Part shown: positions 1-64,000 of the stretch, in pieces
Numbering within the stretch: position 1 is the first letter of the stretch
How the letters are laid out: the number at the start of each line of letters is the position of its first letter
NCBI GenBank assembly: GCA_029582265.1
Contig: CM055817.1
Location: 55,475,711 to 55,539,710, forward strand
DNA length: 64,000 nt
Origin: Zoroaster sp. YZ-2022
Lineage: Eukaryota > Echinodermata > Asteroidea > Forcipulatida > Zoroasteridae
Direction of reading: 5' to 3'
Position numbers and translations under genes: made by a program
Notes under the pieces: generated by a model
Databases searched by the model: none
What the model was told of the DNA's origin: nothing
Seen by the model: the letters and a program-made list of their open reading frames with translations, nothing else

Positions 1-239
1 TCTTCACGGTATACCGTAACTTCGTTGATTTTACCGAATAATGACATTTGGAAACAATTTGTCACTCTGGCGATATTTTAACATTTTAACTAAAAAGAGC
101 GATGTAAATTTGATATCTGCTATATTTTTGGAATGTCAGCAATAATTTTGGAATGTCGGCGATATTTAATTGAGATACAGTTTTGAATTTGAATTAATTC
201 TTTTCCACGTATCCACCAAACTGGCACGGTGCTCAAGAC
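1..239. other. AT-rich non-coding DNA
   Basis: No open frame, RNA gene or clear repeat is seen. The motif 'ttttggaatgtc' occurs twice near 126-156, but too little is present to define a repeat. Confidence 0.5.
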
Positions 240-365
240 ACCTGCTCATCAGGCGAGTATATCATTTCTGAATCCCTCTCATGCACTAACAACCAATTAT
301 TCTTCATGCACAGATACTCATTTTACTGGGTGGAGACAAGCAGTAGACTAAACCGTTCGGCCCGT
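240..365 (-). repeat. SINE fragment (degraded tRNA-headed SINE)
   Basis: On the minus strand a degenerate tRNA head (a GGCCGAACGGTTTAG-like A-box region at about 350-363) lies next to a body resembling the full SINE at 1385-1632: both contain a 'cagatac...tcatttt..ctgggtg' stretch. Box B is missing, so this looks like an internally deleted copy. It is called by similarity to the better copy, not by a family match. Confidence 0.45.
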
Positions 366-1104
366 GACAATTACTTTATTAGTTTATTTTGTTCACTGTG
401 TCGTTTCTAAACGAGAAAATAGTGAATAGTGCATGTGCTCCCCCCCCCCCCCCGAGATGACCAATATGGGGTTTAAGGAGTTTGTTACTTATTAATGGTA
501 ACTGTTGTGTTGATTATCTTCCACTGAATTGGTTTTACAAAGCGACACTTCCTTGATCAAACAAACACCGTATTATTATAATTTATATGGCAACACAGGA
601 AAACACGTATTTTTATGGCTCACTTCCTTAGAAAGGAACAAGAGCTATGGTGTTTATCGTATGACTTTGGAATAGTCGGTCATGGGCAACGGAAAAGTAA
701 GAATTGCTTTCGTTTTCAAAGTGAAAATTACCCCTAAAACAAAGCTTCCTCTAGCTTAACACCATAATTTTATTTTAAGAAACAAATTTACAACGAAATA
801 AAGAAAACGACTTTAAAATGTAACGAACAAACACATGAGGGACAAAAGACTTTCGGTTCCTTAAAAAGTCCTTAAAGGGAATGTACACTTTTGGTAATTA
901 AAAGGAATACAACATTATAATCTAAAAACATCCTGAGAAATTATAGTGTCTGATATATGCCGTTATTATTGACCAAAATAATGTGAAAAGTATTATAAAT
1001 TTAAAACCAATCACGGCTGTGATAAATTTTCTACCTATCAGAATGAAGTATTTTCATTATTTCATCATTAATGCCACAATGAAATGAGACGAAACTTTCA
1101 CTCG
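366..1104. other. AT-rich non-coding DNA
   Basis: A C-rich run is present near 440-453. No coding or RNA feature is supported. Confidence 0.5.
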
Positions 1105-1225
1105 GTTTCTGTACATCTCTCGTGATTCTTATCAAGTATGGATGCATTTACAGACATTGGTTGGTTTCTGTACATCTCTCGTGATTCTTATCAAGTATGG
1201 ATGCATTTTCAATATATTACCAATG
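1105..1225 (+). repeat. Tandem duplication of about 60 bp
   Basis: A stretch from 'ggtttctgtacatctctcg' to 'aagtatggatgcattt' occurs twice back to back (starting at about 1105 and 1165), nearly identical. A recent local duplication is the simplest reading. The small open frame over it is incidental. Confidence 0.85.
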
Positions 1226-1384
1226 AAAACGATGTCGTTATTGGAAAAGATGTTTCTAAAAATGTATTCAATTCTATTTCACCTTCACTAAGCTCATTCG
1301 TCATTGAATTTCATTTTAATCATGAATAATTCATGTTAGCGTGCCCATATCAAAAGAAAGATGATTTAATAACAATTGGATTTT

Positions 1385-1632
1385 AGAGCGCCAAATTGCC
1401 AAAGGAGGTACTTATCATTGGGCCAATATCAATCCTTAAACTTTCTGAACCTCTACTCACAGATACACATTTATTCTTCTGGGTGAAGAGGAGCATGCGC
1501 ACTGTGCAGTGAAGTGTTTTGCTCAAAGAGACAAAAGTACCACGGTCGTGGCCAAGATTTGAACCCACATTCTAACGACTCAGCCATAAGAACACAAGTC
1601 TGATGCGCTAAACCGCTCAGCCATGGCATCCC
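1385..1632 (-). repeat. tRNA-derived SINE
   Basis: Read on the minus strand, the element opens with a tRNA-like head: a box-A-like TGGCTGAGCGG (plus-strand 1613-1623) and a box-B-like GGGTTCAAATCTTGG (about 1552-1566). These are the two halves of an RNA polymerase III internal promoter. A non-tRNA body of about 160 bp follows, with text also found in the copies at 240-365 and 17640-17934. The head resembles class II tRNAs (Leu/Ser-like) but lacks a complete cloverleaf, so it is not annotated as a tRNA gene. Confidence 0.75.
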
Positions 1633-3479
1633 ACATTTTATCAATGATGAACAAACAGGAATTTACTCTGTCCTTTTCCCCAAACTCAATTTTCTATATA
1701 CCTTAATGAGTTTTTATGGTTTTACAATTGAAAAAATTCCGTTTCCTATATATTTTAATTAAAAAGGTACCTGAAAGGCATTCCTTCTTTTTGATAAACT
1801 ATTATCATAATTTATTTGTTTTGATTATAAATAAACATAAGGTTTATTTAGCCCTAAACTTATCTCACGATATGCAAGAACGTTAATTCTATCGACAAAT
1901 GGATTAAAACTATTCCAAGAAGTGCGTAGAATGAGAGTGACGACTGATTATAAAGATTCAGACTTTGTCAAACTCGGCACGAATGGAAGAAAATTTATAC
2001 TAAAAAATATAGAGAGGGTTGTGGATGCTAGATGTGTTGTATGATTTATTATAAGAGTTTTAAAAAAATGTATATATTTTTATATATATTTTTTATTTTT
2101 TTTATTTTACATAAATCCGATTAAGGTTAAAAACATTTTTTTTTAATGATAATAAAATACATTACTTTTTTAAGTTGCAGGTATTTATTTCTGAATAACA
2201 TAAAAAATATATGACATGGGGTCAAGAAAAAATAAAATTGCTGTTTATATTGAATAAAAAAGAGTTACGAAACAAAATTGATACAATTGTATCATGAGTA
2301 AACGTAATACAAATGTTGATGAAGTTTATATAGAAAATAAAACAGTGTAAGAGTGGGTATCAGTTTATGTTGGTAAATGAAACCTCAACAAGAATAAAAT
2401 GAAAGTTAATAGAAGAATGGTGTGATTGCTGCGCTAGTTGGTATAGTGACGATGAACAGCGTATAGAGGCGGGCGCGCACGCAGTAACCATGATGCTGTA
2501 TTGACTGTGCGCGCGCGTACACATATTTACTTGACATGTATGCATGATACATATAGACTATGGGCCCAAGTAGGAAAATCCTTTTAGAAAGTGAAATTTG
2601 CCCTCTACCTCTAGGTACTCGATACTATTCTCACATAATGCTTACTTAGATGTGCTTTACAAAGTTTTAATTGTTCCCACTCAAAAAACTTGCTCCGTAA
2701 GGAGTTATGACCCTTCAAAGTTAGGGGCGATTGGGTTTGGACGATGTTTTTGGGGGCGATTTGGTTTTTATACACAAATGAAACTAAAAACACTAGAGGT
2801 CATTACTAAGTTATTAAAGTACCTTAAAAGATAATTAAAAAGAGGAGACGTTGAAGTGTATTGATATATGTATACGTGAAACAGTTTAATTAAGCCAAGT
2901 GATTAATCACAATTTTTAGGGATTAAAGTAAAATTATGAAAAACTTAGAATATTCCGTTGGACTAAGAACCATTAAATTTATTAAGACTAAAGCTAATAA
3001 TAAGTACAAAATAATTGTTTGAAAATAAAATAAAATAAGAGAAATTATAAGAAAAAGACTACTAAAATATTTATAAATTTATTCACAGATGGAGTAGCGA
3101 TGGACAAGTGTAATGTCACGGACGACATGTGTGATATATGAAAAGAATTGAGCTGGAGTGAACTTATGGAGAACAGTATACAAGACAAATATAGCGGTAA
3201 TAAAAGGCAAAACGGTCATGTGTAAAATGCGAGGAGGAAAAATAACAGTCAGACCCAGTGATTGAAAAAATTATAAAGAATTGAATGATGATGGAAAACA
3301 TGGAAAATTACATGTGGATTGTGATACAACAATTAGGCCCTAATTATTCAGGAAGTACAGGATGTATAAAGAATTGTGACGAGAAAAAATGAAAAGTAAT
3401 ACGAAAAAACGTCTAAGGAAATAATGCATAGATGGATGATACTGGACAGATAAAGGAAACAATACATGGATGATGCAAA
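1633..3479. other. AT-rich non-coding DNA
   Basis: Very AT-rich, with (AT)-type low complexity at 2060-2180 and a short GC-rich alternating purine/pyrimidine patch ('gcgcgcgcgt') near 2470-2518. No gene is recognised. The part nearest 3480 may be the 3' untranslated end of the retroelement described next. Confidence 0.5.
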
Positions 3480-5906
3480 AAGTAAGTCTAATAATTTAAG
3501 GTTTGAAAGAGCAGATTTTCTTGTGAAGTTTGCTACTAGTACAAAACAGTTGTTTAAGTTTGACATCATTAGATGAAACTATAAACATAGAGAAACGGTT
3601 CTTGATAAGATGTTTGTATTTGTTAATAACCTTACGAGCATAGAAACTATTATTACTGGTTTTGTTAAACTTAACAGTACAAAATAATAGGTTTAATGTT
3701 ACAATTAGACAAAAAAGGTTTGCGAGAAAAAGTATGATGATATTTAAGCTTAAATCTGTTGATAACAGACTTATGAAAACCGCATTTGAGGAGTCTATAA
3801 TAGAAAATAGTTTTAACATATGGTTATATTCGTGGATACAGGATGAGTGGGTTTTATAACGATGGCATTCACCTTTAATAATGCTAGAAAAATAATTGGG
3901 TTTGTGATTGGAAGTGAAATTAATATAACTGAATTTTTGGAATGGTTTCTGATAAATAAAGAATTTTAATTTATTATTTAAAAGAGTAAAATGATCTACA
4001 GAGAGCTGGAGGTCTAGAAAATTAATGGTTTTATTATTAATAGTAAAAGTGATTGGTATAGATTTAGGGTAAACAGAGGTGAGGGCATTAATGACATAAT
4101 TATGGCTAAAATTAATAGAGTTACGAGTGATTAAGAGACCATCATCAATATACCTGACAAAAATAAGTAAATTAGGGTTGTTGAAATTTTTGAAAAAAAG
4201 AAATTCTCTGTAAGCTGAAATTAAGTTAGCAATTTGTGCTGAGTGATAGCTACCCATTTGAACACCGATATTTTGTTTAAAAAGAAAATTACCTACAGAA
4301 AAATTGCTATATTTACAAGTGAAATTATAAAGTTTGAAAAAATAATTTAAAAATTCAAAAGGGTAATCACAGATTGAAGTAACCTTAAAAAGAGTATCAT
4401 GGATGTCACATGGAGTAATATTGGTGTAAAGACTTTCAAAATCAAAAGAAATGAGAAATGTCATCAAAATAATTAATATCTAAAGTCTTGATTTGGTCGA
4501 TAAGTTGATTAGAACTATTAATAATAGGCCAGGGAAAGTTAAATTCTGTAAATTTATCTTCAAACCTGCTTAAAAGAATATCTAAATAAAAACCAAGTGC
4601 TTTAGAAATAGGGGAGGTAATCCAACTATGAGCAGTAATAATGGGACGACCTTTTAAGTTTTGATTCGTTAGATGGACAAGGTGGAGAGTCTAATTTGTG
4701 AACTTTTGGGAGAATATCCATAGAAGGGACTTTAATTATTTTAGTTTTAAGGAAGGATGTTATTTCTTTGAAGTCTGAATCTGCTGCTTTAGGAAGATCG
4801 TTGTTTGTAAATAATGAGTTGATGTCTTGTTTGGCTGATATTATGAGCGTAGTGACGATGTTAGTGTTAAAACGACCTAAAGATGTGTATGTGCTGCAGT
4901 TAATTTGTCTCTTATATTCATTTATGTACCATGATGTGTTGCAAATGCATAAGCCCATATTTGTGTCGGAGATTCTAATAATGATGTCTTTATTACTGGA
5001 AAGATGTTGAATGTCTTTAATATCTTGTAATGTAATGTTATGAAGGCGATTGGGATTTAATTTTAAAACGTTATTATGTGGAATTTTCATTGATTCTTCT
5101 AGTGTGGCCTGGATGTAACTGAATGTGTTATTGTATATTTTGGGATGACAGAGAAGTGAGTTGAGATGTTTATTAGTATATTTCTTGTTAAGTCTGAAAT
5201 TAAAATGGTAATCTGTGGATGGTTTGTAGGTATGCGAGATGAGATATTTCTTTAGATGCTAGTTTTTTTTAGAGGAGGATTGATTTGTGTAGTGTAAGTT
5301 TAGCAGATTCAGAGTCTTCGGAAGGGTTAGTGGGGATGAAGGATGGACCTTTATTGATAATTGTGTTGGATACGTTTGGGATGTTAATTGAAGTAAAATT
5401 ATGAAAATTAGGTGAATTATTAGATTTCATTGATGATGATTTTATCGATGGCTTGATTTCTAAGGGACGAGTTTAGAAAAAAATACATTGTGAATTAATT
5501 TACGTTGGTTGATTAAGGCAATAGCTAAATGATAATTAAGGGATAATGAACGAAGGCGTGAATGACGATTGAGTGGTTTAGATGAATTAAAAATCAATTC
5601 AGAAACAAAATGTAATTCTAAGTTATTGGAGATATTATCAAGGTTGACTTTGGCATTATTAATTAATTTATTTAAATTGTCGATACCTAGACTGAGGTTA
5701 TTAGGGTGATGATTATAGTTTGGGGTGTTTTCTATGACATTGATAATTTGATTAAAATTAAGTTGAAGTTTATGGAGTTTAGGTATGAATTCATCTAAAA
5801 TTAAACAATATTTATTAGTAATATTAATATAATTTTGAAAAAAATTTAGATGATGAAGTAAAGTTTTTCCATTTATTGAAGTTATGACATTGTTTGATTT
5901 TATCAA
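3480..5906 (-). pseudogene. Reverse transcriptase, Penelope-like (frameshifted)
   Basis: The open piece 4467-3496 (323 codons) contains the RT core. A palm motif FDFESLYTNI lies near its start, where these RTs have FDVxSLYTNIP. GVQMGSYHSAQIANLIS follows as the motif B region. RYIDDGLLI is the catalytic YxDD box, and NFLDLQLS ... YQKPFQKFSYINF corresponds to the thumb-proximal 'YRKPT' region of Penelope-like RTs. The piece 5090-4626 carries the upstream fingers region, with 'NKDIIIR' and 'DILPKVHK', matching the family's 'NKxIVI...D' and 'LPKIHK'. The piece 5906-5460 is a helical N-terminal part. The pieces lie in order but in different frames, with stops between them. The gene is not intact, although the catalytic residues survive. 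Lys/Asn/Ile/Phe-rich composition reflects the AT-rich DNA. Confidence 0.75.
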
Positions 5907-6441
5907 AAATAATTTTTCTGGGGAGAGATGATGGCATAATGAAAGGATAACAATAAATGATATAAAATATGAAAATTAAATAAGTAATAAAAATAATTAA
6001 TAAGAAAATGAAGGCTAATAATTAATAAATTAAAATATTGATAATATAAAGGTTGAGTAACCAATAATATAATTACTAAAGAGTTTAGGGTTGTGGCAAT
6101 AACTTGAATAATCAAGTAGACAATCAAGTAGAGTAGATTATATATCAACTGGCGCTAGATGTAGGATGTATGAAGTGACAACGTAGAAAAACTAAGTTGA
6201 TTAATTGATCTGGGTGTATAATTAAAATCATAATTGGTGATGAACAAAAAGGAAAAAGGAAAATAAAGATGAAGAATATTTAGAAAAAAATAAAATAAAA
6301 ATTTGTTTTGTGGATTTATGTAAAAGTGTATTAATGTAAAATGAAATAAGACAGGAAAAAATAGAAAATTTTAAATGTTATTAACGAAAATAGTAAGGGT
6401 TAAGAGGATGTGAAAGCCGGCAATAAGAGTTCTTAAACAGC

Positions 6442-6475
<34 letters not shown>

Positions 6476-6490
6476 TGGAAAAAATAGCAT

Positions 6491-6561
6491 GACTCGTCAG
6501 GTGCAGTATGCTATAACTAGGCTATAGGCAGGTTTCGTCTCATGAGACTGCACGACCTGCC
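6491..6561 (-). ncRNA. Hammerhead-ribozyme-like remnant
   Basis: Minus strand, 6561 to 6527: a GGCAGGUC arm ending in the GUC cleavage triplet, then GUGCA, a perfect hairpin GUCUCAUGAGAC, the conserved GAAA, and CCUGCC pairing back to GGCAGG. This reproduces stem III, the cleavage triplet, stem II and the GAAA box. The stem I hairpin and CUGANGA box expected between cleavage site and stem II are missing. A separate box CUGCACCUGACGAGUC lies at 6506-6491: CUGCAC is complementary to GUGCAG at the cleavage site, and CUGACGAG matches CUGANGA. All three conserved segments are thus present within 71 nt, but not in functional order, suggesting a rearranged or recombined copy. Confidence 0.45.
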
Positions 6562-8193
6562 TGTTAAAGACTCTTTTAAAGTAGGGGAAATGAACAAAAT
6601 TATATATAAAAATAAAAACAAACAAATAGGCCTAATAATAAATAAATAAATAAATCTCACCTATTTTGTGACGAAAAAATAAAATATGGATGAGGAACTA
6701 GGAGGGTCTAACAATTAACGTTGATGTATCTGAAAATTGATAAAATAATTTTTATATTGACGGAATGCAGTAAAATTAAATTTAGTCCTATACAAGATGG
6801 AGATAAACAAAATCAATTTTGTTTTAAACATTTTGATTTATAAATTATGAGCTTACCGTAAGATGAATAAACAAAGTCAGTAGAAATATGATGACAAACA
6901 GGAACAAAGGATAACAGAATAATGTAGAAATATGATGCAGTAGCCTAATGTAACAAAATTTATTAAGTAGAAAAACACGTCTATTACATTTGAAGGTAAT
7001 TAGTGTAATAGTAATACAAAGCTATTTAAAATACAAATAAAAATCGTACATTGCGTTTGTTATTAACAAAGAACACATAAACATTTTGATAGGTTGGTAG
7101 AGCGTTAAATGTGAGCGTAAACGCGCGCGTGAAAATTATTTACATAAAATAAAAAGATGAGACAAGATAGGAAGATGAGTAACAGTAGGTTAATAATATA
7201 TAAAAGGGGCTAAAACAAATTTATTTTTACTTTCCTCCCTTTATATTTTAAATATACTTTCATACTTTTTTCTATCTAAATACCTTAATTAATTAACTGG
7301 GGCAAGGATGTGTATTTAAGTATTATATATGTACTTCTGACCGTAATGTGTCTCTGTATAATTATGTGACTTGTTTAAATCAAACAGCAAACTTGAATAA
7401 AAAACGATTTCCAATCCACGACCTTTTTCCCTACCAAACTGCGATTTGCTTATTTTAAGAACAACTTGTTTCCAATCGCGTTGATGATATACAATTCCTT
7501 TACACAAAGAAATAAGAAAAGACGAATTCATATATCCAAACAACTTTCTAACTAATTATTGCTTTAGTGTGGCAGTCACGATACACTGTACATATGTCAA
7601 CCGTACCGACACTATACGTCGTCCTCGACCGACGTCAACGTCCAGTCTAGTATGAGAAGGCCAACGGGGCAGTAAAATATTGTAAACCGTCACTTTCTCC
7701 GCATCCAGTTTGTCTCAAATTTAGAAAAGCCCAAGTTCCACTGAGGGAAAGAAATTGTCCTCTTACGTTTCAATATCGCCTTCCTGATGTTGCCCTTGCA
7801 AAGTCACCCCTTCAGTGGAGAAAATAACCCAAGTATTGGCCATAAAGTGTGTACTCATAACACTGAAAATGATTGATACTGTTGCCTGAGTTAATGTTAT
7901 ATTTGTTTCCCCCTAAAGTAGACCTTTGCTTTTTTATTTGAGACAAAAGTGGCTCGAATAAAATGACTTTTTACGATATTTTACCTTGGGTTGAGATAAT
8001 AAAACTGATGTTGTTTACTAATGTCTGATAATGTAACCTCTCTAAAAATGAACAAAGTTCAGTTATTAATAGTTTCTTGATGCTCCTCTATAAATCACGC
8101 ACGGAGATCATATTCTCACTTTCTCACATCCTCAGGCAACGTATAGTGATCCTATGGGGATCATATAAAGCTTATAACAACCAGAGCAGTTTG
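6562..8193. other. Non-coding DNA
   Basis: AT-rich up to about 7310, then nearer average composition. No supported gene, RNA or transposon boundary. A short GC-rich stretch with CG dinucleotides at about 7595-7640 is unremarkable. Confidence 0.5.
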
Positions 8194-8232
8194 GGACAGT
8201 GAAGGAGTAAGGGACAGTGAAGGAGTAAGGGA
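8194..8232 (+). repeat. Short tandem duplication next to a hAT element
   Basis: The string 'gggacagtgaaggagtaa' is repeated twice immediately left of the element at 8233. Its final 8 bases (GTAAGGGA, 8225-8232) are also the element's target-site duplication. Confidence 0.85.
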
Positions 8233-8456
8233 CAGCGGCGTAGCCATGGGGGGGGGCCTGGGGGAACGTACGCCCCCACCCCCCACAAATTTCCAGTGCC
8301 CCCCAGGTGCCCCCCCCCCACGAAAAATCCTCATAGTGCCCCAAAAAACAGAAAAGAAAAAGAAAAGGGAAAGCCCATACCCCTGGGGCCCCCACTGAAA
8401 AGCAATGCCCCCTGTGCACCCCCCCCCCCCACTGAAAAGTCATGGCTACGCCGCTG
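8233..8456. mobile_element. hAT-type MITE, 224 bp, with 8-bp TSD
   Basis: The ends are perfect 16-bp inverted repeats: CAGCGGCGTAGCCATG at 8233-8248 and its complement at 8441-8456. GTAAGGGA flanks both sides exactly (8225-8232 and 8457-8464), an 8-bp target-site duplication as made by hAT transposases. The interior is C/G-homopolymer-rich and encodes nothing, so the element is non-autonomous. Exact ends and TSD indicate a relatively young insertion. Confidence 0.93.
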
Positions 8457-8464
8457 GTAAGGGA

Positions 8465-9022
8465 GATTGGCAGGAAACCTATAAATTGGGCGTAACTCCT
8501 CAACAATAAGAACCCATATATGCTACTACTATAGGTGGCGGGCGGTAAAGGGAAGGTACAGTGTTGGCGATATTGGGAAAAATTGTTTTCTTTCCATTTA
8601 AGAGGTGTAGGTTTGGTTGGATTATTTATTCAGTAATACAACACCTCAAAATATCACAGCACAAGCAATCAACAAAAACAAATTAAAGACAGAAAACAGA
8701 ATATCTTGATAGATCAGGGCAACTCAAGCCTTACAAAATCTGTTTATTTTAGGGAAAGGTACAAGATACATTGGTAATTACCCAAGTACAAAATAACAAC
8801 ATTATTTTTAGACAGCTAACTTGATGTAAAGTTGGTAGGTAGCAATTATCCTGTAATATTATTATGTCTGATGTGTTCTGATATCGGAAAAACCACAAAA
8901 AGTTTACAACTTTTTGCTCCAAGTCTTTTCATAAAATATTGTGAATGTTTTTTTTACACTTTTCTCATGACTTGGACTCCGTATTGAGCTGAAACATTCA
9001 CAGATTGGTTGTTTTATGGAAA
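8465..9022. other. Non-coding DNA
   Basis: Nothing coding or repeated is recognised. Confidence 0.45.
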
Positions 9023-9468
9023 AGAATGTCGTATCCGACCGCCACTTTTAAAGGTTTTTGGGGAAATTTTTTTGCAGCCACTAACTAGTTAACAAATTAT
9101 TCTATTGATTTTTCGGGGTACAGAAAGCGAAAACTATCTTTAAAATCCACTTTTATGATGGTTTTCGGACATTATTTCCCTTCTAAAAACATCCTCCCCT
9201 TCAGAAAATAGAAGGATCACATTATAGTTGCCACTGCGCATACACAATGACTATGTTGGTCACGAACAGGCCTTGACAAGATCAGACTGATATGACCGAG
9301 GAAGTCATCGTATACCAAAAATGCCCGATATTTCATGAAATAAATATTCTGGAATAATTTGAAGTATATGTCCATCATCATCCATACGTTCGCCACCTCA
9401 CTGGGTTGGTAAGATTACATTATTGGTTATATTGAATGAGAAAAAGTGGCGGTCGGATACGACATTCT
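9023..9468. mobile_element. MITE-like element with 27-bp perfect TIRs
   Basis: The sequence at 9023-9049 (AGAATGTCGTATCCGACCGC then CACTTTT) recurs perfectly inverted at 9442-9468. The 446-bp interval codes for nothing, as expected of a non-autonomous DNA transposon. No convincing target-site duplication is visible at the flanks, so the superfamily is left open. Confidence 0.75.
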
Positions 9469-9652
9469 ACCCTAGGTGACTAACTAACAAGTATATAATT
9501 GCCGGTACAATTCCCTGATGTATCTCTGTAAAGAATAACTTCCCTACGCCATGATATCTCCAAATTCATAGTGTCACACACAGAGAACACAGTGAGGTCA
9601 CTCTGTGACGACTGAGTGGAATACACAGTAAGAACAATAATACACTGTAACA
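9469..9652. other. Spacer between two inverted-repeat elements
   Basis: 184 bp with no identified feature; the open frame here is not convincing. Confidence 0.4.
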
Positions 9653-9841
9653 GTTTTAAATTGAAATTCACTCTAACCGATTGAAACTAGTGACAAATTA
9701 TGAACAATGTGTCATTAGTTTCAATTGGTAAAACTTGTAGCTTTGCATGGTGAGGATGATAAGTAAGACTATTTGCGGTGACACCATGTGGAATCTCAAT
9801 TGAGTAGTTTCAATTGGTTAGAGTGAATTTCAATCTAAAAC
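9653..9841. mobile_element. Small foldback/MITE element, 189 bp
   Basis: Inverted arms of about 36 bp lie at 9653-9688 and 9806-9841, with two mismatches; the core ATTGAAATTCACTCTAACC is identical. A third, shorter copy of 'agtttcaattggt' sits inside near 9716. The middle (about 9728-9787, 'aaaacttgtagctttgcatg' to 'gcggtgacaccatg') recurs at 63932-63992, so this is a dispersed family. Confidence 0.7.
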
Positions 9842-12539
9842 TTTAAGAGATTGCAGAGGTTTCACTGTGTGACGAAACTGTGAAATTTTTATAAGGGTAT
9901 ACACCCCCACAACTATACTCACCACTCGTTGCTGACTCTACAGTCTTCTGATTGATCTAAGCACCGCTGAGTTAAGATGAAGTTCCTTGTACGCTATTAA
10001 TGAAATAACTGCACTACTTCGGTGAGAATTGACTGCACTGACCCGGTACGTCGAGGACTGTACTTGAACTAAAATGGGCTTCCCTCGCGCGCAGACCTAC
10101 TTAAATAGTACACGCCTATAGTCTGGCTCTAGGCTGCTGCACTACTTGTCAACCAAGACTGGCGTCTAGGAACTAACTACTTTCGTGTTAGTAATGTCAT
10201 TATGTGCTGCATGATTCGTGGAATGCTGCAGAAAGCCCCTCCCCTCCCACTGGTATCCAATACCATTGGTACACAATCATTCATTCGAGTCACACGATCT
10301 TATGTTTATTTTTAACCAATAAGCTCATGTGCAAAATAATTATTCATTTACCTCGCTTCTTGTGGTCACGTGTTTGTCTTTGCTTTTCCTTTTATAGTAT
10401 TTGTTTTTCTAGAATGTTAAAATGTACAAAATAATTGCAGTTTTGAGGTAAATAGATGTTGTTTTAGGCAATATCATGTTAGCAAGTAACTTTGTAAACA
10501 TCTATACTAGACCGTTCTAATCATGGGCGTCGACGGGTGGGTCGGGGGATGTGATACCCTCCACTTTTTAGAGTGGGGGACAGAATATCAAATGTTCCCC
10601 CACACATACACACATGCACTTTTTGATAGGCCATGAATATTTTTTAATATGTTATAGCCTATTCTGACTACTGAGGTGTAGGCTACCGTTTTTCTTGTAA
10701 GACCACAAATATTCATATAGCCCAATCCAACATTTGGCCCCAAAGAATTGTGGGTTCTAGATCCGCCCTTGGTGGTATCGGAAAACACTTCAGTAAATAC
10801 TGTTGTTTATTGTAACCTCTTCAAAGCCTTCTTAGCGAAAACCAACATGAGACTGAAAACACAATCAATATTTCAACCTTGTATGGTGGGATTTTAAATC
10901 AAACATGTTTCAACAATGAGAGAAAATTATTATGCACATTCCTTTATGTCCCCCAAAAGTTTGTCTCTTCCACCACCGCCACCCCCAACACCCCCACCCC
11001 CACCTCCACCTGTGTGTTTTGAAACTTTTCTGGCGGAGGACCCCAAACTACAGACTCCCGCATTCGTCGCTCAAAGTGTCAGGCTTCACCGTCCACATAT
11101 TGTACAGCTGTGCCTCGACCACACCTCCATTTCAGACCATAATTAAGGTGGTCTTAACCTAATCAAGTCTAGGAGAACGATGTACCCAGTCAAGTCAAGG
11201 GGAACGACATGCCCCTGCTAGTCTTAAGCCAAATCAAATCTACATTACCCATGGGTTCCCTTCTAGTCTTAACCCATCAAATGGGGAGGGGTCGGGTGAT
11301 GGGTGATCATTCCAAAAGTTACTCTTTAACCACGAATCACATGATGTGAAGGTCTCGTATATAGGCCTACCAGGAAAGACCCATTTTCTAACCAGGATTT
11401 CCTTGTTTGGACTTGTTTGTACCAATGCTTCTGTAATGTAATACTGATATTTCCTCTTGACAATCTGTCACGTACACCACCGATGACCAGTATTCACCCT
11501 CACACAACAGCACTGTACATTTCCTGCTAGAGATCTACTATTCATAACTATACAGAATGGATCCATAGGTTTTGAAACTGTTGTATTTAATAATTCAGTT
11601 TTCAGTTTTTCCCAAAAAAGGAGGCAAACTAAGTACGGGTGGCAATTAGCACCACTTACAAACCTCCTTCATAACAGAACAGAGTTAAATTTGGTTGCTC
11701 CACAAATATAACATTGGTTTTTCATGATTAAAATGAATGTTTGTTGACGGGAGCGTTGTGGATGCCAAATGGAATTGAATTATATTTGAGAATCGTTACT
11801 TCCAATAAGGACAAAATGTTTGCAATTGCGTTGTGTGTTTCATTGTTAAAGCCTGTAAACTTTTGATAAAAAATAATGTGTATGTTCAGACAAGAGCATA
11901 AAAGATTGAGGGCGTGTGCATGAAGTCAGACGAGCGTGCAGTGCAACTTGTAAACGTCCTTTGTGTACAAATTACAAATTAGTTTTTTTCTGTAAATGTA
12001 TCTCATACCGTATTAAAAAAAAGGTTTACCAGATTTTACTGGAATTTATCAACTTTTTCCAAGTTATTTATCAGAATCAAGTATGTTAACATCAACTTAA
12101 TTAATACCTTATTGACGGTTTCAGGTACACTCTTAAAACAGATTTGTTAAAACATTCTATATGGTCCAACCAAGATCTTGGTCAAATTAACCAATCTAAA
12201 TTTGTTTAATACCTTTTTAACCAATATTTTTTGGTTAAAATTCTTACCAATATAGAGTTGGTCATTTTAACCAATATTATTGTTTGAAACATAACCAATT
12301 TACTTTGGTAGATCTTTCTGCATTTATACAACTGTTGTACCTTTGTATAACTGTAATATGCTTAATTGCATTAATGTCATTCACATGTAATGGCATCAAC
12401 GATTAAATATACACATACAATATATATATATACAAGCTTGTCCATTGACGTAATGTCACCCGTAGCTTGACTCCTGTATGCTTTATGACACACAGTATGA
12501 TACACATTACGTAAGTAGTATGTATGCAGCAAATCATTC
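9842..12539. other. Non-coding DNA with scattered low-complexity runs
   Basis: A C-rich patch at 10970-11010 produces a spurious proline-rich frame. The motif 'aaccaat' is repeated at 12185-12300 as a loose low-copy repeat. No gene is supported. Confidence 0.45.
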
Positions 12540-12835
12540 CCCCTTTGGGGAGGAGTAGAGGTGGTGGAGAGGTGGTGTATTTGTGCAGTTTGTAATGGCA
12601 GTCCACCACAGCCCACCACAGTGCAATGGACGAGTGGAGGAGTTGTGTGCAAACTCCTCATAAATTGCACCCTGGGGAGGAGGACTTTTTTAGGACGTCA
12701 ATTTTTCAATCCTCCTCCCCAGGGGTGCAATTTATGAGGAGTTTGCCTAACCTCCACTCGTCCGTGCACTGTAGTGAGCTGTGGTGACCGCTTACAAACT
12801 GCTAAATACACCTCTCCTCCCAAAAGAACATTGCT
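12540..12835. repeat. Large imperfect palindrome, arms of about 130 bp
   Basis: The segment from about 12510 to 12690 is repeated inverted from 12705 to about 12835, around a spacer of about 20 bp ('aggacgtcaatttttcaa'). Matching blocks include 'tcctcataaattgcaccc' against 'ggggtgcaatttatgagga' and 'ggacgagtggagg' against 'cctccactcgtcc', plus the 'cagtttgtaa' and 'tgcagcaa' blocks. The arms differ mainly by small indels. It would form a cruciform or long hairpin RNA; a foldback MITE is the likeliest identity. Confidence 0.85.
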
Positions 12836-13315
12836 GCAAGCCTGCAAAAAAATCAGTTTGTGTGGTGGAGAATACATAATACAATACATACATATACATA
12901 TATATATATATATATATATTCTCCTCAATACAAGATTCCCTGGGCGCGCGTGACTCCTCCACACCAAAACTGCACACAAGTTCCTTATGTTCCCTCGGCC
13001 AAGGGCGCGCGCGAATTAAAGGCGTATAAGACATTTGTGTGGTGGAGGGAGTAAAAGCGCAAGCATGCATAATTGATGATTTTTCCTTAAGGGAAGTAGA
13101 AAGGGAGGACAACAACGAAGACAGACAAAAGAACGACTGTACATGAAGCTATTCAAGTATGATTTGTTAAATTTAATTTTAACACAATCTTTGACATCAA
13201 TATATTAACAGATGGTTTTTATATGGGTTTTAAATTGGAAAACATTTGATAAACTGAAAACATTAAGTATTATTTATTATTGTTATTTTAAATGCTAACA
13301 AATTCGGGGCCTTTA
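12836..13315. other. Non-coding DNA with (TA)n microsatellite
   Basis: A (TA)n run lies at about 12898-12920. It is followed by a GC-rich patch with 'gcgcgcg' and flanked by further 'gtgtggtggag' motifs in both orientations, probably outlying parts of the palindrome family at 12540-12835. Confidence 0.5.
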
Positions 13316-14065
13316 GAACATTGAGTCTTTACTCATTTGAGTCTTTACTCATTGAGTCTTTACTCATTGAGACTTTACTCTTTGAGTCTTTACTCTTTGA
13401 GTCTTTACTCTTTGAGTCTTTACTCTTTGAGTATTTACTCTTTGAGTCTTTACTCTTTGAGTCTTTAGACTTTGAGTCTTACTGATTTCGCTTCTCATTT
13501 GCTCATTTCACTACTCATTTACTCATTTCGCTACTCATTTGCTCATTTCGCTGCTCATTTACTCATTTCGCTACTCATTTACCCATTTCGTTACTCATTT
13601 ACTCATTTCGCTGAGTCTTTACTCTTTGAGTCTTTACTCTTTGAGTCTTTACTCTTTGAGTCTTACTCATTTCGCTACTCATTTGCTCATTTCGCTGCTC
13701 ATTTACTCATTTCGCTACTCATTTACTGATTTCGCTACTCATTTGCTCATTTCGCTACTCATTTACTCATTTCGCTACTCATTTGCTCATTTCGCTGAGT
13801 CTTTACTCTTTGAGTCTTTACTCATTGAGCTTTGAGTCTTTACTCTTTGAGTCGAAATGAGCAAATGAGCAGCGAAATGAGCAAATGAGTAGCGAAATGA
13901 GTAAATGAGTAGCGAAATGAGCAAATGATGGCAAATGAGAGAATGAGCAAATGACATAGCGAAATGAGTAAATGAGCAGCGAAATGAGCAACAAAATGAG
14001 CAAATGAGTAAATGAGTAAATGAGTGAAATGAGCAGCGAAATGAGTAAATGAGCAGCGAAATGAG
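13316..14065 (+). repeat. Left inverted arm of foldback element
   Basis: Blocks in order: 15-bp family about 13320-13480; CTCATTT family about 13480-13612; 15-bp family 13612-13662; CTCATTT family 13662-13795; 15-bp family 13795-13853; then the CTCATTT family inverted (AAATGAG) 13853-14065. Each 15-bp unit contains the self-complementary GAGTCTTTACTC. All open frames through this stretch are by-products of the repeat. Confidence 0.9.
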
Positions 14066-14078
14066 TAGTTATAGGCCA

Positions 14079-14086
14079 TATATAAA
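14079..14086 (+). promoter_or_regulatory. TATA box
   Basis: TATATAAA lies just inside the left arm, 50 bp before the first ATG of the zinc-finger frame. It is a plausible core promoter for the enclosed gene; no other promoter element was identified. Confidence 0.5.
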
Positions 14087-14136
14087 CTATTTCTTCCGTT
14101 TCTTGTCAATCGGAGATTAAGCATCAGAGATTCAAC

Positions 14137-14935
14137 ATGGATGTTATTTCTGCTGTCAAACCTCATGCTTGTCACCAGTGCGGCAAAAGCTTTGGACGGA
14201 GATATAACCTACGGAGGCATGCAGAACATGTACATAATGAAGAAATCTAAAATGAATGAAGTTGACGATGATTCTGAAATTAAAGCTATCCAATCTGACA
14301 ATTCAGACATCGATAATTCTGAACCCGATTCTAAAAAGCGTAGATTTGAAGATTCGGAAATAGAAACTTGTGAAACTGAATCTACGCAGGATGAAGACGA
14401 AGATTTCGAGGAAGATGATTCAGAATCCGATACGGAGGTGAAATATGACGACTCATCGGAAGAGGATGATTCAGAATCCGATACGGAGGTGGAATATGAC
14501 GAATCATCGGAAGAGGATGAGTCTAGTTCTGAATTGGAAGACAATGCCACTTTTCGAGACTGGTTGGAAGAGGCTAAAGAAGCTACTGAAGAGATGTGCT
14601 GTGACAAATATGAAAAGTACGTCAACGGGGGTATGAGTGAAGATCAAGCCAAGGAAAAAGCCAATAGGAAAACCCTTTGGGCAGTCAAGCGAATCTTTTT
14701 CAACAAATACAAGGATTTTTTGTCAAGTTACCTACATCTGAAAGATAATGGGACTCATCAGGATATTGCGGAAGATCTCGAAGAAAAAGTAAATAAAGGC
14801 ATGGAAGTAAACAAAGCTCTGAACAGAGTAATGCCTAAACACCATACCAAATTTGACGGACTACTCCTTCAACTAAATGAGGATGAAGAGAACGAGGATG
14901 AAGAGAACGAGGATGAAGAGAACGAGGAAGAGTGA
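14137..14935 (+). CDS. C2H2 zinc-finger / acidic / helical-domain protein (one frameshift)
   Basis: The ATG at 14137 opens a 37-codon frame encoding one canonical C2H2 finger: CHQCGKSF, a YNLRRH helix, then HVH, with spacing C-x2-C-x12-H-x4-H. It ends at TAA near 14248. The overlapping frame from 14141 stays open to 14935 and, after the finger region, encodes a Ser/Asp/Glu-rich segment with a DSKKRR basic patch (possible nuclear signal). An internal direct repeat EEDDSESDTEV occurs there twice. A helical domain of about 100 residues follows (from about FRDWLEEAKE), with two Gly-Met turns (GGMSEDQAKEKA and KGMEVNKALN). The tail is a DEENE repeat. The two frames most simply form one protein split by a one-base indel near 14240. 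Finger-acidic-helical proteins of this kind are, from memory, multicopy and uncharacterised in invertebrate genomes. The role is unknown; DNA binding, perhaps of the arms, is inference. It is intronless and lies between a TATA box and AATAAA. Confidence 0.7.
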
Positions 14936-15013
14936 TAATGAAAGACCAGATGTTTCAGAAAGACTACTGTAATTTAAAAAAACAAAAACATCTATAATAG
15001 TGTTTTTGGTAGG

Positions 15014-15019
15014 AATAAA
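15014..15019 (+). terminator. Polyadenylation signal AATAAA
   Basis: AATAAA lies 79 bp after the end of the zinc-finger gene's open frame and just before the right arm begins, which would give a compact complete transcription unit inside the foldback element. Confidence 0.5.
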
Positions 15020-15044
15020 AAATCTATAAAATAGCCACCTCTGT

Positions 15045-16325
15045 TAATTTACTCATTTACTCATTTACTCATTTACTCATTTCGCTGCTCATTTATTATT
15101 TACTCATTTTCTCATTTCGCTGCTCATTTACTCATTTACTCATTTACTCATTTGCTGCTCATTTCGCTGCTCATTTACTCATTTCATACTCATTTGCTCA
15201 TTTGCTACTCATTTCGCTACTCATTTGCCATGTTTATCTCATTTCATGTTTCGCTACTCATTGCTCATTTCGCTGCTCATTTGCTCATTTCGACTCAAAG
15301 AGTAAAGACTCAAAGAGTAAAGACTCAAAGCTCAATGAGTAAAGACTCAAAGAGTAAAGACTCAGCGAAATGAGTAAATGAGAGCGAAATGGGTAAAATG
15401 AGTAGCGAAATGAGTAAATGAGCAGCGAAATGAGCAAATGAGTAGCGAAATGAGTAAATGAGTAGCGAAATGAGCAAATGAGTAGCGAGAATCAGTAAAT
15501 GAGTAGTGAAATGAGTAAATGAGCAGCGAAATGAGCAAATGAGTAGAAGAAATGAGTAAGACTCAAAGAGTAAGACTCAAAGAGTAAAGACTCAAAGAGT
15601 AAAGACTCAGCGAGAATGAGTAAATGAGTAACGAAATGGGTAAATGGTAGCGAAATGAGTAAATGAGCAGCGAAATGAGCAAATGAGAAGGAAATGAGTA
15701 AATGAGTAGTGAAATGAGCAAATGAGTGGCGAAATCAGTAAGACTCAAAGAGTAAAGACTCAAGAGTAAAGACTCAAAGAGTAAAGACTCAAAGAGTAAA
15801 GACTCAAAGAGTAAAGNNNNNNNNNNNNNNNNNNNNNNNNNNNNNNNNNNNNNNNNNNNNNNNNNNNNNNNNNNNNNNNNNNNNNNNNNNNNNNNNNNNN
15901 NNNNNNNNNNNNNNNNNNNNNNNNNNNNNNNNNNNNNNNNNNNNNNNNNNNNNNNNNNNNNNNNNNNNNNNNNNNNNNNNNNNNNNNNNNNNNNNNNNNN
16001 NNNNNNNNNNNNNNNNNNNNNNNNNNNNNNNNNNNNNNNNNNNNNNNNNNNNNNNNNNNNNNNNNNNNNNNNNNNNNNNNNNNNNNNNNNNNNNNNNNNN
16101 NNNNNNNNNNNNNNNNNNNNNNNNNNNNNNNNNNNNNNNNNNNNNNNNNNNNNNNNNNNNNNNNNNNNNNNNNNNNNNNNNNNNNNNNNNNNNNNNNNNN
16201 NNNNNNNNNNNNNNNNNNNNNNNNNNNNNNNNNNNNNNNNNNNNNNNNNNNNNNNNNNNNNNNNNNNNNNNNNNNNNNNNNNNNNNNNNNNNNNNNNNNN
16301 NNNNNNNNNNNNNNNNTGAGCGAAA
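15045..16325 (-). repeat. Right inverted arm of foldback element (contains a gap)
   Basis: The blocks mirror the left arm: CTCATTT family 15045-15293; 15-bp family inverted (AAAGAGTAAAGACTC) about 15293-15366; AAATGAG family 15367-15555; 15-bp family 15555-15610; AAATGAG family 15610-15738; 15-bp family 15738 to the gap at 15817. A few bases of the repeat may remain after the gap (16317-16320). Unit numbers differ from the left arm but block order does not. Confidence 0.88.
15817..16316. other. Assembly gap, 500 N
   Basis: Exactly 500 N inside a tandem-repeat block; a placeholder length rather than a measured one. The true arm could be much longer. Confidence 0.98.
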
Positions 16326-17376
16326 ATTTTTACATCATACTGACACAAAAAAAAGTCTTTACAATTTATGGTTAAAATTTATCCTGCATATAAAAACATT
16401 TTTTTGAGAAATATAAGTTGATCTTTAAATTCTAATTAAATATTTTCAAATTAATGGCCCTACCCTATATGTATCTGACCTTCAGGGGAATTTTTTTTAA
16501 AACCCCATACCCCTGGAGCAGAAAAGGTCTTTTGTACAGTTTTTTTTTTTTATTAAATGGTTTCCTTTTGGCCGGTTTTTCTTTCCCCATAATCCCCACC
16601 CAGACTTTTAAAAAACGAGGTAGGCCCCCTTTTTTGTTGGCCAAATAGCCAAGTTTTTCCGTCAAAACCCAGAATCGGGCTTTCCCAAATTGTTTTAAAA
16701 AAGGGGGCAGAGGCAATCCTACACCCTGTCACTTAAAGAAAACAAAACAAACTTCAGGGCATGTGGGGGCCCTTTTGATCTAGTTATTGATAGTTTTTTT
16801 GGCGGGGGGTTGGGGTTTAGATTTGGGTTTTGGGGTTCGGGATTTACCCAGGCTGTTGATTTATAGGAGAAGGGGGGCCTGTGAAACCCCATCTGTTTGA
16901 AAAATGTTGCCTCATTTTCTGTAAATTTTTTTTTAAAAAATATTGGGAAAACCCATTTCTATTTTTATAATTACCTTTTTTCGTAAAAATTGTCTCCCCC
17001 CACATATTATTATCCCCCCCTTTTCTGTTTCAAAAGTCCCGGGGAACCCGGTTTTATTTTGGGTCCCATCCACGCAGGGTTTTTTTGAAAATCTAGGTCT
17101 TTTTAGGGTTTTTTTTTAAAAATGTTATAACAATGATTGTACGGAGGTTTTTTTTACTGGACCAAAAAACTATAAGTGGAAAAATATTGTTGGGGGATTA
17201 AAAATGTATATTGTTGACTGTTTTTGGGGGAATTGGGCCATGTAAACCCCCCAACTTCATTTATAGGCATTTAGTCTTGGTATACATTTTGCAGATTACC
17301 CAATTAAAGTCATATGATTTTATGCAAGCATTGGATATTTCAAGATACCAAAACCCCATAACACAAGTAAAGAAAA
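16326..17376. other. Low-quality-looking non-coding DNA
   Basis: Unusually many runs of paired homopolymers (e.g. 'ggggaattttttttaaaacccc') from about 16440 to 17240. This texture looks like unpolished long-read consensus. The overlapping frames on both strands at 16454-16716 show no protein-like composition. No gene is called. Confidence 0.5.
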
Positions 17377-17580
17377 TTAAAGGACAGTTTTGTCACGATC
17401 AGAGCAGACTTTCTACAGGGCATAGTGTCGTAGTTTAATATGAACACTACTGGTTCCATTTACTGCCAACACTAATTATACATATGACCTTACCACGTGA
17501 GTATTATTTTCAGTCACTGAGTTAATCTAGAACTTGAACTCTGATTCCATGCCCTGTTGATCGTGGCAATCCCACCTAAA
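17377..17580. mobile_element. MITE family M1, copy 1 (degraded)
   Basis: Starts TTAAAGGACAG...GTCACGATCAGAGCAG and ends near a degraded complement ('tgttgatcgtggcaatccc'). It shares the 'actttct/caacagggcat' and 'cagtcactgagttaat' blocks with copies at 45311, 55420 and 59293. Confidence 0.7.
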
Positions 17581-17639
17581 CAATAACTTAAAATGACTAT
17601 TTAGGGAAATGTATTTTCAACAGTTAAGAGAAATGCCTT

Positions 17640-17934
17640 TTCGGCTGCTCGTTGGGGTCGCCACAGGGATCATGATCCCATATTTGATTGGCATAGGTTT
17701 TACGCCGGATGCCCTTCCTGAGGAACCCTCCCATTTACCCGGGCTGAGACCGGCATAAGCATGCACCGTACATCCCCAGTGGCTGGGTTAAATTTCCCTC
17801 CTCGCAGCAATTATTTTTAAGGTCTTGTTCAAGGACACAAGCACCATGGTCGCGGCAAGGCTTGAACCCACACCTGACGACTCAGCCATCAGAACACAAA
17901 TCCGATGCACTAAACCCTCCGACCATGGCACCCC
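17640..17934 (-). repeat. tRNA-headed SINE with a conserved body module
   Basis: On the minus strand a tRNA-like head (box-A-like TGGTCGGAGGG at about 17918; box-B-like GGGTTCAAGCC at about 17862-17872) is followed by a body. Its distal part (17640-17760) reads 'gggtcgccacaggg', 'tacgccggatgccc' and 'ttcctgaggaaccctcccat' on the plus strand. From memory, that module is found dispersed in fish and many invertebrate genomes. The head closely matches that of the SINE at 1385-1632 ('gactcagccat.agaacaca'). Confidence 0.65.
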
Positions 17935-18256
17935 ACTCAACATTTAAAAAGAGAAATAAATACATATAACAATAGAAGATCATTTCATTACTGTTTGTTT
18001 CTTTTCATTTAAGTTATCCTTCAAACTACAATGTGTTGTCACCACATCCTAACAAGGTAAGCATGTGTTCCTTATGAAAGATGCACTTATTTATCATTTT
18101 CATCCACATTTAACAGTTTATAAGGTTATGATTCAGCTAAAAGTTACACAAAAACAAGAAATTTGTTTTATTTGATTGCTTTAAGGTTCTTCAATGGAAG
18201 ACATGCTTATCCATTAGACTCGAATCCAGGTAACATTAATCTGAGCCATGAGTCCA
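17935..18256. other. Non-coding DNA
   Basis: No feature recognised. Confidence 0.4.
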
Positions 18257-18389
18257 GGTTGGATATGACCCGACCCTTTCAGGGTGAGAATGACCCGAAA
18301 ATTGTCAGATTATTTGACTTGTTTTCGGGTCAATAATCTGACCAACTTTGGGGTCCATTCGACCCGAAAGTGTCGGGGCATATCCAACC
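18257..18389. repeat. Hairpin element, 133 bp
   Basis: GGTTGGATATGMCCCGACMC... on the left is matched by its inverted complement ending CATATCCAACC at 18389. The arms cover almost the whole element (left 18257-18318, right 18328-18389) with a few mismatches. 'gacccga' recurs in both arms. It is a small foldback element or an intramolecular inverted duplication. Confidence 0.85.
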
Positions 18390-18429
18390 GAGTATGGTCA
18401 AATCTACCCAGGAGATTTTAGTGTTTGGC

Positions 18430-18591
18430 TCAATTTTGGGAGTTTAAAATTATGTTGCATGTTGGGATAAAGTTAATGATACAGGGCCCAATGTTGGTCC
18501 ATTGGGGAATATGTTGGCTCATGTTGAATCAAGTTAATCATAAAAGGCCCAACGTTGGTCCAATGTTGGAAAGTTGGCTCAATGTTGGTTA
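18430..18591 (+). repeat. Degenerate tandem repeat rich in CCAAYGTTGG
   Basis: Two units of about 75 bp contain 'aaagttaatgata...ggcccaatgttggtccat' and 'caagttaatcata...ggcccaacgttggtccaa'. The core CCAACGTTGG is itself palindromic. Its right end abuts the TIR element. Confidence 0.65.
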
Positions 18592-19173
18592 AGCCCGTCC
18601 GCACTGGACTTTTTGTAAAACTTACCGAGATGATGGCTTTTCCATTTTAAGTCCAGTGCGGCCCGGACTTTTTCCTCTCATTACTTTTCCTGGCCCAGCG
18701 GTTAATTCTACGGGGCCCAAACCTGCCCGGGAAAACTGACCAGGTAACTTTTCCCGAGACGATAAGTCCAGTGCGGACAGTGCGAGTCGGTAAAGCGGCT
18801 CGGGAAAGCGACATCCGGCCCGAGCGAAGGTCGTCACACAGGGACACCACGATCGCTTGCATTGTTTCACCGCGCAGTAGGCGGCGGCATTAATGCAGGG
18901 CATGTAGCAATTTTCTGGCGTTGTTGTTGTTCCTCTTTGGTCGCAATCATGGCAGATATTATTGATACAGTCGGAAGTTTGATTGGGTCAATCGGTCAAC
19001 AGAAAGGTCACGAAGCGCCCTTGAGTCATTATACTGACAGCTCGTTACTTCTACCAGGTCTCGTAAATTTTTTCCCGTGTCGAAGTCCAGTGCGGACAGG
19101 GTCACATTTGACCATTTTCATTTTACCATCGTCTCAGTAAAACCTTCCCCAAAAGTCCAGTGCGAACACGGCT
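18592..19173. mobile_element. TIR DNA transposon, 582 bp, PIF/Harbinger-like, non-autonomous
   Basis: The left end (from 18592) contains CGCACTGGACTTTT, 'aaaactta', 'cgaga' and 'gatgg'. The right end carries the same order inverted, finishing ...AAAAGTCCAGTGCGAACACGGCT at 19173. TTA precedes and follows the element (18589-18591 and 19174-19176), matching the 3-bp TWA duplication of Harbinger; TTAA cannot be excluded. Further inverted copies of 'gtccagtgcgg' occur inside at about 18650, 18765 and 19085, so the element seems built from nested copies. The interior is GC-richer than its surroundings. Its open frames on both strands show no transposase motif. Confidence 0.75.
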
Positions 19174-19176
19174 TTA

Positions 19177-22100
19177 AAAGGGAAGAACATAATAGCTAAG
19201 CTACACGGTTTTGAAATATACCTCTTTTCTTTTGTGAAATGAATCCCCGGGTCTAGTCCTGGCAAAATGGCCCGACACCAGATTTTGTCATCATCTAGGT
19301 GAAAGACTTCACAGTTAAGGTATTGTTACCATGGTTTATCATAACACATAATGGGCTTGGTCCAATGGATTTAGCTGTAATAAATACTGCTCCCAATTAT
19401 GGTGACCCAAAAGAAAAGTATCAACGATGTCCGTTAGATCTCGTCAATCATCTTCCATTCTAGGGTAGGTCTCATGACCATTACAGGTAAGGTTGTATCG
19501 TCCCAATATCAACCCATGAATCACCATGAACCCGTGACCCGGAGACAGCTACTGCAGATTGCAATCAAGACAATATAATTTTAAAAAATATAATCCCAAA
19601 CTTGTTAAAAAAAAACAAACAACAATAATTCAAATGTTTATTACTCCTTTTAATCGGTTTGCTTGTTTATTTAAATCCTGGGCTTATCAGCGTTTTCTGA
19701 AAAGTCCACATTTATCAAAATAGTAGTTATTGGCCTTGGGTTTCGAACCTTGTGGTTATTTCAAAGGCAAAATTTCTAAAATAATGAGGGTATCAACTTC
19801 CTAAGTAATACTGTGAGGCTTTTTTTTAAAGAACATTTTAATTTGTTTACCCGAAAGAAGACTATTTCAAATTACAGTTAGAATGAATACGAAAAATGAA
19901 TGTATTTGCACTGTTTTATGAGTCGCAGCTGGACTTGGATCTTGTTGGGTGCTGTGTATGGACCTTGACCAGGCTTGTATGAAGATGCTTGAAGCTAATG
20001 CGGGGATGACCGATGTGTGGAAGCGTGACCGAGGACCGATGACCAAAGGGTCAGGTAGAGGGTGGACTGGGCTGGGTAATGTTGAAGTTTTATGTAAACG
20101 TTGGCCTTGATAGATGTGAGAAAGTTCTTGGTGAAGGCAGGTTGGTTGCAGGTATTGTAGGCACGGCGAACTAAAAATGTTGTTCCACGGTAACTTTAAT
20201 ATTTTGGGTGCTTGAGGTTGCGGTGTTCAAGGAAGGTTAAAGGGTGTTGGCCAACGAAACGGACCATCAACGTAGGCAAGGTAGGGTTTTTAAATTGTTG
20301 AGGTTAAAGGTTATCTTTTTTTAGTGAAATTTTTTGAGATTATCACTGCCCCCCCAAAAAAAAAATAAATAAATAATTAAAATGTTATTTACATTATATA
20401 CACTTTTTTTGACGGTCTTTAAAAATAAAGGCTTTTTCCAATATTTTTTTTTTTTTTTCGAAAATGGTAAAAAACCCTCATTACAATTTGTTTAATTTGT
20501 CAGACACTTAGTTTAGAAAAGCAAATGTTTTTACATTAATGAAAAAATGTACGTTTTGAAGTTCTTGAAAACAATGGGCCCTTTTAATTTGACCTCACCC
20601 CCAAAAATTTTTAAAGATGGACTAATTAGATATTTCAAAGATATAACACCAGTACTTCCCACCATTCCCAAAGGGCACAGGTTTAATAATTATCTGATAA
20701 CGCCTTGACTCTTGAAATTCATAATCTGTGGATCGGTAACATCAGGTCCATACACTGGATTATCCAAATTGAATGATAATATTTGCATGGCATCTGTTAA
20801 TGATGTTGCTTTGTAGAAATTGGAGGCAGTGTTTTACCAAGAGTCAGATCAAACATAACTGTTTTATGCCATGTAATCCATGGGTCGTGGTAATTGTAAG
20901 TGAACAGCCATTTAGTTTAAAAAAAAAAAAAACAAAATGTTGTGTTATAGATGCGATTATTTTGTTTGTAAATAATTTTTTAAAAATACTTTTTACTTAA
21001 GATGGTAAAAGGGAAGTGATAAGGGACATTAATTTCTGAAGATTTTAAAAGAAATTTTAATTTTCCCAAAACCTTTTTTTGAATTGTTGAAAATGTATTT
21101 GGGGTTTGTGTAAATTTTGGGCATCATTTTACAAAATCTGTGTGTGATTTTATACGTAAAACATCAATTGACTATTAATGGTTAATAGTGTTTAATATTC
21201 TATACCCATTCTATGCAAATTTAACCTATTTTTAAATACTAAATGTTTTTTACTTTGGTATTTAAAGTTTCACTTCAATCATTTTAGAAAAAATATAGTT
21301 TTCCTTCATTTTATTTGGAGAAATTTAAGGTAAAAATTAAAATTTATAAATTATACTATTTTTTAATTTAATAATTCTGCAATTAAACTGAGTAGTGGGT
21401 TAAAACCCTTAGTGGTTTTTGAAAGGTATTGGCTGGTCCGTAGATGAAATTGTAAGTCGGTATGTTTTTTTGTGTCCGATTTCAGCTGTGTAGGGCTACA
21501 CAACAAGGAATATAACACAAGGGGCCCGGGATAAAAAAAGTAGCAATTGCTTTTACTAGCCCATTTTCTTAAATTTATTAATAAAAGTGAGCACCTTGCA
21601 AGTAATTGTTCAGTAGTTAAAAAAGAAATTGCTATGTTTTTTAAGAAATTTAAATAGAAAATTAAATTTTTGGAAAATATAAATAAACCATCCCTTTTTA
21701 CTAAGGCTTGTAGCACTTGCAAATTTTTTAAAAGATACTAAATGAAAACCCATTGTTAACATTTGCATGTTGCATTACCCCGCCATCAGGCCGAGTTTAT
21801 CCCAAAGGGGGGAACATAAAAAGGGTTTACAATGAAAGAATAAATCGTGATGAATAACCCCACCAGATCCCGGGAAATTTTCGGTTCAATTTAAAATTTA
21901 GTACGGGTTTTTGAAGATTTTTGAAACCAACAAATGGCGCATGGCATCTTCTTAATAGTGGGGTTTTTCACCCCTTTTGAAGATGTTGTACAGATCTTTT
22001 TCCCCATGGAACCAAAACAATCTTCCTATTTCCTTTTTTGCATTCCATTTTTTTTCTTCACTTGACTTTTCATGTTTGCTTCTTTTAAAAAATTTGCTTC

Positions 22101-23639
22101 TCTCCATGGTTTTAACCCTGTGTTGGTAGCAATTGACTTTTGTGCTTTTGGGGCATTTGTTCATGTCTTTTACCCCGGCAACTGACTTTTCTCGATTAGA
22201 ACAGGGTCTCTTTGATTTTTTTAAACCCAGTTTTTAAAAACTTGCCCACTATTTTTCCCTCCCCCTTCAGCAGCATCTATTTTAACACATGCCCCCTTAA
22301 ACCACTAGGCTAAACCCAACCCGACCCCCCATTTGTTATCCCCATAAGAAATTTTCTAACCCACCCAAGCAACGGTTAGCCCAAAGAAAAAGGTTATTTA
22401 TACTTTTTTTAAAAATTTGGGCAACCTTGAGTTTTACTTGTTAAGAAATTGTATTTTGAGTTTTTTCCCAGATAAGCAATTGCTAATTTTTATTTACCCG
22501 GCCCAATGACAAAAAGCAACCATGGGAAAATAACAAACAAAGATATTATACATTCAGTAATTTCGATTCAAACGTCCACGAACTCCCTATTCATTCTAAA
22601 ACCCCCGCAGGAATGTATTTTCCTTTCGTTAGTTAAAAAGCTTACGTAAAAAAAGGGGGAAAAATTTCGATTCTTTTTTCTTTTTAGAAACTTTTTTTGT
22701 ATGCTTTTGAGGATACCAAAGGGGTACCAAAAGGGGTACCAAAGGTATATAATGCTGTTAAAAGCGGATAAAGGGGGGGCTGACGTGGTTTAAATCAAAC
22801 AGTTAAATAGTGATCGTTTTTTTCTTTTATATCAGTAAAAAATCAATAAAATTTTTTTTTTGTTTTTTTGTTTTTGATAGTGTTATTTTACCATTGTAAA
22901 AAAAACCCCCCTTTTTCGCCCCGCACGAAAGGGGTTTTTCGGACGTTGGGGAAAAAAAATTGGGCCCCTAACTGGCTCAAAAGTCGCTGCACAAAACTAT
23001 GTGAGCCGCTGGACCCGGGCCACTTTCTCTTGTCGGAAACTTTTCTCGTCCAAATCGGGGATATTTTGGGAATGGGAACAGATGAAAGGGTAACACCGTC
23101 TTTAGTGGTGTTGCTGCATCCTGTCGAAACACATCTTCCCCGGGATTTTATTAGTTCCCAAACAAAAATCACGGGATAAATTAAATGAAAAGCTACGTGT
23201 GTGAAACGTTTGGTTTTACATGTACATCAGTTCACATCGGATCTTCCGACCCACTCCCACAACCTTTTAAAATAAACTTTCCCCCCAAAACTTCAAACAT
23301 TGTTTTAAAATTGTACTCAGAAATCAAGATTAAATAGAACAGGGGGGCTCAAAAAAAAATATTTTTTTCAAAACGCCTTAACTTAAGGGTAGTAAAGGAT
23401 TCAGTCCCCCTTTTAAAACCCCTTGTGTTATGACTTAGAATGTTAACCCGGAGAAAGGGAAAAAGTGATATACAATTAAAATGAAATTATAACATTGGTT
23501 TAGTTTTTACCCCATTTTTTTGGGGTCAATCACCCCAAAAATATTTCACTGAGTGGTTCATATTCACACGATAGGTACCGAATGTTCCCTTAGTTACGGT
23601 TCACTGTAATTGGGTATACTGTAAGGGGGATATTTGCTG
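19177..23639. other. Non-coding DNA, homopolymer-rich texture
   Basis: No coding region, RNA gene or complete transposon is supported. From about 20300 to 23560 the sequence is dominated by long and paired homopolymers. A short tandem 'aaggggtacca' occurs at about 22720-22745. A GC-balanced patch at 22960-23180 is open on both strands but matches nothing I recognise. Confidence 0.5.
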
Positions 23640-24060
23640 CCTTTTGAATGATGTACGTACTGATTCGTATTTATGCCAAATGTTTCAATACAGATATTTC
23701 AGAAGAAAAGATTGAATTACGCTTGATCAGGAAGAACACAAGAGGTGATCAACCACCGCTGTACATTCCTGCTGCCATGAGATGTCGAGTTTAAATCTAT
23801 CCTTACGATGTACCAGGTCGATTTGTCAACAAGTTTATATAAGTACAGTATGGAAGGTACCTTATATTTACGTCGATTGACTGATATATCAATGGGAAGG
23901 TGAAAAAGGTCAGTTCCTTTATGTTCACATTATTTTATACAATAAATTATGACTGGATGAACTGATCTCGATATTAATATAGTTGTGCGTGTAGACAAAA
24001 TTAATGTTATTTTCTGTTTCCGCATTCCCTGATTAAATGAAACGAATAACGAACATTATG
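23640..24060 (+). repeat. Dispersed repeat family D1, copy 1
   Basis: Shares ordered blocks with 43960-44420: 'tgtttcaatac.(a)atatttca', 'cttgatcagga.gaaca', 'cgctgtacattc/tct', 'ggtcgatttgt', 'aagtacagtatg', 'ggtacctt', 'gtcgattga' and 'tttccgcatt'. The copies are diverged by many substitutions and indels. One copy lies on each side of the Polinton, but not at its edges. Confidence 0.75.
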
Positions 24061-24238
24061 TTATATTAAAGGCCCCAATATTATGTTTACTCTTCCGGCG
24101 ATACCGCAGGCCTTTTGGGGAAAATGTTCCTCGAATACCATACTTCAACATGCAATTTAGAATTAAATATTTTAATTGTCGAAGGAACAGAAAAACGAAA
24201 AAACGGTTGAATTCTGTATGCTAATTATGTTAGCAGAT

Positions 24239-24670
24239 AGTAGGGTGAATGGGGGTTCGAGCCATACCCGAAAAAGGGGTGGGGTTCTGGCCTACCTACT
24301 CGAAAAACCCATTTTTTTAAACAATTCATGGGTAGTGGTAGGGTTATAAAAGTTGTAAAACCATTTTATAAAAGAAACCCATTTTTAAAACGGTTCAAGC
24401 TATTTACAAAAGGGGCTTACCAAAGGGCGTGTCTACTCATTGTATTAATGTGTACTGGTGCATACGGAATTTATGCGATTTGTGGGTCAAGGTCATATTA
24501 TTGTTGATGACGTCATCAACTTTTTGGGGCTACTCAAAATTCATTTTTGCAAAACCCACATTTTAGTGTGTCGATGATACTCACTTTGAAAATGTTTTGA
24601 GTAGTAAGTTAAATTTAAAAGCGACTTTTAAAAAGTGAAATTGATTTAACATTGTCTTGATTAATAACGA
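24239..24670 (+). repeat. Polinton left terminal inverted repeat
   Basis: Aligns in reverse complement with 40571-41002 over the whole length, from AGTAGGGT through 'gttgatgacgtcatcaactt' (itself palindromic around GACGTC) to 'gatttaacattg..ttgatt'. The arms differ by scattered substitutions and indels, roughly 15-20 percent by eye. Confidence 0.9.
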
Positions 24671-25580
24671 TTATGATGAACTATAGATCAAAGGCAAAGC
24701 TGAGCTAAAAGAGTTTGTATTACCAAAAAACAATATTAAAATTGGCAGTCATCGGTAAATATGGAAGAAAACTAATCAGGAGGATTATTTAATAGCAGTA
24801 ATAAAAACCACGAGCGTTAACGTTATACTACGACGGTAAACAACTCGTGCGAATGGCTTTTAAAGCGGATCATCGAAAAATGTGCTAAACCAAAGCACGG
24901 ATGCTGATGTATTTTGTTCAGCGCACGCCGTGCGTAGGTAGGAAAAAGAAAAGACGATTCGCTTGTAAAGATGCAAAATGGGTACGAAAGCAAAGCGGAA
25001 ATATGTACAAGTGCGCGTTTATTTGTAAGACTTTATCGCTAGTCGATCTATCATAGAAAAAATTGTAATTTTTGTGATGAGCGAGTTGAAAAAAACAACG
25101 ATACTTTTGTGAAATTATTGTATGGACGAACAAGTAAAATATGTTTACTCCAAGTCTCGTTGACGATTTAAAAATTGTGCGTACCATTCGCTCGATTTAG
25201 CATTGTTGGAACGTATATATTAAAACCGCCTCTACGCAACGTTGTATACTCGTGCGAAAAATTAGTACCGCGTATCCGTTGATTTGATAGAGATTTGCCA
25301 GTATAAAAAGAATATTTAAAACAACTTCGATTTAGATACCTATTTCATCGATCGTTATTTAACGAGTTGCATTTTATGAAAAAAGAGATGTAGAAGCTAT
25401 TTTTGTTGGAAACTAGAATCTTCACAAACGTCATTAAAATTTAAAACTACTAAACTTATTGTAATTGTATAGAGCGCTAGAATACCTCCGAAGAGGCTTT
25501 TGAACATTATACGATTTATTTGCGTACAGGTTTATTTTAAACTCAAAAGTTTCTATAAGAATTTTTTTTTCTGCATCATC
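24671..25580 (-). other. Polinton left segment, unresolved minus-strand frames
   Basis: Contains an 89-codon open piece at 25187-24918 and shorter ones. Direction is inferred from neighbouring minus-strand genes. No motif is recognised; possibly one short Polinton gene broken by indels. Confidence 0.35.
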
Positions 25581-25589
25581 GTTTTAACC

Positions 25590-26130
25590 GTTGAGCGCGT
25601 TGCATTTTCGACCGAGTCGTTGTTTTTCACCCAACGGCTCGCTCGCCACATTGGTTTTTCTTTCATTTTATAATATTTATCTTGCTCTTCGCGTGCAGTA
25701 CAAATTCTTCTTGAGTAATGACGCTATCTTCAATGGCTTTATAACATGGTTTCAGTCGTGTTGAGTTTATAAAGCTAATTTCTAATTTCGTCGTGTTTTA
25801 GCTTTTGAATGATTTATCTTTGGCGTATCTAAGAGCGAACGACGCGCCGCCCAATCTAAAGCTAAACCTTCTAAAACGAATCCTACGAGGCACCGCTTTA
25901 CAACGCTGGCGATACTCGCGATTCCAATAACTCCCGCTCATGCACTATTCAGCGAGAGTTTCTACGATACCACAAACGTTGATGATTTTATTATAATTTT
26001 TATAGACGGCTTCGCGTTGATACGTTTCGGCTCGCGGTGGTAGAATATCATCTATTTTTACCAATCGAAATGTTTAGCATCATCCGTCATTAACGGTAAA
26101 GTTGGATAAAGTACATTCGTTGATTCTATA
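25590..26130 (-). pseudogene. Polinton accessory protein with hydrophobic segment (frameshifted)
   Basis: Minus-strand pieces in different frames give a small-residue hydrophobic stretch (GVIGIASIASVVKRCLVGF, about 25860-25920). A helical acidic/basic part follows (EDSVITQEEFVLHAKS at about 25684-25731, then KYYKMKEKP and RWVKNNDSV). From memory, a hydrophobic Ala/Gly/Val segment followed by an 'I(S/T)xEEF..(V/L)' helix and 'KY..(M/L)K' is found in an uncharacterised Polinton protein. The function is unknown; membrane association is inferred from composition. Confidence 0.45.
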
Positions 26131-26479
26131 GGCACGCTCAATGTTTATTAATAGAAAGATGAAATGTTTTTAATTTAACGGCCAAGTACTAACTTTGATA
26201 TCGTAACATATTCCAGTATCAGAGAACCGAAGGTAGCATGTACAAAAACTTTTTGTAGTTTTTATTTTAAAGCAAATTCCGCATTCAATATGCTTTGCTT
26301 CGGTATCATTAAATAATCTTGCGATCTAGCGCCAACTCGAAAAAATCTGGTATACAGGTAGGTTATTTTCCTGGTTTCATAACGTTAGAATAAAAGGATT
26401 CTGTGCTGTAGTATTTTGAAAAAGTTGCAGTTTGTTACGGGTTCAAGATAGCAAATCTCAGTATACCAATGTTGGGTGA

Positions 26480-26660
26480 TCCGTCCCATTAATTAAAAAT
26501 GTATCTGGCAATTTTATATAATGTTATATTAAGTTGAATTTCATTAGTATCGATATATCCACTTTTTTCAAAAACGTTTTTTAATATAAATTTCACCGTC
26601 TCTATCTTTGTAACAATATCGCTAGAGGTACGACCAGGCCCGTAAATACTCGCCATATTT
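26480..26660 (-). pseudogene. Polinton protein starting MASIYGPGRTS, copy 1
   Basis: An open piece of up to 60 codons begins just upstream of MASIYGPGRTSSDIVTKIE (ATG at about 26655). Nearly the same start, MASIYGPSRTSDIVARL, recurs at about 27150, with matching DNA before it ('actcgccatatttat' on the plus strand). Beyond the N-terminus the copies diverge or are too broken to align by eye. No known family is recognised. A paralogous pair, or one gene with a duplicated leader, are both possible. Confidence 0.45.
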
Positions 26661-26689
26661 ATTATATACAATTATTAACTCGACGGTAA

Positions 26690-27160
26690 AGTTTTAATTT
26701 TAATACTGAAACAGATTTTAGAATTTAGCGCATGAAAAAGGTTGCCTCTGCAAACTTGTTGGTCTTCTTTTAAATACATTTTTCGTACTTGGATGCGTTT
26801 CATTATCTAGAAAATGAAATTTCTCATCTCGTTCTGGAGAAGGAATATAATAAACGTCGTTAGCGTAATCGCGTTGATGAATACGTTACTAAACCATTGG
26901 TTTCATAAATTGTACAAAATACTGCAGTACGTGGGGTGAAATGTTAAACTTAGAAAGGTTGTTTAAATGATCGTGCCAGCCAGGTATAACGTTGTATTTT
27001 TCGACTAGTACTATTCTTTGTAAAATTTCATCTCTGTTGCAGATATCCGTGATGTTCAATAAGTTTCGGTAATCGACGATCGTAAAATTTCAGCATAACC
27101 TAGCAACAATATCGCTCGTTCGACTAGGACCGTAAATACTCGCCATATTTATATAATTTC
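26690..27160 (-). pseudogene. Polinton protein starting MASIYGPSRTS, copy 2
   Basis: Minus-strand start at about 27148, then a broken frame including DEILQRIVLVEKYNVIPGWH and 'YFVQFMKP' (about 26920-27040). The N-terminus duplicates copy 1. Function unknown. Its position among capsid-era accessory genes makes a virion protein possible, but this is not supported by a motif. Confidence 0.4.
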
Positions 27161-27399
27161 TAGATTTACCGTCATTGAGAGCAATGATTATGTATGTCTA
27201 CCTTACTATCTTTGAGACGAAACTCAACTCGTTAAAAGTACCGACTCACCATTTTGTAAACGATGGTTTAACCATATACATACTTAATTAAAACGATACG
27301 TCTTGCAACGGAAAAGCGTTTTAAAATGGTACTCAGTTTACCGTTGAAATAATTCATAGTCAGAAAGTTGGTCGCAATGAATGTATAAAATTTTAAAGG

Positions 27400-28060
27400 A
27401 TTGTACGTCAATCTTTACACTATATTCCTCCACGGTTAGAAATTCGTTGTAGAAACCTAGTAAGTACCAACCAGCTGTAAATTTGGATTTATTTTTCTTG
27501 AGTGTGTTGTAAGAAAGCTGCCGCTGTTTATCGATAGTAAAATAATCGGGCGCGTTTCGCGGGTATAATATCGATAATTTCGTTAATGTTGTAAAGCCCC
27601 TTCGACTAGCCTGATGTCATCCTGCTCGCCGGTCGTGCGATAAGCTTATTCTTTCTTTTTACGCACGTTGTAATATCACCCAAATGTCTACGCTAATAAC
27701 GTATTATCGCGAGATTGCCTTCGGGGTATCGATAACGATCCTTTAATCGAATCGATCCACCATCTTTACAAATTTCAACGTTTCGAAGTATACATTTATT
27801 ATTATTAGTTATAATTCTAATATAATAAATGGCGTTCCATTAGCGTTCAAAGGTAATTTTACGTATTCTTACGAGCAATCTGGAAATTGTACAGCATAAA
27901 ATAAATTTTGCGCCTGGCAGTTTAACGAGTATAAATATTTACATCAACGAAACCGGGTCATTTAACGTTCATTTCGACAGTGTTTTTGGTAACTAAGCTA
28001 CCTCGCGTTGCAAGCGTGGCATCGTTGATGATTGGAATTAATCCGCTAAATGTTATCAAA
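27400..28060 (-). pseudogene. Putative Polinton structural (fibre-like) protein, fragment
   Basis: Minus-strand pieces include RLVEGLYNINEIIDIIPANA and LSYNTLKKNKSKFTAGW (about 27430-27620), with a beta-rich region upstream ('GFVDVNIYT', about 27930-27960). From memory, a short '(P/E)GxYNIxEI' motif near a beta-rich N-terminus occurs in an uncharacterised Polinton protein sometimes treated as fibre-like. The frame is broken several times. Treat the role as a suggestion only. Confidence 0.35.
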
Positions 28061-28069
28061 ATCAAATAA

Positions 28070-29190
28070 ATGTTGCTACGGCACTGCGCAGCGACGAGAT
28101 GCGGCGTGAGTTATCAACATTTAAATCATTTAAACCCGATGATTGTGGGTTTTTAGATTTCCGTATATTGCAAATTAGACGATTGCTCAAAGAAATGGGC
28201 CTACATCGTTTCAAAATTTTTATAACGCGTTTAGCAACAATATGGGCATCAGCGCGTATAAAAGACTGTGTAAAGACTTTCACCTCGATCAACTTTCAAA
28301 TTGGAAACAACAGTAGACGAGAACTCGTTGGGTTAGGGGCTATTATTATTACGATAACGGTTTACAAAAGCGGTGCGGAAACGACTACGATAATGGTTTG
28401 AACATTATTTCTACCGGTGGGCTGAGTTACGGTATTACGAGACTGCGACGAAAATGAGTTCGGAATCATCCCGCAACCTATACGGTCGCGCTACATTCTA
28501 ATCTTTTTCTACAGGCTCCTTGGACAAAATTTATAATCGGCGGATCTGGGGTTTTACGGATATATCGATTTGCCGGAACGCATAAATGACTCTATAAGAA
28601 CGTACGTTTACGTGTGGGGCTCAAGCGCGAGCAAAGCTCATTTGCAGCGGATGGTGCGGTTTGAACATGCCAGCGTGAATTTATAAATATAGTAAATGCG
28701 GAGATTGATTCTCGGTCGATTTAATCTGGTATTCAACGATATCAAGATGTTTTACAATACGCTCGCTCGCAATTAAACTTTGTATCGGTGAAAATTTATA
28801 CATGATGCCGAGCGATATGAATTTTACGAATGGGTGCGATTCGCGGGATACAACAATACCATTTTGATAGCGACAGGTTGCTCATTTGGGACAAATTTAG
28901 ATACAAATTCAACGCCCGTAACTCATCCCTATTTGCCTTTAAAAAAAGTCTCAACACAGGCACCTCTGACGAGGATCGTACGCGAGCGTACGTGCAGAAT
29001 CAACCAATGTTTATCCAACGCCTGCGCGACGAGCGATGACGGTGATTTAACTGGCAGCTAGTAAAGCCGAAACGATAGGAGCCTTTTAAGAAACCGCGCG
29101 ATAACCCGAAGAAGAAAAAAATTCTACAATTATTTGGTTTCGTTGTTTTAACCGGTCTCGACGTGCCAGTTTACCAGATCGCTACTGGCG
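28070..29190. other. Polinton segment with unassigned broken frames
   Basis: Open pieces exist on the plus strand (28099-28401, 28830-29061) and minus strand (28292-28062). A plus-strand piece near 28555-28680 reads FYGYIDLPERINDSIRTYVY and looks protein-like. By position and size this could be the minor capsid protein or the protease, neither of which I found elsewhere, but I see no motif to decide. Confidence 0.4.
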
Positions 29191-29194
29191 TTTT

Positions 29195-30205
29195 CTGCAT
29201 AAAAGTTAAAAAACTAGTACTCCAACAGCCGTTAAAGCTAGCCACAAGTGCTCCGATGCATACGCGATCATGCTAGAAGCCGTTTTAAATAACCAACCCA
29301 TAGTATATTTTCTGCGCTGGGTACAAAGCATTTCGCTTTCGCTCCTGGATTTAGCTAATAAATTTGGCAATTTTTTTAATGTTTCTCTATCCACCCTTAC
29401 ACCGTCGCTCGGTTCTGGCGTTGGTTTGTGGCGATGGCGCCTTGGGTGGTATAGGTTTTGCAGGTGAACTAAAGGTGTTGCCCTTAACTGAATTTGCAGT
29501 GTACCGATCGATTCGAGGATAAGCGATGATAAGCTAAACCGACTGGCCATTAATACAGTAGCGATCGTTGCACTTGTTCTCTAAATAAAGTTTTTATTCT
29601 TTCACCCAACGTGCGTTTCTTTTCCTTATTATAACCAATGCTTGTTTATTGTTTTTGTAAACCTCTATAATATCATATTTAGGTATATAGCTTCTTAATC
29701 TGTCACGAGATCTTCTTTTATTTTTCCTTCCCTTTCTTTGCAAGCGCATCCATCGCATCTTCGTCTCTATCTCATTATCATCGATTCTCTCGTTAATTTC
29801 GCAAATTTTCTTTGTTCTCTTTATAACTATAGTTGTAATTTTAATTTCGCCTCGTTTTGACGACAAAGTTTGCCGAGAGACCTATCAATGTTCTCCTTAT
29901 CGCGCTATCTTCTAGATCCGGGTCTGGTTGAAAGGACTTTAATTAAATTTTCGTTAGCTTCTATCCAGTTCACGGTCAGTAAAACGTCAGGTCGATCCGG
30001 TCTTGATGGTAGCCGGTGCTTTCCTTCTTCTTTGCGATGAGGGTGTTTTTATCGATAATTCGCGGCTCCAATGGGTATAGGTTGTTTTATCGCCTCGTCA
30101 CTATATCGATATAGTCGCTAAATGCTTGTTCTTCAACACCATCTTCGTTATCCTCGCTACCTAAATTTTCCAAAATTCATATTCTCCTTCCGCCATTTTA
30201 TAGTA
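29195..30205 (-). pseudogene. Polinton charged/membrane protein, copy 1
   Basis: The start is MAEGEYEF at about 30194, followed by an acidic stretch with NEDGVEE. A very basic helical region lies in the open piece 29866-29594 (KGRKNKRRSRDRLRSYIPKY, then NNKQALVIIRK). After a 'KTLFREQ' box at about 29570-29590, a C-terminal hydrophobic module follows: LKKLPNLLAKS ... GWLFKTASSMIAYASEHLWL with a terminal membrane helix (about 29200-29400). The order 'KTLFREQ', Pro/Gly linker, 'L.NLLAK', 'WLFKTAS', 'EHLW' is, from memory, conserved in an uncharacterised Polinton protein. It is interrupted by frameshifts. A paralogous copy lies directly upstream at 30255-31795. Confidence 0.6.
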
Positions 30206-30254
30206 CTTTTTTTTTTTTTAAGCATTGTATAACTCACGTAGCTGGTACGATAAA

Positions 30255-31795
30255 TTGTTATTTTAGGGTTTCTGCATAAAAGTTAAAACTAGTACTCAAC
30301 AGCCGTTAAAGCTAGCCAGCCACAAGTGCTCCGCCGCATACGCGATCACGCTTCAAAACCGTTTTAAATAACCAACTTATAATCGACCTATAATAGCTGA
30401 GTAAAGCGGCTAAAGCTTTCGCTCTAGTTTAGCTAATACGTTGGCTAAATTTTGTAATGTTTCTCGTATCACCGCTTACGCCGTCGCTCGGTTCTGGCGT
30501 TGGTTGTGGCTTTGGGCAGGTGGTATAGGTTTTAATTGGTTCTAAAGGATTGTTTGCTTTACTCGCGGCATTGATGTGGATTCAGCAGTAAAGCGACAGT
30601 CATACTAAAAGCCGTTAATATACTAACGATCGTTACGCCTTGTTCTCTAAATAAAGTTTTGTTTTTCCCCAACATCCAGTTGCTTTCTTTCATGTAACAA
30701 ACCAATTCACGGATTCTACCGAGTTGGTTACGAATTTGCCGAGTTGGTTACAATTTGCCCCGTATTTATTAACGATTCTAATATAATTTGTTTTCTTCTC
30801 GTTTTTCCCTTCGCAGTTGTTTGTAGATTTTTTCGGTTTCATCTTCATCTCTATCTCGAACGCTTAGGTATTCTTTTTCAAGATTATATATTTGTTGCTT
30901 ATCTTGGACAAATTACCTAAAGATAAATCCGCGATTACCTAGCTTTGTTTCAAAGCTTCATCGAAACCTATCAATTCTCTAAATGAAAATTAATTCCAAC
31001 CTCTTTCAAACGTTTATCTATATATCGCGATGCGTTTCTTCGATAGTTGTAATAGGAGAGCCTATTTTCTCATCAAAATCTCGCGTTTAAAACGCAACTC
31101 TTCCTCTTCTATTGTGAAAGAATTTCGCTAAAACTATCTTCCATAACTTGCACCTTGCGAAAACTGTTGCGCGTCAACGCTTTCGAATTGTTTTCTTCAA
31201 TAGAACGTATTGATTCTTGCACTTTTTAGTCTCAGGAAGCCGTCTTTTTTAGTAATATCCGCCGCCTCTTTAAATAATATTGTACCATCATATCCTTTAG
31301 CGTTCTTTCTTTCTATTATTCTAGTTTTGCCAACGTTGTTTTCGTGCGTTGATGCGTTAAAAGCACATCGTATTTAATAAAACCTTTATGAAGTACCTCG
31401 CCCGTCTATCATCTTTATCTTTAAAACCATTTCACTATTAAGTTTTTCGCTTCATCAACGCTAACGAAATGGAAACGTTTGCTATTTCTTATTATTTCAC
31501 CGGATTGATAGTCTTTATTAAAATACTCACGAAACTTTCTGGCCCGCAATTAATTTTAGCCTGGGTATATTTAAGTAGATTTCCTCTCTAATCTTTTTAA
31601 ATTTTCTTGTTCTAATCTTTTAAATTTTCTTCTTCTTTTAATCTTTCTTCTATTCTTTTCATTGCGCCAATGTCAAAAAAGTTGAAATTTTGCAGGAGTG
31701 GCGCACACGCATCTTCTTCAACACCATCTTCATAATCATCCGGTGGTGGCTCGCGGTTAAAATCTTCCGCCGTTATATCGCCTCCTTCCATACCA
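30255..31795 (-). pseudogene. Polinton charged/membrane protein, copy 2
   Basis: The start MEGGDITAEDFNREPPPDDY (ATG at about 31792) is followed by EDGVEEDACAPLL and a Lys/Glu-rich coiled-coil-like part (MKRIEERLKEEE). Much of 30700-31650 reads as charged, helical text in shifting frames. The C-terminal module repeats copy 1: 'KTLFREQGVTIVSILTAFSM' at about 30590-30660, then counterparts of the NLLAK and EHLW boxes down to about 30270. At DNA level 30255-30660 aligns with 29180-29600 ('gccgttaaagctagcca', 'cgtcgctcggttctggcgtt', 'ttctctaaataaagttttt'). Copy 2 is longer in its central charged part. Confidence 0.6.
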
Positions 31796-31849
31796 TTTTA
31801 TAATTACTTTTTATCTTTTCAGCGTTTATAACTCGCGTAACCTATACTC

Positions 31850-32240
31850 ATGCCTATTACGATAAATAAAATTTCTCGCGTTTTTTTTATCTTCGCTAGG
31901 TACAAAATCTTCGTCGCGGCTCGTTGTATAAATCTTCTGGTAAATTCACTCGTTCACTTGAAATATTTAATATTGAAATTCATGCACATCGTCGTGCTAT
32001 TAAACGTTCTTGACGCTCGATTATTTTTGTATTTTTCGTTTTAAATAGTCTAGATATTTTAAACCTTTTTACTAAATTCATCTCTAGCTTTCGAGAGTCG
32101 TTCTATCGCAAAATCAATGTCTTTTCGTTCTTGTTCGGCGTCGCTACCGAAAGAACTAAATAAAAAAGTACTACCGGTAAATGCTAACGCGTTAACTACC
32201 GCGCCTCAATCAACATCATACCTCGCCATGTATTTTTATA
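31850..32240 (-). pseudogene. Small conserved Polinton protein (NALAFTG motif)
   Basis: The minus-strand start MARYDVD at about 32229 is followed, after one in-frame stop, by AVVNALAFTGSTFLFSSFG, then ERKDIDFAIERLSKARDEF. A hydrophobic 'NALAFTGxxFLFS' segment followed by an amphipathic 'ERKxxDxAxExLxxAxxE' helix is, from memory, characteristic of a small uncharacterised Polinton protein that lies next to the capsid genes. The C-terminal part is scrambled by indels. It is divergent from the capsid gene, with the intergenic stretch 32230-32310 a likely two-way promoter region. Confidence 0.6.
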
Positions 32241-32309
32241 GTTGTAAATATAGTTTGTGTTTAAAAAGATAAAAGATTTTATATTTAGCGACTATAAAAT
32301 ATACTAATA

Positions 32310-33570
32310 ATACGTACGGAATGTGTTGGATCCATACAGAAGATTACGAGAACCTCACAGTGCTCAAGGACGTCAAAAAGTTGTCATTACAAACAATCCT
32401 AACACAATTACCGAAAATCAATTGTTGATTCGTTTTCCAAGTTGGGAGTAAACGACGTTATCGTTCCGAGTACGACTAAATTAGCTTTCAATATAGAACT
32501 CGTTAGCGATAATGATGAAAATCGAACGTTGGTACATAATATAGGTAGAGCGATCGTAAAACATATAATCATTAAAATGGAGAAATATAAATATTTTCGT
32601 TGGACGATGCGGATGTGTTCAATCGTTATAAAAGACGAATGGTTAACTAAAAAGATCAACGCGAACATTTATCGTATCAAAGGAATCGAAAAGAAGCGAA
32701 TGTGACGAGAGTAGAATAGACGCTGGCGACAAAACATCGCGAATAACGGAGAAAAGATAAAAGCTATCGCGGATACGTATAAAATAGATATTACATTCCG
32801 CTCGATTTTGGAGTATTGACCGATCATCAACCTTATTATCAGTCGGGGATCGGAGATCGATTAACTTACGAACTCGTGTTTAATAAATTCAGTAACGTGA
32901 TTAAAAGTACCGACGACAATGCGAAGTGCTATTATAAGCGGTTTCACTTTAGAATTTGAAGATAGTTCATATGCCACGGAACTCGCTCAGACGATAAAGA
33001 AATCAATATAGCAACCGGACGAGTATATTGTTTGATCGCGTACTAAGCGTAACCCCGCGCAACAAAAGCGAAACAACGTGGAATATAATTTAAATACTCC
33101 GGCAAAAAAGTATGAAAGATATTGTTTTATTCAAAACCTAATGAGCAAAAGTTTATAATCCAAAATCAACAAATTGAGTATTACGATCGAAGGCGTTCCT
33201 AATCAACTCTACGCGCACGGAATGCAAAGGTATCAACATTGCAGAAGAGAGATTTCAAAATATTTCGGAGATTCGAGCAAGCAACACATATACGAGTCGT
33301 TAGCCCTTAAATTTATCGAATGTAAAACAAGCCGATTATTTACTCCATCGATACGGTTTATTTTTAGATATGAGAACGGTACCGACAATAAAATGCACAC
33401 GGAAGCGGAGACGGAATACAAAGCAGCGCGAAGGTACACCATTCAAATTGAAAGAAGCGAGCCAGCCGCGGGTAGACAAACATGTATACTTTTATTATTA
33501 TGGACGCACCGCAACTCGTTATAAAAGAAACTCACGTTTTGAATCCGTCGTTAGTAATACTAATATTAAA
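32310..33570 (+). pseudogene. Polinton major capsid protein (double jelly roll), frameshifted
   Basis: The reading starts near 32325 (LDPYRRLREPHSAQG) and passes through several frames. Recognisable blocks in order: GVNDVIVPSTTKLAFNIELV and NIGRAIVKHIIIKM (32442-32580), an 'LTDHQPYYQS..GDRLTYEL' region (about 32815-32880), a 'VEYNLNTP' block near 33080, and LSITIEGVPNQLYAHGMQRY with HCRREISKYF (33170-33270). These blocks match the Polinton hexon-like major capsid protein, which forms the icosahedral shell and is homologous to adenovirus and PRD1 capsid proteins. Total span (about 420 codons) fits, though the family is often somewhat longer. Breaks are single-base indels rather than large losses. 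The C-terminus overlaps the start of the ATPase frame. Confidence 0.8.
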
Positions 33571-33960
33571 CAAGATGTTGCCTAATATCCACACGCGTTA
33601 ATTTGCGGCCAAACTGGATGCGGAAAAACTGAATTTGTTTAAACTTGTTGAAAACGAATATTTAAAACATTTCAGAAAATGATTATTATATTATGCCCCA
33701 CTATCGGTGACAACGACGCGTATCAAAATAGAAAATGGATTTGGAACGACTCGCAGTGATATTTGACGATTCAAAGATGTTTCGATAAACAAAGCGATAG
33801 AAATATATAGCGCGGTTTCAAAAGGTGGACGTTGTACATCATCTGACGATTGTAGCGCGAATAAACAGTTACATTAGTACGATGAAACAATAAATGTATA
33901 GTTATAGATTAACTTTGTGGAAGGCACGTTAAACATAACTGTTGGGTTTCTTTCTAAAAT
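33499..33960 (+). pseudogene. Polinton packaging ATPase (FtsK/HerA, A32-like), frameshifted
   Basis: An ATG at 33499, inside the capsid gene's end, opens a frame running to the region of the Walker A motif ICGQTGCGKTEF (about 33600-33636, after a one-base shift). A block IIILCPTIGDNDAYQNR follows (33677-33727). A Walker B-like 'LYII(.)DDCSA' is visible across another shift at about 33829-33860. This is the genome-packaging ATPase of Polintons, related to poxvirus A32, which would pump DNA into the capsid. The P-loop and acidic Walker B residues are preserved. The span is short (about 150 codons against 200-250 in the family), so the C-terminal part is truncated or unreadable. Confidence 0.8.
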
Positions 33961-34149
33961 ATAATAGCGATATTAAAGATTTTTAGAGCAACTCAAATGG
34001 GTGTGTTTATTTGTTGTAAGGTAGAATTCGTTCGAAATTGTCTTCGAAAACTACGTTGCAACGGCCGAGTTGCGAGCGAGCGCGGTAAACTAGTTTTACA
34101 TCGCAAATTGATTTTAAAGATCAACCTACCGGTTGTAATTATAGACTAG
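33961..34149 (+). other. Polinton intergenic or ATPase C-terminal remnant
   Basis: No readable frame. It may hold the missing end of the ATPase. Confidence 0.35.
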
Positions 34150-34680
34150 GTAGATTTGATAATTGCTCATTAGGTGGTTAGTAATTGCTCGCGGTGGTTA
34201 GTAATTACTCATGGGTGGTTAAGTAATTACTCATGGGTAGTTGATAATTACTCGTGGGTGAGATGGTAATTACTCATGGTGGTTAGTAATTACTCATGGG
34301 TGGTTAAGCGTATTACTCGTGGGTGGTTAGTAATTACTCATAGGTGAGTTATTAATTACTGTGGGTGGATTAGTAATTACTCATGGGTGGTTAGTAATTG
34401 CTCTGGGTGGTTAGTGTTACTCATGGGTGGTTAGTAATTACTCATGGGTGATTAGTATTCTCATGGGTAGTTAGTAATTACTCATGGGTGATTCGTAGTA
34501 CCTATAGTGGTAAAATGATACTCATAGGTGGTTAGTAATTACTCATGGGTTGCAGTTGAAAGTAATTACCCATGAGGTAGTTAATAATTGCCTCATAGGT
34601 TAGTTGGTAATTACTCATAGGTTAGTTGAAATGAGTACTCATAGGTTTTCAATTAATTGCTCATAGGTTTACTTTAATTC
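34150..34680 (+). repeat. Minisatellite inside the Polinton (about 20-bp unit)
   Basis: About 25 variant units of TAATTACTCATGGGTGGTTAG lie head to tail, with one-base length changes and drift toward 'cataggttagttgaaa' at the right end. It separates the ATPase from the following genes and encodes nothing. Unit-to-unit variation suggests an old or error-prone array. Confidence 0.92.
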
Positions 34681-34759
34681 TGACATTGTCGCAGGTACTT
34701 TTTCCGTTTGATTTACTAATATAGGCAATTACTAAATGGAAGAGGTTCATAAACTAAAC

Positions 34760-35100
34760 GAAAATCATCTATACTAAACTCGCCGTCTGCTGATGGTGCT
34801 GACGACGACGCGCTACTGCTAAAACAAAAACTACGGATAAACTTGTTTTTATCAGTTGCTTGTCAGGAGGAGATTCAAAAAGTTTTTCGGGAAAGAGTAT
34901 TCCGTTAACGATATTGAAGCGTTGTGTACGGAAGGCGATATGCGTACACACGCGATACGAAACTAAATTGGGGCGCGATATACCGCAGTCTTTAGGTGGC
35001 AACCATTTACAACTTCCACAACTAAACTATTACGTTGTTTTAAAACGCGTTGGTTTATGTGACCATCGTTTTGAAATTGACGATGAAAGGTAAATTAATT
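34760..35100 (+). other. Unassigned open segment in the Polinton
   Basis: A plus-strand frame (34860-35093, 77 codons) ends in NHLQLPQLNYYVVLKRVGLC. A minus-strand frame of similar length overlaps it. The plus strand is favoured by neighbours. No family recognised. Confidence 0.35.
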
Positions 35101-35159
35101 TGGATTTGAAAGGTCATTCATTTTCTAGCATACTCAGTACCGTTGCGTGCGAAACCATA

Positions 35160-35520
35160 CTAAAGTGCAGTGTTGTTGGCGCCGCTCACCGCAACGCTAA
35201 TTACGGCGAAACATTTAAAAAGAAAAGAAGAATCTGTAGATAATAAAGCGATGAAACGAACCGCGTGCGCAACCAACGTTAACGAGCGTGGCCACGCCGT
35301 CGTAATAACGAAAACGTCAACTAAAAAGAAAAAAATCAAAAGGTGCGTGTAAAAAGACTCGCCGGGCAACAAGCTAAAACAAGAATTAAAAGGCGCGGTA
35401 AAACTCAACGCGCTAACGTAAAAGATCGCGTCAACGAGCGATGATCGAGAACAAAACTCGTCGGCTTCTACCGCTATATCGCTATTGGTCTCGCCATTGG
35501 GTTTCGCTTATTGGTTGTTT
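35160..35520 (+). pseudogene. Basic core-like protein of the Polinton
   Basis: Lys/Arg-rich text runs through two frames: an N-terminal piece (35170-35352) ending TKTSTKKKKIKRC, then, after a shift, 'RIKRRGKTQRANVKDR' (about 35380-35430). A hydrophobic tail YRYIAIGLAIGFRLLVV follows to a stop near 35520. A small very basic protein with a hydrophobic end resembles the virion core proteins of adenovirus-like elements. DNA condensation in the capsid is inferred from composition and position only. Confidence 0.45.
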
Positions 35521-35995
35521 GAGGCATTTAGCGAAGAAAAACCAACACATTAGTAAATGAGCCGTTAAAACCAACATTAGTAAATGAGCCGTTAAAACCA
35601 ATGACCTCGCAACAACGAATGAACAACGTGTTTTAGAAATAGGTCAAGTTATTTTTTTTTTAAATGATATATTTAAAGTATAAAATATATTTCAACGATA
35701 GATACAAAAAACAATCAGCGGTTCAACTATCACGGTGTCGTTTTGCGGGCTTTTACCGTTTATACAACATGGTAGGTAAAAGTATTAAGCGTAGAACCAG
35801 CTAATTTAAATAGATTTGATATAAAAGAGGAGGGCTAAAAGCTCACCGTAACAGTCATTAGCTTCCATAACTCTAAACGTATCTAATTAAACAAAATATT
35901 TTACTGCAAACTCGTTAATGCCTAAAAATCCTGATCAATAAAATGTATTATAAATATTAAAAATGAAAACGGACTTATTATAGTGCAATAATATT
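35521..35995 (+). other. Polinton spacer
   Basis: Contains a direct repeat 'acattagtaaatgagccgtt' (35547 and 35574). No gene seen. Confidence 0.45.
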
Positions 35996-35999
35996 TATA

Positions 36000-36960
36000 A
36001 ATGTTAAATGGACAAACGAACGAAAAAGCAACTTAGCTTGCTTATTATAGTCCGAAGAGGATGTTACAAAGGTCTCCAACGCGATTAATAAATTAGCTAA
36101 AGAAACAAGGTGAATAAAAATTTGCAGACAGTGGATAAAAAGCAAGCGCTGTAGCAGAAATTTATTTAACTTATCTAAATATATTCCAAGACAAACCAGT
36201 TCAAATAGTACGCGTTAGAAAGAAACAAACCAAAGGGTTCTATCAAGCGGATTTATTGTTTCTTCCGCGATATCGTAAATATAAAAAGACTTACAAGTAC
36301 GCGTTGACCAGTCGTGGATGAAGCTAGCAGATATAAAGAAGCTGAACCGTTAACCGATAAACAGCTATTCAAGTTGGTAATGCTTTTTTGAAAACATTTA
36401 TAAACAGCTTCGTTAACTTGGCAACAATTCTTAAAGGATTGATCCAGGAAAGAATTTATGTCAACCGTTAACGTTTAATGAAGTAAACTAATGTAAATAC
36501 TTCAAAGAGGCGGGCTGGTAATCATAGAGCTCAAGGTATAGTAGAGCGATTTAATAGAATTAGCTGAAAGATTATTTTCATCAATACGCGCAAAATAGCG
36601 ACTAAGAAAGATCTCAGTATGGGTTAAAAAGATTACCGTCGGTCGTAAAAGCGTTAAGTAACGAGACGACGCATTCAGATAATTTAAAACCCTAAAAGAC
36701 GCGATTAAATTGACCGTTGTTGAGCAAAATCCAGCCTCCTGGCTAAGCGGTAAAAAGAACGAAAAAGAATCCCAACAAACAGTTTAGTTCAGTATTGCAC
36801 GCGCCCAGCGAAGCTGTAAAAGATACGAGACGCCGTGCCACAGATCCATATGGAGTATACAAATTTATAGAATATCTAAAACGATAAAAGCCGCAAATCA
36901 ACCATATTGTATTTTTTGAAGAAAGGCCCACTCATAGTTTGTAAGAAGGAGTACAAGTGT
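36000..36960 (+). pseudogene. Polinton integrase (retroviral-type DDE), frameshifted
   Basis: The N-terminal helical/zinc-binding-like region is readable in pieces ('YYSPKR' near 36045, KQAVAEIYLTYLNIF near 36145-36190). The catalytic core follows: FYQADLLFLPRYRKYKKTYK carries the first Asp (about 36238-36298), 'RIDPGKEF' the second (about 36435-36457), and GIVERFNRI the Glu (about 36536-36560), giving a complete D, D, E triad. A basic C-terminal part (DPYGVYKFIEYLKR, about 36844-36885) may be the chromodomain-like end. The enzyme would join Polinton ends to target DNA with 6-bp staggered cuts. At least three frameshifts or stops interrupt it. It transcribes toward the convergent polymerase gene. 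Confidence 0.85.
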
Positions 36961-37019
36961 TCCCAACGATACGGAAAATCCACCGATTAAACGTAAAGAC
37001 TATAATACGTTGACATATT

Positions 37020-40000
37020 CCGTTTCAAATATATTTCTTTGTGTCTAAAAGGAGATAGCGATATTTTAGTTACTCGCGTTGTATATAATCTATGTTTTCG
37101 TTCCTAATAAAACTCATAGGGCGATGTAAATTATTTTTCATAGATAAAAGAACATTTATAACGCTCATTAACAATTTTTTGTTCTAAAACTTGTTTTTAA
37201 CGCCTTTAACTTTTCTTATTTGTTTTTCATCCGATAAAAGTATCGAATACATTTTGTGTAAACAAACAACTTCAGAATTGGAACACCCGCGGTTTCGTCT
37301 TCATTTACCGATCACTTTTTATTCTTTTCGTAATATGAAATGATCTTGTTTATAATTACTAAAATCGTATTATAAGACTCGGCGCATTTTCATATCTTTA
37401 TACGCATCTCTAGTTTTAATCTCGAGTAACAAGCTATCCGTATCCGTGTAGATCAACTCGCACTCACCGTAAGCTCGTTTTAAATTGTAATAGAAATCGT
37501 ACATTAAATGCTTAGATGTTTACGTTACATCATTCCACCGTAAACTGGGCGGTTAAAAGCGCGAGTTGCTTTTTATGCATGTGGACGCCACTGGAATTAT
37601 TATCGAAAATCCTAGCCTCAGCAAAATTTGGGTTTCGCGATGAGCGAAACGAATTTGATTTTCCGCTTTATCGTCGTTTAATCGTTTCAAATTTACGTTA
37701 TTGCGATTTCTTACATTTTACATCGTTTTCCAAAAGCTAGATTGTTCATGGTTTGAACAAAATCTTTCAAAATCCTCGTCGCGTTTTTTCTGAGTTGAGT
37801 GTTTGTTAATGTAATTTCATCCATCGATTCATCAAATTCTAATACGCGATGAATTTAGTTAGTTTCATGCCGAGTTGTAAATACAATTGTAAATTGGTAA
37901 TGAATCATAGTTTTTTGTTTTATTATAAATTTGGAACTAATTTTGCTACGTTTGGAGCCGGTTTTATCGTTTAGCAACTCGCGTTGATACAGCGACATCA
38001 GTCTTCGGCACTATTAACGATTCTGGCGCGAGTGGGCTTGCATTGTGCGAATCAGTAAACTGAATTGGTGTTATCGTACTTGTAAATGTATCCTTTATTG
38101 TTTCAATCCTTGATTCTCGAGTCGCTCAATTTGTTTTTGTCAACCATTTAAAATTACCCGTCAGTAAGGTTGACTCATGGCGTAACCGTACTCGGTATTC
38201 GTCTAAATACAGTGTAACTCGATGGTTTCGTTTTATCGTAATCGATAAATACGTATTGTTTTGCTTTGGCGTATCGTTTACTCGCCATACACGTTCCTCA
38301 TCTAATGCCTTTTTCTATAAACAAATGCCAGCGTCCGTAAACAACAAAGTTTGTTTAGGTGTTTAATAAAACGTCCCAACTCAAACCGGGGTCGTGTAAT
38401 AATTAGCTGTGGACCTAAACCGTATTGTTTCGTACAAGTAGCGAGAATTTTCAAAATATCCGCTAATAAGCAAGTATCCGAGCGCATGTACAAATCGTGA
38501 TAGTCGCCTAGAGTTTTGCAACAAACTTGATAAACATTTAGCGTGCTCATTATTTCTCGCGTAATATGTTGCTCGTTTAAACTACTATAAAAAGATTCTT
38601 GCGAGGCTGCGTCTCATCAAAACATCAAAACTTCCATATATTCGTGCGGATAACCTGCTTTTGTTTTAGCAAGATTAAATTTTCTAAATCGGGTTCCGTG
38701 TAATTTAGTGATTGGAAAATTGTTTGATTTGAGGTTTGCCAAGCAAGCTGGTAAAATTGAGCGCTGTCCTATAAATCGTAGTTGCCCGATATTAAAGAAA
38801 TCAGCTTTTCTATATTATTCGCGATACACGTTATATTTCCTCGCTGCAACCCGCAGCCTGCATGATAGATGAGGTCATAACCTCGTAAATTATGAAACAC
38901 GACCGGAATGAGTGTTTTGTTGCGTACTATTTTAATTCTCAAGTTACATTTATTATGCGCAGCGCCTCTGCTTGTCGGTAACGTGGCAATGAAAGTCTCT
39001 CTAGCCTTGTCGTCATCGTGCGTAAAAATTTCTTTTCGCATATCAACATTGTTTAGCATTCTCATGTCTTTTACATCTTTTTCGGTCATCGTAATCTTCA
39101 GTCATCGTTAATGTTTTCTTACTGCTTTCTAACTCGTTTCAAAACGTTTTGGCCGCATCTTCTTCTCCCCTATATACGTAACGGGAGCACAGGTCGAACC
39201 ATCGCATTTTACGACGACGTACGAATAACCGCAAACAACGTGTTCTTGGTTTGCGTATTAGTTGCTACGTTCACATCGTCAATATTTTTAATAATACTTT
39301 CCAAAATCGGCGTATGTAACGAATAGGACTTTCATCTTTTTTATGAAAATTTATAAATTTTTATTTTATAATAATTTACCGATAACGATCGTCGTTGTAC
39401 AACCATTTATTCCATACACAATTTTGCGTGGTTTCGAATGCAGCTTCCGTGAAAACCCTGTAAACATCTCAAACAAAATGTTTACGTTCGTGATGGTTCG
39501 TTTGATCGTAAAACAATTTGTTCACGTTTTAATCCAAACATGGTGATTTAGCTTCCTCGTGAACTATTAATAAATTTATACGATCTATATTCGCCGGGTT
39601 GATGATCATGATTTTTTGTAAACTAGTATCCGTGTTGACTCTGCATGCAGTGACGATCGCTATATCGTTTGTTTCTCCACTTTTTTATTTGACTGAACGG
39701 CGTTGGAACCTCGATATTGTTAAAATTTAAACCGTCTTTCGCCCGGCGGATAGCTGGAGGGTCTTTCCGGATGCTTTATTTTTACTTTTTCGATCGAGAC
39801 ATTTTCTTCTAAAGGCTTTTCATTATGTTTTATAACTTTTTAATCGCCCACCGTAAAACAATCGTCGTTGTTTTTTACGTTAATGCAAGCCTTTATATTT
39901 TTTATATAGTCGCATAGCTCAATCTAACTACCGCCTCTTAAAGGTTGATATCTCGGTTGTAATATTCATATCAACGATAGGTCAATCGTCCATCACTACC

Positions 40001-40510
40001 CTTTGAGTCCATTTTCAAGAAACCTCAATTTGGCTGAAAAAACGGTATTAAATACATTTTCGATATCGTCTAAATTAGATAAAACAATTTTACTTATTAT
40101 TATATGAAAATTTGGTTTCGGCTTCACCGTCGATCGTGCCGTCTAGTTTTTCTGCGGTAATTTAATGCGTATATATGCCATAAACTTGAATGACGTAAAA
40201 TCCTGCAAGTCTAAAACGAACTTGGCTCTAATTTTTGGTTTTACCGCTTGCCAAGTATGTTTAAAATCTGTTTCTTTGCTGTGATTCAGCAGGACCGTCA
40301 TTGTTCATTCCGCAATATCTTCCACCGTTAGTGGGTTCGTTAAACTTTGCTCATGTTCCTCCTTTTCTTCTTGCTCCGGTAAGCTATATTTCGCCTCTTG
40401 TTGGTGAAACTCTAGATCAGAGTTTCTTTACTAAAGTTGATAAACTCGTAAAGTTTCTTATATACCTCTTTTACACCCAAAGTATTAATTCCAACGTTGG
40501 GTGAGAATCT
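37020..40510 (-). pseudogene. Polinton protein-primed DNA polymerase B, frameshifted
   Basis: Minus strand. The N-terminal part has a PNVGINTLGVKEVYKKLYEF block (about 40440-40500) and an 'ACINVKNNDDCF' block (about 39860-39900). The exonuclease region has RGAAHNKCNLRIKI and VVFHNLRGYD (the ExoII-type motif) in 39089-38769, and DYHDLYMRSDTCLLADI (ExoIII-type) in 38550-38302. In the palm, a broken motif A follows 'DYDKTKPSSY' (about 38165-38255), motif B is MNNLAFGK (about 37728-37757), and motif C is IYTDTDSLLLEI (about 37417-37454) with both catalytic Asp. The C-terminal block 'LLSDEKQIRKVKGVK' lies near 37190-37240. The protein would replicate the element from a terminal protein primer. Length (about 1,160 codons) suits the family. 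Many indels interrupt it, but the catalytic residues are visible. Confidence 0.9.
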
Positions 40511-40570
40511 GACGAACATTCTTCAATGCAGGTAATGTCATTTCGATAAATATTTTCTTCTTGTTTCCAT

Positions 40571-41002
40571 TTTGTTATTAATCAGGGAATGTTAAATCAA
40601 TTTCTCACTTTTAGTCCTTTTTTAAATTTAACTTTACTACTCGTAAAAATGTTACGTGCGAGTATCATCGAGCTACCCTAAAAATGGGTTTTGCAAAAAT
40701 GAATTTGGTAGCCCCCAAAAAGTTGATGACGATATTAACAATAATATGAGCATTTGACCATAAACTCATAAGAGATTTGCATAAGTGTAAATTAATAATA
40801 ATGGGGTAGACACGCCCCTTTTGGGGTAAGCCACGCCTTTTGGGTAAATAGCTTAGGTCCGTTTTTAAAATGGCTTTTATAAAACTGTTTTTACAACTTT
40901 TGATAACCCTACTACTACCCAATTTGTTTAAAAAAATGGGTTTTCGATGAAATTGACCCAGAACCCCACCCTTTTGGGGTATGGCCAGACATCTACCCTA
41001 CT
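40571..41002 (-). repeat. Polinton right terminal inverted repeat
   Basis: Reverse complement of 24239-24670, ending ...CTACCCTACT at 41002. It lies about 60 bp from the polymerase's presumed N-terminus. Confidence 0.9.
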
Positions 41003-41195
41003 ACTTGTCATGATTGTTTAAGATGTATTTGTTGTTTCAAGAGCCTATAGTATGTCACCTGTTTAACATTATTATTTGTATTTGTAACCCTCCATCTGGT
41101 AAACTAATAGTGTTCGCAAGGTATGGCACAAATAAAACACTTTGTTAACGCATTGGGTAACATTACACAACTATTTTATTTGACAATGCTACATA
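41003..41195. other. Non-coding flank of the Polinton
   Basis: No feature recognised. Confidence 0.4.
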
Positions 41196-41560
41196 GTTGG
41201 TTAAATACCGATGCGTGCCAAAAGAAGAAGAAAGAGCGGATGCACACGACTTGCAGGAGTGCCGAACGGTCGCTCTCAGCGACACCATCTCGTCCAGCAT
41301 GCACGAAGGGTCTCAACCAAAGGGTCGCCCAATTCATAGAATTGCTGTCGCCGTCCAGCTCCCGTGTATCCCGGCTGCCGGTGGACTGATTGTCACCACG
41401 ATAGTTTCAACGACTGCCCTGGCTCCAGCAAAGAGGTCCGTGAACAGTCTCCGGCCCGGTCTTCTCACTGCGTTCCGGCCATGGAACACCACGGGCTGAT
41501 CAGAACGTTTCCCGGTCCCCAGGCAGTCCCACTCTCCAAAAGTCATTGAAACATGGACGC
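41196..41560. other. GC-rich block, possible exon or gene fragment
   Basis: A patch of clearly higher GC content in AT-rich DNA, with overlapping open frames on both strands (plus 41197-41499, minus 41573-41334). Protein-like text appears on either strand but no domain is recognised, and no clear splice sites frame it. It could be an exon, an inserted transposon fragment or a foreign fragment. Confidence 0.35.
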
Positions 41561-43204
41561 ACACAACACTCATCCTTTAATACCGGTATTGGTTATGTTA
41601 ATTATCTTACATTTCATTGTATTAAGTACCTTTTTGTATGACTTATTTTCCGAACTAGAGACCAATTAATAAGTCTTTTTCTTCCTTTATCTGATATCGG
41701 CCTGAATCCCCTTTCTGTGTCGCTTAATCATTTTTGAGTCGTTCGTTTGTTTTAGTTATGTTCTTCGTAACATTGTCTAATATTATTTATGTCTTTATTT
41801 CTTAATATGTTATTATATAGTGTTGCTATAATACATAACAAGTTACCATACTTAGAGACTTGATATCTGTCTCAATTAGCTGTCCCAGGAACATAATTTA
41901 TCATGGGGACCACCTGGATGCGTGAATTTCTAAACAGTCAAATATTGTATTCATTCCAGTGGGTCGAATCGTTTTTCTTAATTGTTTTATTTATTTATTT
42001 ATTTATTTGTATTTTTTTTTTTGGGGGCTGTTAATCGATGTGCAGTTGCTGCAAAACTGTGGATCGATTGAAAATCTGCCGTTCTATGTTTTAAAGACTT
42101 TTACATATGGGGTATAAACGTTTTTCTGATATTATTGCGGCCTCTGTTAAACCACCATATTTTATATACTAAGCAATTTGGTTTTAGGTCAGTAACCGCA
42201 TAATACATGTATCAAATATTTCATTACTATCCCTCATACATATTCATGATCGAGAGCTGAATTCTCTGGTCCATTCACCATCACGTGCCAGATGCTATTT
42301 TGGCTGTTTGCAAGCATACAGTATTCACGCACAGGGTAAATAATGTCAGAGCTAATATCGACTGTCACCTCGACCATGTTATATTTGTATAATGGTTGGC
42401 AAAAATAAAAAATAAAAATAAAAGAAGAAGAAATGAGCTTATGATCAGAAACTGGATACTTTTTTGTCAAAGATTGTTTAGCCCCAAAATCCATGGTTAA
42501 ACTTACCTCTTATTCTTAAATCCATTGAGTTAAACCAAGCTACCAGCATCGAGCTTAGCGCAATAACGCCTTCATCTTCAAGTGTTGCTGACTTTGTTAA
42601 GGATAACTGTCGGATGTCTCATTAAATACAAAATGAGTCCTGATTTACTGTTTGTACCCATTCTACCGGTAGCGATGTATTAGTTGCTTGGGTATTTCAC
42701 AATGAGAGGAAAATTACTCAGTTAGAGCCTTTTCGTAGATGACTTCCAAGTTCGTTTGGAGATGAGCATGTTAGGAAGTGGTATCTTAGGATCTGTCCAA
42801 TCCATGGCTCGCTAGTTTACAATTAATACAACAAAAACAGGAACTGAAGAAGCTTATGTGCAGTGTTTTATTTTTTATTTAACCTTCATATATTTTGGTC
42901 AAAATCAGTTTAAAATGTTGATATACTTGACAAGGTATGTTTAGCGCATAAAGGTCGAACACTTTCAAACCTCACGTGTAGTAAGTGTATTTACAGGTCA
43001 AAATAAAGGTCTACCGATTTTGATTGTCAGGTATTGTTCAGAGTGAACAAAGTACATTAAAACACTCAAAATGCCCGTATGCATTTGGGTCAACACTCCA
43101 AACATACAGTTGAGCTGTTTTGACAACTATATTCTGCTATTGTTTAAGCTGAGTATGAGGGTTAATGGGTGTAAGACCAAACGCACTAATGAGGACATAC
43201 TTTG
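41561..43204. other. Non-coding DNA
   Basis: AT-rich with small low-complexity runs (TTTA near 41990; AAATAAA near 42405). No gene or defined repeat. Confidence 0.45.
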
Positions 43205-43387
43205 TTGTTCCCTTCTGTCAAACCTTTCAAATTGGACCGAAACCCAGCGAAGATCATGATCAATGCAAGATTGTCAAGGGTCAAACCTTTCCTGAGCAAG
43301 GATGCCACAGGGTTGAGAAGTTGCAAAATGTAAGTTGTAGTTCAGTATCATCAGTTAGTCTTACCGCGTTATTTATTTATTTATTTC

Positions 43388-43438
<51 letters not shown>

Positions 43439-43870
43439 TCTGTTTATGTATTTATTTATTTATTTATTTGTTGTTATGTGTTGTTATGTATTGTTGTTTT
43501 ATATTATTATGTATTATTGCAAAAAAAAAATTTGAGGTGGGCTGTTAGGTGATTGCTGCCCAAACTGCTGGATCGACAGTTGGTCTTACCGCGTACAGTT
43601 ACACTACACGTGTGTACGGGAAAAAAAACTTATTGGTCCTTAAACTTGGTATTTTAAAGCCGTTGCAGGTCTCTTTCTATAATTATTGAAATTATTTTAT
43701 TGAGTGTATTAATAGGTGTCTTAATGTGTGTCAATTGTAGGTTTATATGAGATTGTATTTCCAAGTGAAGAAGGATGTTGCAGGATTGATGAGTTTTAGA
43801 GAAAACAGTTACTTGTGTAAAGTTGGCACAAATATCAATATTCGTGAGAGAATTATTCAGTCTGTATCAC
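43205..43870 (+). repeat. Dispersed repeat family D2, copy 1
   Basis: Collinear with 47740-48275. Both share 'cctttcaaattggaccgaaa', 'atgccacagggtt', 'ttgtagttc.gagtatcatc', 'cttaccgcg', 'acagttacactacac', 'ttgcaggtctctttcta', 'aggtgtcttaatgtgtgtca' and 'aatatcaatattcgtgaga'. The copies differ mostly by indels and by the internal TTTA microsatellite. A retroposon-like or MITE-like origin is open. Confidence 0.85.
43365..43475 (+). repeat. (TTTA)n microsatellite
   Basis: About 25 near-perfect tetranucleotide units inside D2 copy 1; the equivalent position in copy 2 has a short TTTA/TTGA stretch. Confidence 0.95.
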
Positions 43871-43959
43871 TTTCATCTCTTCTTTGCATGGCTGTTCTCC
43901 AGAGTTATGGTTTCCTGCAACTCAGGTGGTTGAGATGTGGATGCTTTGCATGATATAGT

Positions 43960-44420
43960 ACTGTTTCACGTTGAGAATACAAAGAGCTCATGTTTCAATA
44001 CAAATATTTCATTAGAAATAGTTAAATACCTTTGATCAGGATGAACAGGTGAGCAACTCTACGCTGTACATTTCTACTAAATTGAGGAACATGAATGTCG
44101 ACTTCAAAACTTTTAAGATCCTTCTACCGGTCGATTTGTGTAAGTTGTCTAAGTACAGTATGTTTCATTGCGTATGGAGGTACCTTGTCTTTTATGTCGA
44201 TTGACCGTCATTATCAGTGGAAGGCATACAAGTACAGCAGGTTCAGTCCTATTCACATGACAATATTGCTATTATGCTAGTTGAACTACAAGCGATATAC
44301 TGATCGCGATATATGTTTACCCAGTGGTTTATTTCCTGCTTTCGCATTTTTTCCTAATGGACCGATTGATATAAAAACGGTGAAAACAAACCAACAAACT
44401 TGATATGTTCATGACATTAA
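43960..44420 (+). repeat. Dispersed repeat family D1, copy 2
   Basis: Collinear with 23640-24060 (see that entry). The DNA between D2 copy 1 and this copy is continuous, so D1 may be a 3' portion of a longer repeat that includes D2. Confidence 0.75.
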
Positions 44421-45310
44421 AGGCACTTTTAAATAGATTTTTCTTTGTTATACTTTCCAGCGATACATGTAGTCATTTCTGGAAAATCAGATATCATACG
44501 AATATCATGCACTATAAAATGTGTTTTGAACCTCATGATTGTTGAAGAAACTGAACAAATAAAAAAAATAAATAAATCTATTTTGTTATCAATTTAAAAT
44601 GTGCTACGTCATAATTTGGCAATCTTTTTGATAGAGTTAATTACGCAAAAACGATATTTGAATCGAATTTTGCTTAATCAACGTTGCAAACAATTCTTAC
44701 CAGGGGTCGACGTACTAGATGCGTATAACTGCCACATGAAAAAATAATCCCCCTGTTATCGATGATGTACATAATAAATGTAATTATTGTGTACATACAC
44801 CACTGAATATTAATGACCGTTAACGATAATTGAAGACTTATGTGTATGTACATGATGGTTATCGGGTGCGTGCATGATGGCTACTAATGGAGTACACGAT
44901 GGGGCGGATATTTTTTTTATTCATGTCTGCCTTCCATTTTAGACGGATGAAGTCATGTGGACGGTTTGTCTGACGGACATATCTCAAACAAGTCGCTGGA
45001 TTTGCTTTTGCATGAATTAATATTCATGTATTGGGGTTACCATGGGAAGAGTTTGTCAGGAAATTTTCTATATGAAAATCACCTCATACTCAATTATATA
45101 ATTCAACAAGGTGTTCCAAATATAAGGAAAGAGATTGGATGTGGAGGAAGGGATGCGGCAGGAAGCGGTTCCGTTTTATGTTAATGTATCATTCAAGCGA
45201 CATAACTGTGGTGATATCACAAATTCATCAGTTGATGTGGGGATTGCCATTGGTTCGTTTCCCTGTAATTTGCCCAGGAACTTGCGTTTCTTAGAAAGTA
45301 AACAAAGGTT
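44421..45310. other. Non-coding DNA
   Basis: Loose repeats of 'gtacatgatggttatc/gtgcatgatgg' occur at 44840-44885. No gene. Confidence 0.45.
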
Positions 45311-45540
45311 TTAAAGGCAGTATCGTCACGATCAGAGCAGACTTTCAACAGGGCATGGAATCAGTGTCCTGGTTTAGAATGAACACAGTGACTGGAAGTA
45401 CTGGCTCATTATGCAGCAACTTAACAGTAATGTGACACTGCATAGGGTATTTATTTTTTGTCACTGAGTTAAATCATTGGTTAAATCTAAAACTAACGTT
45501 AACACTCCAATTCATGTGATCGACGATACTGTCCCTTTAA
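45311..45540. mobile_element. MITE family M1, copy 2 (best preserved)
   Basis: Begins TTAAAGGCAGTATCGTCACG and ends CGACGATACTGTCCCTTTAA. The inverted ends match over about 23 bp with small indels. No coding. The internal 'gtcactgagttaaatca' and 'cagggcatggaatcagtgt' are shared by the other copies. The palindromic TTAAAGG/CCTTTAA edge leaves TA or TTAA as the target. Confidence 0.85.
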
Positions 45541-46362
45541 CTCCATTATTTTTTTTTTAGATTGGAGCCAGGTGCCACAAGGTACAAAACTAGTTCAAGT
45601 GATCTTCCTTACCTATAAATCCCGATGCCCAATGTAGATAATGGAGTATATAAACAATTTTCATATTTCAGCCATATTCAGTTATTGGGAAACGAGTTTT
45701 TAGACGCCGTTTGTCCTGACTCTGTTGTACTGTTAACAGTTCAAGACACATGCAGTCAATATAGGGGGCCATGCTTACAGCTTTGCTTTTCAATGGGTCC
45801 CTCTGCAGTAATACTCATCTTTATAATATATTTCTAAATAACATTTCTATGTTATAATAGGTTTTATTGTTGAAATAAATGAACCTGGAACCTTCAACCT
45901 AATGCGTTGATCATCTTTTCAACTTTAATAAACAAGTCCTTCGTGCTAAACTATATGGTGTACTTTTCTACAATATAACCTCAAATGGGACTCTGCCATT
46001 TTCTGAAACTAATGGTACATTCAATACAAAATTAATTGGCAAAACTTAAACAATTGGGTTTAACAATTGGGTTTAACACAAGGATCTTGTTATTGATACG
46101 TGTTGTGGAATAAGCATCACTGGTTTAGTATTCAAGTACACAGTAAACAAATTGATTCCATTTCAAGAAAGAGGTTGTCGAATCATCATGTGAAATCAAT
46201 ACAATCATTATGACCTAGCCTTCCATCTACTTTGGGTCTGGAACCCTTTCAAATAGAATAACTTTGTACTAAATTCGTCCAACTCAGCATGACCTTGGTT
46301 TCATTAGTATTGGTTCAAAACTGTGTTTTATTAAATCAACGACGCACCACGAATGCTATCGT
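45541..46362. other. Non-coding DNA
   Basis: No supported feature. A short direct repeat 'caattgggtttaaca' occurs at 46050-46078. Confidence 0.4.
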
Positions 46363-46473
46363 GGCCCATTTTGGTGCGCATGAAAGCAACAACAGACTGC
46401 CGTGTCCGCATGATTGACAACTTCACGGCAGTCCGTTGCCTATGCGCACCAAAAATTAATGGGCCGCGCTAAC
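46363..46473. repeat. Foldback element, 111 bp hairpin
   Basis: Left arm GGCCCATTTTGGTGCGCAT ... GACTGCCGTG, right arm CACGGCAGTC ... ATGCGCACCAAAAAT...ATGGGCC, with a loop of about 20 nt. Small internal bulges only. Confidence 0.88.
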
Positions 46474-47739
46474 ATTTCAAATTGACGCATGCGTAATGGT
46501 TTTCCCCTGTGTTTGATAACCCGGTTTGTGTTATTGGCAGCGGTTCATTGATTGCGCCCAGCGTTCGTGTAGCACCGTCAGATCGTGTATCAAAACATAA
46601 ACACAGTTTGAGACATATCCAGCAAATAATTTTGATACCATCACCAACTTACACAAAGTTAGTTTTATTTAAATTCGATCGTTCTTTTCGAGAACACTAA
46701 TATTGCATAGGGCTTTAAGTTTAACAATCATGTTTATTGGGGGTGTATTATATTACCTTACATATAGATGAAGCTTAGAAATGTACAATATAATAAAACA
46801 ATATATTCGTACACACATTATATAATATATATAAAGTGTGTACATCGTTGCTATATTCTGTTCTTCATGTGTATGTGTGTATAATACATAATGGTGTAGG
46901 TCAAACTCGTCCCTCATGGGTCTAGATCGTTCCCTTACAGGGACACCCCCGATGGACAAAGTGATCTACCTGATAATTTGTTGTGCTAACACTCTAGTTC
47001 CCTGAACACTAATCACTAAATCACTCACTACCTAACCTGCACCAAAAACATCAGACTAATTTGCACTGCGCGAACTAATGGAACTCCCTATTATATATCT
47101 GGTTTAATTCAATTTAAATGTACAGCTATTTAGTATGTTACAATATGAACATTCCATAAGCTCTCTTCTTGTAATATTATTGTGTGTATGGTTGTTTTGT
47201 ATCTATTATATTTGTCATCTCTGTCTGTGCCTGCGTGTCTATTCAATTTGTCAACTTGTTCAACTTGTTCATTTCGCCGTTTCTTTGTTTGCTTTTGTTG
47301 TTTGTCTCCTTGTTCCGACTGATTGATTGATTGTATGTTGGTTTTGCTCGCTTATGTGTCCATTCCTTGTCTGTCTACCTGTTTGTTTTGGTCCAGGCCG
47401 TTTAACTCTTCTTAGGGATCTGTATGTGACCACCATGTTATCTAACATATACTTGTTTGTACATTATTTATTAGTTATTTGTTTATTTATTTAATTTGCA
47501 TTATATTGTAATTGAGGTTATACTATTGTAATATTGGCTGTAACGATGAGTGTTGGCAAAGTTTATCTATCTATCTAACATTTAATACACCCATTGATAA
47601 TCCAATACAAAGGGTACAAGGTGGGTCTACCATAGGGTCGACCACAATGGGCACGATGTTTAGATGAAGTGTCGTTATTATGGAACCTGGAATGACATAT
47701 TTAATTCCGTGGAGACCCTACACAGCCGAAACCCTTTCT
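46474..47739. other. Non-coding DNA with a probable retroposon tail
   Basis: A stretch ending 'gagtgttggcaaagtt' then (TATC)n at about 47545-47578 looks like a LINE/SINE 3' end with its microsatellite. Nothing upstream is recognisable as coding. Confidence 0.4.
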
Positions 47740-48275
47740 GTCAAAACCTTTCAAATTGGACCGAAACCCTTTGAAAGATCAGGATCAATGCAAAGATTGT
47801 CAAATTCAAACCTTTCTGAACAAAGGATGCCACAGGGTTTGAAGAGGTTGCAAATAAAGTTGTAGTTCTGAGTATCATCAGTTAATCACCACCGCGTTAT
47901 ATATTTATTTATTTCTGTTATTGATTGATTGATTGATTTAGTTGATTTATTATTTAGCATATATATTTGTTGTGGGGGGTTGTTAAGTGATGTCCAATTG
48001 CCTTAAACTACTGATTGACAGTTAGTCTTACCGCATTACAGTTACACTACACATTGTGTACAGAAAAAACTTAATTCTTTTAAAAAATAAATTGCAGGTC
48101 TCTTTCTACAATTATTGAAATGATTTTATTGGTGTGATAATAGGTGTCTTAATGTGTGTCAATTGTTGGTTGTAAGGATTGTGTTTTCCAAGTGAAAGAT
48201 GTTGCAGGATTGGTAGGTTTTAGATAAAACAGTTACTTGTGTGAGTTGGTAAAAATATCAATATTCGTGAGACTC
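47740..48275 (+). repeat. Dispersed repeat family D2, copy 2
   Basis: Collinear with 43205-43870 (see that entry); cut at its right end by the LINE tail, where copy 1 continues. Confidence 0.85.
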
Positions 48276-48530
48276 AGGTCATCAGACTCCTCCATTCTTA
48301 CTGCAAGTTCCCAGGTCCTTTATGCTCTTGGGGTGACCATAGCTTTTCCATACTGGCCCTACTCTTTGGAACAGTCTTCCCCTCTTCTTCGTCAAGCTTC
48401 TTCAGCCAGTTCTTTTAAAGCAATTACTCAAAACCTATCTGTTTACACTCTAATCCCATTTTAATTTTATTTGAGCGCCATAGGCATCACTACGTGATGG
48501 TTGTACGCTATATAAGAAACCACTATTGTG
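48276..48530 (+). mobile_element. LINE 3' end (5'-truncated non-LTR retrotransposon)
   Basis: In shifting frames the stretch at 48330-48460 reads as the common C-terminal end of LINE reverse transcriptases ('...W(N)SLP...LRQASSASSFK', 'NLSVYTL'). It is followed by a 3' UTR with 'gcgccataggcatcactacg' and 'gtacgctatataagaaa', which matches the 'gtgCGCTATATAAgaa' endings of L2/CR1-type elements. An ATT-rich microsatellite follows, as usual for their tails. Severe 5' truncation; insertion interrupts D2 copy 2. Confidence 0.7.
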
Positions 48531-48634
48531 TTCCCCGACGGGTCGGAACAGCTATTGTTTCTATCAAGATTTATATTTTTTTATATTATTGTTAAGCGTT
48601 ACGACGGACGGAACAGCTATAATTTCTGTCAAAG
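48531..48634 (+). repeat. Short repeat with GGAACAGCTAT motif
   Basis: 'ccccgacgggtcggaacagctattgtttct' and 'acggacggaacagctataatttctgtcaaa' are two variants. A third lies at 49198-49235 on the other side of the microsatellite, suggesting they are parts of a tail that flanks it. Confidence 0.6.
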
Positions 48635-49195
<561 letters not shown>

Positions 49196-49259
49196 GCTGT
49201 TCCCCGACAGGTCGGAACAGCTATTAATTTCAAACAGATTTTATTTTTTATTATTATTA

Positions 49260-51330
49260 TTATTATTATTCTTTCTTTCTGGCAAAACCATTGCCTTAAC
49301 ACGTGCACTTTCTTGGCGGCAAATGGCCTTCTTGGCATTGTCAGAAGAGTCAACTCATATACCATATGGAAGCTTGTACGCCCGACGGTTCCTAAATGTC
49401 ATTAGACTAAAATTCTTAATTATTAGCTTAGTTATCGTCGTGAATGACCCCCAATTAGGCAATCTTTTTTTTAATAGCCATAGCTCAAAGTATACACCCG
49501 ATCATCAAACTTTTTCAGTTATACATTTGTGAAATTGCTATAGATGGCTTGGCCTAGAATGTCTTGTGACATCATCATGACATCATTGTAAGCGCATTTT
49601 GTATCTGTGTACAAAACACATGCACTGTGTATTCGAGTCCTTCGTGTCGCAGAGTGAATCTCAATATGTCTTTATTACATGGTACACGCACAAATATACG
49701 GTGGGCTGAAACGAGTCTATTTAAAAACGATCTCTCTGAACTAGTTTTCGTTATTGGATTTTTCGTCTCATTGTTAACCTACATTACCAGCAGTTTGCCC
49801 CGGTGACTGCGCGGTGCCGGTGATGTACAAGTTGTCCGTACATTGTACATGTGAGACTTGTCGTAACGTTACGTTAGGAAAATATTCGGTGAATTGAAGC
49901 TAAAGACGATCACCGTTTAACCCTTTGTTTACCGCCAGGACTTTTGAGTCCCAGCGCATTTCAAACCCTTGCATGTTGGGACGCAGGTCCTTCCGATATA
50001 CGATGTCAGCAGTGGTTTGGAACACTGAGGAAGTCTGCATTCTGGGGTCATCAGCTTTTTCCTAAAACTGCAGGGTAGGTAGGTAAAAAGAACGGTTTTA
50101 CGGGTAGGTGGGTAAAAGAACGGTTTTTGTTTATAAGTTGATCTCATATTAATGATTTTTGTGGGTCTTTATGGCCTAAACCTATTAATGAGAAACCTAT
50201 ACATGTTTTGTTTAGTATACAGATATTGACTACTAGGAAACTAACGTTAACATTTTTGTCATTAGTGTTTTGTAGTCAATCTTTGGTGTAGGGATTTTGT
50301 TGTTGTCAAAGTAGGCATGAATTTGTGTGGGACCAACTCGTGCCTTCACCAGCTCGTACCTGCACTATAGTCAACTCGTACCTTCACCATGTGAGTACAA
50401 ATGAAGACATAGTCACAGATTTGAGTGAGTGTAACACTAACATTGATGGTGTATGCAACGTTTTGTATGGCTAGTTGGCAGGGAAACAGAAACTCGACAT
50501 GGGAATGAAATTTAGATGAGTGCCATCCGTGCTTTGTTGTCATCATGTATCCTAAATTTTGACCATTCAGACGGTCCTACTAAAAAACCAAAACGGCGGC
50601 GACAACGGCGGCGACCTTCCGACAACTCGACAACTTGTTGTGAGTTGTCATCAGATTCTGTCAGTCATCATCGATTGTCGTCATTTGTCGGTTTTAGTAG
50701 GACCGGTCCTAATAAAACCAACCTCGACAACCACGATAACACATTTCACAAACGCTGAAAGCCTGTATATGCCGCAAACAGAAACTCGACATGGAATAGA
50801 GGGTAGATGAGTGCCATCCATTAACATTGTCATCAATCATATCTAAATTTTGGAAAGCCATTCTCAGACAGTCTACTAAAACCGACAACTCACGACAACT
50901 CGACAACTTGTTGTGGTTGTCGTCGGATGTCAGTCATGTCAGTTGTCGTCAGTTGTCGGTTTTTGAGTGATGTAACATAACGTGATGGTGTATACACAAC
51001 GTTTTGTATAACTGTAGTTGGCAGAAACAAAACTCGACATGGAATAAGTTTAGATAGGTTCATCCATTAACATTGTCATCAATCATATCTCCCCAAATTT
51101 GGAAGCCATTTACTCAGGCGGTCCACCTAAAACCGACAACTGGCGACAACTCGACAACTCCATGATAACTCGGACAACTCACGACAACTTGTTGTGAGTT
51201 GTTGTCAATCATATCAGTTGTCGTCAGTTGTCAGTTTTAATAAGGACCGGTCTCTAAAACAAACAACTGGCGATAACTCCCACAACAACTCCCGACAACC
51301 ACATTTTAAAACTTAAAGCCTGTATGTAAT
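49260..51330 (+). repeat. Large locus repeat, copy A (3'-truncated)
   Basis: Collinear with copies B and C. Landmarks: 'tctttctttctggcaaaacc' (49270), 'caaaacacatgcactgtgt' (49612), the secreted-protein-like block (49725-50060), 'aaactaacgttaa' (50239), 'gactcgtacc' units (50330-50400), 'aaactcgacatggaat' (50784, also degenerate at 50488) and GTTGTC palindromes (50560-51300). It lacks the roughly 1.5-kb 3' part of copies B and C. The exon-like block lacks the initiating ATG and is frame-broken. Confidence 0.85.
50555..51300. repeat. Palindromic GTTGTC/GACAAC repeat, array 1
   Basis: Alternating blocks of 'CTACTAAAACCGACAACTC' and its complement 'GTTGTCGGTTTTAGTAGGAC', with ACAACTTGTTGT centres, form a series of imperfect hairpins. 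Similar arrays occur at 53120-53780 and 56810-57790. Confidence 0.85.
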
Positions 51331-51700
51331 GGTCCAATTTCAAGATCAGGGTTGACCTATAACAGGTTGGGGTCGCATCCCATAACATTCATAATTCAAC
51401 AAGAACGGAACGGCACAGCGTTGCGTCGTAGGACAAACACCGGTAAAAAAAAATTGATCAAAACTTCGGTGATGATAAACAAAGGGTTAAGTAGTATGCC
51501 GCCCTCTTGCTTGACAATTTTTGACCGTCAATCGACCTAAAATCGGCCAATGCATCTTTAAGGCCTGAACCCGTGGGTCAATGTCAGATCAGGCCTGGGC
51601 CTACAACAGGTTGAGGGTCGCGTCATAATCATAGTCCAACAACAACGGAACAGCTTGGTGTTCGTCCATAGGACAAACACCCTGTCTAGTTATTATTATT
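51331..51700 (+). repeat. Retroposon-like tails with GTGTTCGTCC hairpin (two copies)
   Basis: Two units at about 51345-51445 and 51560-51700 share 'aagatcagggttg/agatcaggcct..g', 'ggtcgc(g)tc', 'aacaacggaacagc', then a hairpin GTGTTCGTCC-ATA-GGACAAACAC (clear in the second at 51659-51681), followed by 'gtctag' and (TTA)n. A third copy is at 59590-59750. Hairpin plus short A/T microsatellite is typical of a LINE/SINE 3' end. Confidence 0.65.
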
Positions 51701-53119
51701 ATTATTCTTTCTTTCTGGCAAAACCCATTGCCTTAACACGACCACTTTCTTGGCGGCAAAGTAGCCTTCTTAGCATTGTCAGAAAGGTCAACTCCGCTAT
51801 ACCATATGGAAGCTTATGCCTTGACTTGGTTTCTAAATGTCATTAGACCAAATTCTTAATTAATTGGCTTAGTTATGGTCGCGTGAATGTTATTTAATTG
51901 AAACGATCTTTTAGCCATAGCTCAAGAAATATACACCCCGATCATCATTGTTTTCAGTTATACATTTGTGGGGTACTGTAGATGTGCCTTTTGGCCTCGA
52001 TGTCAGCGTGACGTCATCGCGGCATCATTTATAGCGCGTTTTGTGTCTGTATACAAAACACATGCTAATATTGACCAAGTCGCTTTATTAATTGCTGGTG
52101 AATCTCAATAACACCTGTGTACATAGTACACGCACAAATATCACAGTGGGCTGGCGGTCTAAATTAAAACACGATGTCTGAACGGTTTTCGTTATTGGAT
52201 TTTTCCTCTCGGTAACCTACGTACCAGCGGTTTGCCCAGTGACCGGTGATGCACAACTGTCCGTACATGTCAGACTTGTATCGCTAGCAACGTTGCATTT
52301 AGGATTATTCGGTGAAGGAAAGACGATCACCGTTTAACCTTTGTTTACCGCCGGGACTTTGAGTCCCAGCGCATTAAAACCCACTTGCATCCCCAGGACG
52401 TTTGAGTCCTTCACTATACGATGTAAAGCAGTGGTTGGAACACTAAGGAAGTCACTGTGAGTCTGGGGTCATCAGCTTTTCCTAAAACTGCAGGAGTAGG
52501 TAGGTAAAAGGTCTTTTATTTATAAGTTGACCTGTAAATCCCCAATGATTTTGGGGTCTTTATGACTAAACCCTTTCAAATCCTTTTAATTTGTTTTAGT
52601 ATACAGATATTGACCTGCAAAACTAACGTTAATATTTTGTCATTAGTGTGCTGCAATCCAATCTTTGGTGTAGGAATTTTTGTTGTTGTCCAAAAGTAGG
52701 CATGAATTTGTAGTATACGAATATTAATGACTATACAAAACTAACGTTAACATTTTTGTCATTAGTGTGTAGCAATCCAATCTTTGGTGTAGGAATTTTG
52801 TTGTTGTCAAGTAGGCGTAATTTGTATGCGGGACCAACTCTGTTACCTTTGTAACTCGGCACCTTTTCTTTCCAACTCACCTGCACTGTAGTCCAATATT
52901 TTTCACTCGCACCAAGTGCGGACGCGTCACCATGTACACGGATACAAATGAAGGAACATAGTCACAGATTTGGGCGATGTATTATAACGTTGATGGTGTA
53001 TACAACGTTTTGTACATAGCTATGATTGGCAGAGCAAAGAAAACTCGACATGGAATGAAATTTAGATGAGTGCCATCCATTAACATTGTCATCAATGTAT
53101 CCTAAATTTTAGGCCATTC

Positions 53120-53780
53120 TCAGGCGGTCTAAAACCGACAACTCACGACTAACTCGGACGACTGACGACAACACGACAACTTGTTGTGAGTTGTCGTCAG
53201 TTGATGTCAGTCATCCGGTTGTCGTCGGTTGTCGGTTTTTAGTAGGACCCGGATCTCTAAAACCGACAACTCGACAACTCGACGGCGCTCCACAACTCGA
53301 CAACCACGTTTTCACAAACTGAAAAGCCTGTATATGCCACTGTCCCTGGCCTTATAAACATATTTTTAACACATTTTGAGTTTTCAGTGCATTTAGAACG
53401 TGTTGTTGTGAGTTGTCATCGAACCGTCGTCGGTTATCGGTTTTTACTAGGACCCTCAGACGGTCCTACTAAAACCGACAGCGACGACAACTCGACAATT
53501 CACGATAACAAGACAACTGATGACAGCTCGACAACTTGTTGTGAGTTGTCGTCGGTGTTATCGGCTCATATCGGTTGTCGTAAGTTGTCGGTTTTGGCGG
53601 ACCAGTCCTGCAAAACCGACAACTCCGACAACCATTTTCAAACTGAAAGCCTGTATGTATGCCACTGTCCCTTATAAACATATTTTTAACTTTGTTTTGA
53701 GTTTCAGTGCATTTAGAACGACTGTTTGACGAGTTGTCGTGGTTGTCGTCAGTTGTCGGTTTTAGTAGGACCTTCTCAGA
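53120..53780. repeat. Palindromic GTTGTC/GACAAC repeat, array 2
   Basis: Three or four hairpin units of the family described at 50555-51300, interleaved with 'gaaagcctgtatgtatgcca' and 'tttcagtgcatttagaac' spacers that recur in array 3. Confidence 0.85.
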
Positions 53781-54147
53781 TAACAATCAAATTAAATAAA
53801 ATCTTTCTGCTGATGCTTGTTGTGAAAAGTCCAAAATATTAATGAAACATAAGTAAACTTAATGTTTACAGTAGTATTTAATTGAAAAACTGTGAGTTTA
53901 AACGTATACATGATTCAGAAATTTCAATGCAATATTTACTCAAGTATTCCATTTGTATAGAAACATTCTGTGATCAACATGCAATTTAAAGTTGTTAATT
54001 TAAGTTTCAAACGACTCCTTTCAACGTTATAGCATTAAATGAGCAACGAACATATCTACAAAAATAACATGGTCATTTTCTTTTAGGATACTCTGTTAGA
54101 ATTTAAAAAATTTTAACAAGGAAGTGTGCTTTCTTTTTCATTTACAG

Positions 54148-54400
54148 ACAGACCCTGAACTCCAAAGACCTCAGTCTCCCTATGGACACAGGTCATCCGA
54201 CGAGCTCCATCCCTAACAGCCAGCACCCAGTCGGCCCTACCCCTTGAAGGACAACATCTGGTACACCCTCAGGACGGCACTTTGGCCAGGCGTATTTGCT
54301 GGGTTCGTGACAATTTGGGACTTCAGAAATCAAATCACCCGTGGTTAGTAGGGACAACGCCCAGCATAATTACAGTCACCAGTACGTTGCTGAAATCTTT
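54148..54400 (+). other. Exon-like block E2 of locus copy B
   Basis: Preceded by a pyrimidine-rich tract and AG ('tttctttttcatttacag'). The following roughly 230 bp is well conserved in copy C (58193-58400), better than the flanks. No frame is conserved between copies (indels differ), so it may be untranslated or the copies may be pseudogenes. No domain recognised. Confidence 0.4.
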
Positions 54401-54871
54401 TTGTTGCATGTATTTTGGTTTCCTTGTCAGAAGGACCCACTTCTCCCAATCCGCTCCCCTTCCTACCCTTCCTCATCCCACTCTGCCCATCTCTTCCCAT
54501 ATCATTCTTGCCTACGTACCCTATACATCTATTCTTTTTAGTTGGTGGTATTTGTTATACAATTTATCTCTCATCTGACTGTCCCTGATGTAGCACTTTC
54601 TGGTTTGTATGTGTACACATGTTGTATTTGAATGTTTGGCGAATAAATAATAATAATAATAATAATAATTTTCAAAGTTCTTCGTTTAAGTAACCTTGAC
54701 TTGCGTGTCCACAAAGTAAAATCATCTCCATGGTAAAACAAGCAGAATTGATCTGTGTTCTTCTAAGTGAGATTTGCAAATAAGCATCTATTTGAAAAAT
54801 GTTTGTGGTGAATTTGTTCATTAAAAACATAATACTAAATCTATTATTTTTCCAATAATTTTCTACTGCAG

Positions 54872-55070
54872 GTTCAACCTCAGTCGTTGAAGGCAGCATC
54901 GTCCCCAGCGGAAACGACCTGATGAACCAGGGACTTCATAGAAGACATAAATTATAGAGGTGGAAACTACTGTTTTAAAGGAAGCAAGAGCTGGAAAAAC
55001 CTGGTATTGACACAAGCCTTTCCTAAATAGAAAATAATTTCTTAGGATAATTGGCACATTTCAATAAAGA
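54872..55070 (+). other. Exon-like block E3 of locus copy B
   Basis: After 'ttctactgcag'. 'gttcaacctcagtcgttgaa', 'gaaccagggacttcatagaa' and 'aaaacctggtattga' recur in copy C (58735-58930). 'AATAAA' at about 55063-55070 ('caataaaga') is a possible polyadenylation site, so this may be a terminal exon. Confidence 0.4.
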
Positions 55071-55419
55071 AAGGAACTTCTTTTTGTCATCTCCTTACAG
55101 GACATTAATGTGATGTACCAAGATAACTGTACAGTTTAATCTGATCACATGGTGACAATTTTATTTACATCCGTTTTGCAGTTTGAAAAAAATCTTGATA
55201 TTGCTCTGCACAGTAAAAGTGCCCATCCCAGAAAGAGTTTTATCAAACTTAAATGTCTTACAGCAGAAAACAAGAAGAGACAACAACAATGTTGTACTTT
55301 TTAATTTTATTTATTTGCGATAACATGTCAACTAACACTGGAACCAACATCATCAGCACACTATTGTACTTATGCATAAAAATAAACACAATTTCTTACG
55401 AACAGGTAAGATATAGTTA

Positions 55420-55552
55420 TTAAAAGGAAGTATCGTCATGTGATCAAACAGACTTTCAGCAGGGTATGTTATCCATCATTTTCAAGATGACTGCAAATTA
55501 CTGGCTTCTTTATATAGCTGAAACAGTATGTATGACCTTATCTACATGTAGG
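55420..55552. mobile_element. MITE family M1, copy 3 (right half missing)
   Basis: Starts TTAAAAGGAAGTATCGTCAT and continues through 'gactttcagcagggtat' and 'agctgaaacagtatgtatga', then breaks off where locus copy C begins. The junction marks a rearrangement in the tandem array. Confidence 0.75.
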
Positions 55553-55716
55553 AAGTCATCATGACATCATTTATAGCGCATTTTTGAATCTGTGTACAAA
55601 ACACATGCACTGTGTGACCGAGTCACTTCATTAATCGCTAAGTGAATCTCAATATGTCTTTGTACATAGTACAACAAATATCACGGTGAGCTGAAGCGAG
55701 GGTCTAATTAAAAACG

Positions 55717-56007
55717 ATGTCTGAACGTAGTTTCGTTATTGGATTTTTCCTCTCGGTAACCATACCAGCGGTTTGCCCCAGTGACTGCGGTGATGCACAA
55801 CTTGTCCGTACATGTCCAGACTTGTGTCGTTGTAACGTTGCGTTAGGATTATTCGGTGAAGTGAAAGACGATCACCGTTTAACCCTTTGTTTACCGCCGG
55901 GACTTTTGGTCCTAGCGCATTTCAAACCCCACTTGCATGTTGGGACGGTTGGGTCGCTTCACTATACGATGTGGCAGTGGTTTATGCCACTAAGAAGTCT
56001 ACTGTGA
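55717..56007 (+). CDS. Small secreted Cys-rich protein or first exon (LRRNT-like)
   Basis: A 96-codon frame begins MSERSFVIGFFLSVTIPAVC, a signal-peptide-like start with a cleavage site plausible near residue 18-20. It continues with a Cys cluster (CPSDCGDAQL, then TCPDLCRCNVAL) resembling the cysteine cap that precedes extracellular leucine-rich repeats, and then LCLPPGLLVL. The frame ends without recognisable leucine-rich repeats. In copy B (52170-52440) the same block is frameshifted; in copy A (49725-49990) the ATG is lost. The equivalent blocks end at 'actgcagg' followed in A and B by 'gtaggtaggtaa', a possible splice donor, so this may be a first exon. It is also possible that the frame is a chance survivor in a non-coding repeat. 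Confidence 0.4.
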   Translation: MSERSFVIGFFLSVTIPAVCPSDCGDAQLVRTCPDLCRCNVALGLFGEVKDDHRLTLCLPPGLLVLAHFKPHLHVGTVGSLHYTMWQWFMPLRSLL

Positions 56008-56224
56008 CTGTGGGTCTGACGCATCAGCTTTTTCTAAAACTGCAGGAGTAGTGACGCACTATGAAAAGTGAAGGTATTAAAGAACGGTCTTTTTATAAGT
56101 TGACCTCACATACGTCCCCAATTATTTTTTTGTAAGGTCTTTATGACCTAAACCTATATTAGTGAGAAACCAATCTTTGGTGTAGGAATTTTGTTGTTGT
56201 CAAAGTAGGCATGAATTTGTGTTC

Positions 56225-56600
56225 GTACCTTCGCCAACTCGTACCTTCGCCAACTCGTACCTTCGCCAACTCGTACCTTCGCCAACTCGTACCTTCGCCA
56301 ACTCGTACCTTCGCCAACTCATTACCTTCGCCAACTCATTACTTCGCCAACTCGTACCTTCAGCCAACTCATTACCTTCGCCAACTCGTACCTTCGCCAA
56401 CTCATTACCTTCGCCAACTCGTACCTGTCCGCCAATAGCTGTCCCAGCTGTGCCTTCGCCAACTCATGTACCTTCGCCAACTCGTACCTTCGCCAACTCG
56501 TACCTTCGCCAACTCGTACCTGCACTATAGTCAACTCATTACCTGCACTATAGTCAACTCGTCACCTGCACTATAGTCAACTCGTACCTTCACTCGCACC
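56225..56600 (+). repeat. VNTR, 16-bp unit, in locus copy C
   Basis: About 18-20 units of GCCAACTCGTACCTTC with ATTACC variants, then four 31-bp-like variants 'ctgcactatagtcaactcgt'. Copy A has only about four degenerate units (50330-50395) and copy B about three (52830-52910). The open frames on both strands are repeat artefacts. Confidence 0.95.
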
Positions 56601-56809
56601 AAGTGCACCGGACGCGTCACCATGTACACGGATACAAATGAGGAACATAGTCACAGATTTTGAGTGATGTAACACAACGTTGATGGTGTATACAACCGTT
56701 TTGTATAGCTGTGGTTGGCGGGGGAAACAAAAGCTCGACATGGAATGAAATTTAGATGAGTGCCATCCATTAACGTGTCATCAATCATATCCTAAATTTT
56801 TAGGCCATT

Positions 56810-57790
56810 CTCAGACAATCTACCTAAAACCAAATAACTCAGGACGACTGACGACATATCACGACAACTTGTTGTGAGTTGTCGTCGGTGTTATCGTCAT
56901 GTCGGTTATCGTCCAGTTGTCGATTTTAGTAAGGACCGGTCCTGCTAAAGCGGCAACGCGTCGCTCACAACAACTCACGACGTACATTTAAACTGAAAGC
57001 CTGTATGTATGCCACTGTCCATATAAACATATTTTAACTTTATTTTTGAGTTTTCAATTGCTGCATTTTAGAACGTGTTGTTGTGAGTTGTCATCGAATA
57101 ATCGTCAGTTATGCGGTTTTTGTGGACACTGAGCTGATCCCTACTAAAAACCAAGGCAACTCACGATAACTCAGGACAACTCACGACAACTTGTTGTGAG
57201 TTGTAGTCAGTGTGTCAGTCATGTCCGGTTAGCCATTGGGTTGTCGGTTTAGTAGGACCTGGTCTAGAAACTGCGGCAAACCTCGAGTCTGGCTACGACA
57301 ACCACATTTTCAAAAACTGCAAGCCTGTATGTATACACTGTCCCTTATAAACATATTTTAACTTTTTGAGTTTTCAGTGCATTTAGAACGTGTTGGCGTG
57401 GGTTGTCATCGGTGTCGTCGGTTATTAAATCAGTTGTCAGTTTTAGTAGGACCCTCAGGCGGATCTACAAAAACCGACAACTGACTACAACTCCGATAAC
57501 TCAGGACACTCACGACAACTCCGACAACATGTTTGTGAGTTGGCCGTCCGGTGTGTCGATCTGTAAGTTGTGCGTGAGTTATCCGGTTTCAATAGGACAA
57601 TCTACAAACCGACAACTCACGACATACATTTCCAAAAAACTGAAAGCCTGTATGTTGCCACTGTCCACTTATGACATATTTTTAACTTTATTTTTGAGTT
57701 TTCAGTGCATTTAGGCGTGTTGTTGTGAGTTGTCATCAATTAATCGTCAGTTGTAAATCGTTGTCCGGTTTTAGTTTTTAGTAGGACCCT
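56810..57790. repeat. Palindromic GTTGTC/GACAAC repeat, array 3
   Basis: Four hairpin blocks of the same family as arrays 1 and 2, separated by 'aaagcctgtatgt..gccactgtcc...acatattttaac' spacers. The period is about 300 bp. Confidence 0.85.
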
Positions 57791-58192
57791 TCTCAGATAA
57801 CAATCAAATTAAATAAAATCTTTCTGGACAATTGTTGACATGAAAAGTCCAAAATATTAATGAAACATAAAGTAAACTTAATGTTTACACTAGTATTTGG
57901 TGAAAAACTGTGAGGTTAAGCATTATACATGATTCAGAAATTTCAATCACAATATTTACTCGAAATGTCTGTTTTGGATAAAGCATTCTATGATCAACAT
58001 ACCTCAAAATTTTTAAAGAAGTTTTAAAATTTAGAGATTCAAACAAACTCCCTTTCAGCGTTATGGCGTTATGGCATTAAATGGAGCAGCGAACATATCT
58101 ACAAAAAATAACATTGTAATTTTTCTTTTAGGATACTCTGTTAGAATTTAAAAATTTTAACAAGGGAAGTGTGCTTTTCTTTTCATTTACAG

Positions 58193-58400
58193 ACTAGACC
58201 CTGAACTCCAAAGACCCCAGTCTCCCCTATGGACACAGGAGTCATCCGACAGGCTCCATCCTAACAGCCAACACCCAAGTCCAGCCCTACCCCTTGAAGG
58301 ACAACATCTGGTACCTACCGACGGCTTGCACTTTGGCAGAGCGTGTTGCTGGGTTCGTGACAATTTTGGGACTTCAGAAATCAAATCACAATAGTTGAGA
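58193..58400 (+). other. Exon-like block E2 of locus copy C
   Basis: Counterpart of 54148-54400, preceded by 'ttttcatttacag'. Similar to copy B but with independent indels. Confidence 0.4.
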
Positions 58401-58734
58401 CAAGGACGCCCAGCATATTACAGTGACCCGAAGGTAATTTGTGGGAAATCTTTTTGTTGCATGTGTTTTGGTTTCCCTTGTCAGAAGGGACAGTGAAAGA
58501 AGAATGTTGTGTCATTTTCAAGTTCTTCTCGTTTAAGTAACCCTTCATAAATTGTCATTGACTTGCGTGTCCAAACAAAGTAAAATCATCTCCATGGTGA
58601 AACAAGCAGGGTAGGTCTGTGTTCTTCTAAGTAAGAATTTGCAGATAAACATCCTATTTGAAAAATGTTTCCAGTACAATTTGTTCATTAAACATAATAC
58701 TAAATCTGTGCTTTTCAATAATTTCTACACCCAG

Positions 58735-58930
58735 GTTCAACCTCCAGTCGTTGAAGAAGCGCGCATCGTCCCAGCAGGCGACCTGGTGAACCAGGGACTT
58801 CATAGAGGAATATGAGGTGGAGCTGCTGTTTTAAGGGAAGCAAAGGCTGGAAAACCTGGTATTGACCAAAAAATAACTTTCCTAAATGAAATAATTTCTT
58901 AGGATAATTTGGCACATTTCAATAAAGAAG
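58735..58930 (+). other. Exon-like block E3 of locus copy C
   Basis: Counterpart of 54872-55070. The acceptor-like AG is altered ('ctacacccag'). Confidence 0.35.
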
Positions 58931-59292
58931 GAACTATTTTGTCATCTCTAACCTGGGACATTGTAATTGTACAAGATAACTGTACGGTTTAATCCAGATA
59001 ACATCAGTGAAAATTTTATTTACATCCGTTTGCAGTTTGAAAAAAATCTTGATTACACTGCTTTATTAGTTACCCATCCAGAAGAGTTGTTATCAAACTA
59101 AATGTCTTACAACGAAAACAAGAAGAGACAACAACAATGTTACTTTTTTTATTTATTTATTTTGCGATAACATGTCCAACTAACACTGGGAAACCCAACA
59201 TCATCAGCGTTACATAGTTTGGTGAAATCATTGACACTATGTGCATATGCATAAAAATAACACAATTCTTACAGACAGTAAGATATAAGTTT

Positions 59293-59837
59293 ATTAAAAG
59301 GGAAATATCGTCATAAGTCAGAGCAGACTTTCTGGCAGGTATGGAATCATTATTCATCATTTAAAGATGACTGCAAATTACACAACTTCTTTTGTGTAGC
59401 AGAAACGTTAATATGACCCTTATCATGGAAATTGTTTCCAGTCACTGAGTTAAATCAAAACAAATAATCATAAATGGTTTTTCGTTCAAGGTATCAAATG
59501 AAAGCTAATAACTTTTCCTAATCCCTACAAAAGCCATGATTAACTTTGTTTGTTAATTTTTGACCGTCAAATCGACCTAAATCGTACAATGCATCTTTCA
59601 AGGCCTGAACCCAATGATCCAATGTCAAGATCAGGGTTAGGCCTACAACTTAGGTTAAAGGTCGCGTCATAATCATAGTCCAACAACAACGGAACAGCTT
59701 TGTGTTCGTCCATAGGACAAACACCTAATGTCTAGTTATTATTATTATTATCACGTTATTATTTCAGTCACTGAGTTAATCTCAAATTAGCACTCTGATT
59801 CCATGCCCTGCTGATCGTAACGATACTGCTCTTTTAA
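59293..59837. mobile_element. MITE family M1, copy 4, interrupted by a retroposon
   Basis: The left half runs from TTAAAAGGGAAATATCGTCA to 'gtcactgagttaaatca' (59455). The right half resumes at 'tcagtcactgagttaatctc' (59773) and ends at 'cgatactgctcttttaa' (59837). The insert of about 310 bp is a retroposon ending in the GTGTTCGTCC hairpin (59702-59724) and (TTA)n. 'cagtcactgagttaa' at both edges may be a 15-bp target-site duplication. Confidence 0.75.
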
Positions 59838-60344
59838 CTGCACAAGGTCCATACATTAGCTTAGAGTAACTTCATTTTACAAGAGGTCGACATTCTCATG
59901 AAGTAATCAGAACACAATGAAAAGGTTCTTTTTAGAAGCACCCAATAATCAAAAAAAGATAACTACGTTCACTTGGTTTCACCTCATCTAATCTTAACCC
60001 TAACTCCCTAGACAACAAAGGCAGTTGGAGAATTTTGAAGGATTTTTATTGTTCACTAATTAATTTTACCTTAAAAGTTAAATTTTAATTTTGAGTTTAA
60101 AAGATGGCTACTACTAGTAGGCAAGTATAGAAAATACATTATCAAAACTATTCTATAAGTTATGAATATTTTAAAGACTTTAAAGCAGTACAAATAATTA
60201 GTTAAAAGGGAATTTTATTTGATATAATAACATGGGTCTATGCTATGAAGTACTAAGATTTTAAATTAAATTGGAATACAGTGTTTATGAGTAAAAATTA
60301 TGTTGAATACAAAAGTAGTTGATTATAAACACAGTCATCATTTC
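59838..60344. other. AT-rich non-coding DNA
   Basis: No feature recognised. Confidence 0.45.
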
Positions 60345-60682
60345 CCCTCCAGATATCTGAGTGATCCCCAGATTGCCGCTTCCATCAGGTTTAACTTGGG
60401 GCATGATCCCTGGCTACACAGCATGTATGGGTTTCATGGCTTCCGACTAGCTACCCCAGAACATATATCTCTCGAGTGATCCCCAGACTGCCGCTTCCCA
60501 GGTTTAGAATCGTAACTTAGGGTGTGATCCCTGACTACTAACATTAATTCATGCATTTTTTTTCTTTTGTTTAGTATTATATTGCATTTGCTATTGTATT
60601 GTTATGCTATTGTATGATTTCTTGTTTACTGTAAAGTGCCTTGAGCACTTCTTGGTGGATATGTGCGTATTATAAATCTTCT

Positions 60683-60719
<37 letters not shown>

Positions 60720-60900
60720 ATGACATGACATGTATGGGTTTCATGGCTTCTGACTAGCGCACCCAGAACAGAGATATCTCCGAGTGATGCCCCAGACTGC
60801 CGCTTCCCGGGTTGTAACTTAGGGTTTGATCCATGGCATGTATGGGTCTCATGGCTTCTGACTCTAGCGCCTCCAGAACAGAGATATTGACAATTGATTA
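60345..60900 (+). repeat. Tandem repeat of about 115 bp, split by a LINE tail
   Basis: Units carry 'gagatatctccgagtgatcc' (60352, 60468, 60772 variants), 'cccagactgccgcttccc', 'taacttagggtgtgatcc' and 'catgtatgggtttcatggct'. Four units, two on each side of an insert at about 60545-60718. Confidence 0.85.
60545..60718 (+). mobile_element. LINE/SINE 3' tail with (ATT)n
   Basis: 'gtaaagtgccttgagcactt', 'ggtggatatgtgcgtattat' and 'aaatcttctg' followed by (TAT)n is a typical L2/CR1-type 3' end. Only the end is present. It lies within the 115-bp tandem repeat. Confidence 0.6.
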
Positions 60901-61134
60901 TGTTTGGTTTATTAAAAATAGAGCTTGACCATTCCTCTTACCCTGTTTCTTCATGGCCGACAAAAAGAAGCTTCTGGAGAAAAACGGTGATTGTAACTGT
61001 AGACAAAAACACATAAATTCCATATTGAACTTTGTAGATTTAATACACATTTTAAAAATAATGCAAACTGAAGGAAAGAGCGTTGATGGGACAACCCATT
61101 TGTGACTGGCTTTGGCAAAATCCTAAGCCCTGAA
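60901..61134. other. Non-coding DNA
   Basis: No feature. Confidence 0.4.
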
Positions 61135-61780
61135 AATTATCTTGTATCAAATGAAAAGGAAAATCTAGAAAATCAAACTATACCAAAATCTTTTTTAAAT
61201 CTCATTTCCAAATCGGAATCAAATGAAAGAGGAAAATCTAGGAATCAAACTATACCAAAATGTTTTCTTATAATATAAGAAAAAATAAAATTTTTTCTTC
61301 TGATTTCCACAAATCTGGAGTCGATGAAAGAGAATTTTCAAAAGTAAAGACTTTGGTATGGTTGATTCTCTAGATTCTCCTCTTTCATTTTATTGATAAA
61401 CTAGATTTAAGTCGATGCTAAAACTCATCTTATGTCTAATTCTTCAAAAGATGATGTATATTTATATAGTGCATTGTAGGTACATGTATCTCAGTGCATA
61501 ATTTTTCCCTGTATATAATTTGTATATTGTTTGTATTCATATTTTTTTTTTACTTTTGTTTCCAGCATGTGAGCGCCCAGCAGGAATGGATATAATGCGC
61601 CTACAAATCTTTATTATTGTGTTATTATTATACCAGATACCAGATTTGTAGAATTATAATCAGGAGTATAATATAAAGAAAAAAAATATAGAAAACATTT
61701 TTTCTGAATTCTACAAATCTTGTATCAAATGAAAGGAAAATCTAGAAGATCAAACTATACCGTCTCACTTTTGAAAAGTG
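61135..61780. repeat. Short repeats in both orientations, with a retroposon tail
   Basis: 'tcaaatgaaa(g)aggaaaatctag' plus 'aatcaaactataccaaaat' occurs at 61148, 61214 and 61728, and inverted at 61356-61395 ('tggtatggttgattctctag'). Between them, 61450-61630 ends 'gcgcctacaaatctttatta' as a retroposon 3' end. The arrangement suggests an older repeat cluster opened by a retroposon. Confidence 0.7.
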
Positions 61781-62094
61781 GGTCCAAGTTTTGAAGTTTG
61801 CCAGAGCCAGTTGCATTTGTGAGACAGTGAAAAAGTGTCGGCACTTCTGGAATGGCGGCAAAAAATGCCCACAGTTGACTTTGTTCAACCATTCCGGTTT
61901 GTTTGTCCAGTAGATGCAGACGGCATATACAGGCAAAGCCTGAAAGGTCATTCAAACCCTATAAGGACATCAAAGGAGTGTAATAACACCACATACTAGC
62001 AGAATGGCACACTAAAGTGAAAACGATCGGAAGAAGAATACCACCTGAAAATATTAAGCAGAAATTTGTGAATTGTTAGTATTTGACAAAAGTA
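61781..62094. other. Non-coding DNA
   Basis: Minus-strand frames at 61742-61955 overlap one another and show no domain. No gene called. Confidence 0.4.
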
Positions 62095-62545
62095 AAAATC
62101 CTTTAAAATGGGTAGCGGACCTGGGTCTCCCTTTGGTCTAGAGGACAAAGCCCTCTTAACCTCCTGATATGGAGGTTTACAGAGACGCTTACATTCCCCA
62201 AACAAGAAACTAGAGGTTTGCACACAATACAGGCTACTTAGCTGCTTTCCATAATTTGGCTACTTCGTGTCTTTCCAAGATGGGGAGTAAATTGAAACAA
62301 CGTGAAACAGTGTCGAGAGATCATTTCAGGGTCGTGATCTGATAAAATAACAAAATCCTGAAAAATGGGTAGCGGACTGGGTCTCTCTTTGGTCTAGAGG
62401 ACAAAGCTCCTGAACCTCCTGGATGTTTAAGTTTGGAGGATTTACAGACCTCTCACATCCCCACAAACAAGAAACTAGAGGTTTGGACACAATACAGGCT
62501 ACTTCTGTCTTTTCCTTAGTGACTACTTCTCTTCTTTCAAATATG
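62095..62545 (+). repeat. Tandem duplication of about 250 bp
   Basis: 'atgggtagcggac.tgggtct' through 'tttggtctagaggacaaag', 'aaacaagaaactagaggttt' and 'acacaatacaggctactt' occurs at 62107-62245 and 62365-62503. The two copies differ by a few substitutions and small indels. Confidence 0.88.
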
Positions 62546-62823
62546 AGGCAAAGTGAGAGTTGTAAAATAAAATCACTGAAATCAGGAAAAATCCTGAGAA
62601 ATCAAAGGCCTGTAATATGAAGTGATCAAGCAGGTCAAGCAAATAAATTCCATGCATCATCTGTTGATGAAATGCTTAACTAATGTAGAAAAAAGGAGTT
62701 TCCAATAAAGATGACGTCTTTTTCTATTGCTATGACAACCTTACGTCTCACCATGAACGGTCTGGGCATCTCGGATTCTTCCATCGGAGATATAGAAGAC
62801 CAATAATGGAGGACAGAATTTGG

Positions 62824-63323
62824 NNNNNNNNNNNNNNNNNNNNNNNNNNNNNNNNNNNNNNNNNNNNNNNNNNNNNNNNNNNNNNNNNNNNNNNNNNNNN
62901 NNNNNNNNNNNNNNNNNNNNNNNNNNNNNNNNNNNNNNNNNNNNNNNNNNNNNNNNNNNNNNNNNNNNNNNNNNNNNNNNNNNNNNNNNNNNNNNNNNNN
63001 NNNNNNNNNNNNNNNNNNNNNNNNNNNNNNNNNNNNNNNNNNNNNNNNNNNNNNNNNNNNNNNNNNNNNNNNNNNNNNNNNNNNNNNNNNNNNNNNNNNN
63101 NNNNNNNNNNNNNNNNNNNNNNNNNNNNNNNNNNNNNNNNNNNNNNNNNNNNNNNNNNNNNNNNNNNNNNNNNNNNNNNNNNNNNNNNNNNNNNNNNNNN
63201 NNNNNNNNNNNNNNNNNNNNNNNNNNNNNNNNNNNNNNNNNNNNNNNNNNNNNNNNNNNNNNNNNNNNNNNNNNNNNNNNNNNNNNNNNNNNNNNNNNNN
63301 NNNNNNNNNNNNNNNNNNNNNNN
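62824..63323. other. Assembly gap, 500 N
   Basis: Exactly 500 N, a placeholder size. It cuts into the transporter gene at its right edge. Confidence 0.98.
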
Positions 63324-63699
63324 TCGGTATCCTGCCATGGCACGTTTCCGCCCACCAAGGTCACTCCACATGCCAATCAGAGGAGCGCTTATAAGCGACG
63401 GCACCACTTGAATAAATTATGAGTAACAACCAATAGGAGGCACGTGATTGGGTCTCCGCATAAAAGTCGTGCACTGATTGGTTGGTGTGATGCTGACACA
63501 TGGTTTCGTTCAATCCGAGCACAGCGGCCCGGGAGCCTTTCGTGTCATCAAGTCCGTTTGCTATTTTTAGCGTGACGTATTCTGTTCGAAGAGTTACTAT
63601 CATGCTGTATGAGACAACGAACAGAAGAACTACAGGCTCCACGGTAATTCATGGGAATTCATTCTTGGCCGTCCCCTTCTCTTGCGATGGTGGAGGCAT
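63324..63699 (-). CDS. SLC46-like major-facilitator transporter, N-terminal exon (partial, two breaks)
   Basis: The minus-strand ATG at 63699-63697 starts MPPPSQEKGTAKNEFP. An in-frame TGA at 63651-63649 is followed by ITVEPVVLLFVVSYSMIV, the first membrane helix. An extracellular loop comes next, with N-glycosylation sequons (NET, NQS) and Cys (ETMCQHHTNQSVHDFYAETQ). The second helix is SYWLLLIIYSSG; a one-base shift near 63400-63410 is then needed to continue VVPSLISAPLIGMWSDLGGR, which holds the loop 2-3 signature G-x3-D-x2-G-R-K of the major facilitator superfamily. Glu-Pro at helix 1, a long Cys/Asn loop and 'PSLISxPLIGxWSD' are characteristic of SLC46 (proton-coupled folate transporter relatives). 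The frame runs into the gap. The stop and shift could be consensus errors or a real pseudogene. This is the only host protein gene recognised in the window. Confidence 0.65.
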
Positions 63700-63931
63700 C
63701 CTGATGGCGTCTCAATTTCCTGAAAACTGAGATCACATTTTGATTGAAACAATGATTGGGTTTATTTTTATTTACACGCGTGTAACTTTCCTGAAATAGA
63801 GATTGCATTTTGAGTAAAAAAAATAAAAAATTATTTGGCTTTTCCCGTCAGCTTTTCAGTTTGAAACCCCGGCATGGTTCACGTCACTATTACGTTACTG
63901 GTATACACAACAGTATCTGATAAATCATCTA
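63700..63931. other. Upstream region of the transporter exon
   Basis: Contains a direct repeat 'tttcctgaaa.(c)tgagat' (63717 and 63788). No promoter motif is clear. Confidence 0.4.
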
Positions 63932-64000
63932 GGTAAAACTTGTAGCTTTGCATGGTAAAGAGGATAAGTAAGACTAATTGCGGTGACACCATGGGAAATT
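63932..64000 (+). repeat. Fragment of the repeat seen at 9653-9841
   Basis: 'gtaaaacttgtagctttgca' to 'gcggtgacaccatgggaa' matches 9726-9790. The copy runs off the window end. Confidence 0.8.

Follow-up and report, generated by a model that had tools for sequence, protein, structure and literature searches.

The TU elements of Strongylocentrotus purpuratus are foldback elements whose arms consist of 15-bp tandem repeats and which generate an 8-bp target duplication; we know of no gene carried by them. In the case of Galileo, the target duplication is 7 bp. The long arms of this transposon have been described as repetitive, with several sites to which a DNA-binding domain encoded by the transposon itself can bind (PMC3688188). 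Tetris elements, as reported in PMC4079207, have 8–10-bp duplications and no apparent coding capacity, and their source of mobility is there without known identity. Duplications of 6 bp are described for IS3EU/GingerRoot elements, with tips that are mostly TA..TA and occasionally TG..CA (PMC10045372), and for Mavericks/Polintons, with the end motif (AGT)2//(ACT)2 or (AG)3//(CT)3 (PMC8097293).

In this study, the window (the whole 64,000-nt stretch of DNA that was analysed, within which all element coordinates given below are positions) was found to hold one broken copy of a mobile element that is present many times in the host genome. Both the tips and the insertion scars of this element match those of Mavericks, and it therefore looks like a small hitch-hiker moved by them. 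The best explanation, to which we assign a probability of roughly 0.7, is a gene-bearing, non-autonomous foldback element of ~3.6–5.3 kb that is mobilised by a Maverick/Polinton-type integrase. The features of the window copy are as follows:

12508..12513: TACGTA, the hexamer outside the left tip, presumed to be one copy of the 6-bp target duplication in view of those of other elements (the matching copy on the right is unreadable)
12514..12520, + strand: left tip, 5'-AGTAGTA, identical to the tip of other copies
12514..13315, + strand: outer domain of the left inverted repeat, composed of unique and minisatellite modules and matching both flanks of other copies
13316..14068, + strand: inner left arm of six blocks (approximately A 13321-13480, B 13479-13611, A 13612-13657, B 13658-13795, A 13796-13853, B-inverted 13854-14067)
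14079-14086, + strand: possible TATA box, TATATAAA, from the sequence
14137..14250, + strand: C2H2 finger frame, 37 aa, MDVISAVKPHACHQCGKSFGRRYNLRRHAEHVHNEEI, with its stop reached through a frameshift in the window copy
14252..14935, + strand: frame of the acidic linker and helical domain, 227 aa
15014..15019, + strand: AATAAA, from the sequence
15047..15816, - strand: inner part of the right arm, mirroring the left one and truncated at the gap
15817..16316: assembly gap of exactly 500 N, in or beyond which the outer domain and tip of the right side are lost

The original prediction, made from this DNA alone, had placed the start of the element at 13316. Other copies, however, share 12514-13315 as an outer inverted repeat (mainly 12849-13315, with 12514-12848 matched only partially and in shorter pieces), and the start was moved to 12514. 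No right tip TACTACT occurs from the gap to position 40635. The six alternating blocks that had been described, mirrored between the arms and including the terminal flip of the second repeat family, are present at about the predicted positions; they are tandem blocks of a 15-bp unit, TTGAGTCTTTACTCT, and a 20-bp unit, TTACTCATTTCGCTACTCAT. These two families had been called unrelated, but they have one thing in common: CTC/GAG cores such as ACTC[A/T]TT underlie both. When the left arm was aligned with the reverse-complemented right arm, 630 of 641 aligned columns were identical, with 244 further columns gapped (end gaps counted). The interior between the arms (0.98 kb) contains, as predicted, both the TATA-like sequence and AATAAA. 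The gene itself had been regarded as complete, but the C2H2 frame ends before the acidic/helical frame, which is located in another frame; since the two are mutually out of frame, the gene of the window copy is incomplete. There is no second frame of at least 150 aa besides the zinc-finger gene in 12514-15816 (gap-crossing frames excepted), and thus no integrase, polymerase or capsid was seen in this copy.

The host assembly (1.0 Gb, 616 contigs) was searched with the interior as the query, which gave at least 53 matches, with scores obtained for 40 of the 692 candidates; copy counts are therefore lower bounds. For the analysis, 38 interior loci were fetched. Next to the best interior match, 9-mers of the window arms occur on both sides at 12 of these loci, on at least one side at 30 and on neither side at 8, the last partly because the interior match is partial and the repeats differ. 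Alignment of the flanks revealed that the inverted repeat extends outward hundreds of bases past the limit originally set, and its boundary, determined without reference to any motif, coincided exactly with AGTAGT at both ends in 8 of the 22 loci listed and lay a few bases off in some others. Two exact tips (AGTAGTA to the left and TACTACT to the right of the gene, >1.5 kb apart) were present at 20 of the 38 loci and missing as a pair from 18. An identical hexamer lies outside both tips at 15 of the 20 two-tip loci, while at the remaining five 2, 2, 5, 4 and 0 of the 6 bases match. In none of the 15 does the duplication extend to 7 bp, the 15 hexamers are all different, and a cross-locus control for hexamer identity gave 0/210. 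The complete elements defined in this way (15 copies) are 3.6–5.25 kb long, with AGTAGTA tips at 30 of 30 ends (the first five letters by construction of the search), and in each of them the Maverick-type tips enclose both arms and the gene, which is either intact or broken.

The genome search with the interior, proposed together with the original prediction, thus yielded 15 copies that have the interior, both arms and exact 6-bp target duplications at distinct sites, which supports the predicted foldback element with a gene of its own; the true ends, the frameshift and the link to Mavericks had not been foreseen. A gene without arms and arms without the gene, i.e. the picture expected from a chance insertion into a satellite, are not what was seen in the 15 complete copies, although the counts leave room for armless or geneless cases: with 18 of 38 loci lacking two exact tips and 25 of 36 tip pairs (see below) enclosing no scored gene copy, there may be arms or tips that lack the gene.

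Longer elements with the same ends were sought with the tip pattern, which occurs genome-wide 92 and 103 times (195 matches; reversed control 0 and 0). Among the matches listed, 36 tip pairs were made by hand, 23 of them spanning 3–6 kb, 4 spanning 6–9 kb and 9 spanning >9 kb. One of the 40 scored gene copies is enclosed in 11 of these pairs and none in the other 25. Ten long pairs (8.4–18.1 kb) were checked at both tips, and nine of them have an exact 6-bp duplication (two of the nine apparently represent one duplicated locus), while one has none. A 12.5-kb tip-bounded element with an exact 6-bp duplication, of which a 2.5-kb piece and the tips were read, carries a frame of 409 aa in which rve (4.5e-13) and Chromo (4.2e-09) domains were matched. 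This frame also matches solved integrases (best 2.3e-10; PFV integrase 4.6e-9), and we take the rve+chromodomain integrase to be of the Maverick type. It is adjoined by a frame containing FYVTLPSNSS, which has no Pfam match and is presumably a Maverick virion-type gene. The 18.1-kb element likewise ends in these tips and is flanked by a 6-bp duplication. A 5-kb piece of it contains C2H2 fingers, weak matches to SWIM and YqaJ and a 125-bp remnant of the zinc-finger gene, and no integrase was seen in that piece. Its fingers are similar (~33% over 52 residues) to fingers located upstream of the polymerase in a second lineage. A search of the host genome for Maverick-type B polymerases gave at least 60 matches, with 91 of 1074 candidates scored. 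One polymerase lineage has the tips AGTAGTGTGGAG; four of its end pairs were fetched, three of which have readable tips, and one of these three spans only ~6 kb. All three readable pairs share 5 flanking bases, not 6, which disfavours this lineage as the helper and indicates that some Mavericks of this genome do not fit. There are therefore long elements that share the tips, at least one of them being Maverick-like, but they differ among themselves.

The gene encodes a C2H2 finger, an acidic low-complexity linker and a conserved helical domain. An uninterrupted frame (249–266 aa) was found at 12 of the 38 fetched loci, while none was identified at the other 26 under the criteria applied. Relatives were recovered in 67 clusters with the acidic/helical part as the query and in 99 with a profile search, which combined give 108 proteins (P0003–P0110), two of them (P0109 and P0110) being ordinary multi-finger proteins. 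In most of the full-length relatives read, all three parts lie in one frame; some relatives are fragments, P0045 and P0066 look frameshifted, and most are located on short contigs. Among them are P0093 of Patiria miniata and the more distant P0107 of Amphiura filiformis, both echinoderms, which suggests that the host is an echinoderm too. Pfam recognises the finger, and its remaining matches are weak and scattered. In the AlphaFold2 model, the helical part has pLDDT >90 along most of its length, and a comparison of the model with solved and viral folds gave no significant match.

Selection was assessed by pN/pS, which, pooled over six non-independent pairs of four subfamily representatives, is 0.18 for the helical domain, 0.43 for the acidic linker and 2.4 for the finger, the last value resulting from few changes (1.5 synonymous and 13.5 other differences pooled). 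No purifying selection on the finger is visible between subfamilies with these four representatives. The ratio for the whole gene is ~0.2 to 0.8 between subfamilies and scatters from 0.4 to 2 within them, where changes are few, as would be expected for recent copies. Judged from these sequence comparisons, the helical domain is strongly constrained between subfamilies.

The arms of the 15 complete copies are 1.2–2.7 kb long and 93–99% identical over aligned columns. Over the outer 500 bp, the two ends of one element have a mean identity of 0.964 (minimum 0.870; 15 elements), compared with 0.573 for ends of different elements, whose gene cores share an identity of 0.983. An outer identity below 0.80 was seen in 97 of the 99 pairs whose cores are at least 0.97 identical. 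The ends are thus matched within an element but divergent between elements, which means that the arms change fast from copy to copy while each copy keeps its own two alike. The simplest reading of this matching would be that one arm serves as the template for the other, a process that might proceed, for instance, via a panhandle intermediate during protein-primed replication. The near-identity of the arms within an element, set against the great difference between elements, offers a handle on the upkeep of very long inverted repeats.

The helix of the finger has R, N and R at positions -1, 3 and 6, a combination that in the textbook finger code corresponds to 5'-GAG; a single zinc finger binds DNA weakly. 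The finger pattern is present in 72 of 110 family sequences, as RNR (28), RDR (19), RTR (10), RSR (5), KNR (5) and others (5). In the window arms, enrichment relative to the flanks is highest for GAG/CTC among the 32 strand-symmetric triplets (5.7-fold, 159 sites). Over the whole arms it ranks first of 32 in 12 of the 15 complete elements (which are related and so not independent) and 2nd, 3rd and 6th in the other three; in the outermost 600 bp it ranks first in none of the 15 (ranks 2–16). The enrichment fits the inner arms, but little weight can be placed on a single triplet within a repeat array. The protein may recognise the arm repeats; both the finger code and the top rank of GAG/CTC among the triplets of the window arms would agree with this. 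If so, this would be a natural case of a DNA-binding protein co-evolving with the repeat arrays it may read.

What was observed directly is a mobile family, its tips, the length of the scar, a conserved gene, long same-tip relatives (one with an integrase) and matched arms. An integrase from the larger same-tip elements would recognise the shared terminal AGTAGTAT(A/G)T...GCATCTTGACC and, presumably acting in trans, insert the small element with a 6-bp target duplication. The protein encoded by the element itself may bind the GAG/CTC sites repeated through the arms, oligomerise through its helical domain and activate through its acidic part, and could regulate or aid the replication or transposition of the element or of its helper. 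A bolder reading, which we put forward only tentatively, is that these elements are satellites of animal Mavericks, the counterpart of phage satellites. They would use the Maverick integrase and perhaps also protein-primed replication and packaging, the finger of their private regulator would read the GAG sites of the elements' own arms, and the arms would be rewritten in concert in each round of replication.

The same ends might also belong to an independent transposon superfamily, in which another transposase (e.g. one encoded on the 8–18 kb elements) moves the small elements and the Maverick-like tips reflect convergence or Maverick capture. The 18.1-kb element would suit this view, as it combines the same tips and a 6-bp duplication with weak SWIM/YqaJ-like matches and no integrase seen in its 5-kb piece, and so would the 5-bp flank matches of the other Maverick-like lineage. 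We nevertheless consider it rather unlikely, because one same-tip element with an exact 6-bp duplication holds an rve+chromodomain integrase, presumably of the Maverick type, and because (AGT)2//(ACT)2 tips with 6 bp are a reported Maverick signature (PMC8097293). Another possibility concerns the gene, which could be passenger cargo, that is, a host-derived zinc-finger gene caught between the arms and functionless for the element. A family of this C2H2-acidic-helical architecture in more than 100 clusters, with many full-length members and identities down to ~35%, together with the strong constraint seen on the helical domain between subfamilies, makes this unlikely, even though 26 of the 38 loci have no uninterrupted full frame and the window copy is frameshifted.

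A classical foldback element of the FB/MULE, Galileo or TU type is suggested by the long tandem-repeat arms, and the 15-bp repeats in an echinoderm host recall the sea urchin TU elements; with duplications of 6 bp and not 7–10 bp (8–10 bp in Tetris, 7 bp in Galileo and 8 bp in TU), such an origin is very improbable. The idea of an artefact, in which a gene had by chance inserted into a satellite array, might draw on the tandem-repeat arms and the one end inside an assembly gap, but it is already refuted by the 15 copies with distinct insertion sites, tips and duplications and can be given practically no weight.

The tips, the scars and a matching integrase thus point to Mavericks as the source of mobility for a foldback element and, if this is true, it becomes testable whether Mavericks support parasites. 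No paper on non-autonomous or satellite Mavericks/Polintons, gene-bearing ones included, was found in our search, outside which lay subscription papers and Repbase entries.

Compared with the described systems, the element shares with TU its foldback architecture, 15-bp tandem arm repeats and echinoderm host, and is set apart from it by description, as TU has an 8-bp duplication and no gene that we know of, whereas here there are 6 bp and a gene. The 7-bp duplication of Galileo likewise differs from the 6 bp found here. Dada elements target small RNA genes and are without terminal inverted repeats; membership in this group was rejected on account of the long inverted repeats and the 15 different target hexamers. 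Galileo resembles the element in its long repetitive arms, for which a candidate binding protein exists here as well, but it is described as having a P-superfamily transposase with a THAP domain, (PMC3688188), in contrast to the separate C2H2 protein found here, in which no catalytic domain is recognisable. Long arms with internal tandem repeats are also shared with Foldback/Tetris and MULE-type elements, while the 8–10-bp duplications and lack of apparent coding capacity reported for Tetris differ from the 6 bp and conserved gene found here (PMC4079207). The 6-bp duplication therefore excludes Tetris, as well as Galileo and TU. IS3EU/GingerRoot elements have the same length of duplication, but their mostly TA..TA tips (PMC10045372) differ from the AG..CT tips seen here, and this assignment was rejected too.

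The closest likeness is that to Mavericks/Polintons, with which the element shares (AGT)2//(ACT)2 tips, inverted repeats and exact 6-bp duplications (PMC8097293), and a longer element with the same tip pattern carries an rve+chromodomain integrase. The Maverick gene set (integrase, protein-primed polymerase and virion genes) is absent from the frames of at least 150 aa in the window copy. The elements described here differ further in being 3.6–5.3 kb long with one private gene, and in having arms that make up most of the element and are largely minisatellites. In sum, the element combines Maverick-type ends with a foldback structure and a conserved gene of its own.

C2H2 zinc fingers are recurrent among the Maverick-related genes of this genome, since an open frame located 5' of a second polymerase lineage (genome pieces L064 and L065) starts with two such fingers. 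An 18.1-kb element bearing the tips of the foldback element (AGTAGTA/TACTACT) was also sampled. The piece fetched from it (C17:10866000-10871000) contains frames that are weakly SWIM-like, YqaJ-like and PHD-like, C2H2 fingers in duplicate and a scrap of the foldback element's own zinc-finger gene. Elsewhere (C2:45696200-45703700), two copies of the zinc-finger gene lie in opposite orientation, approximately 0.5 kb apart, inside one tip-bounded element.

Within the window, sequence just past the assembly gap (16317-17300) contains many homopolymer runs, and a search of it for the expected outer arm of the foldback element gave no match; taken together, these two observations suggest poor assembly of this region. 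Other repeats and frames of the window are:

3496-5975, minus strand: long reverse-transcriptase-like frames
24238-41005: degraded Maverick-like element, recognized by an inverted repeat, a right tip and polymerase-like frames
34160-34679, within the latter: tandem array of the 21-bp unit TAATTACTCATGGGTGGTTAG
50250-57740: repeat units CGACAACTCACGACAACT and CCAACTCGTACCTTCG in interspersed arrays, in part in both orientations

The reverse-transcriptase-like frames look Penelope-like by eye, and the CGACAACTCACGACAACT/CCAACTCGTACCTTCG arrays are perhaps a further repeat-armed element. The inverted repeat of the degraded Maverick-like element (about 24238-24668 versus 40573-41003) spans 456 columns with 78% identity, and its right tip is AGTAGTAGGG. 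On visual inspection, its frames at approximately 38.3-39.1 kb look like a B-type polymerase; a Pfam search with these frames returned no match.

Six further genome pieces (L051-L054, L057 and L058) represent a Maverick-like lineage with the tips AGTAGTGTGGAG, in which all three pairs with readable tips have exactly 5 bases common to their flanks, instead of the usual 6.
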